The notes beneath the pieces were generated by a model. That model saw only the letters and a program-made list of their open reading frames with translations. It did no database searches and was not told the DNA's origin. A stretch of DNA of 64,000 nt from Chaetoderma sp. LZ-2023a (lineage: Eukaryota; Mollusca; Caudofoveata; Chaetodermatida; Chaetodermatidae). The stretch lies in contig CM067374.1 in NCBI GenBank assembly GCA_034401795.1, positions 137,234,508 to 137,298,507 on the forward strand. The letters are read 5' to 3'. Below, piece after piece: positions 1 to 64,000 of this stretch; position 1 is the stretch's first letter; every line of letters begins with the position of its first letter. The position numbers and the translations under genes were made by a program.

Positions 1-1096
1 TAGTCATCAGCTGTAACTATACCAAATAAATTAAGCTCCCAAGTTAGTCATCAGCTGTAACTATGACAAAATAAATTAAGCTCCCAAGTTAGTTATCATC
101 TGTAACTATAACAAAATATACTCAGCTCCCAAGTTAGTCATCAGCTGTAACTATAACAAAATATACTCGGCTACTAAGTTAGTCATCAGCTGTAACTATA
201 ACAAAATATACTCAGCTCCCAAGTTAGTCATCAGCTGTAACTATAACAAAATATACTCAGCTCCCAAGTTAGTGATCAGCTGTAACTATAACAAAATATA
301 CTCAGCTCCGAAGTTAGTGATCAGCTGTAACTATAACAAAATATACTCAGCTACCAAGTTAGTGATCAGCTGTAACTATACCACAATATACTCAGCTCCC
401 AAGTTAGTTATCAGCTGTAACTATAACAAAATATACTCAGCTCCCAAGTTAGTCATCAGCTGTAACTATATGAAAATAAATTCAGCTCCCAAGTTAGTCA
501 TCAGCTATAACTATAACAAAGTATACTCAGCTCCCAAGTTAGTGATCAGCTGTAACTATAACAAAAGATACTCAGCTCCCAAGTTAGTCATCAGCTGTAA
601 CTATAACAAAATATACTCGGCTACCAAGTTAGTCATCAGCTGTAACTATTTCCACTATACTCAGCAACCAAGTTAGTCATCAGCTGTAACTATAACAAAA
701 TATACTCAGCTACCAAGTTAGTATCAGCTGTAACTATAACAAAATATACTCAGCTCCCAAGTTAGTGATCAGCTGTAACTATAACAAAATATACTCAGCT
801 CCAAAGTTAGTCATCAGCTGTAACTATAACAAAATAAACTCAGCTCCCAAGTTAGTCATCAGATGTAACTATAACAAAATAAATTAAGCTCCCAAGTTAG
901 TCATCAGCTGTAACTATGACAAAATAAATTAAGCTCCCAAGTTAGTCATCATCTGTAACTATAACAAAATATACTCAGCTCCCAAGTTAGTCATCAGCTG
1001 TAACTATAACAAAATATACTCGGCTACCAAGTTAGTCATCAGCTGTAACTATAACAAAATATACTCAGCTCCCAAGTTAGTCATCAGCTGTAACTA

Positions 1097-2743
1097 TACA
1101 CCTGTGCAAAAGTTAAGCACCAGCAAAAACAATAGAACGTAGAAACATGATGGTACAACTAGGCTGCCATACTTTTTGTCCCCGCGTTAGCTGACATAAT
1201 TCCAAGTACGAAATGCACATGCATGCATGACTTCACGCCGCTTGATGTCCGTGCGTGGCGGGAAACAGCACACGTGTTCAGTTATGTAAAGGTCCAGTTT
1301 GAGGTGTAGAACATTACATACAGATTTAGGCGACAAGATTAGGAATTTTGTGTTCATGACCGTGGTTTATTTGTACAGAGAGAATTAGCTCTTGATTGTG
1401 AACCGCTATGGCAAGACGAAGGTTAAGTGATCGTGTGAAATGGCAAATCATAGGCATGCATACCACTGGTATGTCATGCAGAGAGATTGGCAGACAGCTG
1501 AACATTAACCATACTGTAATCAGTCGTTTGATTGCAAAACATGGGCAAACTAACGAGGTAAAGGACAGGCCTAGATCTGGAAGACCAAAGAAGACTACTG
1601 CCCGTGATGATCGAGCCCTAGTACGCCTTGTTAGGAGATCTCCATTCACCAACAGCAGAGTGCTCAGCCAGCAATGGGAAACGCGCAATAGAGTGTCAAT
1701 GTCTACCGTCAAAAGGAGACTGTATGCTGCTGGCATGAAAGCTAGGAGACCTGTCAGACGTCCTCTCCTCACTGCACACCACAAAGAGGAGCGTCTGAGG
1801 TGGTGCAACGAAAGAAGACACTGGAACATGAGATCCTGGAGACGGGTACACTGGTCCGATGAAAGTCGGTTCCTGCTTCATGCCACAGATGGTCGAACTC
1901 GTGTATGGAGGTCCAGACGCATGGCGTACGACCAACGTAACATCATGGAAGAAGTTCCATTTGGTTGAGGTTCCGTTATGATATGGGGGTGCATCTCATT
2001 TGATTGTAAGCTGGATCTGTTGCCTATACCTGGAACACTAAATGGACAAAGATATCAAGATTCCATACTGGATAGAGTTGTGGTCCCTCATTTTGTAAAT
2101 CATGCACCTGGAACCCACCCTATATTCATGGATGACAACGCCCGACCACATCGTGCTAGAGCTGTGCATGAATGCCATCGAAACCCTACCATGGCCAGCA
2201 AGGAGCCCTGACATGAACGCTATTGAGCATATCTGGGACATTCTGGGAAACATGGTGAGAAGGAGGGATCCTCCTGTGCAGAACCTACAGGAATTAACAG
2301 ACGCACTCCATCTTGAATGGCAACGAATACCACAATGGCGTATCAGTCGGTTGGTGACCAGCATGAGACGTCGTGTCCAGGCTGTCATCCAGGCACAAGG
2401 TGGATATAGCCGGTATTAATAATGACAGTCTCAAACTCGTGCACAGATGTTAAACTTCGTTTTCAGACACCATTAATGACAATCTAGCCACGTGTGTCAA
2501 CTGTAGGGCAATAGTTGTCAGTTGTGTCAACGTAACCATATTCAGGCCTCGTTTTCAAGTTCAAACAAAAACATACAGTGTTTCCTCACCATCATAATCA
2601 GCATTCCTCTAGTTGCATTATTACCTCTTGCACTAAGATGGATGGGTACATAAATGTTTATGCTATTGCTTTCTTCGTAGCACATGAATATACCCTCGCA
2701 TGTGCGTAAAAATAGGGTGGTGCTTAACTTTTGCACAGGTGTA
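1097..2743 (+). mobile_element. Tc1-like DNA transposon, copy 1 (inactive), inside the satellite
   Basis: Both ends carry an inverted repeat of about 26 bp beginning TACACCTGTGCAAAAGTTAA. Flanking TA dinucleotides (1095-1096 and 2744-2745) form the target duplication: removing the element plus one TA restores a normal satellite unit (TAACTATAACAAAA). Total length is 1647 bp. It carries one transposase gene, broken here. It is a few per cent diverged from copies 2 and 3. Confidence 0.95.
1408..2419 (+). pseudogene. Tc1 transposase, disrupted
   Basis: The sequence starts MARRRLSDRVKWQIIGMHTT like the intact copy. It has an HTH region, a GRPKK linker and the first catalytic Asp in WSDES. A premature TGA lies at 1966-1968, where the intact copy has GGA (Gly). 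A 14-bp deletion near 2169 removes codons of the AVHEYLRQN region, between GAAT direct repeats, and shifts the frame. The remaining part (MDDNARPH region and NAIEHIWDILG) continues in other frames to 2419. Among other substitutions, Pro is changed to Ala in the NPIEHIWD motif. It cannot make a full transposase. Confidence 0.95.
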
Positions 2744-3734
2744 TATAACAAAATATACTCGGCTACCAAGTTAGTCAGCAGCTGTAATTATAACAAAATA
2801 TACTCAGCTCCCATGTTAGTCATCAGCTGTAACTATAACAAAATATACTCAGCTCCCAAGTTAGTGATCAGCTGTAACTATACCACAATATACTCAGCTC
2901 CCCAGTTAGTTATCAGCTGTAACTATAACAAAATATACTCATCTCCCAAGTTAGTCGTCAGCTGTAACTATATGAAAATAAATTCAGCTCCCAATTTAGT
3001 GATCAGCTATAACTATAACAAAATATACTCAGCTCCCAAGTTAGTGATCAGCTGTAACTATAACAAAAGATACTCAGCTCCCAAGTTAGTCATCAGCTGT
3101 AACTATAATAAAATATACTCGGCTACCAAGTTAGTCATCAGCTGTAACTATTTCCACTATACTCAGCTACCAAGTTAGTCATCAGCTGCAACTATAACAA
3201 AATATACTCAGCTACCAAGTTAGTGATCAGCTGTAACTATAACAAAATATACTCATCTCCCAAGTTAGTGATCAGCTGTAACTATAACAAAATATACTCA
3301 GCTCCAAAGTTAGTCATCAGCTGTAACTATAACAAAATATACTCGGCTACCAAGTTAGTCATCAGCTGTAACTATAACAAAATATACTCGGCTACCAAGT
3401 TAGTCATCAGCTGTAACTATAACAAAATATACTCAGCTACCAAGTTAGTCATCAGCTGTATCTATACCACAATATACTCAGCTCCGAAGTTAGTCATCAG
3501 CTGTAACTATAACAAAATATACTCAGCTCCCAAGTTAGTCATCAGTTGTAACTATAACAAAATATACTCAGCTCCCAAGTTAGTCATCAGCTGTAACTAT
3601 AACAAAATATACTCAGCTACCAAGTCAGTCATCAGCTGTAACAATAACAAAATAAAGTCAGCTCCCAAGTTAGTCATCAGCTGTAAATATAACAAAATAT
3701 ACTCAGGTACCAACTTGGTGATCAGCTGTAACCA

Positions 3735-5390
3735 TACACCTGTGCAAAAGTTAAACACCAGCAAAAACAATAGAACGTAGAAACATGACGGTACAACTAG
3801 GCTGCCATAATTTTTGTCCCCGCGTTAGCTGACATAATTCCAAGTACGAAATGCACATGCATGCATGACTTCACGCTGCTTGATATCCGTGCGTGGCGGG
3901 AAACAGCACACGAGTTCAGTTATGTAAAAGTCCAGTTTGAGGTGTAGAACATTACATACAGATTTAGGCGGCAAGATTAGGAATTTTGTGTTCATGACCG
4001 TGGTTTATTTGTACAGAGAGAATTAGCTCTTGATTGTGAACCGCTATGGCAAGACGAAGGTTAAGTGATCGTGTGAAATGGCAAATCATAGGCATGCATA
4101 CCACTGGTATGTCATGCAGAGAGATTGGCAGACAACTGAACATTAACCATACTGTAATCAGTCGTTTGATTGCAAAACATGGGCAAACTAACGAGGTGAA
4201 GGTCAGGCCTAGATCTGGAAGACAGAAGAAGACTACTGCCCGTGATGATCGAGCCCTAGTACGCCTTGTTAGGAGATCTCCATTCACCAACAGCAGAGTG
4301 CTCAGCCAGCAATGGGAAACGTGCAATAGAGTGTCAATGTATACGGTCAAAAGGAGACTGTATGCTGCTGGCATGAAAGCTAGGAGACCTGTCAGACGTC
4401 CTCTCCTCACTGCACACCACAAAGAGGAGCGTCTGAGGTGGTGCAATGAAAGAAGACACTGGAACATGAGATCCTGGAGACGGGTACACTGGTCCGATGA
4501 AAGTCGGTTCCTGCTTCATGCCACAGATGGTCGAACTCGTGTATGGAGGTCCAGACGCACGGCGTACGACCAACGTAACATCATGGAAGAAGTTCCATTT
4601 GGTGGAGGTTCCGTTATGATATGGGGGTGCATCTCATTTGATTGTAAGCTGGATCTGTTGACTGTACCTGGAACACTAAATGGACAAAGATATCAAGATT
4701 CCATACTGGATAGAGTTGTGGTCCCTCATTTTGTAAATCATGCACCTGGAACCCACCCTATATTCATGGATGACAACGCCCGACCACATCGTGCTAGAGC
4801 TGTGCATAAATACCTCCGCCAGAATGCCATCGAAACCCTACGATGGCCAGCAAGGAGCCCTGACATGAACCCTATTGAGCATATCTGGGACATTCTGGGA
4901 AACATGGTGAGAAGGGATCCTCCTGTGCAGAACCTACAGGAATTAACAGACGCACTCCATCTTGAATGGCAACGAATACCACAATGGCGTATCAGTCGGT
5001 TGGTGACCAGCATGAGACGTCGTGTCCAGGCCGTCATCCAGGCACAAGGTGGATATACCCGGTATTAATAATGACAGTCTCAAACTCGTGCACAGATGTT
5101 AAACTTCGTTTTCAGACACCATTAATGACAATCTAGCCACGTGTGTCAACTGTAGGGCAATAGTTGTCAGTTGTGTTACCGTAACCATATTCAGGCCTTG
5201 TTTTCAAGTTCAAACAAAAACATAGTGTTTCCCCACCACCATAATCAGCATTCCTCTAGTTGCATTATTACCTCTTGCACTAAGATGGATGGGTACATAA
5301 ATGTTTATGCTATTGGTTTCTTCATAGCACATGAATATACCCTAGCATGTGCGTAAAAATAGGGTGGTGCTTAACTTTTGCACAGGTGTA
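3735..5390 (+). mobile_element. Tc1-like DNA transposon, copy 2 (complete), inside the satellite
   Basis: It is 1656 bp with the same TACACCTGTGCAAAAGTT... inverted ends (one mismatch in the left end). It sits at the same TA position of the 45-bp unit as copy 1. The left flanking TA has become CA; the right TA is at 5391-5392. An uninterrupted paralogue of this insertion site, with the same unusual CAGGTACC unit before it, is present at about 11555-11625 and again about 3.24 kb later. Confidence 0.95.
4046..5068 (+). CDS. Tc1-like DD34E transposase, 340 aa, open reading frame intact
   Basis: This is a cut-and-paste transposase acting on the element's own inverted repeats. Residues 1-60 hold a helix-turn-helix (CREIGRQLNINHTVISRLIA). 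A basic linker with an altered GRQKK (GRPKK in copy 1) follows at about residue 60. A second DNA-binding stretch lies at 75-110. The catalytic triad is visible: WSDES (first Asp), MDDNARPH (second Asp) and NPIEHIWD (Glu). The second Asp to Glu spacing is 34, hence DD34E. One Arg codon is missing from MVRRRDPP compared with the other copies, which may be neutral. The ATG is 311 bases inside the left end. The protein looks complete; whether it is active cannot be judged from sequence. Confidence 0.92.
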   Translation: MARRRLSDRVKWQIIGMHTTGMSCREIGRQLNINHTVISRLIAKHGQTNEVKVRPRSGRQKKTTARDDRALVRLVRRSPFTNSRVLSQQWETCNRVSMYTVKRRLYAAGMKARRPVRRPLLTAHHKEERLRWCNERRHWNMRSWRRVHWSDESRFLLHATDGRTRVWRSRRTAYDQRNIMEEVPFGGGSVMIWGCISFDCKLDLLTVPGTLNGQRYQDSILDRVVVPHFVNHAPGTHPIFMDDNARPHRARAVHKYLRQNAIETLRWPARSPDMNPIEHIWDILGNMVRRDPPVQNLQELTDALHLEWQRIPQWRISRLVTSMRRRVQAVIQAQGGYTRY

Positions 5391-8300
5391 TATAACAAAA
5401 TATACTCAGCTACCAAGTTAGTCATCAGCTGTATCTATACCACAATATATTCAGCTCCCAAGTTAGTCATCAGCTGTAACTATAACAAAATAGACTCAGC
5501 TCCCATGTTAGTCATCAGCTGTAACTATAACAAAATATACTCAGCTCCCAAGTTAGTCATCAGCTGTAACTATAACAAAATATACTCAGCTACCAAGTTA
5601 GTCATCAGCTGTAACTATAACAAAATATACTCAGCTCCCAAGTTAGTTATCAGCTGTAACTATAACAAAATATACTCAGCTACCAAGTTAGTCATCAGCT
5701 GTAACTATAACAAAATAAATTCAGCTCCCAAGTTAGTCATCATCTGTAACCATAACAAAATATACTCAGCTCCCAAGTTAGTCATCAGCTGTAACTATAT
5801 GAAAATAAATTCAGCTCCCAAGTTAGTGATCAGCTATAACTATAACAAAATATACTCAGCTCCCAAGTTAGTGATCAGCTGTAACTATAACAAAAGATAC
5901 TCAGCTCCCAAGTTAGTCATCAGCTGTAACTATAAGAAAATATACTCGGCTACCAAGTTAGTCATCAGCTGTAACTATTTCCACTATACTCAGCAACCAA
6001 GTTAGTCATCAGCTGTAACTATAACAAAATATACTCAGCTACCAAGTTAGTATCAGCTGTAACTCTAACAAAATATACTCAGCTCCCAAGTTAGTGATCA
6101 GCTGTAACTATAACAAAATATACTCAGCTCCAAAGTTAGTCATCAGCTGTAACTATAACAAAATAAACTCAGCTCCCAAGTTAGTCATCAGCTGTAACTA
6201 TAACAAAATAAATTAAGCTCTCAAGTTAGTCATCAGCTGTAACTATACCAAATAAATTAAGCTCCCAAATTAGTCATCAGCTGTAACTATGACAAAATAA
6301 ATTAAGCTCCCAAGTTAGTCATCATCTGTAACTATAACAAAATATACTCAGCTCCCAAGTTAGTCATCAGCTGTAACTATAACAAAATATATTCGGCTAC
6401 TAAGTTAGTCATCAGCTGTAACTATAACAAAATATACTCAGCTCCCAAGTTAGTCATCAGCTGTAACTATAACAAAATATACTCAGCTCCCAAGTTAGTG
6501 ATCAGCTGTAACTATAACAAAATATACTCAGCTCCGAAGTTAGTGATCAGCTGTAACTATAACAAAATATACTCCGCTACCAAGTTAGTGATCAGCTGTA
6601 ACTATACCACAATATACTCAGCTCCCAAGTTAGTTATCAGCTGTAACTATAACAAAATATACTCAGCTCCCAAGTTAGTCATCAGCTGTAACTATATGAA
6701 AATAAATTCAGCTCCCAGGTTAGTCATCAGCTATAACTATAACAAAATATACTCAGCTCCCAAGTTAGTGATCAGCTGTAAATATAACAAAAGATACTCA
6801 GCTCCCAAGTTAGTCATCAGCTGTAACTATAACAAAATATACTCGGCTACCAAGTTAGTCATCAGCTGTAACTATTTCCACTATACTCAGCAACCAAGTT
6901 AGTCATCAGCTGTAACTATAACAAAATATACTCAGCTACCAAGTTAGTCATCAGCTGTAACTATAACAAAATATACTCAGCTCCCAAGTTACTCATCAGC
7001 TGTAAGTATAACAAAATATACTCAGCTCCCAAGTTAGTCATCAGCTGTAACTATAACAAAATATACTCAGCTACCAAGTTAGTCATCAGCTGTAACTATA
7101 ACAAAATATACTCAGCTCCCAAGTTAGTCATCAGCTGTAACTATAACAAAATATACTCAGCTACCAAGTTAGTTATCAGCTGTAACTATAACAAAATATA
7201 CTCAGCTACCAAGTTAGTCATCAGCTGTAACTATAACAAAATATACTCAGCTCCCAAGTTAGTCATCAGCTGTAACTATATGAAAATAAATTCAGCTCCC
7301 AAGTTAGTGATCAGCTATAACTATAACAAAATATACTCAGCTCCAAAGTTAGTGATCAGCTGTAACTATAACAAAAGATACTCAGCTCCCAAGTTAGTCA
7401 TCAGCTGTAACTATAACAAAATATACTCAGCTACCAAGTTAGTCATCAGCTGTAACTATGTCCACTATACTCAGCTCCCAAGTTAGTCATCGGCTGTAAC
7501 TATAACAAAATATACTCAGCTACCAAGTTAGTCATCAGTTGTAACTATAACAAAATAAACTCAGCTCCCAAGTTAGTCATCAGCTGTAACTATAACAAAA
7601 TATACTCGGCTACCAAGTTAGTGATCAGCTGTAACTATAACAAAATATACTCAGCTACCAAGTTAGTCATCAGCTGTAACTATTTCCACAATATACTCAG
7701 CTACCAAGTTAGTCATCAGGTGTAACTATAACAAAATATACGCAGCTCCCAATTTAGTCATCAGCTGTAACTATAACACAATAAATTAAGCTCCCAAGTT
7801 AGTCATCAGCTGTAACTATGACAAAATAAATTAAGCTCCCAAGTTAGTCATCAGCTGTAACTATAACAAAATAAATTAAGCTCCGAAGTTAGTCATCATC
7901 TGTAACTATAACAAAATATACTCAGCTCCCAAGTTAGTCATCGGCTGTAACTATAACAAAATAAATTAAGCTCCCAAGTTAGTCATCAGCTGTAACTATA
8001 ACAAAATAAACTCAGCTCCCAAGTTAGTCATCAGCTGTAACTATAACAAAATAAATTAAGCTCCCAAGTTAGTCATCAGCTGTAACTATGACAAAATAAA
8101 TTAAGCTCCCAAGTTAGTCATCAGCTGTAACTATAACAAAATATACTCAGCTCCCAAGTTAGTCATCAGCTGTAACTATAACAAAATATACTCGGCTACC
8201 AAGTTAGTCATCAGCTGTAACTATAACAAAATATACTCAGCTCCCAAGTTAGTCATCAGCTGTAACTATAACAAAATATACTCAGCTCCCAAGTTAGTGA

Positions 8301-9184
8301 TCAGCTGTAACTATAACAAAATATACTCAGCTCCCAAGTTAGTGATCAGCTGTACCTATACCACAATATACTCAGCTACCAAGTTAGTGATCAGCTGTAA
8401 CTATACCACAATATACTCAGCTCCCAAGTTAGTTATCAGCTGTAACAATATGAAAATAAATTCAGCTCCCAAGTTAGTGGTCAGCTATAACTATAACAAA
8501 ATATACTCAGCTCCCAAGTTAGTGATCAGATGTAACTATAACAAAAGATACTCAGCTCCCAAGTTAGTCATCAGCTGTACCTATAACAAAATATACTCGG
8601 CTACCAAGTTAATCATCAGCTGTAACTATTTCCACTATACTCAGCTACCAAGTTAGTCATCAGCTGTAACTATAACAAAATATACTCAGCTACCAAGTTA
8701 GTGATCAGCTGTAACTATAACAAAATATACTCAGCTCCCAAGTTAGTGATCAGCTGTAACTATAACAAAATATACTCAGCTCCAAAGTTAGTCATCAGCT
8801 GTAACTATAACAAAATATACTCGGCTACCAAGTTAGTCATCAGCTGTAACTATAACAAAATAAACTCAGCTCCCAAGTTAGTCATCAGCTGTAACTATAA
8901 CAAAATAAATTAAGCTCTCAAGTTAGTCATCAGCTGTAACTATACCAAATAAATTAAGCTCCCAAGTTAGTCATCAGCTGTAACTATGACAAAATAAATT
9001 AAGCTCCCAAGTTAGTCATCATCTGTAACTATAACAAAATATACTCAGCTCCCAAGTTAGTCATCAGCTGTAACTATAACAAAATATACTCGGCTACCAA
9101 GTTAGTCATCAGCTGTAACTATAACAAAATATACTCAGCTCCCAAGTTAGTCATCAGCTGTAACTATAACAAAATATACTCGGC

Positions 9185-12100
9185 TACCAAGTTAGTCATC
9201 AGCTGTAACTATAACAAAATATACTCAGCTCCCATGTTAGTCATCAGCTGTAACTATAACAAAATATACTCAGCTCCCAAGTTAGTGATCAGCTGTAACT
9301 ATAACAAAATATACTCAGCTCCCAAGTTAGTCATCAGGTGTAACTATAACAAAATATACGCAGCTCCCAATTTAGTCATCAGCTGTAACTATAACACAAT
9401 AAATTAAGCTCCCAAGTTAGTCATCAGCTGTAACTATGACAAAATAAATTAAGCTCCCAAGTTAGTCATCAGCTGTAACTATAACAAAATAAATTAAGCT
9501 CCGAAGTTAGTCATCATCTGTAACTATAACAAAATATACTCAGCTCCCAAGTTAGTCATCGGCTGTAACTATAACAAAATAAATTAAGCTCCCAAGTTAG
9601 TCATCAGCTGTAACTATAACAAAATAAACTCAGCTCCCAAGTTAGTCATCAGCTGTAACTATAACAAAATAAATTAAGCTCCCAAGTTAGTCATCAGCTG
9701 TAACTATGACAAAATAAATTTAGCTCCCAAGTTAGTCATCAGCTGTAACTATAACAAAATATACTCAGCTCCCAAGTTAGTCATCAGCTGTAACTATAAC
9801 AAAATATACTCGGCTACCAAGTTAGTCATCAGCTGTAACTATAACAAAATATACTCAGCTCCCAAGTTAGTCATCAGCTGTAACTATAACAAAATATACT
9901 CAGCTCCCAAGTTAGTGATCAGCTGTAACTATAACAAAATATACTCAGCTCCCAAGTTAGTGATCAGCTGTAACTATACCACAATATACTCAGCTACCAA
10001 GTTAGTGATCAGCTGTAACTATACCACAATATACTCAGCTCCCAAGTTAGTTATCAGCTGTAACAATATGAAAATAAATTCAGCTCCCAAGTTAGTGGGC
10101 AGCTATAACTATAACAAAATATACTCAGCTCCCAAGTTAGTGATCAGCTGTAACTATAACAAAAGATACTCAGCTCCCAAGTTAGTCATCAGCTGTACCT
10201 ATAACAAAATATACTCGGCTACCAAGTTAATCATCAGCTGTAACTATTTCCACTATACTCAGCTACCAAGTTAGTCATCAGCTGTAAACTATAACAAAAT
10301 ATACTCAGCTACCAAGTTAGTGATCAGCTGTAACTATAACAAAATATACTCAGCTCCCAAGTTAGTGATCAGCTGTAACTATAACAAAATATACTCAGCT
10401 CCAAAGTTAGTCATCAGCTGTAACTATAACAAAATATACTCGGCTACCAAGTTAGTCATCAGCTGTAACTATAACAAAATAAACTCAGCTCCCAAGTTAG
10501 TCATCAGCTGTAACTATAACAAAATAAATTAAGCTCTCAAGTTAGTCATCAGCTGTAACTATACCAAATAAATTAAGCTCCCAAGTTAGTCATCAGCTGT
10601 AACTATGACAAAATAAATTAAGCTCCCAAGTTAGTCATCATCTGTAACTATAACAAAATATACTCAGCTCCCAAGTTAGTCATCAGCTGTAACTATAACA
10701 CAATATACTCGGCTACCAAGTTAGTCATCAGCTGTAACTATAACAAAATATACTCAGCTCCCAAGTTAGTCATCAGCTGTAACTATAACAAAATATACTC
10801 GGCTACCAAGTTAGTCATCAGCTGTAACTATAACAAAATATACTCAGCTCCCATGTTAGTCATCAGCTGTAACTATAACAAAATATACTCAGCTCCCAAG
10901 TTAGTGATCAGCTGTAACTATAACAAAATATACTCAGCTCCCAAGTTAGTGATCAGCTGTAACTATAACAAAATATACTCAGCTACCAAGTTAGTGATCA
11001 GCTGTAACTATACCACAATATACTCAGCTCCCAAGTTAGTTATCAGCTGTAACTATAACAAAATATACTCAGCTACCAAGTTAGTGATCAGCTGTAACTA
11101 TAACAAAATATACTCAGCTCCCAAGTTAGTGATCAGCTGTAACTATAACAAAATATACTCAGCTCCAAAGTTAGTCATCAGCTGTAACTATACCAAATAA
11201 ATTAAGCTCCCAAGTTAGTCATCAGCTGTAACTATGACAAAATAAATTAAGCTCCCAAGTTAGTCATCATCTGTAACTATAACAAAATATACTCAGCTCC
11301 CAAGTTAGTCATCAGCTGTAACTATAACAAAATATACTCGGCTACCAAGTTAGTCATCAGCTGTAACTATAACAAAATATACTCAGCTCCCAAGTTAGTC
11401 ATCAGCTGTAACTATAACAAAATATACTCAGCTACCAAGTTAGTGATCAGCTGTAACTATAACAAAATATACTCAGCTCCCAAGTTAGTCATCAGCTGTA
11501 ACTATAACAAAATATAATCAGCTACCAAGTTAGTCATCAGCTGTAAATATAACAAAATATACTCAGGTACCAAGTTAGTGATCAGCTGTAACTATAACAA
11601 AATATACTCAGCTACCAAGTTAGTCATCAGCTGTAACTATAACAAAATATACTCAGCTACCAAGTTAGTCATCAGCTGTAACTATAACAAAATATACTCA
11701 GCTCGCAAGTTAGTCATCAGCTGTAAGTATAACAAAATATACTCAGCTCCCAAGTTAGTCATCAGCTGTAACTATAACAAAATATACTCAGCTACCAAGT
11801 TAGTCATCAGCTGTAACTATAACAAAATATACTCAGCTCCCAAGTTAGTTATCAGCTGGAACTATAACAAAATATACTCAGCTACCAAGTTAGTCATCAG
11901 CTGTAACTATAACAAAATAAATTCAGCTCCCAAGTTAGTCATCAGCTGTAACTATAACAAAATATACTCAGCTCCCAAGTTAGTCATCAGCTGTAACTAT
12001 ATGAAAAAAAATTCAGCTCCCAAGTTAGTGATCAGCTATAACTATAACAAAATATACTCAGCTCCCAAGTTAGTGATCAGCTGTAACTATAACAAAAGAT

Positions 12101-12225
12101 ACTCAGCTCCCAAGTTAGTCATCAGCTGTAACTATAACAAAATATACTTAGCTACCAAGTTAGTCATCAGCTGTAACTATGTCCACTATACTCAGCTCCC
12201 AAGTTAGTCATCGGCTGTAACTATA
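9185..12225 (+). repeat. higher-order duplication, first copy (3.04 kb, partner at 12422-15461)
   Basis: The order of satellite unit subtypes in this block recurs at an offset of 3236-3237 bases with only a handful of differences. One example is an extra A near 10287 that changes the offset by one. Landmarks include the CAGGTGTAAC...ATACGCAGC units at 9335 and 12572 and the CTCGCAAG unit at 11704 and 14940. This points to a recent unequal exchange or amplification. Confidence 0.85.
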
Positions 12226-12421
12226 ACAAAATAAACTCAGCTACCAAGTTAGTTATCAGCTGTAACTATAACAAAATATACTCAGCTCCCAAGTTAGTCA
12301 TCAGCTGTAACTATAACAAAATAAACTCAGCTCCCAAGTTAGTCATCAGCTGTAACTATAACAAAATATACTCGGCTACCAAGTTAGTGATCAGCTGTAA
12401 CTATAACAAAATATACTCAGC

Positions 12422-15400
12422 TACCAAGTTAGTCATCAGCTGTAACTATAACAAAATATACTCAGCTCCCATGTTAGTCATCAGCTGTAACTATAACAAA
12501 ATATACTCAGCTCCCAAGTTAGTGATCAGCTGTAACTATAACAAAATATACTCAGCTCCCAAGTTAGTCATCAGGTGTAACTATAACAAAATATACGCAG
12601 CTCCCAATTTAGTCATCAGCTGTAACTATAACACAATAAATTAAGCTCCCAAGTTAGTCATCAGCTGTAACTATGACAAAATAAATTAAGCTCCCAAGTT
12701 AGTCATCAGCTGTAACTATAACAAAATAAATTAAGCTCCGAAGTTAGTCATCATCTGTAACTATAACAAAATATACTCAGCTCCCAAGTTAGTCATCGGC
12801 TGTAACTATAACAAAATAAATTAAGCTCCCAAGTTAGTCATCAGCTGTAACTATAACAAAATAAACTCAGCTCCCAAGTTAGTCATCAGCTGTAACTATA
12901 ACAAAATAAATTAAGCTCCCAAGTTAGTCATCAGCTGTAACTATGACAAAATAAATTTAGCTCCCAAGTTAGTCATCAGCTGTAACTATAACAAAATATA
13001 CTCAGCTCCCAAGTTAGTCATCAGCTGTAACTATAACAAAATATACTCGGCTACCAAGTTAGTCATCAGCTGTAACTATAACAAAATATACTCAGCTCCC
13101 AAGTTAGTCATCAGCTGTAACTATAACAAAATATACTCAGCTCCCAAGTTAGTGATCAGCTGTAACTATAACAAAATATACTCAGCTCCCAAGTTAGTGA
13201 TCAGCTGTAACTATACCACAATATACTCAGCTACCAAGTTAGTGATCAGCTGTAACTATACCACAATATACTCAGCTCCCAAGTTAGTTATCAGCTGTAA
13301 CAATATGAAAATAAATTCAGCTCCCAAGTTAGTGGTCAGCTATAACTATAACAAAATATACTCAGCTCCCAAGTTAGTGATCAGCTGTAACTATAACAAA
13401 AGATACTCAGCTCCCAAGTTAGTCATCAGCTGTACCTATAACAAAATATACTCGGCTACCAAGTTAATCATCAGCTGTAACTATTTCCACTATACTCAGC
13501 TACCAAGTTAGTCATCAGCTGTAACTATAACAAAATATACTCAGCTACCAAGTTAGTGATCAGCTGTAACTATAACAAAATATACTCAGCTCCCAAGTTA
13601 GTGATCAGCTGTAACTATAACAAAATATACTCAGCTCCAAAGTTAGTCATCAGCTGTAACTATAACAAAATATACTCGGCTACCAAGTTAGTCATCAGCT
13701 GTAACTATAACAAAATAAACTCAGCTCCCAAGTTAGTCATCAGCTGTAACTATAACAAAATAAATTAAGCTCTCAAGTTAGTCATCAGCTGTAACTATAC
13801 CAAATAAATTAAGCTCCCAAGTTAGTCATCAGCTGTAACTATGACAAAATAAATTAAGCTCCCAAGTTAGTCATCATCTGTAACTATAACAAAATATACT
13901 CAGCTCCCAAGTTAGTCATCAGCTGTAACTATAACACAATATACTCGGCTACCAAGTTAGTCATCAGCTGTAACTATAACAAAATATACTCAGCTCCCAA
14001 GTTAGTCATCAGCTGTAACTATAACAAAATATACTCGGCTACCAAGTTAGTCATCAGCTGTAACTATAACAAAATATACTCAGCTCCCATGTTAGTCATC
14101 AGCTGTAACTATAACAAAATATACTCAGCTCCCAAGTTAGTGATCAGCTGTAACTATAACAAAATATACTCAGCTCCCAAGTTAGTGATCAGCTGTAACT
14201 ATAACAAAATATACTCAGCTACCAAGTTAGTGATCAGCTGTAACTATACCACAATATACTCAGCTCCCAAGTTAGTTATCAGCTGTAACTATAACAAAAT
14301 ATACTCAGCTACCAAGTTAGTGATCAGCTGTAACTATAACAAAATATACTCAGCTCCCAAGTTAGTGATCAGCTGTAACTATAACAAAATATACTCAGCT
14401 CCAAAGTTAGTCATCAGCTGTAACTATACCAAATAAATTAAGCTCCGAAGTTAGTCATCAGCTGTAACTATGACAAAATAAATTAAGCTCCCAAGTTAGT
14501 CATCATCTGTAACTATAACAAAATATACTCAGCTCCCAAGTTAGTCATCAGCTGTAACTATAACAAAATATACTCGGCTACCAAGTTAGTCATCAGCTGT
14601 AACTATAACAAAATATACTCAGCTCCCAAGTTAGTCATCAGCTGTAACTATAACAAAATATACTCAGCTACCAAGTTAGTGATCAGCTGTAACTATAACA
14701 AAATATACTCAGCTCCCAAGTTAGTCATCAGCTGTAACTATAACAAAATATAATCAGCTACCAAGTTAGTCATCAGCTGTAAATATAACAAAATATACTC
14801 AGGTACCAAGTTAGTGATCAGCTGTAACTATAACAAAATATACTCAGCTACCAAGTTAGTCATCAGCTGTAACTATAACAAAATATACTCAGCTACCAAG
14901 TTAGTCATCAGCTGTAACTATAACAAAATATACTCAGCTCGCAAGTTAGTCATCAGCTGTAAGTATAACAAAATATACTCAGCTCCCAAGTTAGTCATCA
15001 GCTGTAACTATAACAAAATATACTCAGCTACCAAGTTAGTCATCAGCTGTAACTATAACAAAATATACTCAGCTCCCAAGTTAGTTATCAGCTGGAACTA
15101 TAACAAAATATACTCAGCTACCAAGTTAGTCATCAGCTGTAACTATAACAAAATAAATTCAGCTCCCAAGTTAGTCATCAGCTGTAACTATAACAAAATA
15201 TACTCAGCTCCCAAGTTAGTCATCAGCTGTAACTATATGAAAAAAAATTCAGCTCCCAAGTTAGTGATCAGCTATAACTATAACAAAATATACTCAGCTC
15301 CCAAGTTAGTGATCAGCTGTAACTATAACAAAAGATACTCAGCTCCCAAGTTAGTCATCAGCTGTAACTATAACAAAATATACTCAGCTACCAAGTTAGT

Positions 15401-15461
15401 CATCAGCTGTAACTATGTCCACTATACTCAGCTCCCAAGTTAGTCATCGGCTGTAACTATA
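12422..15461 (+). repeat. higher-order duplication, second copy (partner at 9185-12225)
   Basis: This is the near-identical partner of the preceding block. After about 15461 it differs by loss of a unit and then stays similar for a few more units. A shorter related block of about 1.6 kb, starting near 7700, matches the first part of both copies at an offset of 1618 (CAGGTGTAAC at 7717, 9335 and 12572). Confidence 0.85.
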
Positions 15462-18031
15462 ACAAAATATACTCAGCTCCCAAGTTAGTCATCAGCTGTA
15501 ACTATAACAAAATAAACTCAGCTCCCAAGTTAGTCATCAGCTGTAACTATAACAAAATATACTCGGCTACCAAGTTAGTGATCAGCTGTAACTATAACAA
15601 AATATACTCAGCTACCAAGTTAGTCATCAGCTGTAACTATTTCCACAATATACTCAGCTACCAAGTTAGTCATCAGGTGTAACTATAACAAAATATACGC
15701 AGCTCCCAAGTTAGTCATCAGCTGTAACTATAACAAAATAAATTAAGCTCCCAAGTTAGTCATCATCTGTAACTATAACAAAATATACTCAGCTCCCAAG
15801 TTAGTCATCGGCTGTAACTATAACAAAATAAATTAAGCTCCCAAGTTAGTCATCAGCTGTAAGTATAACAAAATAAACTCAGCTCCCAAGTTAGTCATCA
15901 GCTGTAACTATAACAAAATAAATTAAGCTCTCAAGTTAGTCATCAGCTGTAACTATACCAAATAAATTAAGCTCCCAAGTTAGTCATCAGCTGTAACTAT
16001 GACAAAATAAATTAAGCTCCCAAGTTAGTCATCATCTGTAACTAACACAAAATATACTCAGCTCCCAAGTTAGTCATCAGCTGTAACTATAACAAAATAT
16101 ACTCGGCTACCAAGTTAGTCATCAGCTGTAACTATAACAAAATATACTCAGCTCCCAAGTTAGTCATCAGCTGTAACTATAACAAAATATACTCGGCTAC
16201 CAAGTTAGTCATCAGCTGTAACTATAACAAAATATACTCAGCTCCCAAGTTAGTCATCAGCTGTAACTATAACAAAATATACTCAGCTCCCAAGTTAGTG
16301 ATCAGCTGTAACTATAACAAAATATACTCAGCTCCCAAGTTAGTGATCAGCTGTAACTATAACAAAATATACTCAGCTACCAAGTTAGTGATCAGCTGTA
16401 ACTATACCACAATATACTCAGCTCCCAAGTTAGTTATCAGCTGTAACTATAAGAAAATATACTCAGCTCCCAAGTTAGTCATCAGCTGTAACTATATGAA
16501 AATAAATTCAGCTCCCAAGTTAGTGATCAGCTATAACTATAACAAAATATACTCAGCTCCCACGTTAGTGATCAGCTGTAACTATAACACAAGATACTCA
16601 GCTCCCAAGTTAGTCATCAGCTGTAACTATAACAAAATATACTCAGCTACCAAGTTAGTCATCAGCTGAAACTATGTCCACTATACTCAGCTCCCAAGTT
16701 AGTCATCGGCTGTAACTATAACAAAATATACTCAGCTACCAAGTTAGTCATCAGCTGTAACTATAACAAAATAAACTCAGCTCCCAAGTTAGTCATCAGC
16801 TGTAACTATAACAAAATATACTCGGCTACCAAGTTAGTGATCAGCTGTAACTATAACAAAATATACTCAGCTACCAAGTTAGTCATCTGCTGTAACTATG
16901 TCCACAATATACTCAGCTACCAAGTTAGTCATCAGGTGTAACTATAACAAAATATACTCAGCTCCCAAGTTAGTGATCAGCTGTAACTATAACAAAATAT
17001 ACTCAGCTACCAAGTTAGTGATCAGCTGTAACTATACCACAATATACTCAGCTCCCAAGTTAGTTATCAGCTGTAACTATAACAAAATATACTCAGCTCC
17101 CAAGTTAGTCATCAGCTGTAACTATATGAAAATAAATTCAGCTCCCAAGTTAGTGATCAGCTATAACTATAACAAAATATACTCAGCTCCCAAGTTAGTG
17201 ATCATCTGTAACTATAACACAAGATACTCAGCTCCCAAGTTAGTCATCAGCTGTAACTATAACAAAATATACTCAGCTACCAAGTTAGTCATCAGCTGAA
17301 ACTATGTCCACTATACTCAGCTCCCAAGTTAGTCATCGGCTGTAACTATAACAAAATATACTCAGCTACCAAGTTAGTCATCAGCTGTAACTATAACAAA
17401 ATAAACTCAGCTCCCAAGTTAGTCATCAGCTGTAACTATAATAAAATATACTCGGCTACCAAGTTAGTGATCAGCTGTAACTATAACAAAATATACTCAG
17501 CTACCAAGTTAGTCATCTGCTGTAACTATTTCCACAATATACTCAGCTACCAAGTTAGTCATCAGGTGTAACTATAACAAAATATACGCAGCTCCCAAGT
17601 TAGTCATCAGCTGTAACTATAACAAAATAAATTAAGCTCCCAAGTTAGTCATCATCTGTAACTATAACAAAATATACTCAGCTCCCAAGTTAGTCATCAG
17701 CTGTAACTATAACAAAATAAACTCAGCTCCCAAGTTAGTCATCAGCTGTAACTATAACAAAATAAATTAAGCTCTCAAGTTAGTCATCAGCTGTAACTAT
17801 GACAAAATAAATTTAGCTCCCAAGATAGTCATCATCTGTAACTATAACAAAATATACTCAGCTCCCAAGTTAGTCATCAGCTGTAACTATAACAAAATAT
17901 ACTCAGCTACCAAGTTAGTGATCAGCTGTAACTATACCACAATATACTCAGCTCCCAAGTTAGTTATCAGCTGTAACTATAACAAAATATACTCAGCTAC
18001 CAAGTTAGTCATCAGCTGTAACTATAACAAA

Positions 18032-19162
18032 CATGATCGTGACATGATGTTATATGTTATCTGGATAGCATTGGTCAATTTTCCCATTGGAATTCATAAT
18101 AAAGAAGAGTAATCAGAGAGTGCAGACCCCCGCCCTCCCATTTTTGCTGTGTTGTACAAAGTTTTCAGACTTTCTGGATGTTTACAGATTTTCTGGATGG
18201 CTCAAGAAATTGTGGAATCCTGCTCTATGATCACACCCTTGTGTTAAAATTTGAGGCAAATTGGACCAGTAGTTTCGGAGATATTTATAGATCCAGAGTT
18301 TGATCTGATCCAGATCCGGGTTCTTTTAACCGGATCATGGCCAAAGATTTTAACACAAGAAGGAACTTTCTGTGCAAGAGGATTTCCAGACTTTGGCCAT
18401 GATCCGTATAAAAGAACCCGGATCCGGGTCAGATCAAACAGACTATCTGAGCAGAAGGGCACATGCACACGACCCGCTTCCCCTTATGGGGCAAGGGTAA
18501 CAAGACAGAACTCAGGAGGTGCTGACATATATTAGTCACTCAGTGCATTAGTAGAAATGTTTGACCTCAATGCAAAGCTTCTGACAACAGACATCAACAG
18601 TCTTGAAGGTGAAATCTAATCAGGGTGTTACTTGATCTCGCGTCAACTGCATAATTTAACAAGAGTTTTAGTGAAGCTCAACATACGCCCGCAGGTATAT
18701 TACCCAAGGTGTTAAGGATAGGGATTCAGACTAATTTGTCCAATGGCATAAGTATATATGCATTGCTCATTACCCAAGAACTTAAAGGTGATCACAAACG
18801 AGAATTAAATTCCAATAAAAAACAAAAACAAAAAAGTAAGTTTTTCACTTATTTTATGAATTTAAAGATTTAACAAATTTTCACAACCTCTATCAGTGTA
18901 AATATTTTAAGTTCAAATCCTTGATTCTAACACACTATAAGATTCACAGCATAACGTCATGGCGTGACTCCTCGCGTGTGTTCAAATTACAACACATGCA
19001 TTTACAGATAAAAAGAAACTGGTGACTAATAAAGTTCTGATTCCATTACTAGTTTAGACAAAACTGGGGTCTAATACAGTTACCAAGGCAGCCATGAGCT
19101 CAGATTCAAACTAGTTTATCTGTCTGCCTGCTGACGTCCTGCAGACTACATTTTCCATGGAG
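18032..19162. other. intergenic DNA after the satellite; no gene seen
   Basis: A non-coding stretch. The part around 18160-18280 is similar to 58370-58480 in a parkin intron (both contain CTTGTGTTAAAATTTG and a GGACCAGT/AGACCAGT segment), so it belongs to a dispersed repeat. Around 18659 the 18-base word AGTTTTAGTGAAGCTCAA recurs at 36847 in a longer shared segment. The rest is AT-rich without recognisable features. Confidence 0.6.
18303..18438. repeat. inverted repeat (arms about 40 bp)
   Basis: The left arm (about 18305-18347, including CCGGGTTCTTTTAACCGGAT and CATGGCCAAAG) is mirrored by the right arm (about 18391-18435, including CTTTGGCCATGATCC and AAAAGAACCCGGAT). About 40 bases of spacer lie between them. 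Open frames over it on both strands are a by-product of the palindrome. Confidence 0.75.
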
Positions 19163-19281
19163 TTTAACTCTGGATTTGATGAATACTTTGAAAAAAAACT
19201 TGACTGAAAGTTGCTGGTGGCTAAGCCACCAACAACTCTCAGTCAAATTGTTTTCAAAATATTCACCATGCCCAGAGTTAA
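19163..19281. repeat. foldback element, family A
   Basis: The arms begin with GAATACTTTGAAA, run through TTGACTGAAAGTTGCTGGTG and are mirrored by CACCAACAACTCTCAGTC ... TTTTCAAAATATTC. The loop is essentially absent. The flanks TAACTCTGG and CCAGAGTTA extend the palindrome to about 118 bp. Confidence 0.85.
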
Positions 19282-19920
19282 TGGCCATTGAAATTATTGT
19301 CTGGTGGCTCGCAGCAGTCAAACAGTTAACAAACACCAGTGTTTCTCTGGCGTGAGCTGCTGAAGGATATCAATCATAGGCAAGAAAAAATGATTTATGT
19401 GAAGACGTCATACCGCAACAATTATTCACGTGGTGACATCACTAGGTGATTCTCACGGAAATTTAAGAAACTGAAATTCTGTGACGAAATTTACTTTTTA
19501 GGAATTCAAAAATTTTATTTTATTTTATTTAAATTAAACAAAAACATCATTTGGTGTGCTTTGACCCTTGTCTGTTGGTGTGCAAGATACGCACAAACTC
19601 AGATTAAGTAAATTAAAATTCTTGTTTTGTCAATATCCAAGAAAATATTTTTTAAATATTTCTCAAATGGACAGTGATAAATTTTCAAAAATACAATACC
19701 TTCTCTGCATCTGCAATTGAACATTTACTTACGTGGCAAGTTAGCAACTCAGATTGTATGATATTACTTGTACTCAGAAACTCTGTTTCCTATCCAATCT
19801 ACATGACTGTACACGTGTGTATGTTCTCCCCTGCTACTGACATTATGTGCAAAATATATACATCAACCGTACAGCTCAGATATAATCTAACATGTTTCCC
19901 AAATACAAAATACAACATAC

Positions 19921-20020
19921 TGTTGAATATTTTGAGCATAATAGAATGGGAAGACATTGCTGCCTATGGCAGGCTAAAGCAGCAATGTCTTCCAATCCAA
20001 TTATGTTCAAAATATTCAAG
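19921..20020. repeat. foldback element, family A, variant interior
   Basis: The outer arms TGTTGAATATTTTGA and TCAAAATATTCAAG belong to family A. The inner arms carry GGAAGACATTGCTGC, mirrored by GCAGCAATGTCTTCC. A lone left arm of the same variant is at about 27961-28005 and a lone right arm at about 29579-29622. Confidence 0.8.
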
Positions 20021-20432
20021 ATAACATTTCTTATATCGTAGTCAAAACTATACTAACTTAGTCAATAAACATGTTTCTGGGTTCTTTGAGAAAAATATTA
20101 AATTATTTCCGAGCCGTACTGTATGTGCTTATTGTTTATGATTGACATATACATATATATATATTGCAGTGTATAAATCTTCATTTTATTGTCTGGAAGA
20201 AAAAGAGGAGTTTTTGACTGGGTGTTGTTTTGGAATATATGCAAAGTTTTACTGTTGTTTTTCTATCTGTGGGGTAGGTTAATTACAAATCTACCAGGTG
20301 CCCTTGGACTGAATTTTTTGGGAACTTTTGAAAATGGACACAACTTTTTTCTGTCTCGCTGCTGCAAACCCCGCACCCCCCCCCCCCCCCCCCACACACA
20401 CAATAATTTCAATGACCAAAAACTCTTAACCC

Positions 20433-20534
20433 GCTGAATATTTTGAAAACAATTTGACTGAAAGTTGTCGGTGGCTTAGCATGTCCAGAGTTAATGGCCA
20501 TTGAAATAATTATTTAGTTTTCAAAATATTTAGC
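20433..20534. repeat. foldback element, family A, degraded
   Basis: GCTGAATATTTTGAAAACAATTTGACTGAAAGTTG lies on the left and TTTTCAAAATATTTAGC on the right. The interior is rearranged and carries the CCAGAGTTAATGGCC flank word of the copy at 19.2 kb. A poly-C/CA run lies just upstream (about 20378-20402). Confidence 0.65.
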
Positions 20535-20652
20535 ATGTCCAGAGATATATCCCTTGGAATACGTCATCTGCAAAAACTCAGCAGTCAGATGGTTTAAATG
20601 GCTAAATAATACAGACAAATTTTGTCCATAAAACAGACAATTTCAAGTAGAA

Positions 20653-21052
20653 AGTAATTAGCTTTATTGATTACATATAATGCTACTAGTATTTGATAAT
20701 TACTCATGGTGACACGTAAATAAAGCTTGTTTAGTAATTAGCTTTATTGATTACATATAATGCTACTAGTATTTGATAATTACTCATGGTGACACGTAAA
20801 TAAAGCTTGTTTAGTAATTAGCTTTATTGATTACATATAATGCTACTAGTATTTGATAATTACTCATGGTGACACGTAAATAAAGCTTGTTTAGTAATTA
20901 GCTTTATTGATTACATATAATGCTACTAGTATTTGATAATTACTCATGGTGACGCGTAAATAAAGCTTGTTTAGTAATTAGCTTTATTGATTACATATAA
21001 TGCTACTAGTATTTGATAATTACTCATGGTGACACGTAAATAAAGCTTGTTT
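20653..21052 (+). repeat. 80-bp tandem repeat, five copies
   Basis: There are five units of exactly 80 bases (GCTTTATTGA at 20661, 20741, 20821, 20901 and 20981). I see only one difference inside the array (GACGCG for GACACG in the fourth unit). Each unit contains GCTTTATT and AATAAAGC as an inverted pair. Near identity implies very recent expansion. Confidence 0.95.
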
Positions 21053-24000
21053 GGATTAACCAAAGGTTATCTGGATGACCTTGAAGTAAAGGTCAAGCCT
21101 CGAAGAAATGTGGCCATTTTTGCCGAAAGGTTGTTTTAGAGTATATAGAAAGTTTTCTCGTGATTTCATTATCTCTGGGATGTACTCATCACAAATCCAT
21201 CGGGTGACATTTGGCATCATTGGACGTTTTGAGAAAAATTGATTTTTAATGCTTCACATTGTAATGTGCCACGCCCACCACCTATTTCATTATATGCAAA
21301 ATTGTAGGTTTTATCGCTAACCTTAGCAATATGCATATCAAATGAAACCTTGTAACGACTAGAAGACACCTGATCCTAAATGCACTTTCTGTAGCCATTT
21401 CCTAAAAAGATATTTAGTATGTTCGCATTTCGCACATCATTGAATGCTGAAATCATATGATTACCAGATCCGATGATGATATCACAATGGATATCCCCTT
21501 ATACTGATGGGTGTGGAGGTTTGCTGCTGGGGAGTGATGTGTGGATGTGAAGTGGATAATGGAGAGGAACGAACTGGTAAGATATGGTAATGTGATGGTA
21601 GGTTGTGACAGAGGGATTAGGATGTGTATCACCAACAAACCAGTGAGTGGACGTCAGGGTTGGAGTCTATTCCGATTGGAATTGGAATTGATCAGTCAAT
21701 TCCAATTCAATTCCGGAATTGGAATTGGAATTGATCGAGCTGAGGACTCTGGAATTGGAATTGGAATTGATAAATTTGAAGACACTGGAATTGGAATTGG
21801 ATTTAGAATTGATAATTTGAATTGACAGGAATTGATAAATTCCCTTCAATTCCAGTCATATTTGTCATAGATTTACTGAACATTTTTGGCTATAAAACAT
21901 ACATGTAATATCTGTAAATTATACACTGCTCTTCATATGCCCTTAATGCATTTCATCCTAAGTGATCTATATGATACTATTTACCACATTTCATTCTATA
22001 TGCAGGTTGATGATATTTATTATGCCAGCTGTTATTAGAAGGTTTATTGAATATTTTATATTTTATTTGATTTGACTGAATACTTTTGTCTCCTATGGCT
22101 GCAACAGTTTCTATTAAAATTAATTTTAACAACTTAGTTATATGTTTGGTTTGAAGACTAGAATTTGAGATACTGATAATTCAGTGATGGGCAAGTTCGC
22201 CCATAACTCTTTAACACCTAAGCCGGCCAGAACACCTTCTGCAATGAGCTTGAGAAATGCCCATTGGCAGGCCAATGGAAGACTATTTTTGAAAATTTAC
22301 CACTGATAAATGCTATGAACTTTAATACATTATTGAATTAACTCAATTCTCCCTGATCAGTAACCAATTAACCTTTTAACTCTATGTGAGCTTTGTACAT
22401 GTGCCTCCTTTATTCAATCAAAGCCACTGATCTTGAACTTATTTCATTCTGCATTCCCTGGAAACAGGTTTTCATTGGTATGAAATCATGCCATCTTTAA
22501 AATCATACAAATTAGTAAAAATTACTTCAAATATATAAGCCAGAACAAAGATAACGAAATTGTGTTAAAATTATTTATCAGGATGTTAACAATAGTGTTC
22601 AATAAAGTAATAACTGTCATCCGCATGGAATGAAATGGTGAAGAAAGGAGTACATTACAAGATAATTGCCCTGTAATTATACCCGCCTACATAACAAAGG
22701 AATCATTGAACAACCCACTTGATCTGTGAAATGTCTCAGCTTTTAAAACACAGACACCTGGACTAGAGGTGTTATTCAAACTCTACATACATAGATTTAT
22801 TCACACAATAGGCCATTTGACCCTTGAGTGCAAATGGTTACACATAACGTGATATGGCGGACAAATCAACTAAGTGCATTACAATTGCAAGAACATATTC
22901 AGTCTCATATTTTATATGTTATTAAATCAGTAATGTTCGCAGGCTAATTTGATTCATATACATCTGGACCACCGCGCTAGCCGCGGATCCATCAATGAAC
23001 CATGGGTCGATTTCCGTAGCAGACAAAGGGACACCTAGGTATTTGGGGCTACATTATCAAATGCTCAGGTGTGCTGTCCGCGGAAATCGACCGTAGTCCA
23101 TCAACAGACTGAGGGTGGTCACACGATAGCATGGCTTGCAACTAAGATACTGATAAACGAAAACAACGTCACCACACAAACGCGCACGAACGCACACGTG
23201 CATGCACGCACATACACGCACGCACGCACACACACTCTCTCTCCATCTTTCCTTCTCTCTCTCTCTCTCACCCACACTCAGACAGAAATATAATGCCATT
23301 TCCAATATCACCACCCTTTGTTTCCAAATATATTAAGTCGAAAGGGAAACGAAGAGTGGGATCTGGTCTAAGTATATAAACCACTCAAGGTCAACACTCC
23401 TCGTTTTTGAAATAGCGGGTCGAAAGAAAAGCGAGGAGTGACACCAGGCTGCATGCCCTCACACAATCACTTTCGCGTGCACACCTTCACAAAGTCATGC
23501 CTAGAAATTAAAAATAGAATTTTGAAACGTTGATTCGTTTCTTTCACATCGAAAGAGGACCACTCTGACACTCCATCACTGGAACCACTGGATTGGTTAT
23601 CGAGCCAGTCCTTCCAGTGATAAACCATCAGAATAGTACCGCATACTCCGTGACAGGGATGGTTTGACTGACTCCCCCATGTAATGGCATGAGGGCAATA
23701 GTTTAGCATTTATTTTAATAAATAACTTTCTTGCTTCCTCTTATCCACTTACTAATGCTCATGTCCATATACGCTCACGCGTTCTCGTGGTCATCTACAT
23801 ACACACGCACGCACGCACGTACACGCGCATGCACGCACGCACACACACACACGCAACAAAGGCACACTCACGCATGCACGCTTACATATCCACTTCCCAC
23901 TAAATACATTGTATTCTAATGCTTTTTTAATGCAAACATTTAAATAGCAAGGTTTACATGTATCTATAATAATTAGACATGGCATTAACCTTTAGTCATA

Positions 24001-24419
24001 TTCATTACAAAAAAATCTGCATTAAGCTATAATTAAGTCAAATGAACTAAAAATAAGATCTGCTGAATGTTGACTTTTTGGACAATAATTTGACTGAAAG
24101 ATATAACTACCGGTACTTATTGGCAACAACAATTTTTATTGTAATTGTTTTAAATATTAACAGAGAGAACAGCCAAAAATGCCTTCTGCCATGTCTGCAA
24201 TGGACTTGAGTAAGTATCATATGTATGCTAACAGACTATTTTTGAAAAATTACCAGTGGAATGACTGGTTCCATAAATGAGCCAATCATTGCATTGTTAA
24301 ATTGAAAAAGTAGTGTCTCTTATCCTGCAACTGGACATTTGCTAATGACATGAATGCAAATTCACGTTTTTCTCGGCCAATCTTGGGCATTAAAGGGTGA
24401 AAATATAACAATGTTGATC
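21053..24419. other. intergenic DNA with repeats; no gene seen
   Basis: It contains half-site-like TGACCTTGAAGTAAAGGTCA near 21077 and a GGAATT-rich patch at 21670-21840. The segment 21540-21640 is related to 26140-26240. Lone family-B foldback arms lie near 22235-22315 and 24180-24270. CA/CG/CT microsatellites are at about 23160-23280 and 23790-23870. The remainder is AT-rich and without visible genes. Confidence 0.6.
23160..23280. repeat. CA/CG/CT microsatellite
   Basis: Alternating CACG/CA dinucleotides run into a CT tract. A second, similar CACG/CA tract lies at about 23790-23870. Apparent short ORFs here (Cys/Val or Thr/His rich) are low-complexity translations. Confidence 0.85.
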
Positions 24420-25430
24420 TCAAGTAAATTTTGGTATGGAATTGGAATTGGACTCGGAATTGATCAAATGGAATTGGAATTGGAATTGAACTTGTCTGGG
24501 TGGAATTGGAATTGATAAAATGAATTGATGTGAAAATGGAATTGGAATTGATAAAATGAATTGAGGTGGAATTGGAATTGGAATTGATAAAAGGGAACTG
24601 ACCCCATCACTGGCGGACGTTTGGTTAGATGGGAGAGGAGAGACAGTGGTGAACCGAGGAGAGGGTTGGTGGGTGATATGAGGGGCATTGATGTGAGATG
24701 AGATGAGATGTGATGGTAATTGGATGGGATAAGGTGGCGTGCTGTGGAATGAGATGATGCCGGATGACATGTGGTAGGATGAGATGAGATGAAATGGGGT
24801 TGGATGAGATGTGGTAATATTCAAAGAGACGGTATGTGAATGATGACTCTAGTTTTTCTTGGCCAATCTTGGCCATTAAAGGGTGAAAATATAACAATGT
24901 TGATCTCAAGTAGATTTTGGTATGGATTTGGAATTGGACTTGGAATTGATCAAATGGAATTGGAATTGAACTTGTCTGGGTGGAATTGGAATTGATAAAA
25001 TGAATTGATGTGGAAACGGAATTGATAAATTGAATTGAGGTGGAATTGGAATTGATAAAATGGAACTGACCCCATCACTGGCGGACGTTTGGTTAGGAGA
25101 TGGGAGGGGAGAGACAGTAGTGAAACGAGGAGAGGGTGGGTGGGTGATATAAGGAGGGGCATTGATGTGAGATGGGAAAAGATGTATGAGACAGGATGGG
25201 GATGCGATGTAAGGAGTTGGGTAGAGATGAGGTAGGATAGAATGACATGGGTGCGGATGAGATATGGAAGGGGATGAGATATGATGGTAATTGAATGGGA
25301 TAAGGTGGCGTGCTGTGGAATGAGATGATGCCGGATGACATGTGGTTGGATGAGATGAGATGAAATGGGATTGGATGAGATGTGGTAATATTCAAAGAGA
25401 AGGTGTGTGATGAGATGGATTGGGGGAGAT
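24369..25430 (+). repeat. tandem duplication of about 0.5 kb with GGAATT repeats
   Basis: A segment starting at about 24369 with GGCCAATCTTGG(G/C)CATTAAAGGG recurs about 486 bases later, at about 24855. Both copies continue through GGAATTGGAATTG tracts, the GGCGGACGTTTGGTTAG word and the start of the GGATGAGATG tract. The second copy is somewhat rearranged in length. Confidence 0.8.
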
Positions 25431-26730
25431 ATGGTTGGCATGAAAGGAGCTGGAAGATAAAGTTGAGGTTAGTTGGTGTGGGATGATGTGGATGAGATGG
25501 GATGTCTTGAGGCTGCATAAGATGAGATGAGTTAAAATGTGGATACGGTGTGATGGGATAACATGGGATGAGGTGATGAGATAGAGTGGGATAGCATATG
25601 GTGAGATTGAATGACGTGGGATGGGATGATCCGAGATGGGATGAGATGAGTTAGGATGAGGTGAGGTATGGAGAACTGAGATGATGTGTTCTGAGGTGAG
25701 GTGAGGAAAGGTCAGTTACAATGCTGTGGTGCAGTAGATGGGGCTGGGAAGGGGTGGCTAGGATGTGGTGATATAATTGATGTTGTTCGTGGGTGCTGCA
25801 TGGTGGTGTTGGGGTTTGGAGATATTAATAAGGTGCGATGGGATGAAATGAGATAAGTTACATTGTAGGATTTGGTGACAGAGTACAGTGGGATGGGATG
25901 AGGTGTGATTCATTGAGGCGAGATGGGATGAAATGAAATTGATTGAGATGAAATGAGATTAGTTCAGATAATTAAGGAGGCGAGGTAGGAGAGCTGTGAT
26001 GACGTGGTCTGATGTGAGATGATGAAAGGCAAGTTACAGTGATGTAGTGTGATAAGTGTGGGGGTGGGGTGGAGTGGTAGCATATTTTGTACTGGTGGGC
26101 TTTATGGTGTTTGGGATTTGGGAGAAATGAGGTGATATGAAGTGGATAATGGAGAGTAACTGAGAGGTAATATATGGTAATGTGATGGTAGGATGTGCAG
26201 GTTGTGATTAGAATGAATACATTGCAAACCCAATCATACCAGTGAGGTGAAGTTAGGAGGAGAGAAACAGTGGTGAGGTGAAAAGGCAGGATGGAGATGA
26301 GATTAGACGAGTCTGGTAGGATAGGATGTAATGAGTTGAGATGAGATGAGAAGAAATTGGGTGATAAGGGATGGGAGAACATTGGATGGGATAAGGTGAT
26401 GTGATGTGGCATGAGGTATGATAGGATGACACAAGATGAAATGTCTGGGATGAGATGAAATCAGATGCAAAGAGATGGGATGTGATGAGATGGGATGGCA
26501 TGGGTGATATGGAATGGTATGAAATGAAGTGGGATGATGTGGGTGGTACGGAGTGTCTTGAGTCTTGATGATATGAGATGAGTTATGATGTGGATAAGGC
26601 GTGAATGGGTAACATGAGATGAGGTAGGATGAGGTGATGGGATAGAGTGGGATAGGATAAGGTCAGCCTGGATGAGGTGGGATGGGATGAGAGGATAAGG
26701 AGATGAGGTAGGGAGAGCTGAGATGGTGTG
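24610..26730 (+). repeat. degenerate GGATGAGATG tract, very C-poor strand
   Basis: For about 2.1 kb the plus strand is composed of variants of GGATGAGATG, GGATGGGATG and GAGATGTGGT with very little C. The minus strand is correspondingly G-poor, and its long apparent ORFs (Ser/His/Ile/Pro-rich) are artefacts of this composition. It looks like an old, heavily mutated short tandem repeat. Confidence 0.85.
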
Positions 26731-27089
26731 ATTCATAGAATCTAAGATTTCCACCCCAAAAATTGATCAATAAAAAATCTGAATAGATGTTCTAGATCCT
26801 AGCACCATAGAATCTGTCTAGCTAAATTTGGTTCGGTTATGTCAAGCAACTACGGAGTAGCATTTTGAAAATTTCTGGTAAATTAGTGTTACAATCTAAG
26901 ATTTTCACCAAAAAGATTGACCAATCAAAATTCTGAATAGAGGTTCTGGAGATGCCAGGATAGGATTCTTTTGGTTGAAATCGAGCAAAGTATTAAGAAG
27001 AAGCGATTTGATGGATGGACGGATGATGGAGGGGCGGCTGCTAAGTTGAGCTAAACGGAAAATGATGTTAAAAAACCAATGTTTTAACA

Positions 27090-27117
27090 AGGTCACAGTG
27101 ACCTTGACCTTTGACCT
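27090..27117 (+). promoter_or_regulatory. cluster of nuclear-receptor half-sites (perfect IR3 plus DR1)
   Basis: AGGTCA-CAG-TGACCT (27090-27104) is a perfect inverted repeat with three-base spacing, the consensus estrogen-response-element form. It is followed directly by TGACCT-T-TGACCT (27105-27117), a perfect DR1. Function is not shown; the site sits in a dispersed repeat. Confidence 0.5.
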
Positions 27118-27261
27118 TAACATCATTCTGGAATGTTGTGTCCTTATAAGGAAGCATGTATCCAAGTTTGGGTCCCGTAGGATTAATCGAAGGTGAGATA
27201 TAAACAGAAAAGTTGAGCTAAATGGAAAATGTTAATGTTGAAGAAAGCCAGGGTTTTACCA

Positions 27262-27298
27262 AGGTCACAGTGACCTTGACTTTTTGACCACAAGGTCA
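27262..27298 (+). promoter_or_regulatory. second IR3 nuclear-receptor-like site
   Basis: AGGTCA-CAG-TGACCT is again perfect at 27262-27276 in the neighbouring repeat copy. The adjoining DR1 is degraded, and a single AGGTCA follows at 27293-27298. Confidence 0.45.
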
Positions 27299-28380
27299 TT
27301 GTGAGATGCTGTGTGATTATAAGGAAGAATATACCCAAGTTGGGGTCCAGTATGATTAACCAAACCTGAGATATAAACAGAAAAATTTAGCTAAGCGCAA
27401 ATTGGACTCAGCCGCACAACGTGCAGGGTATCACAACAGCTCGTTTTACTTCATAAAGTTGAGCTAATAGTTGGAAATCAATTTAAACGGAGACAAAGAT
27501 GTGGGGGGGGGGGGTGAGGGCTTGTAAACGCTAATTGCTTTTAGCCATTTCCTGCACTTCAATGTGAGCTAACATTTTATGTCAAATTCAATAATATTTT
27601 AAGTACATTGTAGATTTGAAAAGCCAATAAATCTTGTGTTAGTGTGTTTCGCTCTGAAATCACAGAAACCTGCTTAATCACTGAATCCAGGTGAGCATGT
27701 GAAACATAATTTTGCTGAAAGTCATAGTTGTCTTGACATGTTAGACTGCGAACTCCACAGACAAATAGTTTTCAAAATAATCAGAATATTGACAATTCAA
27801 TACAGCAAGTATCCTCATTATTTATAAGAATGTAAAAAGAACAGTGCATACATTGACATTTACAAACCTCGTACATGTTGTATGTGTATCATAAATCCGA
27901 TCTCAAACACACTACACCTCAGGAATGATTGACATATTTACGAAATAAAATAAACAGTACTGTTGAATATTTTGAACATAAATGGCGTGGAAGACATTGC
28001 TATAACAGGTTTCTGTTCTTGTTTTTGAAACATGTTAACTTATTTATGAGCTGTACTGAAGGAGAGCGCTTTATTTATAAGTTAGCCGATAGCTAAGTTT
28101 TCTACCATTTACTTGTCACAATTTGTCAAGAAAACATGAATTATGGGATTTATTACTTAATGAATTTCCACTTGAATTTTTGAACTTTTTGTACAAATTT
28201 ACCACTGGCATGACTGGAATGGGAAAGTAGTACAATTTCAAAAATATTATTTTCTCGGTCTGCAAATGAACATTATTTTCTAAAGACCACTGCAAAAGCC
28301 AGAATCGGACAACTTGACCATTAGCCCTTCCACTAATGAATCCATACCTCATTCTCTGGGCAACAATACATGCACTTAAA

Positions 28381-28445
28381 TGTTCAATATTTTAAAATTA
28401 ACTTGACTGGAAGCTGTTGCTGCCATAATTCAAAATATTCAATAG
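28381..28445. repeat. foldback element, family A, short
   Basis: TGTTCAATATTTTAAAATTAACTTGACTGGAAGC on the left is mirrored by ATTCAAAATATTCAATAG on the right, with GCTGTTGCTGCC in the centre. Confidence 0.65.
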
Positions 28446-28587
28446 AATAAGTTTTATATCGTAAAGAATATACATTTTCCTGGATCTGTCAATGACAGGG
28501 TTAAGAAAACATTTATTATTGAAATATTTCTTATGAGTATGTTTACCACTAATTTGTTTAACCATTTCATGCAGTGGTCTTACAGAA

Positions 28588-28717
28588 TGTCCATTTGCAG
28601 GTCAAGAGATAATACTTTTGAAAATTTACCACTGGAATGACTGGCTCGGTTAACCGAGCCAGTCATTCCAGTAGTAAATTTTCAAAAATAGTTTTGTCTT
28701 GGACTGCAAATGGACAT
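28588..28717. repeat. foldback element, family B, near-perfect palindrome
   Basis: Arms of about 64 bp: the left runs TGTCCATTTGCAGGTCAAGA ... CCACTGGAATGACTGGCTCGGTT, the right AACCGAGCCAGTCATTCCAG ... CTTGGACTGCAAATGGACA. The centre is GGTTAACC with no loop. There are only a few arm mismatches. Confidence 0.9.
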
Positions 28718-29246
28718 CTAATAAACAATATTCTGATTTTCATGACACAACTTTGGCATTAAAGGGTTAATAATATCTAAGCCATTATATATCTCTGCTG
28801 TCGTACATACATTGTATATATTCAGCTAGAAACCATATACATATATCATATAGCGTGCTAATAAAAATCGTATCAGCTTGATTCTCTAGAGAAACAGCAG
28901 CTATTTACAACACAGGTCATAAATTACTCAGTTAAAATGTTTCCATAGCAAAATCAGAAACATGTTAGTTTGTAAGAAATGTTCTCTTGAATATTTTGAA
29001 CATAATTGGATTGAAAGCGATGCCAATCTCATCTCAAATGTTGTATTGCACAGATAGAATATGGTTTATAGATTCCATATCATTCATATCCTGTCACATT
29101 CCCTGATCTGTATCACAATTATCTGTTTTGTAATATCGAGTAAATGTTGAACAGCGATCGACACCATTTTGTCTCCTCACGCTATTGTGTGTGATGTCAT
29201 GTAAGCTCCAACGCATCACATTCTTTATTATGTAATGTTCATCCCA

Positions 29247-29310
29247 TTGAATATTTCGAAACTAATTTGACTGGAAGTTGTTGCTGTCTATTGGCTTCAA
29301 AATATTCAAC
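29247..29310. repeat. foldback element, family A, short
   Basis: TTGAATATTTCGAAACTAATTTGACTGGAAG on the left, GTTGTTGCTG in the centre and GGCTTCAAAATATTCAAC on the right. Confidence 0.65.
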
Positions 29311-30503
29311 AACTTACCTGTAGGATTGCTTTTATACCACATTGCCAAACTGGCGCCTCTATGACGGAGCGTATATGCCGAGGCAGACACACTAGGGTTT
29401 TTCTGATTGGTTGAAAAGTAAATCATGACAGCCATCATAGGCTGTAGAAATGTACCAACATTTAACTGCTAAATCCTGAATATCTTTCCTTAGCGGCGTG
29501 ATAAAAAGCTTAAAATTACCTGGATAGTTTATAGATCACCTGAATATCTATCAAGAGATGGGATTAGTTATCCTTCAAGCAGCAATGTCTTCCAATCCAA
29601 TTATGTTCAAAATATTCAACAGAAGATTTTATTGTGTTACAAATGGAAACGTGTTAAGTTATTTCTGTGTCATACAGTACAAAATATGTTACTTATTTTA
29701 TTTTAAATTCTAAAGAAAACAATTGGCCTAGTAGGAAGATTTGAACGCCAACTGAACATTGTTTTAAAATTTGCCTGAAACCTAAAACTGCCTTATTTTT
29801 ATTTTTCAGTCAAATTGCTTTCAAATTAATCAACATGAGTTTAAGTAGTGCATAGAAATAATGGAGGGATAATCGATATGGGCTGTCACTCAATGACCTG
29901 ATGTCATAATCAAATACGTCACTTGCTAACCGACACTACAATTAAATGACACGAAAGTGGCAAATCTCTGACAGTAACCAGAAATCTCAATTGGATCTCG
30001 TTGGTGAATTTAAGGTTTAACTAGATCGCTCGGTCTATGACGCATCATCGCAAATCCCCACGTTCACCGCTTTGACTCGTTGGCACCCACCAGACATGGG
30101 GCCAATGCAAATACATTTGCATTTAAATACTTTATTTTAAGCATTTGCATTTAATGATTTCAAATCACAACTATTTCCATTTAAATACTTTTGTTATATA
30201 TAGACAGCAGGATCTTCCAAGCAAAGTTAAGTTCAAAATATTCCAAAACCGTATTCAATTAAAGGAAGGGAAAAGGGAAATTTTGATGTTTATTTGTAAT
30301 TTCATACAATATTAAATAAACTACCATCGGTAAAAAATGGAAATGAATCAGGATTATTTGAGAAAAAGCATTTACTAAATCTAGGAGCGCTTAACGCGGA
30401 GCCAATTAGCGACTTCGCTGGTGATTCGCGCTCTGCCGTGTGTCAACTGTGTGTGTATACCGCATAGACCTACCTGAATATAATGAAAGCACACCTGAAT
30501 ATA

Positions 30504-32164
30504 TACACCTGTGCAAAAGTTAAGCACCACCCTATTTTTACGCACATACGAGGGTATATTCATGTGCTATGAAGAAAGCAATAGCATAAACATTTATGTA
30601 CCCATCCATCTTAGTGCAAGAGGTAATAATGCAACTAGAGGAATGCTGATTATGATGGTGGGGTAACACTGTATGTTTTTGTTTGAACTTGAAAACGAGG
30701 CCTGAATATGGTTACGTTGACACAACTGACAACTACTGCCCTACAGTTGACACACGTGGCTAGATTGTCATTAATGGTGTCTGAAAACGAAGTTTAACAT
30801 CTGTGCACGAGTTTGAGTCTGTCATTATTAATACCGGGTATATCCACCTTGTGCCTGGATGACGGCCTGGACACGACGTCTCATGCTGGTCACCAACCGA
30901 CTGATACGCCATTGTGGTATTCGTTGCCATTCAAGATGGAGTGCGTCTGTTAATTCCTGTAGGTTCTGCACAGGAGGATCCCTCCTTCTCACCATGTTTC
31001 CCAGAATGTCCCAGATATGCTCAATAGGGTTCATGTCAGGGCTCCTTGCTGGCCATGGTAGGGTTTCGATGGCATTCTGGCGGAGGTATTCATGCACAGC
31101 TCTGGCACGATGTGGTCTGGCGTTGTCATCCATGAATATAGGGTGGGTTCCAGGTGCATGATTTACAAAATGAGGGACCACAACTCTATCCAGTATGGAA
31201 TCTTGATATCTTTGTCCATTTAGTGTTCCAGGTACAGTCAACAGATCCAGCTTACAATCAAATGAGATGCACCCCCATATCATAACGGAACCTCCACCAA
31301 ATGGAACTTCTTCCATGATGTTACGTTGGTCGTACGCCGTGCGTCTGGACCTCCATACACAAGTTCGACCATCTGTGGCATGAAGCAGGAACCGACTTTC
31401 ATCGGACCAGTGTACCCGTCTCCGGGATCTCATGTTCCAGTGTCTTCTTTCGTTGCACCACCTCAGACGCTCCTCTTTGTGGTGTGCAGTGAGGAGAGGA
31501 CGTCTGACAGGTCTCCTAGCTTTCATGCCAGCAGCATACAGTCTCCTTTTGACGGTAGACATTGACACTCTATTGCGCGTTTCCCATTGCTGGCTGAGCA
31601 CTCTGCTGTTGGTGAATGGAGATCTCCTAACAAGGCGTACTAGGGCTCGATCATCACGGGCAGTAGTCTTCTCCGGTCTTCCAGATCTAGGCCTGTCCTT
31701 CACCTCGTTAGTTTGCCCATTTTTTGCAATCAAACGACTGATTACAGTATGGTTAATGTTCAGCTGTCTGCCAATCTCTCTGCATGACATACCAGTGGTA
31801 TGCATGCCTATGATTTGCCATTTCACACGATCACTTAACCTTCATCTTGCCATAGCGGTTCACAATCAAGAGCTAATTCTCTCTGTACAAATAAACCACG
31901 GTCATGAACACAAAATTCCTAATCTTGTCGCCTAAATCTGTATGTAATGTTCTACACCTCAAACTGGACTTTTACATAACTGAACACGTGTGCTGTTTCC
32001 CGCCACGCACGGACATCAAGCGGCGTGAAGTCATGCATGCATGTGCATTTCGTACTTGGAATTATGTCAGCTAACGCGGGGACAAAAAGTATGGCAGCCT
32101 AGTTGTACCATCATGTTTCTACGTTCTATTGTTTTTGCTGGTGCTTAACTTTTGCACAGGTGTA
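30504..32164 (-). mobile_element. Tc1-like DNA transposon, copy 3, outside the satellite
   Basis: This 1661-bp element has the same inverted ends as copies 1 and 2 and a clean TA duplication (30502-30503 and 32165-32166). It lies in intergenic DNA rather than satellite and is in the opposite orientation. It shows that the family is dispersed and is not amplified only by satellite duplication. Confidence 0.95.
30828..31853 (-). pseudogene. Tc1 transposase, nearly intact, early stop
   Basis: From the conserved ATG (31851-31853) the reading is Met-Ala-Arg then TGA at 31842-31844, where other copies have CGA, a typical CpG transition. After that the frame is open for the remaining 337 codons, with WSDES, MDDNARPH and NPIEHIWD all present and a full-length MVRRRDPP. 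A downstream start would lose only the extreme N terminus before the helix-turn-helix. One substitution changes the HGQT segment to NGQT. Confidence 0.9.
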
Positions 32165-32166
32165 TA

Positions 32167-34020
32167 GTTTCGCAAGCAGTATGGATAGTATTCTCTATAG
32201 GTGCTGATATAGAGCGATTAACTCGCTACTGCTAATTCACTATTGATCCTTTTGAAAACGTTATATTTGAGTCACTTTTTCTGGTTGAAGTAACAAGTTT
32301 CGGTCAAAATGATTTCAAAATACACTGCTGGTTTCCAAGCTCGCAGTATGATACCTACTGAATATTTTGAAATTTGTGTGACTGAATCTAGACCCTGTCT
32401 CCGGAAAGAACGGCTTTCAGTCATATTGTTTTAAAACTAGACAGTATTTTACCTGTAGGACATAGTGGCTAATCAGCTTAGCGCGAATATACCTAAGCTT
32501 ATATGACCGACTGTAGCGGTTATTATTTATTCGCTCAGCATACACCAGAGCACATACGTCCAGCTGTGTCACTAATTGGTTCCCGCCATAATAACATAAA
32601 TGGTATTTAGCTGCATTTTTCTAATTATTCTAATTTATTTTTGTTTTTTACTGTTGACTATACAGGTAAGTTTCTAAACTGGCAGCTAGCATCCTAGTTA
32701 GTTAGTTAGTTAGTGTCCATAAAGTAGCAAATAGTCCTAAATTTAACTAGGATATGTATTTTTTATGACTAGATAAGAACTTTAAGGATGGTCTCAGTGA
32801 GTTGTCAAGATTGTATGTCAGTCTACAATTTCAATATACCAGTTCATATAGAATATGAATTTTCATGGTAGATCTTGAGAAATGACACCCAGACTGCCAG
32901 AGATCAAAGTAGACTTTGGAATCAAGAGGCACAATGGGCATAATAGGCCTGTGATATCAGAATTTAAATCAGAAATATTTAAAATTAGGTTCCAAACACA
33001 CATTCTGGCTGGAGTCATGACAATTTGTACTTAAATGTCGAAATTGATGTTGAAATGAAAAACTTTGTCCTGAATTTTTGAATATTGTGCTAAAAGCACA
33101 GGTTTACAGACAAATATATAAATTTTGACAGTTAACATGCATATCTGGGCTCAAAATTCTAAATTTTTAATAGAACATTTCATCAAATGTATGCCAGTGT
33201 TTAAAATGTAAGTGTAACAGGAAACAAGAATATGTGCATGTAAAATGCAAAATAACCCTAATATGTGAAAATTCAAAGATTTGGTACTGAAATCGGTGAC
33301 TTTGGGATTAAAAGCAAATATTTACCCAAAACTATGTGTATTTTGACTTTTAATATGTAAATATATGGCCTCAAAATTAATTTTTCAATGGAAATATCAA
33401 CATTTTACTAGCTACTGTTTAAAATTTAAGTTGGAAATCTGAAAACTCTGGTCCAAAACATGGACAATTTGCATCCTTATGCACAACTCTTGACAGGAAA
33501 CAACTATAATGCAAGAACACATGTACAGGTGTGTGAAAATGCAAAAACTTTGCGCTCAAATCTGTGAATTTGGGAATATAGGCAAGTGTTTACCCAGAAA
33601 TATATAAATTTTGATAATAAGATAATCCATTACTATACTACATTTATCAATGAAAATTTATTGAAACGTAGTATTTTGACCACGTGGTGCTTTGTTGCCA
33701 GTGAGCAGCGTTGGTCGCTAGTTTTTATTTTTCCGCGTTGTTTTAACATATTTCTGTAATGGTTAGATTTAGTTTAAGTAAAAAAATTATCTTGTTTTAA
33801 TTTTTGTAATTCATTTTCCAACTGGCTTTATGTAGGAATTTCATGGAAATAGCCTTGTACACGCATTGTTCACGCAAAGAATGATGAGTAACGAGTCTGC
33901 ATATCGGGCACTCGTAATTATCAGAAGTTTTGGAATTGGCTTATATTCAATGTTGTGTTATATGCGTGTTTATAGGCCAGTTTTTGTGAGTAACTGAATA
34001 TAGGACTCCAACAGAGTTAA
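32167..34020. other. AT-rich intergenic DNA; no gene seen
   Basis: A family-A hairpin lies at 32358-32444. The stretch 32840-33660 is built of loosely repeated segments (ATTTTGACTTTTAATATGTAAAT, CTCAAAATT..AATTTTTCAATGGAAAT and similar). It looks like an old degenerate tandem repeat of about 300 bases. Confidence 0.5.
32358..32444. repeat. foldback element, family A, diverged
   Basis: CTGAATATTTTGAAATTTGTGTGACTGAA on the left and CTTTCAGTCATATTGTTTTAAAACTAGACAG on the right. Confidence 0.6.
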
Positions 34021-34383
34021 GAGGGTACAATCACACAAAGAAAAGGGATTGCAGCTGTCAAAGCAAGACTTTCAAAAATTTCAGTGACACCCAAAACTAA
34101 GAAGATCCGAACTCATCCCACGACATCCACCTTCAAGGATACCATGGAGCCTGTGTTCCTAGATATGCCCTCGGCAGAAGCATTCACAAACTATCCACAT
34201 GATAACACTGCACCATCTAGTATACATGAAACAATCATAAACTGCTTCAGCACAAACAATACAGGAACACAAGTTTGTCCACAGACGAGAACAATCGGAT
34301 GTCCAAACAACAGTGAGTTTTTCATAAATCTTCCGAAAGCACGCCACCAGTGCGCTATCATGAAATGGTTCAATAAACATTAA
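34021..34383 (+). CDS. unrecognised open frame, about 120 codons, possible exon or element fragment
   Basis: The frame is open from just after a TAA at 34018-34020 to a TAA at 34381-34383. The peptide is of mixed, protein-like composition (for example SKISVTPKTKKIRTHPTTST, MEPVFLDMPSAEAF, KARHQCAIMKWFNKH). There is no obvious ATG near its start; the first in-frame ATG is at 34144. The 16 bases AGTTAAGAGGGTACAA just before and into the frame recur at 36520-36536. I do not recognise a domain. It could be a 3' exon of an unseen plus-strand gene, the tail of a transposon ORF, or chance. Confidence 0.25.
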   Translation, partial: EGTITQRKGIAAVKARLSKISVTPKTKKIRTHPTTSTFKDTMEPVFLDMPSAEAFTNYPHDNTAPSSIHETIINCFSTNNTGTQVCPQTRTIGCPNNSEFFINLPKARHQCAIMKWFNKH

Positions 34384-34489
34384 TAACATAATTTTTAACA
34401 TACATAAACATTCCTGAGCTGTACTGTTCCAAATTCTCAAGGATGTGTGCTCCTGGAGGGAGTAAGATAACCACATCTGCCCAAAGGAA

Positions 34490-35497
34490 CGAGTACAGTT
34501 TTAGTACAGTGCAGCCCGTGAGACCACATTGCCAATACCAGACACAAGTACACTTTTAGTACAGTGCAGCCCGTGAGACCACATGTGCCAATAACAGACA
34601 CAAGTACACTTTTAGTACAGTGCAGCCTGTGAGACCACATGTGCCAATACCAGACACAAGTACACTTTTAGCACAGTGCAGCCCGTGAGACCACATGTGC
34701 CAATACCAGACACAAGTACACTTTTAGTACAGTGCAGCCCGTGAGACCACATGTGCCAATACCAGAGACAAGTACACTTTTAGTACAGTGCAGCCTGTGA
34801 GACCACATGTGCCAATACCAGACACAAGTACACTTTTAGTACAGTGCAGCCCGTGAGATCACATGTGCCAATACCAGACACAAGTACACTTTTAGTACAG
34901 TGCAGCCTGTGAGACCACATGTGCCAATACCAGACACAAGTACACTTTTAGTACAGTGCAGCCCGTGAGATCACATGTGCCAATACCAGACACAAGTACA
35001 CATTTAGTACAGTGCAGGCCGTGAGACCACATGTGCCAATACCAGACACAAGTACACTTTTAGCACAGTGCAGCCCATGAGACCACATGTGCCAATACCA
35101 GACACAAGTACACTTTTAGTACAGTGCAGCCCGTGAGACCATGTGCCAATACCAGACACAAGTACACTTTTAGTACAGTGCAGCCCGTGAGACCACATGT
35201 GCCAATACCAGACACAAGTACACTTTTAGCACAGTGCAGCCAGTGAGACCACATGTGCCAATACCAGACACAAGTAGACTTTTAGTACAGTGCAGCCCGT
35301 GAGACCACATGTGCCAATACCAGACACAAGTACACTTTTAGCACAGTGCAGCCAGTGAGACCACATGTGCCAATACCAGACACAAGTACACTTTTAGTAC
35401 AGTGCAGCCCGTGAGACCACATGTGCCAATACCAGACACAAGTACACTTTTAGTACAGTGCAGCCCGTGAGACCACATGTGCCAATACCAGACACAA
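34490..35497 (+). repeat. 56-bp minisatellite, about 18 copies
   Basis: The unit contains GTGCCAATACCAGACACAAG, then TACACTTTTAGTACAGTGCAG and CCCGTGAGACCACAT. The period is 56 with few substitutions (GTAC/GCAC; CCCGTG/CCAGTG/CCTGTG) and one short unit near 35140. It follows the unrecognised open frame by about 100 bases. Confidence 0.95.
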
Positions 35498-37020
35498 ATT
35501 CCAGCAACTATAGACTCACATGCGCCAGAGCAGTAACTTTCTAGAAATTCCCGGTTCTTCTGTGACTATAAGAATTAACGGGACATTATCACCTAAACAA
35601 GGCATATATTTGTTTGAAGAGAACAGAAACGAGACTCTAACGTATAGTATTCTTTAATATAAGAAACAAATAACAGAAGTACATAACTGTTAAAAATTCT
35701 TAACATAGTTTAAAAGATACAACAGTCAGTTACGCTTATTTACTTATACATAAACCATAATACAGAATTCATAAGATTCCTCTGCAAAAAGAGTACTTTA
35801 GCGCTCCACCATCGATCTTGTGTCTGACTCATTACATCTCACCAGCATCACCGTCTCCACCATCGTTTCACCACAACCATTTCCATAGCCATCCGTTCAC
35901 CATTACCATCGCGTAGCGCATGCACACACTAGCCTAATATAAGTGCATCTTCAAGAAACTAAACAATAACAACAGAATAAATCCATTAATTCTTAAAAAA
36001 TATAGACCAGATCATTCTAAATAGTATCCGTTATTATCCGCCCCCCCCCCCCCCCTTAGAACCACACACCGGACCGGCTCACGACACCGCACAGGTGACA
36101 GTCAGCCATTTGTAAGCCCACTGAAGAGCTCCAAAATGCAGCGAAACATCACAAAGTCTGAATCAAATAAGTATCCTTATCAAACCTGAAATAGCCTGTT
36201 TAATTGAAACTTCATAACACAACTTTAAGATGAAAAAAACTGGCGGCCTAACGGCTCTAAAGTGACCAATACTAGCGGTCCCAGAACCGCTAGCAGCTGC
36301 CCATTGTCTAGGAAATCTCAGCCAATCAGAATTGAGATCCGCATTAACAATGTCATTTCAACCAATCAACTGCGTCAATAGGGCCGCACGGCTTCCTCAA
36401 AAAAGTATAAAAGGAGCCCTGCACTGACGGCTCAGGCTATTCAGACTTTGACTACCACACGTAGCGGACGTCAGGCTTTAACCAACCTTCAAGCCATATC
36501 ATCGCCTACGTATTAATTAAAGTTAAGAGGGTACAACCCTGGCTTTGTTTAAATACTCGCGGATTTTGTCTGGACTCTGTTTAGCAACACGCTCGACTGA
36601 CAAATTAAAACTGACCATTTGCTGGTCGCATGTATTAATAGTCAGAACAATCCAGATAGAAAATAGCGCACCTCAATCTCAAATAGCGGATTATAGTTAG
36701 CGAGTCGGGCACACACTCTGACGGCACGGCCGATATTCACATGAATGATATTTCATCATTAAACCAGAAATGTGGTGGCAATGCAACCATGAAGCTCGAC
36801 TTTATGACTTTGCAATGAGCTATGAAGCTCAACTTCACACATAACAAGAGTTTTAGTGAAGCTCAACATACGCCTGCAGGCATACTTGTTTGAGGAATGT
36901 TAAATTATGTGAAGTTTGTCTTTGATAATTCTCTAAGAAAGGGGGAGGGGGGTGGGAAGGGGGGATTTCTATTAGGTACACATTTGGAATTCACTGCAGA
37001 CATCACTAAAAATCTTGAGT
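35498..37020. other. intergenic block of unusual composition with promoter-like elements
   Basis: It is less AT-rich than its surroundings from about 36040 to 36760. It contains a poly-C run (about 36042-36054), a CTAGCGGT/ACCGCTAG inverted pair near 36274-36294, two CCAAT boxes and a TATA box. A G-rich run suitable for a quadruplex lies at about 36929-36965. The motif AGTTTTAGTGAAGCTCAAC at about 36847 is shared with 18663. This may be the remains of a transposable element carrying its own promoter. Confidence 0.45.
36322..36413 (+). promoter_or_regulatory. CCAAT-CCAAT-TATA promoter-like block
   Basis: CCAAT at 36322-36326 and 36362-36366, each in a CCAATCA context, is followed by TATAAAAG at 36406-36413. 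The predicted start would fall near 36437 (ATTCAGAC). The spacing is classical for a pol II promoter on the plus strand. No clear gene follows; the AGTTAAGAGGGTACAA word lies about 85 bases beyond the predicted start. Confidence 0.45.
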
Positions 37021-37024
37021 CTTA

Positions 37025-38570
37025 ACAGCTGCATCGATCCTTACAATTACAAGATAATTTTGATGAATTTTAATCTTTCAAGGAAGATAACTGTGGCAAA
37101 TCTTGGTGGATTTTGCCGAAACGGAATTATGACACTTCATCTATCCCTAAAACAGCTGATGAATAAAAAATTGTGAGTGTTGGTTCAAAACCGTTCGAGA
37201 TCTGGACCGGACAAGAAAATGTTGACAAATTTTAATCTTTCAAGAAAGATAACTCTGGCAAATATGGGCAGATTTTGCCCTTCATCTATCCATATTAGAT
37301 CCAATGAAAACCATGAAAACAAGAAAACTTTGACAAATTTTGTATTTCAAAGGAAATAACTCTGGCAATTATGGGGGAGGGGGAGGGATTTTGCAGAAAG
37401 GAAATCATGACACTTCGTCTACGGTATACGTAACACATCTGCTGAAAAAAAGTGTGTAAATTTATAGGTTCAAGTCTTCAAGATCTGGCTCGGACAAGAA
37501 AATTTTGAATTTTAATCTTTCAAGGGAGATAACTCTCACGAATATGCGAGGATTTTGTCAAAGGGAAATCATGAGACTTTGTCTATACCTAACACATCTG
37601 CTGGAAAAAAAATTGCGAGTTTTGGTTCAAAACTCTTCGAGATCTGGCCAGCAAAAGAAAATTTGGATGAATTTTAATCATTCAAGGGAGATAACTCCCG
37701 CAAATATACGAGGATTTCACCGAAATGAAATCATGACCCCCGCGAATATGGGCGGATCATGCCAAAACAAAATCATGACACTTAGGCTATACATACCACC
37801 TCTTTTGAAAAACATTTGTGAGTGTGGGTTCAAAACTCTTCGAGATTTGGATCATGACTCCCACGAATATGGGCAGATCATGCCAAAACAATTTCATGAC
37901 ACTTCAGCTATATGTGCCACATCTTTTGAAAAAAAATTTATGAGTGTGGGGAGATAACTCTGGCGAATATGGGCAGATCTTGCTGAACTGAAATCATGAC
38001 ATTTTGCCTATACATAACACATCTTCTGAAAAAAAATTGCGAGTGTAAGTTCAAAACTCTTCGAGATCTGTCCTGGACAAGAAAGTTTTGACAAATTTTA
38101 AGCTTTCAAGGGAGATAACTCTAGCGAATATGGGAGGATTTGCTGAATCGAAATCATGACACTTCGTCTATAGGTAATATATTTGCTGGAAAAAAATTGT
38201 GAGTGTAGGTTCAAAACTCTTCGAGATCTGTCCTGGACAAGAAAATTTGACGAATTTTAAGCTTTCAAGGGAGATAACTCTAGCGAATATGGGAGGATTT
38301 TGCCAAATTGAAATCATGACGCTTCGTCTATAGGTAATATATCTGCTGGAAAAAAAAATTGACTGTAGGTTCAAAACTCTTCGAGATCTGTCCCGGACAA
38401 TAACATTTTGACAAATTTTAAGCTTTCAAGGGAGATAACTCTAGCGGATATGGGAGGATTTTGCCGAATCGAAATCATGACACTTCATCTATAGGTAATA
38501 TATCTGCTGAAAAAGATTTGTGAGTGTAGGTTCAACTCTTCGAGATCTGCTCCAGACAAGAATCAGACGG
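37025..38570 (+). repeat. 160-bp degenerate tandem repeat, about nine copies
   Basis: The unit has TTCAAAACTCTTCGAGATCT, a GGACAAGAAAATTTTGAC word, CAAGGGAGATAACTC, GAATATGGG.GGATTTTGCC and AAATCATGACACTTCGTCTA. The last units are exactly 160 apart (CGAGATCTG at 38062, 38222 and 38382); earlier ones are more diverged and of uneven length. It ends in GACGGATGGACGCACTGACG and GCGGGCGTATAA, a tail style common in marine-invertebrate dispersed repeats. Short ORFs here are incidental. Confidence 0.85.
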
Positions 38571-39185
38571 ATGGACGCACTGACGGACGTACGGCGAGCG
38601 CCATCACATATTACGACCCCGCTTTTCGCGGGCGTATAAAAAAACCATGTTTGATTGACAAATCTATGCTTGACTGACAGATGGAGTCCTTGACTCGACT
38701 AACTTTAGCCATAGAATGTAATGTGCAGTGTGTTAAAGAGTGGATGTACAAACATAAAGCGTCAGGCACTCACAGAGATAGTCAAGTCTTAGGCTAAGGT
38801 GTTAGTACACTGGATGTACAAGCATGAGAAATATACTAGTTATGATTGCATATAATGGCTGAGCGGATTTGGATTACAATCCAAACACTGTCTCCCCGAG
38901 TAATGAGATCAAAACTAACAATCTCTATGTTCATAAATGATTTATTCAGTACATTTATACATCTTATTTGATATACTAAGCCTGCTTATATATTCTCAAC
39001 AAGATATCATAACAGTATATATATATTTTGTTAAATATTTATGTATATAACAAAATCAATAAAATCTCGGTAGCTGCGGGTGAAGCATGAAATGTACGTC
39101 ACACTGACCTACCTTTGTTACGCAACATACATTAACCCTTTAACACTCATCAGCCAAAAATGGCTTTTGCAGTGGCCTTGAGAAA

Positions 39186-39314
39186 TGTCCATTTGCAGAC
39201 CAAGAGATTAATTTTGAAATTTTACCACTGGAATGTGGTAACGTCGATAACTGAGCCAGTCATTCTAGGTGGTAAATTTTCAAAAATAGTCTTCACTTGG
39301 TTTGCAAATGGACA
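39186..39314. repeat. foldback element, family B
   Basis: TGTCCATTTGCAGACCAAGA ... TTTTACCACTGGAATG on the left and GAGCCAGTCATTCTAGGTGG ... TTGGTTTGCAAATGGACA on the right. It is preceded by the family's CCCTTTAACACTCATCAGCC start. It is less perfect than the copy at 28.6 kb. Confidence 0.75.
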
Positions 39315-39851
39315 TTTTCTATATCCTTACAATGCATGCCTATACCATGTTTGATTACGGTATATGAACAGCTAGTGAAATGATGGCCCGAAATTAGCTG
39401 ACTGACTAATGATCTACGGGACATGGCGCTTTATTAGGCTGCTACCCGCATGACCATCTGTCTACCGCGCCAAGCGACTGCTCTTTGTATGTAAACCAGA
39501 ACAAATTTATGTAATATCCTTGTCGTTCACATTTGCAAGAAATTTTAATTGTGTCACTGTGACGTTAATATTTGACTTTTTCACCCCAAATGTATGACAA
39601 CTTTGGGATATCTTAGGCAGCGTTCTAACCAAGTCTGGTCAAGCTCTCGACAGAAAACCCCAGAATTATTGACAAATCTATCTTTCAGGCACATAGGTTT
39701 AAAAAAAGTTCTTTTAACCTGGTCATCATGGTTTTGATCTTTTTACCCCAAATTTATCCCCCATCTTCAGTACCCCACGGGAAACCTTTTCCACAAAAAT
39801 GGTTACTGTATAAATCCCTGAAAACAAATTCTTTGCGATGTATAGCAAATG

Positions 39852-39937
39852 CTGTTGAATATTTTGAAATTAATATGACTGAAAGACATTAAGTCAGCAA
39901 TGGCTTCCAGTTATATAATTTTCAAAATATTCAACAG
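39852..39937. repeat. foldback element, family A
   Basis: The full terminal word CTGTTGAATATTTTGAAATT is present on the left and TTTTCAAAATATTCAACAG on the right. The interior (GACTGAAAGACATTAAGTCA..) is diverged. Confidence 0.75.
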
Positions 39938-39976
39938 ATTTCCTGTTTGTTTGGCCCGCGACTGAGATACATGGAA

Positions 39977-39982
39977 TTTATT
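39977..39982 (-). promoter_or_regulatory. candidate poly(A) signal for parkin
   Basis: TTTATT on the plus strand reads AATAAA on the minus strand, about 400 bases downstream of the parkin stop codon. It is the first canonical hexamer I noticed there. If used, the 3' UTR would include the near-perfect foldback hairpin at 40083-40165. This is a simple hexamer match, so support is weak. Confidence 0.3.
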
Positions 39983-40082
39983 GCTAAGAGTGTTAAAGTC
40001 CTCAATGTGAGCAAAACAAATATTAACTGTCTCGTTACAGCATGACACCAGACAATAATTTCAACGAGCTTTCAACTCGGGT

Positions 40083-40165
40083 GAATATTTTGAAAACAAT
40101 TTGACTGAAAGTTGTTGGTGGCTGAGCCACCAACAACTTTCAGTCAAATTGTTTTCAAAATATTT
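40083..40165. repeat. near-perfect foldback hairpin, family A, in the probable parkin 3' UTR
   Basis: The left arm (41 bp) GAATATTTTGAAAACAATTT... to GTTGGTGGCT and the right arm AGCCACCAACAACTTTCAGT... to TTTTCAAAATATTT pair at 40 of 41 positions around a single G. It lies about 210 bases beyond the parkin stop codon. Confidence 0.9.
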
Positions 40166-40377
40166 AGCATGTCCAGAGATATAACCCTTGGCATATATTG
40201 TCTGCAAAAACTCAGCAGTCACATGGTTAAACCTGCACAAATGTTATACTGTGTCATCTTGTCCAGCAATAGTGCAGCGCAGCACAAACCTAGTAAACTA
40301 CTATAAAATTATATTCTGATTTATCACAATATTGCTACATCCGACAATCTGAAGAAAGCCATTATCACATCGGCAGC

Positions 40378-40481
40378 CTAGCCAAACCAGTGGTCAGATA
40401 TACAGTCGTGTGTCCACTTGTCTCCGCAGAGCCAGCACCAGTCAAAGTGACACCGCGAACATGTCATGTGCATACAGCCAC
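40378..40481 (-). CDS. PRKN: parkin last coding exon equivalent to human exon 12 (RING2, C terminus)
   Basis: The acceptor GTTTATAG is followed by GT GGC TGT, which completes the split Gly codon from the 58-kb exon. The peptide is GGCMHMTCSRCHFDWCWLC, then GDKWTHDCISDHWFG and TAG. It holds the catalytic Cys (C431 equivalent, in GGCMHM), the neighbouring His, and all remaining RING2 zinc ligands ending C-x3-H. The HWF C-terminal anchor is typical of parkin. The third and fourth zinc-ligand cysteines are separated by only two residues (C-S-R-C), against four in human parkin and most RBR ligases. The long intron before this exon explains why it is easily missed. Confidence 0.93.
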
Positions 40482-40668
40482 CTATAAACAACACATGATG
40501 CGACATTCAAGAGATTCATATCATTCACAACGGACGGACCAATTTCTAACTATGCCCCGCCCATTTCTAGTTAAACTCCACCCACTTTTTACCTACAGTT
40601 GAATCGATTTATAAACTTTGAAACCTGAATTCCCAGAATTGTAATTTCAAGGTAACTATACGCGTAAG

Positions 40669-40737
40669 CTGTTGAATATTTTGAAAATAATTTGCAACAG
40701 CTCCCAGTCATAATATTAGTTTCAAAATATTCAACAG
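40669..40737. repeat. foldback element, family A, short
   Basis: CTGTTGAATATTTTGAAAAT at the left end and TTTCAAAATATTCAACAG at the right end, with GCAACAGCTCCCAGTCATAA between. Confidence 0.75.
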
Positions 40738-41130
40738 GATGTTTATAAAATTGTAAATTCATACACTAGAAATAGTAGTTTTTCGATGTTCATGACAGAG
40801 TTATATGTGATTATAATTGTGACGTCAGCTGACTAGTGATGTAATTGATTATGATGTCAGATACTTGAGTGGCAGATCTGATCCCTCCATAGCCGAGCCA
40901 CCTATATGTAATATATGATGTATGAGCTAGGTTATCATGCACATTAACCAGGCCACCGACAAGTAACAAATGGATCCAATCTGTCACTCAAGTATCCGAT
41001 GTCACAATCAAATACATAATTTGCTAGCTGACATCACAATCAAACGAAACGAAAGAAAGTGATGATAAAAGGGCCAATGGTCCATCATAAACATGTTGGA
41101 ATTATGTTTTTTGATAAATTTACGAACATT

Positions 41131-41194
41131 ATGTTGAATGTTGAACTATGCCAGCAACAGACACCAGTCAATTTAGTTTCAAAATATTCAACAG
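41131..41194. repeat. foldback element, family A, short
   Basis: ATGTTGAATGTTGAAC on the left and GTTTCAAAATATTCAACAG on the right, with GCCAGCAACAGACACCAGTC between. Confidence 0.6.
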
Positions 41195-41651
41195 CTTATC
41201 TGTATAGTTACCTTGAAATTGGGATACTGGGAATTCTGTGTTCAAAGTGTTTAAAATAGATTCAAATGCGCATACAAAAAGTTAATGCTCTGAAGGTAAT
41301 ATTCATCAAAACAAAATGTGACACACAGTTGCAACGTGACACGCCTTTATTCTGTCATTTGGCAGAATGAGAACATCACATAACGTTCACAAAATATCAT
41401 CTTCAATTAATAACATTAATTTACAAATTACTGTGATGAATACACCAATATACTTCATATATATTTGCAAAAAAATGTATTTTATTTAGACCATGCTTTC
41501 ATATAAAATCTTTAATTGGACACATTTTCTGCTATTTGCTAACCAATAGCACTTAAAATACACAATACATATATGTCAGAAGTCATGTCCAAGCACAGGG
41601 ATTTCCACAAAATAAACGAAATCAAGGATTTCTTTTTTCACGAGAGAGTTG

Positions 41652-41828
41652 ATACTTACCTCCCTAATACTTTTGATATTGCTAAATATTGGCTTTCACT
41701 CAATAAACACTCAGATTAAAACAGTTAGGTGCCCCTACTGGGCAGGGAGTCAGAGCGGAGTCTGGCGGATGCCAGCCCCACCACCGCGCATGCGCAGACT
41801 AGCACTTCCTCTGACTAATTTATTGGCT
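41652..41828. repeat. inverted terminal repeat, DIRS-like copy 1, 3' side
   Basis: It runs from TACTTACCTCCCTAATACTT through GGTGCCCCTACTGGGCAGGG to about TTTATTGGC, and is the near-exact reverse complement of 48395-48570. Outer extension bases (about 41611-41650) reach the element edge. Confidence 0.9.
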
Positions 41829-41892
41829 GATACACATGCAACTATTAAGAGCCTGAAGACCGAGCCTCTGTGGGGTGGAGAGGCCGGGTCCG

Positions 41893-41998
41893 TATCTAGG
41901 GAGGTAAGTATCAACTCTCTCGTGAAAAAAGAAATCCTTGATTTCGTTTTATTTCACATCAAGAGTATACTTACCTCCCTAATACTTTTGATATTGCC
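41893..41998. repeat. internal complementary region (ICR) of DIRS-like copy 1
   Basis: It contains the reverse complement of the left outer edge (GTATCAACTCTCTCGTGAAA) joined to that of the right outer edge (ATTTCACATCAAGAGTATAC). It therefore spells the joint of a circularised element, which is the defining feature of DIRS-type retroelements. Confidence 0.88.
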
Positions 41999-42525
41999 AG
42001 AATTCGACAGTGAATTCGGCGGGAGGGAGGCGAGGTCAAAAGACCAGCTCATCCCTATACGCTTTTCTGCGTTTAAGGCACTTAAACTTCTGAAACTGTA
42101 TGAAAAACAGTCAGGATTTGACTAACCATCGGATAACACCACCGATGTATGAGAGATGACCGAATGTCATATGCGCTCCCCCCCCTCTTTCCTGGGAGGA
42201 AGAGTCGAATGACCTCAATGTCCTATACGCTCTCTACGTACAAGTGCCATGTACTACAGGACAGAGACGAAAAAACTCCATTTTCGTATACTCTCAACAA
42301 TGAACCACGTAAATACACAAAACCATCATCATATTAATAACGGGTAACGTGACAAGACAATCAACAATGGACAACCCATACACAAGACTGACCTTGTTGA
42401 AATGGCTGCTGACATCCTGTTCCCATTGGTGAAGAACGATGCAGTCCCAAAAAAGTGGTTGTTTCCATAAATTAATTGTGAAATATATAAGCAATGAGGA
42501 AACCCCATCAAAAATATATGCCGAG

Positions 42526-43560
42526 TTATCTTTTCAAAATCGACAAGGCGAGAGGATTAGAGGTGTCACGGAGATAATGGTCTGTAAAACTAGACTCACA
42601 GTGCCACTGAGCCACCGACATAATATCATCCACATGGACCCCATTAAATAGGGCCGTGGATGTCACTACGCCGCGGACACTGTGAGCCTTGGCCACGTCA
42701 ACCTGCTTCCCGGTGGCGGATTTATGACAAAACTGAATGCATTCTACAATCCACCTGGAAATGGTGTCCTTAGAAGCCCTGCCATGGGGTTCAATATATG
42801 ACAACCATAACGCCGACTGGTCGGTGCGCCACTCCGATGTACGTTGTTTGTACCGGAGAAGCGCCCGGACGGGACACCATGCTTTAGAATTAGGATCATA
42901 TCTAGTTAAAGCAGGCAAAACAATAGGTTGACCTGGATATTTCAACGACTGATTCTTAGCCAAGAAATTAATCCTAGGTAGCAGCTTAAGGCCTTCCCCT
43001 GAAACCACAAAACGGTCATCCTCGGCTGATAAGGCATGAATTTCACTTCTACGCCTAGCCGAGGCCGCAGCAATTAAAAACACAGTCTTCAGTGTTAATA
43101 GTTTCATAGAAATGGAACTAAGTGGTTCAAACGGCTTATCACCTAGTACTTGAAGCACTAGCGATAAACTCCAAGACGGAATCACAGGGGGATTCCTTGG
43201 TCTTAGATTGCCCATGCCTTTAATTAATACATTTAATGTATTTACTTCATCACTTCCCCTCTTAGCCAAGCAAGGAATAACAGACATTAAAGCTGACTTA
43301 TAACCAGCAATAGAGTTAGGCTTGAGGCTATAGGCATCATACAGGTGACAGAGGAAATCAGCTACTACCTGAATAGATGAATCCATTGGATCAATACATC
43401 TTTTTGAGCACCATTCTGCAAATCTGTTGATTTTATAATTATATGCTCTGGAGGTTGACCCCCTCCTGGCTTTGGCCATAAACATGGCTGCTTGCTCAGA
43501 AAAGCCCTCCTTAATTCTAGATTCCTTGACAACATCCACGCAGTCAATCTGAACATTGAC
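42526..43560 (-). CDS. DIRS-like copy 1: tyrosine recombinase region
   Basis: The translation shows an N-terminal core-binding part (SRIKEGFSEQAAMFMAKARR ... FLCHLYDAYSLKPNS) and the catalytic part: box A Arg in AASARRRSEIHAL, HSVRG (His-x-x-Arg) and the nucleophile Tyr in DHYLRD. This recombinase replaces the integrase of other retroelements and inserts a circular copy without target duplication. It overlaps the end of the RT/RNase H region, as is usual in DIRS elements. Confidence 0.85.
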   Translation of the reverse strand, partial: VNVQIDCVDVVKESRIKEGFSEQAAMFMAKARRGSTSRAYNYKINRFAEWCSKRCIDPMDSSIQVVADFLCHLYDAYSLKPNSIAGYKSALMSVIPCLAKRGSDEVNTLNVLIKGMGNLRPRNPPVIPSWSLSLVLQVLGDKPFEPLSSISMKLLTLKTVFLIAAASARRRSEIHALSAEDDRFVVSGEGLKLLPRINFLAKNQSLKYPGQPIVLPALTRYDPNSKAWCPVRALLRYKQRTSEWRTDQSALWLSYIEPHGRASKDTISRWIVECIQFCHKSATGKQVDVAKAHSVRGVVTSTALFNGVHVDDIMSVAQWHCESSFTDHYLRDTSNPLALSILKR

Positions 43561-45195
43561 GGATTGTTGTGAAGGGCCTTGCCCTGGAAGATAATATCGT
43601 CCATCAGAGGCAGAGGAACCGGATTGCAGACCAGAAGGTCCAGCAGATCCGTATACCATGATCGGCTTGGCCAATCCGGGGCGATCAAAAGCACTTGGCA
43701 TTCCTCTTGTCTGATTTTCTGAAGAATTTTTGGAATCAGGATTGCTGGAGGGAATGCGTATGCATACATTCTCCCCCAGCTGATAGCTAACGCATCTGTT
43801 GCGAAAGCGCTTGGATCCGGAATCGGAGAGACGTACGTCGTCATCTTCGCATTCCTCTTCGTTGCGAACAAATCGATGTTGGGTTTCCCCCAATGGTCGA
43901 ACAGACGATCCGCCACACATTGATTTAGTTGCCATTCCGTGGGTAAAACACTCATCCTTCGGCTCAATGAGTCTGCTAGCAGATTTAACCTTCCCGGAAT
44001 ATGAACTGCTTTCAAGGTAATCTGGTGATCCAGGCACCAACAAAGCAGTCTCCATGTCATCATACAGAGACTGGGCGACTTCGTTCCGCCCTGGCGGTTT
44101 ATGTAAGTCACAACTGTTGAGTTGTCTGAACGAATAAGAACAATCTTGCCCTGAACTTTCTGTAAGAAATGTTCCAGGCCCAGGACTACTGCTCTTAGCT
44201 CCAGTAGATTTATATGTTCCTTTGACTGTTCCGGATTCCACAGCCCTGATATCGTGGATTCTTCCAGGCAAGCCCCCCAGCCCTCCATCGATGCATCTGT
44301 ATACACAGTCACCTGAGGGTGGGGAGGGGTTAGCATAACCCCCACAAAGAGATTCTCTGTGTCCAACCACCATTGCAGGTGATGAATCAGAGGCACCAAC
44401 ACTGACACGTTCGAGTCCAGCGAACCTGTACTCTGGGTCCATTGTGTCATGAGAAATAACTGGATCGGCCGCCTGCGTAAGGCGGCCTGAGGAATGACTG
44501 GTTCCAATGAAACCATCAACCCCAGCATTCTCAAGTAAACCCGTGCCAGGACATGATGACTGTCGCACACTGACTGAATTAATGAGATGAGTTTCTGAAC
44601 TCTCTCCTGAGTAGGAAAAACATATCCTGTCTCTAGATCGAAGAACATCCACAGGTAAACAAACTTCTGGGATGGAGTCAGCTCTGATTTTGGGAAATTG
44701 ATCATCCAGCCCAAGTCTGTGAGAGTCTTTAAAACAATCTCCAGACTGGCCGATAAACTTTCCTGGGTGTGCGCTTTCAACAGCCAGTCGTCTATGTACG
44801 TGTGGACTGCTATGCTTCTCCTGCGGAGGTATGCGGTGATCGCAAGAACCACACGGGTGAAAACCCGAGGAGCCGTGGAAATTCCGATGGGTAACACCCT
44901 TAATTCCCACTGTCTGCCCTGGAATGCAAATCTCAGGAAGCGACGGAAACTCCTGTGTATGGGGATGTGGAAATAAGCGTCCTTCAAATCTATCGACGCT
45001 GTCCACATTCCCCTCTCTAACCCCGCCAACACCGAGCGCACAGTCAATGTTCAATGGCTTGAGGTTGAGAATTGGTCTCCACCCTCCGGTGTTTTTTGTT
45101 ACTAAGAACAGGGTTGAATAGAAGCCCGGACACCTCTGTGCCGGCTGAATAGCTCCTTTTTGTATGAGGGAATTTATTTCCTCCTCGATAGACAA
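43365..45195 (-). CDS. DIRS-like copy 1: reverse transcriptase and RNase H region
   Basis: RT motifs are visible: IQKGAIQPAQ, GGWRPILNLKPLN, TASIDLKDAYFHIPIH and the catalytic TYIDDWLL. RNase H follows with VTVYTDASMEGWGACL, LLELRAVVLGL and IRSDNSTVV. After it comes the DIRS-typical segment with NIDLFATKRNAKMTTYVS. Fossil element part; details of decay are not given. Confidence 0.88.
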
Positions 45196-45797
45196 CCTTT
45201 GCTCTGGATCTCTCTGGATCTCTCGGATTCGGAGTCCAGATCGGCACTAGAGACAGTCACGATGGCGGGCCTGTCATCCAATCGGGATGATACCCGACTG
45301 AAAGCCATCGCAAGACTAAACGGTCCTGAGTTAACCGTTCCCACTCTTGCATGTGGTCGGCTAGCCGGCCTCCCACCGGTCCACCTAGGGATAGAGGTGG
45401 ACATAAGGAGTGCAAGAGCGGCACTGTCTCCTTTGCCAGAAACACTGGCGCGGTTCTCACCGCGGTAACCATCCCATCAGGAACGATTACCCCGCCCAGA
45501 TCCTCGCGCGCCACGACCAGCACCGCGCGCACCTCGGTGCGCGGGCGGCTGCCTGGCTGACTGCGCCTGAGGAGCCTGCGCCCCCCTCGCTGCTGGCCGA
45601 ATCTGACCTGGCCACCACCACCTCGAGCCTGCAGGGGACGATACGCAGGGGGTGCGGCGCGAACGTTAGCACGACGAAGCACCTCAAACTGCTCGCGCAG
45701 CGCCCTCTGGTTATTGACCAGAGTAACCGTCTCCTGGAGGTGCCTACATCCCTCACCTTCAAAGAGACCAGGACCTGTCATAGGCGTACGGAGTAGC

Positions 45798-47357
45798 CTA
45801 TTGTACAGGTCCTGGGATGGGCACAGATTGTCCAAGGCAAATGTGCGCCTTGCCCGGACACTCCTGGTCACCGCCCGCGTCCAGAGCCAGGTTGATACCA
45901 TCCTGGATGGCTCGCTGGACTGTGACCGGACTTGGCTGGCGCGATGCGGATGCTGTTACTACCCCTTGTAACAGCTGGGAGACGTGGGACAGAGCGGCAA
46001 TCGAAGCCCTCCCACTCTCCTCCGCATCACGCAACGCGGTATTTGCTGAACGCAACGCGTTCGAACACAAGACTCCCGTGTCAGAACGGGAGCCTGGCCG
46101 CGCATCCTCACCTAAAGCCGCGCGGTCATCCACGCTCGGCTTAGGTACCACACCGTACCGCTGGTAATCCAGGGGCACGATGCGGCAACGCCTGGCCACC
46201 TCGCGCGGGGCCTTAGCGAGACGTCCACTCGACTTAATGGGCGTCTCCGCCGCCTCGAACATGTCAACGACATGCTCTGCCAGCGCCAGAGAAGGCATAG
46301 CGTTAGCAGTAGACTTACCAGCTAACCACGGCCTGTGATCACGCTGGCTAGCCGACTGCTCCATGGGCAGATCTGGTCTAACACTCACCAACCACTGGCA
46401 AGCGTCAGACCAATCCTCCTCCGTGGCTAGCTGCGAGCGCTCTACAAGACAGGGGCCTTCGTCTTCCTCCTGAGCGCAAGCAACAGAGCTTGACGGCGGA
46501 TACGCTGATACCCCTGGCAAGCCAGGGAGAGCATGCGGGCCTGATAACACTGGCATGCTAATCTCACTGGCTTGACCAGGAGCAGGCGCCGTGGTAGAGC
46601 GCGGGGCATATACCGCCCCACCACGGCCCTGGCCAGCACCAGCGACACTCTCGGCAAGCCGAGGTATGCGACAACGCTGGCCCTCAGCGCCCAGGGCCAC
46701 AGTCTGAACCGTGGATTCTACCCCTGGGAGAGTAGAACCGTAGAATAAGTCGCCTGTATTCCCCGCGAGGGGTGCACCGGCGTCATAATCCATGGCCACG
46801 TCCTCAGACGGCGACCCCAACAGGTAATCCTCATCCTCCTGGCCAGACAGATTAGACTCCGGGTCAGCAAAGAGAGCTAACCCGGACTGGCCAGGGAAGG
46901 TGCCATACGAGGTACTGGCACCCGCGGCGTGCGGATACCCCTGGACTGATAAGCAGCCCGCGGGTTCCAGCGACAACCGTCCACGGTCCCTATTCAGCGC
47001 GGCACTAAGCCTGCTGCCAGGGTCGTGGAACGCCCCCTCTAATGGGGCCACCTCTGAATCTTCGAACAACGGAAGCGTACTAATGAAAGGTGATTCAGAG
47101 GTGGGGATTACCTGCTCCGAAGCAGATGATGAGGCCAGCAAAGGATTTGGTCCAGGAAGCATGCCACGAAGCAACTCTGGAACCAAATCCTTTATTGTCC
47201 TCCTCATCTCTCCCAACATCTCGGTCCGGAAGGCCTCCATGTCCACCGCAGACGAGGCCTTCCTCTTACCCTTCTTACTCACAACCTCTCTTTTCTGCTT
47301 CTTCTTGTCCTCCTCCACCACCTTGTCCTTCGCCTGCAAGCACAAGAATTCGGACAT
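45798..47357 (-). CDS. DIRS-like copy 1: gag-like region
   Basis: About 520 codons at the 5' side of the element. The N terminus is rich in charged residues (VVSKKGKRKASS, MEAFRTEMLGEMRRTIKDLV), followed by a Pro/Ser/Gly-rich middle and a more conserved C-terminal part shared with copy 2 (for example LAEHVVDMFEAAETPIK). Its position and style fit the first ORF of DIRS elements; no zinc knuckle was seen. GC content is higher than in surrounding DNA. Confidence 0.65.
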   Translation of the reverse strand: MSEFLCLQAKDKVVEEDKKKQKREVVSKKGKRKASSAVDMEAFRTEMLGEMRRTIKDLVPELLRGMLPGPNPLLASSSASEQVIPTSESPFISTLPLFEDSEVAPLEGAFHDPGSRLSAALNRDRGRLSLEPAGCLSVQGYPHAAGASTSYGTFPGQSGLALFADPESNLSGQEDEDYLLGSPSEDVAMDYDAGAPLAGNTGDLFYGSTLPGVESTVQTVALGAEGQRCRIPRLAESVAGAGQGRGGAVYAPRSTTAPAPGQASEISMPVLSGPHALPGLPGVSAYPPSSSVACAQEEDEGPCLVERSQLATEEDWSDACQWLVSVRPDLPMEQSASQRDHRPWLAGKSTANAMPSLALAEHVVDMFEAAETPIKSSGRLAKAPREVARRCRIVPLDYQRYGVVPKPSVDDRAALGEDARPGSRSDTGVLCSNALRSANTALRDAEESGRASIAALSHVSQLLQGVVTASASRQPSPVTVQRAIQDGINLALDAGGDQECPGKAHICLGQSVPIPGPVQ

Positions 47358-48394
47358 TAGCTCGCCCCCCCCCAGTGCTTACATATCTCGCAATTAAGCA
47401 AGGGACCACAGGGGCTACACTGATAACAGAGATCAGGCACAAACTTGTCCTTCAAAAACCGTCCACAGGATGCACAACCAGGTCTCTGAAACAGGGCAAA
47501 GGACGAGGAGTATGAGCAATCTAGTTAAGCTCAGAAACTCACCAACTCAAGAGAAGGAAATGATCATAAAGATCAATATTAATCAGAAAACCAGCTTCGG
47601 ACAACTTTAATTTTTAATAAAGAGCAAGGCTGATTATGACGTCATTAATCCTATGACAGGAAAAAATCGATCCCCAACAAACATCCAAGTGCAAGGACGA
47701 ATTGTATCTCTAACCAGAACATGTGCAGAATGGACATTTCGACTACACAACCATCAGATATATACTGATAACAATGGCAAATACTGTTAATTATCTCCCT
47801 TTCCTCTAAATAATTAACATCACCTCATATCAATAATTAGATACCTGACACCTTGTATAGACAAACCATCCACCGTGATGAACTGGAGCACTCCACCAAC
47901 TGAACGCCTCTTAACTCTCTCCACCTCTAGGGGTAGGAATTGGATCAAGAGGGCAAAGTGAGAAGACCTTTATACTAGGCCTCCGACTCACTGGACATAA
48001 AATTTTTGGTTAGATAACCTAACAGTATTAGTAGGAAATGGAACCATGGTGCAGAGAAACAACCTCTCTGCTGATGTGATGTCCATTACATGTCGTTACA
48101 CAAACCTGTGGACACAAACACAAAGAGAGATTAGTATGATATAGCACCTGGTTGAAATAAACCAACTAAACAAGGCGCCTATCACGGTAAGCGCGAGTCC
48201 CAGAAACACATTACACCGGGGACAAAACTCGCTAATTTTACTAGAAGTCACCTGATTTAAAGGTCCTGGGCCCTCCTCTGGCGAAGTCATCCTTCCTGCC
48301 ATCTTTATCAGGGATAAACACTTCCAAATTTTCACAAAAACACTAAGAATTGAGCCAAGAAAAGCACTAGCACAAAAACATGTGTAGACTCTCT

Positions 48395-48570
48395 GCCAAT
48401 AAATTAGCAAAGAGGAAGTGCTAGTCTGCACATGCGCGGTGGTGAGGCTGGCATCCGCCAGACTACGCTCTGACTCCCTGCCCAGTAGGGGCACCTAACT
48501 GTTTTAATCTGAGTGTTTATTGAGTGAAAGCCAATATTTAGCAATATCAAAAGTATTAGGGAGGTAAGTA
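48395..48570. repeat. inverted terminal repeat, DIRS-like copy 1, 5' side
   Basis: Reverse complement of 41652-41828 with few differences. The outer extension TACTCTTGATGTGAAAT (48571-48587) ends the element, and the next copy begins directly. Confidence 0.9.
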
Positions 48571-48587
48571 TACTCTTGATGTGAAAT

Positions 48588-51500
48588 GAACAAAATCATG
48601 CATTTCTTTTTTCATGAGAGAGTAGTTATACTTTCCTCCCTAACACTATGATATTTCCTAAATATCGACGTTCACTCAATAACCCCAGATTAAAAAAGAT
48701 AGGTGCCCTTATTGGGCAGGTAGACAGGTGACAGCCGGATGCCAGCCCCAACCTTGCGCATGCGCAGACTGTCACTGCCTCAGCTTGACTATTGGCCAAC
48801 ACCGAGCCTCTGGGGGGCGGAGAGGCAGGGTCCGTGTTAGGGAGATAAGTATAACTACTCTCTCGTGAAAAAAGAAATCCCTGATTTCGTTTATTTCACT
48901 TCAAGAGATATACTTACCTCCTTAACACTCTATGATATTGCCAGAATTTGTAAGAGAATTTGGGGGAGGGAGGCGAGGTCAAAAGACCAGCTCATCCCAT
49001 GTGCGTTTTTGCGCATGAAGCACTAACATCTGAAATTGTGTGATACACACAATCTGGCAATGATTTGAACATCGGATAACACAACTGATGGCGAGTAATG
49101 ACCGCATGTCAAATGAACCACATAATACACAGGTACTGTTACATTCTTGTTAAATAAGGATAATAAATCGTGACAATAAATTATGTAACAACAAAAAGGC
49201 AGTACTGACCTTATGCATGAAAGCTGTATCCATTCAGTCCACATCAGTGAAGTAAAAAATGATACACGAATATGCAGTTGTTTCCACAATTAGTGTATTG
49301 TCTGAAGACAGCAAGTGCAACTTATCTACAATATATACACCTGATCATCTTTTGAATATCAATAAGTCAAGAGGATTAGTGGTGTCATTGAGATAATGGT
49401 CCGTAAAACTTGACTCACAGTGCTACTGAGCTAACGACATAATGTCATCCACGAGTACCCCGTTAAACAAGGCGGTGGATGCCACTATGCCACGGACATT
49501 GTGAGCCTTGGCTAAGTCAACTTGTTTACCAGTGGCGGCTTTGTGGCAAAATTGAATAGATTCCACAATCCACCTAGATATACTGTCTTTTGATGCCCTG
49601 CCATGGGGTTCAATATAAGACAACCATAACGAGGATGCCGCCATTCCTGTGTAAGTTGTTTGTACCTGCTTAATGCGCGGACTGGACACCATGCTTTTGA
49701 GTTAGGATCAAACCTAGTCAAAGCTGGTAAAATAATTGGTTGACCTGGATATTTCAAAGTTTATTTATCCTAGGTAGAAGCCTAAGACCTTCCCCTGTAA
49801 CCACATAATGGTCTGCCTCGGTGGACATAGCATGAATCTCGCTTCTCCATCTTGCAGAAGTCGCAGCAATTAGAAATACAGCTTTAAGTGTCAACATTTT
49901 CACTTAGTTGTTCAAAGGGTCTATCTGCTAGCACTTGAAGTACTAAAGATAAATTCCAAGATGGAATCGCTTGAGGATTTCTCGGTCTTAGCTTACCCAT
50001 GCCTTTTATTAAAGTGTTCAATGAACAGACTTCGTCACTTCCCCTACCAGCCAAGCAAGGAATAACTGACATTAAAGCTAACTTGTAGCCAGCAATAGAG
50101 GCTTGACTCGATAGGCATCATACATGTGACAGAGGAAATCAGCTACTACCTGAATAAATGCATCCATTGGATTAGCACCATTCTGCAAATCTATTGATTT
50201 TATAGTTATATGCTCTGGAGGTTGAACCCTTCTGGCTTTTGCCATAAACATGGCTATTTGCTCAGAAAAGCCCTCCTTAATTCTAGATTCCTTGACAACA
50301 TCCACGCAGTCAATCTGAACATTGACGGATTGTTGTGAAGGGCCTTGCCCTGTAAGATAATATTGTCCATCCGAGGCAGAGGAACCGGATTGCAGACCAG
50401 AAGGTCCAGCAGATCCGTATACCATGATCGGTGTGGCCAATTTGGGGCGATCAGAAGCACTTGGCACTCCTCCTGTCTGATTTTCTGAAGAATTTTTGGA
50501 ATCAGGATTGCTGGAAGGAATGCGTATGCATACATTCCCACCCAGCTGATAGCTAGTGTATCTGTTGCGATAGCGCTTGGATCTGGAATCGGAGAGACAT
50601 ACGTCGTCATCTTCGCATTCTTCTTCGTTGCGAACAAATCTATGTTGGGTTTCCCCCAATGACTGAACAGACGGTCCCCACACATTGATTCAGTTGCCAT
50701 TCCGTAGGTAAAACACTCATCCTTCGGCTCAATGAGTCTGCTAACAGATTTAACCTTCCCGGAATATGAACTGCTTTCAAGGTAATCCTGTGATCCAGGC
50801 ACCAGCAAAGCAGCTTCCATGTCATCATACAGAGACTGGGCGACTTCGTTCCTCCCTGGCGGTTTATGTAAGTCACTACTGTTGAGTTATCTGATCGAAT
50901 TAGAACACTCTTGCCCTGAACTTTCTGTAAGAAATGTTCCAGGCCCAGAACTACTGCTCGTAATTCCAGTAGATTTATATGTTCTACTGACTGTTCCAGA
51001 TTCCAAAGCCCTGATATCGTGGATTCTTCCAGGCAAGCTCTCCACCCCTCCATCGATGCATCTGTATACATCGTTACCTGAGGGTGAGGAGGGGTTAGCA
51101 TCACACCCCCCCCCCCCCCAGGAGATTCTCTGTCTTCATCCACCATTGAAGGTGGTGAATTAGGCTCCAGCACTGGCACATTTGAGTCCAGAGAACCTGT
51201 ACTCGGCGTCCATTGCGTCATGGAAAATAACTGTATCGACCGCCTGCGTAAGGCCGCCTGAGGAATGACTGGTTCCAGAAAAACCATCAATCCTAGCATT
51301 CTCAAGCAAACTAGTGCGAGGACATGACGACTGTTGCACACTGACTGTATTACTGAGATGAGTATCTGAACTCTCTCCTGAGTAGGACAAACATATCCTA
51401 TCTCCAAATCGAAGAACATTCCCAGGTAGACAAACTTCTGGGATGGAGTCAGCTCTGATTTTTGAAAATTGATTATCCAGCCTAAATCTGTGAGAGTTTT

Positions 51501-54500
51501 CAAAACTATCTCCAGATTTGCCGATAAATTTCTCGGTTGTGTGCTTTTAACAGACAGTCGTCTATGTACGTGTGGACTGCTATGCTTCTCCTGTGGAGGT
51601 ATGCTGTTATCGCAAGAACCACCCTGGTGAAGGAAGACCTGAGGAGCCGTAGATATTCTGAAGGGTAACACCCTGAATTCCCACTGTCTGCCCTGGAATG
51701 CAAATCTCAGGAAGCGACGGAAACTCCTCGCTATAGGAATGTGGAAATAAGCATCCTTCAAATCTATTGAAGCTGTCCACATCTCCCTCTCCAACCCTGC
51801 CAACACCGATTTCACTGTCTCCATTTTGAAACTGGGTGTATCTATGAACTTGTTCAATAGCTTGAGGTTGAGAATTGGTCTCCACCCTCCAGTGCTTTTT
51901 GTCACTAGGAACACGGTTGAATAGAAGCCCGGACAATCTTGTGCCGGTTGAATTGCTCCTTTTTGTATGAGGGAATTTATCTCTTCCTCTATACACAACC
52001 GCTGATCCGGATCCCTTGGAATTTGAGTCCAGATTGGCATCAGAGACAGTCGCGATGGAGGGCCTGTAATACAGTCGGGATCATACCTAAACGGTCCTGA
52101 GTTAACCGTTCCCACTCTTGCTTGTGGTGGACCAATCGGTCCCCCAGTGGACCACCTAGGAAGAGAGGTAGATGTAAGGAGTGCAAGAGTGGCACTGTCT
52201 CCTTGGCCAGAAGCACCGGAGTGGTTCTCACCGTGATAACCGACCTATCAGGCACGATTACCACGACCAGATCGTCGCGCGCCACGACCAGCGCACCTCA
52301 GTGCGCGGGCGGCTTCCTGCGCTGGAGGAGCCTGCGCCCCCTCACTGCTGGCCGAATCGCACGTGGCCGACGCTGCATTGGTGGCTGGCCTCTGACCTGG
52401 CCACCGCCACCTCGAGCCTGCAGGGGATGATACGCAGGGGGAGCTGTGCGAACGCGCTCTCTGCGGAGAACCTTAAACTGCTCGCGCAAAGCCCCCTGGT
52501 TATTGACCAGAGTGACCATCTCCTGGAGATGCTTGCATCCCTCACCTCCAAAGAGACCAGGACCTGCCTACACAGGTATACCCATACGCAGCAGCCCATT
52601 ATACAGGTCCTGAGATGGGCACAAGTTGTCAAGTGCAAACGTGCGCCTCGCCCGGACATTCCTGGTCACAGCCCGGGTCAAACAATCCAGAGCCAGGTTG
52701 ATTCCATCATGACTGGCTCTCTGGACCGTTACTGGGCTAGGCTGACGCGATGCCGATGCTGTTACTACCCCCTGTAACAGCTGGGAGACATGAGAAGGCG
52801 CTGCAATAGATGCTCTCCCACTCTCCTCTGCAACGCGGTATTGGCTGAACGCAAAGCGTTCGAGCAGTGCTCCTGTGTCAGACCGGGAGCCTGGCCGCGT
52901 GTCCTCGCCTAAAGCCGCGCGGTCATCCACGCTCGGCTTAGGCACCACGCCGTATTTCTGATACTCATCAGATACGACGCGGCAACGCCTCGCCACCTCG
53001 CGAGGGACCTTCGCGAGACGTCCATGCGCCTTGATGGATGTCTCCGCCGCCGTGAACATATCAACAATATGTTCAGCCAGCGGCAGAGATGGCAATGTGC
53101 TCACAGCCGATCTACCTGCCAACCACGGGCGGTGATCCCGCTGGCCGACCGGCTGTTCCACAGGCAGGTCTGGCCTGACGCTTATAAACCACTGACAAGC
53201 GTCCGACCAGTCCTCCTCTGTGGCTACCTGCGAGAGCTCTACAAGATGAGGGCCTTCGTCTTCCTTCTGAGCGTTCGCAGGTATGCTTGAGGCTGGATAA
53301 CCTGACACCCCTGGCAAGCCAGAGAAAGCATGCGGGCCCGAAAGAGCAGGCATGCTAAACTGGCTGGCTTGACCAGGAGCAGGCGCCGTGGTATTGCGCG
53401 GGGCGCTTAGCGCCATACTACGGCCCCGGCAAGCAGCTGTTACACTCTCTGCAAGGCGAGGTATGTGGTACATCTGGGCGTCAGATCCGACCCGGGCCAC
53501 CTTCTGCGCCGTGAACCATACTCCTGCGTGAGTAGAACCATGGATAATGTCGCCTGTATTCCCCGCGAGGGGTGCACAGACGTCAATGTCCATGGTCACG
53601 GCATCAGAAGATCCCAGCAGATAATCCTCTTCATCCTGGCCAGAAAGATTAGACTCCGGGTCAGCGAAGAATGCTAACCCGGACTGGCCAGGAAAGGTAC
53701 CATAGGAGGCACTGGTCCCTGCGGCGTGCGGAACCAGGCTCCAGCGACAACTGTCCATGGACCACCGGCGCAGCAAGCCTGCTGCCAATGACCTGGATCG
53801 TCCCCTCTAATGGGGCCACCTCCGAATCTTCGAAAATTTGTAACACCCTAGAGAAACCAGATTCAGAGGCGGGGATTATCTGCTCCGAAGCAGATGAAGA
53901 GAGAAACAAAAGATTTGGTCCAGGAAGCATGCCACGGAGCAACTCTGGAACCAAATCTTTGATTGTCCTCTTCATCTCTCCCAACATCTCAACACGGAAG
54001 GTTTCCATATCCACAGAGGATGAGGCCTTCCTCTTACCCTTCTTACCAGGTACCTCTCTCTTAGACCTTCTCTCCTCCTCAGCAATCTTCTCCTTTGCCT
54101 GTAACGACAAAAAGTCAGACATTAACTCACCCCCCCCCCCCCCACTGTTTACATATGTCGCATTTAAGCAACCGTCCACAGGGACTGCACTGGAAACATA
54201 AGTGCGGGGCGAATCGGTCCTTCAAAAAGCGACCACATGAGGGACACCCAGGTCTCTGAAACACGCCAGAGGATGAAGACAATGAGTATTTTAGTTAATA
54301 GAATTAGTAACTCAAAACCAAAATAAAAGGAGAGGAAAAGTGGTTATACAGACCACCTACAAAGATAATAAAACAGCGTTGGGCAAAACTTTAAATGTTA
54401 ATAAAGTGCAAGGCTGATTATGACGTCATAACTTCAAAAAATAAGAAGTTAAATCGATCTGAAACAAACATCCAGGTGTAAGGACGAATTGTATTCATAT

Positions 54501-55200
54501 CCAGAGCATCCTAACTGGAAAGGATAGTGTATACAGACTACAAACATCAGATATACAATGATAAAATGGCAGCAGATTTTATAAATATTTTCAAATATAA
54601 TTGAAGTGCCTAATATCATAACTAGAATACCTGAGTCTTTAGCATAGACAAACCATCCGATCTGATGAACTGGAAGCTCCACCAACTCTATGACCTCTTA
54701 ACTCTCTCCACCTATAAGGGGAAGGAAGTGGACCAAGAGGGCAAAGTGAGAAGACCTTCTTTCGAGGCCTCCAGTTATTTTAGGCGCTTATCACAATAAA
54801 CGCGAGTCCCGGCAACACATTACAACAGGACAAACTCGCTAAAATATACTAGGTCACCCGATGAATCAGTCCTGGGCCCTCCTCCGGGGACAACACGCCT
54901 TTCTGCAGCTCAGACATTCTTAAGAAGCGACTTTAGTAGTTAGAAAATAGCACAACTTTTCAGAAAGAGGAAAAGTTTTAAGCAAAAAAATTGCATAGGA
55001 CTCCCAGCCAATAAATTAGCAAAGAGGAAGTACTAGTCGGCGCATGCACCGTGGTGGGGCTGGCATCCGCCTGACTGACATCTGACTACCTGCCCAGTAG
55101 GGGCACCTTTCTTTTTTTATCTGAGTGTTTTATTGAGTGAAAGCCGATATTTAGCAATATCAAAGAGTATTAGGGAGGTAAGTATACTCTTGAAGTGAAA
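48588..55200 (-). mobile_element. DIRS-like retroelement, copy 2, about 6.6 kb, broken
   Basis: Same orientation and order of parts as copy 1: terminal repeat at about 55015-55180, gag-like region about 52570-54180, RT/RNase H about 50640-52115, recombinase about 49420-50330, ICR about 48836-48930 and terminal repeat about 48640-48800. It clearly belongs to the same family but is diverged. Its terminal repeats differ from one another more than those of copy 1, so it is older. It is broken in several places (of the order of five or more). It abuts copy 1 with essentially no intervening DNA. Confidence 0.9.
48836..48930. repeat. internal complementary region of DIRS-like copy 2
   Basis: It joins the complement of this copy's own left edge (ATAACTACTCTCTCGTGAAA) to that of its right edge (TTTCACTTCAAGAG). 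The edge-specific variants (GTAGTTATA; CTTGAAG) match the actual ends at 48630 and 55190 and not those of copy 1, so both edges can be assigned. Confidence 0.85.
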
Positions 55201-55430
55201 ATAGTTGTAATTTCATGGCAAATTCAAATCATTTGTAGTGACAATTTGGGGGAGTTTCAGACATTTTGGGATAAGATTTACACCAAGACAGTTAAAATTT
55301 AGTGTTTAATATCAGGATTCATGTAATTTCTTGGTTTTATTGTGGAAATTTGCGGTGACTATTTAAGCAGCGCTGATATACATTGAATATGGAATCATAC
55401 TACTCAAGCCTCACTCCATTCTTCCCATCG
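55201..55430. other. parkin intron sequence between elements; nothing recognised
   Basis: Short AT-rich interval between DIRS-like copy 2 and the next repeat. No features seen. Confidence 0.5.
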
Positions 55431-55431
55431 A

Positions 55432-55515
55432 AATAATACCGGTATTAAAGGTATACCGGTATGAAAATTGATATCGATACCGATATTCATTTTTCTGATA
55501 CCGTGAAGCCCTACA
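55432..55515. repeat. possible end of a DNA transposon (ATACCGGTAT/ATCGATACCGATAT motif)
   Basis: Short palindromic words (TACCGGTA twice, ATATCGATACCGATAT) are followed by ATACCGTGAAGCCCTA. Read on the minus strand, TAGGGCTTCACGGTAT resembles the terminus style of some hAT-like miniature elements. Only one end is seen. Confidence 0.3.
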
Positions 55516-55990
55516 CCTGGGCAGCCCCAAAGGCAGCTCTAGACAAACTCGATGCTTGCCACCGCAAACACCTACGCCCCATCACTGGGCACTGATGGCC
55601 AGACAGCATAATTTCCAATGATGCACTATACAAGATGTGTAATACATTGCCGCTGTCTGCAAAAGTCGCCCAGCAAAGATGGTCCATGTTTGGCCATGTG
55701 CTAAGGATGCCAGAAGACACACCAGCACAGAGAGCCTTGGAATTCACTCTACTTGGAGCCAGCAAAGACAAAGCCAGGAGAAGATGCCATTGCATAAATC
55801 TGTTATGCATTCTACGAGGTGACATCAAGAAAGCAGGAGTCGGTACACTCAAGTCAAGAATGGACCTGAGGAAGCTAAAGATTTTGGCTGAGGACAAAAC
55901 ACTGTGGGCAAAAGCGAAGAAGGACTGATTGCAGCTGTAGGATGTTTCTACTACTACAGCCGCAGAATACAGTAATCATATAGACATACA
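55516..55990 (+). pseudogene. LINE (non-LTR retrotransposon) 3' fragment, RT C terminus
   Basis: The translation gives LDACHRKHLRPITGH, then a stop, then RWSMFGHVLRMPEDTPAQRA and SRMDLRKLKILAEDKTLWAK. This is the layout of the region after the RT domain in LINE ORF2 proteins (the W..xGHVxRM motif). The fragment is 5'-truncated and carries an internal stop (TGA at 55593-55595). A short 3' tail with ATATATCAAATTAAAG follows. It lies antisense to parkin within its last intron. Confidence 0.75.
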
Positions 55991-55999
55991 TATATCAAA

Positions 56000-58152
56000 T
56001 TAAAGCCCACAATTGGGACTGGCTCTTAGGACACCTTATTCAGGTGAAGTTCTATGGCATTTTTAAATCTGAAGATAAATGCAAACACAATTATTGGCTT
56101 TGCACCATGAAAATTCACAAATATTTTCCTCTTCTTTCTATTTCAAAGTAATATATCACACTTTATTCTCAAAAAAATATGGTAAGCCTATATATTTTAA
56201 GGTTCCTTGCATACCGTAGCTTCAGGAAATACAGACAGTTAGTTCATAAAATCACACATAAATGCACTAAACCTGTTAAGCTAACGTACACTACGAAAAA
56301 ACTGGGTGGGCCCAACTTAGATGCTACAAGTCTATAGGCATTCCGATGGTAATTTAAAGTCTTCTCTTGGCCTGCAAATGGAAATTCCTCAAAACCACTG
56401 CAGAGGCCGCTTTTGTCCAGCTTGAAACATAGTCATTTCAACTAGAAAGGCCATTACCTGTAAGGTTTTGCAAAAATTACAACAAGAACAAGGATGCATC
56501 CTACCAAATTTCATTCAAATGCATCCAGTGGTTCTCAAGAAAACATTTTGAATTTCCCATTACATTACTATGGGAGTCTTTGGCAAGAAATAAATCCAAG
56601 ATGGCCGCCCACCCGCTTATAATACAGTTTCTAAAGAGAAAAATTTGGAATCACCATACCCAAAAACCTATATCTAAATAGCTTCAGCTTCAAAACCTAT
56701 CCAAGACAAAAGGCCTAGGAATCAATGTTTTTCAGACAAATCTGTTTTAACATCTTTATAAAATGGTTGCCTTTCAATTTATATTCTATGATTTTAGCCG
56801 TAAAAATTCTGAATAGAAGTTCTGAAGCCTACCACCAGAGAATACTTCCAGAAAAAAAATCCACCAAATGATATAGGAGATATGTTTTAAACGACTTCCA
56901 GAAAATCTTTGAGATTCCAAGTTGCCCGCAAAATGCTGAATTCTGATTGGCCGATGTCTGCCATGTTTTTAAACTTCTCTTGAACAAACATGAAGGGACC
57001 TTAGTTTACGATACAAAAATTTCCCAAACTTTAGCCTGATCCCTTCAGCAATGCAGGTCGTTTTCATGACAACTAGGTCATCCAAGATGACTGTCGAATC
57101 ATTTGGCCCATCAAACATGGTTTAGGTATTGCTTTGATGTTTCCTGAGTCGGAGAACAGGTATAAAGACGATGGACAAAATCGAAGATGGACCCTGACAA
57201 AATTTCCCAATCACTTTGAACAAAGTTAGATCCCTATGATCCAAGGAATTGCTTTACTATGGGATCATTTGGCAGGAAAACACCCCAAGATGGACACCAA
57301 CCCATTTATCTGTCATTTTCAAGTGGCAAATTTGAAATCACCATACCCAAATAACTAAATAAAACCAATTTCGGCTTTAAAATCCAAAAAAAAAAAATTC
57401 CAATATAGGCACCAAGACGCTGAATTCTGATTGGTCGATGGTGGACATGTTTTAATGTCCTAACTTCATTTGAATAAACTCGAATGGTACAGAGTCCCTT
57501 ATGATAATTCACAGATTTTGATTCAATTCCTTCAATTGTTTCAGAAACGACAATTTTAAGTTTCTAAAAATCGACCAAAAGCCAAGATGGCCAACGACCA
57601 AATTGGTCAATCAGCCTCATTTGAATAAATTTGTGTCCGTATGGCCCAAGGATGCGTCCTGCCAAATTTGGTTGCAATCGACCCAGTGGTTCTTGAGAAG
57701 ATATTTAAAGGAAAAGTTGACAAAGGACGGATGGATGGATGGATGGGCAGACGATGGATGGTTGCCATTCTGGTCATGTGAGCTAAATATTGCTGAATCA
57801 GATTTCTGTATCTAAGTTGTGAAGCTGTGTTCATAGGTCAAGGGTTCATGGCTTCATTCTCGTCAAATTGGCTGTTGATGTCGCATCTATGTATTTAAAC
57901 TTTAATGCTCCACATATGTCAAGAAAATTAAAACTTTGTTTTATTGAATGTCAATTTACAGGCCAAGAGAAGACTGAAATTTACCACTGGGATGACTGGC
58001 TTGATTATCGACTACACTAGGTCACATTTCTCATGACCACCACAAAGCTCGCTTTTGGATGGCTTGCCCATTAAAGGCGTCATCTACATTACATAACTAT
58101 AGTAGTTATTAAATGACATCTACAGTGAAAGATACTAATAATAACAACTGAC
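56000..58152. other. parkin intron with old dispersed repeats; no exon seen
   Basis: About 56450-57760 is a degenerate repeat pair: GCTGAATTCTGATTGG(C/T)CGATG occurs at about 56935 and 57419, and CCAAGATGGCC, AAGGATGC(A/G)TCCT and CCAGTGGTTCT recur. It ends in GGACGGATGGATGGATGG. Lone family-B foldback arms lie at about 56340-56440 and 57950-58080. No coding exon of parkin lies here. Confidence 0.6.
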
Positions 58153-58288
58153 CATCTCTTTCTGTGGCGACATGGCATTGAGGACACGGTAATGTGGTCT
58201 CACTAATCACCCTCCTAGTCACATCATCAGCAGCAACAGTATGTTCCCAGCGAGAATCATTGGCCCTGTCCATATTCACATGAACAGC
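58153..58288 (-). CDS. PRKN: parkin exon equivalent to human exon 11 (tether/REP and start of RING2)
   Basis: The acceptor is TTTTTTTCAG followed by GCT GTT CAT; the donor is GATG|GTCAGT and leaves phase 1, the phase I recall for human exon 11. The exon is 136 bp (45 codons plus one base). It encodes AVHVNMDRANDSRWEHT, then a linker, then PCPQCHVATERD and the first base of a Gly codon. RWE aligns with the REP tryptophan (human W403) that covers the E2 site in inactive parkin. PCPQC supplies the first two RING2 ligands (C418 and C421 equivalents). The stretch between the Trp and PCPQC is about six residues longer than in human parkin. Confidence 0.95.
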
Positions 58289-59445
58289 CTGAAAAAAATG
58301 GCAAAACATTTAAACTACAGGAACCACCAGACATTGCAAACCATAGCCCTCCGTTTTTTGTCAATTTGTACAGCTTTTTCGGATTTTCTGCATTTTCCCC
58401 GATCATGGCTAAAGTTGTGAAATCCGAGTGTATGGTAACATGCTTTCTTGTGTTAAAATTTGTGTGAAATCAGACCAGTTAACTATTAAATGGTTAAAAC
58501 ATAAACCAGCATAACATCAATTCTTAAAGCATTTTAGGATTTTCATTGACGATACTTTAGAATATGAACTATTTTCTTTTGAAAGTCTTACATATCTCAA
58601 ACTGGATATTTTAGAAATTATAATTCCTAAGGGAAATAACTATGATGAATATCTATAAATTTTGCTATAATGTAGTCCAAATTGATGCTTTTTCACACAG
58701 TATCAATGTACCACATTTGATGTGTTATCTAAACTCACGATCAGGAAATGACAAATTCCTAAGAGGAAATACCTCAGACTGAGAAAAACATGAAAAGTAA
58801 TTTCAACTGCTCGCATGTTACCAGAGTCCACAAGGCTTTCTAAAATTATGTTCCGGAGATGATGTTGATTTCATGAAGAAAAGCGTCCCTTTGATGAACT
58901 ACTTTCCAAGTCCCCCTTGATGAACTCCTTCCAATAGCTGCAAAACATCTCAAAGCAATGAGCCTCTTGGTGATGGAAGCCTTAATTCAACACACGTATA
59001 CCTGTCTGACATGATGAAGGTATCTTACTGTCTGACAGGATGAAGGTACCTTCCTTCATGGTGGAGAGAAGTGGCGCAAGACCAGAATCTTTGGTTCACG
59101 TCTCTGCAGTTCAACCGACATTTCAAATCATTGCCTAACAGGAAACATTGCTTTCCAGTCCTCCTGGAAGCTGTGGATTCAGAGCTCTAAAATTCCTATG
59201 AAAGTCAAGATGCACCTAGACAATGCTACATGTATCTAAATAATGCTCTAAAACTGCGCCAGCTGGGAAGCTGTACAGGCCCTCTTGAACAGATTCAGAA
59301 CATGCTATCACAACCACCTGTGAAACATCATAAACTATATTGGACATTCAATGCTTTGATCTTTCAAGCACCCTCCCTCCCCACCCCCACCCCAACACTC
59401 CCTCTCTGAGGGTGGAGCCAAATCTAAATGTTTTCTTGCAATCCA
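58289..59445. other. parkin intron; no gene seen
   Basis: It contains a copy of the dispersed repeat also found at 18160-18280 (near 58370-58480) and a short direct repeat GTCTGACA(T/G)GATGAAGGTA near 59010-59045. Otherwise nothing is recognised. Confidence 0.5.
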
Positions 59446-60397
59446 CAATTACCGTTAAAATTCGACTAAAGGACGCAGTTTTTTGGTCAAAACACATGTA
59501 CTAGAAAGGGGGGTGCGTACTATAATCGAGAACATCCCTTCCGCACATTTTTGGGTCAAAATCTTTCTTAAAAAGTCACAGATTATACCACGGAAATTGA
59601 ACTAAATGTTACCCTAGCCAATTCGCGCCGCCTGACGACTATGTTTAATGTATACTCCAAAAACACCAAGCGGAAGTGAAATTATTAAATTGGGGCGCCT
59701 AAATATTGCTTATTCTTTAATACATATCACTTATTACATCAAAATTAATCCAGAATTTGACATAAAATGGCGTCGAGAAAAGATACGTGTATAAATCACG
59801 TGATTCGCCTCCAATCGCAAAAGATCTTTATTCTAATTAGAGCGAGTACTCGGATATAAATATTCTGGACTCGGAACTCGGAAATTGCTATATATCATCA
59901 TTGCGCGATAGGAACTGAATGTTCCCGTACCTGTTTGATAACCAACTCCCGTTAGCGCATAAGATTACACAGCGCCTCCAATCACAAAAGAGCCAGATAA
60001 CCAACTCCCGTTAGCGCATAAGATCACACAGCGCCTCCAAACGCAAAAGAGGCATTACAATCTGTTTCTATCACACGATTTTGATGTTTTCAAGGAGACA
60101 TTTTATGCCAAAATTAGATTGATTTTGATGTAATAAACAATCTTTGTTGAAGATACACGATATTTAGGCGGTCCTATTTAATAATTTCTCTAACATCATG
60201 ATAATTTTTAGTCATGCATTAAACATGACGCGGAGTGATGGTTATTTTTTATACCAATTTTCGATTTTTTAAAGGTACGTTTTTTCTAAATTTAACAGCA
60301 TCTTATACTTGAATACAAGTTTTTTGGGCGGATTTTGGTCAAATTTGGGACAGCGTCCTATATTCGAGGGCGGCCTTTAGTCGAGAAATTACGGTAT
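59446..60397. mobile_element. long foldback DNA element (non-autonomous), about 950 bp
   Basis: The left end (TACCGTTAAAATTCGACTAAAGGACGC, then TTGGTCAAA) is the imperfect reverse complement of the right end (TTTGGTCAAATTTGGGACAGCG ... CGGCCTTTAGTCGAGAAATTACGGTA). Complementarity continues inward: TTATTACATCAAAATTAATC pairs with GATTTTGATGTAATAAA, and GACATAAAATGG with a CATTTTATGCC partner. Most of the element is therefore one large imperfect palindrome. Near the middle a 59-bp unit (GATAACCAACTCCCGTTAGC) is tandemly doubled at 59937 and 59996. No ORF is present, and the superfamily is not determined. Confidence 0.7.
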
Positions 60398-61042
60398 ATG
60401 GGTAACTCACATGCCCAAATTTGGTTGAAATCTGTCCAGCGGTTTTGGAGGAGTTGCATTACAATCAATTTTTGCACAGATCGACTGGCGGGATGACATA
60501 ATCCACACTTCCCTTCAAAAGCTTAATCTCAAACTTCATGATACAAACTGTGCAAGATGCTTCCACTATGACAATAGCACAGCAACGATGATCATTCTGT
60601 GGACATGTTCTTCCAATAGCAGAGGATACAGCCACTAAGCAAGCATTACAGTTTTCATTGCTGTGTGACAACTACTATAAGCCATGCACAGGACACCATT
60701 ACAACAAACCTTTTAAACTTTTTGTGATCAGACTGAGAAAAACATGATCAAAGCGACCACTAAAGATGAAAAAGAATCTAAAGGATGTTAGGATGCTTAC
60801 AAAGGACAAGAGATCCTGGAGAAGGTGGAAGGAACTTGATTACAGCTGAGAGAAGTTTCCACTCCTTCCAGCCACAGAAAACAGACACTCAGCATCGTCA
60901 TCATCATGCTCAGGAAACAATTCTGAATGATGGGACAGGCTATAATTCTCGTCTCCCCCTCCCACACTCCTCGCAATGACAACTTGTGTCCAGGTTCTGC
61001 AAAGGAATAACAATCTGTATATTTACTGCTGCAATATCTTAC
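60398..61042. other. parkin intron with a second LINE tail
   Basis: From about 60785 to 60920 the plus strand resembles the 3' tail of the LINE fragment at 55.9 kb (a Lys/Asp-Lys-x-x-Trp ending, then CAGCTG(A/T)..G, TTTC(C/T)ACT..T and CAGCC(A/G)CAGAA). It is a 5'-truncated, more degraded copy. The rest of the interval shows nothing. Confidence 0.5.
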
Positions 61043-61123
61043 ATTTGCCGGTAGAGCGGCTGTTAATGGCACACCGCATGCACCTTCATGGTAGTCCTCC
61101 AGACACTGACGACAGAACACATG
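61043..61123 (-). CDS. PRKN: parkin exon equivalent to human exon 10 (IBR, second half)
   Basis: The acceptor TTTTCGCAG is followed by CAT GTG TTC, and the donor is AAT|GTAAGA, so the 81-bp exon is phase 0 at both ends. It encodes 27 residues starting HVFCRQCLEDYHEGAC. These contain the last four IBR zinc ligands in the pattern C-x2-C-x4-H-x3-C, as in human FCRECKEAYHEGEC. The human exon encodes 28 residues, so the length is close. The tail GVPLTAALPAN begins the linker (tether) to RING2. The frame joins directly to GMGCG of the preceding exon if the first donor is used. Confidence 0.95.
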
Positions 61124-62692
61124 CTGCGAAAACAACACAGTCAACACACTAATGAGCAAACTGATGAATTAACGCTTTGAAATAATCTTAAGAAATACTT
61201 ATCTATTTGCAGGTGAAGAGAAAACTACTTTTGAAAATTTGCCAATGGAACTTACTGTAACTGCCATATAAGCACTACTGACCTGACCAAGTCATAGTGA
61301 TAGACAAATGGTTTACATCACATAAATATGCCCCTGGTTACAATCAATGTGTATATCAAAAGACTTGGTTGAACTAAATGGCCATTGAATATAAACTTTA
61401 TGCTAACAGTCCAGTGTGAGTTTTCTAAAATATTCTTCAGTTGGTCTCCAAGTTGATTTCAACTATTAAGCTTTTCACGACGAAGCCGGCCAAAACCGGC
61501 CTCTGCAGTGGTCTTCGTAAATGTACATTTGCAGGCTAAAAGAAGACTTTTTGAAAATTTACCACAGGAATGACTGGCTTGATAACCGAGCCAGTCATTT
61601 CAGTGGAAAGTTTTCAACTAGATGGACTGATTCCCGCGTGTCAAGCCCTTTAGGTTTCCCACATATCACACATCATGTGTGGCATGATTTCTTAAAATAG
61701 TATAGCCCCTTGACAAATCAAATCTCTATTTTTCATATGTAAAAGTATGGAAGACTTATAATTCATTTTAATTTTGCTGCAAACTGAAGGCAATATAATA
61801 AATCTGTAAAGTTTCATTGGGATCGAATAAGCCCTTACTAAATTAAAAGCCGATTGAATAACGTTAACATTCTTCTAATTCCGGGATTAAGCAGGATATA
61901 AATCACACAAAAATAAACTAAGTCCAAACTCGGTAAAAATAAGGAAAGAATTATGAAATCTTATTTATTGGCATGTAGACTAAATGCACTGATGTTATAA
62001 AACAAAACTGTGAAGATTTAATGAGATTGGATAAGTTCTTCATTGATTAAATGTCAACTGAAAAACTTTAACTTTCATCTAATTTTTGGCACCGGAAAAG
62101 TATGAAAAAAAATTGAAAATCACAATCATTATGATGGAGACCGATGCAATGATAGCGCAGAACAAATTTGTAACGTTTTATTGGCATCGGATAAGTCCTT
62201 GATCAATTAAATGTCCATTGAATACCATTAACATTTACCCACTTCTTGCTGCAAAATAAGCTATGTCCAGACCCAGTAACAATCATTTCAATTGTGATGG
62301 CGACTAGATGCAATGATGGATTGCATCAAATCTGTAAAGTTTTATTAACATCAGATAAGTCCTTGATCAATTAAATGTCCATTAAAAAACTTTGACCTAA
62401 TTCTTGTCACGCCGGTCATCATTTGGATCAATTGCTATGTCGAGATCCTCCTCTTAGTTATGGGCTTGACAAAAATAGTCTTATCTTGTCCTACAAATGT
62501 GCATTAAATAACTAAATACTTTAATTTTTTGAACAAAATTTAGTCATTAAAGCGCTAAAAGGTAGAATATATTAGATGATTAGATTTAGTAACGTGATAG
62601 TCTTGGACAGTAGGATATGTTACGTGTGAGAAACATTGTCGATTCTAATTATTATTGGCCACTTTCGATGATTAAAACTAGTGAAGAAACAT
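61124..62692. other. parkin intron with family-B foldbacks and a 160-bp degenerate repeat
   Basis: A lone family-B arm lies at about 61200-61255 and a full family-B foldback at about 61517-61620. From about 61740 to 62420 there is a degenerate tandem repeat with ATAAGTCCTTGATCAATTAA words at about 62031, 62191 and 62355 (period about 160). No exon is seen. Confidence 0.6.
61517..61620. repeat. foldback element, family B
   Basis: GTACATTTGCAGGCTAAAAG ... ATTTACCACAGGAATGACTGG on the left and CCAGTCATTTCAGTGG ... GTTTTCAAC on the right, centred on CTTGATAACCGAG. Upstream is the family's head region, with GAAGCCGGCCAAAACCGGCC. Confidence 0.75.
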
Positions 62693-63740
62693 TTGTATAA
62701 GCCATTACCCCACATCCCATTCCTGCTGTGACATTTGTATAAGCCATTACCCCACATCCCGTTCCTGCTGTGACATTTGTATAATCCATTACCCCACATC
62801 CCATTCCTGCTGTGACATTTGTATAAGCCATTACCCCACATCCCATTCCTGCTGTGACATTTGTATAAGCCATTACCCCACATCCCGTTCCTGCTGTGAC
62901 ATTTGTATAAGCCATTACCCCACATCCCGTTCCTGCTGTGACATTTGCATAAGCCATTACCCCACATCCCATTCCTGCTGTGACATTTGTATAAGCCATT
63001 ACCCCACATCCCGTTCCTGCTGTGACATTTATATAAGCCATTACCCGACATCCCATTCCTGCTGTGACATTTGTATAAGCCATTACCCCACATCCCGTTC
63101 CTGCTGTGACATTTGTATAAGCCATTACCCCACATCCCGTTCCTGCTGTGACATTTGTATAAGCCATTACCCCACATCCCGTTCCTGCTGTGACATTTGT
63201 ATAAGCCATTACCCCACATCCCGTTCCTGCTGTGACATTTATGTAAGCCATTACCCCACATCCCGTTCCTGCTGTGACATTTATATAAGCCATTACCCCA
63301 CATCCCATTCCTGCTGTGACATTTGTATAAGCCATTACCCCACATCCCGTTCCTGCTGTGACATTTGTATAAGCCATTACCCCACATCCCATTCCTGCTG
63401 TGACATTTGTATAAGCCATTACCCCACATCCCGTTCCTGCTGTGACATTTATATAAGCCATTACCCCACATCCCGTTCCTGCTGTGACATTTGTATAAGC
63501 CATTACCCCACATCCCGTTCCTGCTGTGACATTTATATAAGCCATTACCCCACATCCCGTTCCTGCTGTGACATTTGTATACGCCATTACCCCACATCCC
63601 GTTCCTGCTGTGACATTTGTATACGCCATTACCCCACATCCCGTTCCTGCTGTGACATTTGTATAAGCCATTACCCCACATCCCGTTCCTGCTGTGACAT
63701 TTGTATAAGCCATTACCCCACATCCCATTCCTGCTGTGAC
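62693..63740 (-). repeat. 42-bp minisatellite made of the parkin exon/intron junction, 25 copies
   Basis: On the minus strand each unit starts GTCACAGCAGGAAYGGGATG, continues TGGGGTAATGGC and ends TTATACAAAT. In the right-most unit the first 24 bases are the 3' end of the parkin exon and the next 18 are the start of the intron. All following units repeat both parts. Twenty-five units are counted from the open translation. Variation is mostly single transitions (ACG/ATG; ACA/ATA). The GT of the splice donor appears kept in every unit, including one with a changed base just before it (near 63044). Two of the three minus-strand frames are open through the array, because 42 is divisible by three and the unit has a stop in only one frame. 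Confidence 0.95.
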
Positions 63741-63866
63741 GAGGCATGTCACCTTACGATCATCTGTCTCTGGAAGAATGCCCGCTCCACATCCCCGCCC
63801 TGGACACAGCACACCACCATTTTGCAATACAAACTCTTCAGCACCAAACCTCTGATAGCGGTTATA
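63717..63866 (-). CDS. PRKN: parkin exon equivalent to human exon 9 (IBR, first half)
   Basis: The acceptor is TTTACAG followed by TAT AAC CGC. The translation begins [20 protein letters not shown] and continues with [16 protein letters not shown] and GMGCG. It matches human parkin YNRYQQYGAEE...GLGCG residue for residue in layout. The exon is exactly 50 codons (150 bp), as I recall for human exon 9. It carries four IBR zinc ligands (equivalents of C332, C337, C352 and C360). The donor is GGG|GTAATG in phase 0. The last 24 bases of this exon are the source of the 42-bp minisatellite that follows in the intron, so alternative donors exist downstream. The reading frame does not close at the donor and runs on through the repeat array to 62652. 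Confidence 0.95.
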
Positions 63867-64000
63867 CTGTAAACAAAGACATACAATACATTAAACATTT
63901 CATAGAGAAATTTGGTCAAGAAAGTTACTCAAAATATTTGCTTATTGAATGTCCATTTGCAGGCTAAGAGGGGACTATTTTTACAAATTTACCAATGAAA
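63867..64000. other. parkin upstream intron, partial
   Basis: Intron sequence upstream (in gene sense) of the 63.8-kb exon. A family-B foldback arm (TGTCCATTTGCAGGCTAAGA) starts at about 63948 and runs off the window. Confidence 0.6.

Follow-up and report, generated by a model that had tools for sequence, protein, structure and literature searches.

A 42-bp minisatellite over a parkin exon/intron junction presents 25 in-frame copies of a splice donor in Chaetoderma

Introduction

Where does an exon end when its own end, splice donor included, has been repeated many times over? The question is raised by the 3′ part of a parkin gene in the window, a 64,000-bp stretch of contig CM067374.1 from the genome of Chaetoderma sp. 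LZ-2023a, in which a minisatellite unit takes in coding sequence, the donor and the beginning of the following intron. The locus would offer a natural setting in which to see how a splice site is selected when as many as 25 near-identical donors are on offer. With later donors in use, the parkin IBR domain would change directly with repeat length; with the first donor alone in use, the locus would reveal how firmly the selection is set by exon context or distance. The array would also be a non-human, frame-neutral counterpart of the repeats known from the human genes ABCA7 and IFI6. Here we describe the gene, the array and its reading frame, compare the array with the known cases, and weigh which of its donors is used.

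Results and Discussion

The parkin gene around the array

The exon at the array had been assigned to parkin in a preliminary description, and comparison with structures bears this out. With an E limit of 0.001, the 50-residue peptide of this exon, which we take to be the equivalent of human exon 9 by numbering, had matches to 26 distinct PDB sequences (best E 4.3e-19), of which 24 carry the name parkin. Twenty-two of the 26 matches covered the peptide in full, and no gaps occurred in the three alignments printed. The remaining coding sequence was located by tblastn using the human parkin C-terminus as the query, with matches at 61117-61055, 58291-58151 and 40482-40384 and the next best at E 0.055 (exon boundaries are given in Table 1). 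AG precedes all four exons, GT follows the first three, and the phases join in frame. The 156 residues encoded by the four joined exons scored above the Pfam cut-offs for both IBR (60.2 bits, two stretches) and IBR_2 (64.5 bits), and comprise an IBR with conserved Cys/His spacing followed by the linker and RING2. Judged from the DNA, the gene looks intact at its 3′ end. The first parkin exons, encoding UBL, RING0 and RING1, would fall past the end of the window, which lies 134 bp upstream of the 150-bp exon. The linker exon (58153-58288, minus strand) is 6 residues longer than the human sequence, the difference lying in the stretch SRWEHTVAADDVTRR.

Table 1. Coordinates of the parkin exons and the minisatellite in the window (a slash marks an exon/intron boundary)
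Feature	Position	Strand	Size and content	Signals or basis
Parkin exon	63717..63866	-	150 bp, 50 residues, N-terminal IBR part	Acceptor tttacag, donor GGG/gtaatg
Coding exon end forming the first part of the unit	63717..63740	-	24 bp, VTAGMGCG	Cysteine aligns with a conserved IBR cysteine
Minisatellite	62691..63740	-	42-bp unit, 25 units	TRF and unit-by-unit cutting
Stretch gained by the exon if the 25th donor is used	62709..63716	-	1008 bp, 24 x 14 residues, no stop
Next parkin exon	61043..61123	-	81 bp, phase 0, remaining IBR (HVFCRQCLEDYHEGAC...)	Acceptor ttcgcag, donor AAT/gtaaga
Third parkin exon	58153..58288	-	136 bp, linker and RING2 start	Acceptor tttttcag, donor ATG/gtcagt
Last coding exon	40378..40481	-	RING2 to stop, GGCMHMTC...DHWFG-stop	tblastn and surrounding sequence

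Structure and origin of the array

The array was called by TRF at 62689-63740 with a period of 42, 25.0 copies, 97% matches and 0% indels. When the sequence was cut from 63740 downwards, 25 whole 42-bp units were obtained without a single indel, the last ending at 62691; the right end is therefore as first described, while the left end moves out by two bases from the 62693 given earlier. The 42 bases next after the last unit mismatch the consensus at 28 positions, and the edges of the array are clean at both flanks. With 25 head-to-tail units of a length within the range of about 10-100 bp, the array is a minisatellite in the usual sense.

The proposed unit of 24 bp of exon and 18 bp of intron starting GTAATGG was upheld. 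Unit 0 (63740-63699), the right-most, joins the final 24 bp of the parkin exon to the 18 bp with which the intron opens, confirming the earlier view that it holds the real exon end and that the array is built from this exon/intron junction; units 1-24 are extra intronic copies of both parts. The GT of the donor is kept in every unit (24 read GGG/GTAATG and one, at 63044, CGG/GTAATG), so that the same donor-like site recurs in 25 of 25 units, the first being the real exon end and the extra copies, put at about 24 before, numbering exactly 24. A 38-bp pattern spanning the junction, searched with up to 3 mismatches, gave 24 matches in the window, all of them within the array, compared with a mean of 0.00 matches across 100 dinucleotide shuffles.

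Twelve of the 25 units are identical to the consensus, seven columns are variable, and the resulting nine unit types follow one another in irregular order. This pattern bears on the possibility that the array, or the number of its units, arose in assembly: tandem arrays are in general often mis-sized, but nine irregularly ordered types without indels are unlike the product of a looped assembly error, and both array ends are clean. We regard an artefact as exceedingly improbable.

The array would have begun when a 42-bp segment lying by chance across the parkin exon end and the start of the intron was duplicated in tandem, and it would then have grown and been homogenised by slippage or unequal exchange. 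At unit position 14 the outermost units, 0 and 24, carry ATG, compared with 17 ACG and 6 ATG among the inner 23 units, which would fit the amplification of a derived form in the interior of the array. GT starts both the unit and the unique intron directly after the last unit, and may represent 2 bp of microhomology at the break. Where the array begins, the exon contains GTGAC-ATGCCTC-GTCAC (63736-63752, minus strand), an inverted repeat with 5-bp arms, the second of which coincides with the beginning of the unit; it is possibly a slippage aid, or possibly chance.

Tandem repeats account for 19302 of the 64000 bases of the window (30%), or 13% without the one 12.6-kb array. In a window this rich in repeats, no particular cause has to be invoked for a minisatellite meeting an exon end. 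The parkin gene itself is poor in repeats besides the 42-bp array, which contributes 1052 of the 1218 tandem repeat bases in its 23488-bp span. One of seven splice junction ends lies inside an array, and the parkin coding end lies outside arrays.

Reading frame and unit variation

Because the period of 42 is divisible by three and no stop falls within the unit in the parkin frame, all 25 donors are phase 0 and the minus-strand parkin frame remains open from the exon through the array, with a stop shortly past it. The frame arithmetic put forward earlier, with 14 residues added per unit, was thus right. Two other frames, one on each strand, are likewise open across the array; the openness is therefore a property of the unit and does not speak for coding. 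We estimate that an array would be frame-neutral by chance in about 1 in 4 cases, since 1/3 of periods are multiples of three and the six intron codons have a chance of about 3/4 of containing no stop. It may be that arrays without this property were removed by selection, and the present array would have been tolerated because its period is a multiple of three and its unit is free of stops in the parkin frame.

The cysteine codon of the VTAGMGCG segment, presumably that of a zinc ligand, is kept in 24 of the 24 extra copies. Each copy accordingly carries the GCG cysteine expected from the preliminary description, whose repeat pattern with a single T/M difference was too narrow: T/I/A, A/D and G/R variation is also found. 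Read as coding sequence, five of the seven variable columns change an amino acid and two are silent, compared with an expectation in the absence of selection of 69-70% changing, 26-29% silent and 2-4% stop. In this weak test, with few sites and little power, the unit variation shows no sign of coding constraint.

Two further candidate roles for the repeat were rejected. As a structured RNA, three units gave a z of +0.80, with 160 of 200 shuffles folding at least as well, and no gathering-level Rfam match was found in the window. As a known coding repeat, the read-through (62655-63866) gave only two Pfam matches, both below threshold, to Galaxin_repeat (19.9 bits, cut-off 28, E 7e-4) and BetaGal_ABD2 (13.9 bits, cut-off 23), which we take as chance similarity of a short repeat. 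The 42-bp unit had 0 matches in viral contigs. A pattern for the exon peptide matched 78 stretches in prokaryote contigs and 2 in viral contigs, none of them a relative; these collections hold prokaryotes and viruses only, and absence from them is uninformative on related animals.

Relation to known donor-bearing repeats

Arrays of this kind are already known in human genes. The minisatellite of IFI6 (also 6-16 or G1P3), reportedly described by Turri et al. in 1995, has a unit of 12 bp, compared with 42 bp in the parkin array. Like the parkin array it offers multiple splice donors, though in another gene; splicing also starts from two of the repeat units further downstream, so that three mRNA species arise (PMC4526556). 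The work of Turri et al. is likewise cited in PMC2572611, PMC2915984 and PMC3618361.

A very close precedent is the VNTR in intron 18 of human ABCA7, with 25-bp units, 23.7 of them in the reference and about 12 to 427 across alleles (PMC5954066). As in parkin, the units lie directly after the exon, the first GT is the real donor and later units repeat it. The ABCA7 repeat differs in that it begins at the GT of the exon 18 donor without exon sequence, its retention breaks the frame and its length varies between people, whereas the parkin array is frame-neutral, includes 24 bp of exon in each 42-bp unit and is known here from one sequence. The measured ABCA7 isoforms include retention of one unit; unit retention does not increase with VNTR length, unlike the skipping of exon 19 (PMC5954066).

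Two more distant parallels involve exon-intron boundaries. In human segmental-duplication genes, internal tandem repeats at such boundaries (on average 30-bp units x 4) are likewise of minisatellite type and alter splicing, with the stress of the report on novel introns (PMC2812944). In a potato RdRp gene a boundary-crossing tandem duplication copied splice signals and created a new intron, differing from the parkin array in being a single duplication over an exon start (PMC4974935).

The earlier statement that no such case was known was confined to parkin, and the literature excerpts retrieved contained none that joined parkin, a minisatellite and a splice donor; as a kind, the arrangement has the precedents of ABCA7 (PMC5954066) and IFI6 (PMC4526556). 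Excerpts of PMC12783039, on earthworm metallothionein minisatellites, and of PMC11506328 contained no donor-bearing array, and PMC4309913 deals instead with donors in a sodium channel exon. New aspects are the affected gene, the lineage in which the array occurs and the fact that a zinc-ligand segment is duplicated in frame.

Choice among the donors

Residues 1-70 of the joined exons at 63.7 kb and 61.1 kb were gapless in the five alignments printed, so that the IBR formed with the first donor has the same length as that of human parkin over the matched 70 residues. This alignment suggests that the first donor is probably the normal one and the main one used. Of three peptides tried against the Pfam IBR model, the one without an extra unit scored best (37.4 bits); the score fell modestly, to 32.4 bits with one inserted unit and 31.0 with two, and in both cases exceeded the cut-off of 24.3.

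The predicted place of an insert is between the cysteine of GMGCG and HVFC. Because GCG closes every unit, the distance to HVFC would be unchanged after the final copy. The extra residues would form a loop ahead of the duplicated cysteine, and an insert in the parkin IBR may in this way be less destructive than usual. The PDB sequences 6djx, 6djw, 2m48 and 5caw matched residues 1-67, 1-66, 10-71 and 1-70 with 4, 4, 4 and 6 fewer residues than the query, respectively, and in 6djw, 6djx and 5caw the length difference starts only past residue 42 or 43, near the segment copied by the repeat. The stretch just before or after GCG thus differs in length among parkins, and an insert near it may be tolerated.

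These properties are relevant to the possibility that the array is a working device, with several donors in regular use, a series of parkin lengths with n x 14 residues in the IBR, and an array length differing between individuals. The intact state of all 25 donors and of the frame, the spacing kept by the GCG unit end, the neighbouring stretch that is 4-6 residues shorter in four PDB sequences and so not fixed in length, and the one-unit retention measured in the ABCA7 VNTR (PMC5954066) would all suit such a device. However, recent homogenisation alone would leave donors and frame intact, the unit variation bears no sign of coding constraint and the IBR score drops with insertion, and we consider a working device unlikely. 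The fuller proposal that a length-variable minisatellite produces graded parkin isoforms, whose n x 14-residue inserts each carry a spare IBR cysteine, with repeat length tuning a mitophagy ligase, appears distinctly unlikely.

Donor strength was scored with an approximate matrix of human frequencies rather than one derived from this mollusc lineage. The array donors, at 3.97 bits, were weaker than those of the two exons that follow (7.29 and 6.41 bits). On the same matrix, a GT five bases upstream of the array donor scored 4.15 in 23 of the 24 extra units, and the remaining intron (61130-62690) contains six GT sites scoring at least 3.97. A weak donor repeated in line could act in the RNA, either because U1 sites in series aid exon definition or because long arrays hinder splicing and lead to exon skipping. 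The low donor score on the human matrix is in keeping with such a role, as is the increase of ABCA7 exon 19 skipping with VNTR length (PMC5954066), but the matrix is approximate and human, there is no selection signal, and the rest of the intron offers six other sites at least as strong; an RNA role therefore seems very unlikely. Splicing out of single units was also considered, since each unit contains CACAGCAG/G, and was rejected on two grounds, a shortest possible intron of 28 bp and an acceptor that differs in phase.

We think it likely that the array is a neutral minisatellite expansion over the parkin exon/intron junction, with the first donor as the main one and the later ones as passive decoys. 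Several results argue for a neutral expansion: the indel-free structure of 25 x 42 bp that starts inside the exon and ends in the intron, the downstream exons, splice sites and stop codon that look intact, the gapless alignment to human parkin and best Pfam IBR score obtained with the first donor, the ratio of changing to silent columns near the expectation without selection, and the fold of three units, no better than that of shuffles. Against the neutral, first-donor view stand the modest size of the Pfam drop, the length variation among PDB sequences and the upstream GT that outscores the donor (4.15 > 3.97); the collision rate, moreover, rests on one case (1/7 junction ends), and seven columns give little power to detect selection. 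Under neutral expansion the first donor keeps its original exon context and would probably be the one mainly used. The 24 downstream donors would be passive decoys for which, by analogy with ABCA7 and IFI6, low-level use is possible, most often of the nearest, leading to in-frame isoforms with +14n residues.

Neighbouring elements

An inverted repeat with 52-nt arms, 77% complementary, lies on both sides of the exon and array (62471-62522 / 63931-63982). Base pairing between the arms in the transcript could promote circular or skipped forms of the 150-bp exon; alternatively, the arms could be two copies of a dispersed repeat. Downstream of the array, the intron contains degenerate dispersed repeats of about 105-116 nt (61360-62412). 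The last parkin intron, 17.7 kb long, holds a reverse transcriptase frame (50643-52244, minus strand; RVT_1, 43.8 bits) and a 906-aa open frame (42529-45246, minus strand) with no Pfam match at E up to 0.001.

We suspect that GGGAGATAACTC-like repeats in the window are a mark of a mollusc or a relative; a literature search with the GGGAGATAACTC string led to papers on shrimp, human and rice. A 45-bp satellite occupies 5391-18031, 1-1098 and 2744-3736, with about 281, 24 and 22 copies, respectively, and a Tc1-type transposase reading frame (4040-5065, plus strand) lies between the second and the longest of these arrays. In oyster, satellite-like arrays are carried by Helentrons (PMC7492417). 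A second transposase frame, of Tc1/mariner type (30831-31841, minus strand), has HTH_Tnp_Tc3_2 and DDE_3 matches above the Pfam cut-offs, and a 56-bp minisatellite of 18 copies with 95% matches is found at 34492-35497.
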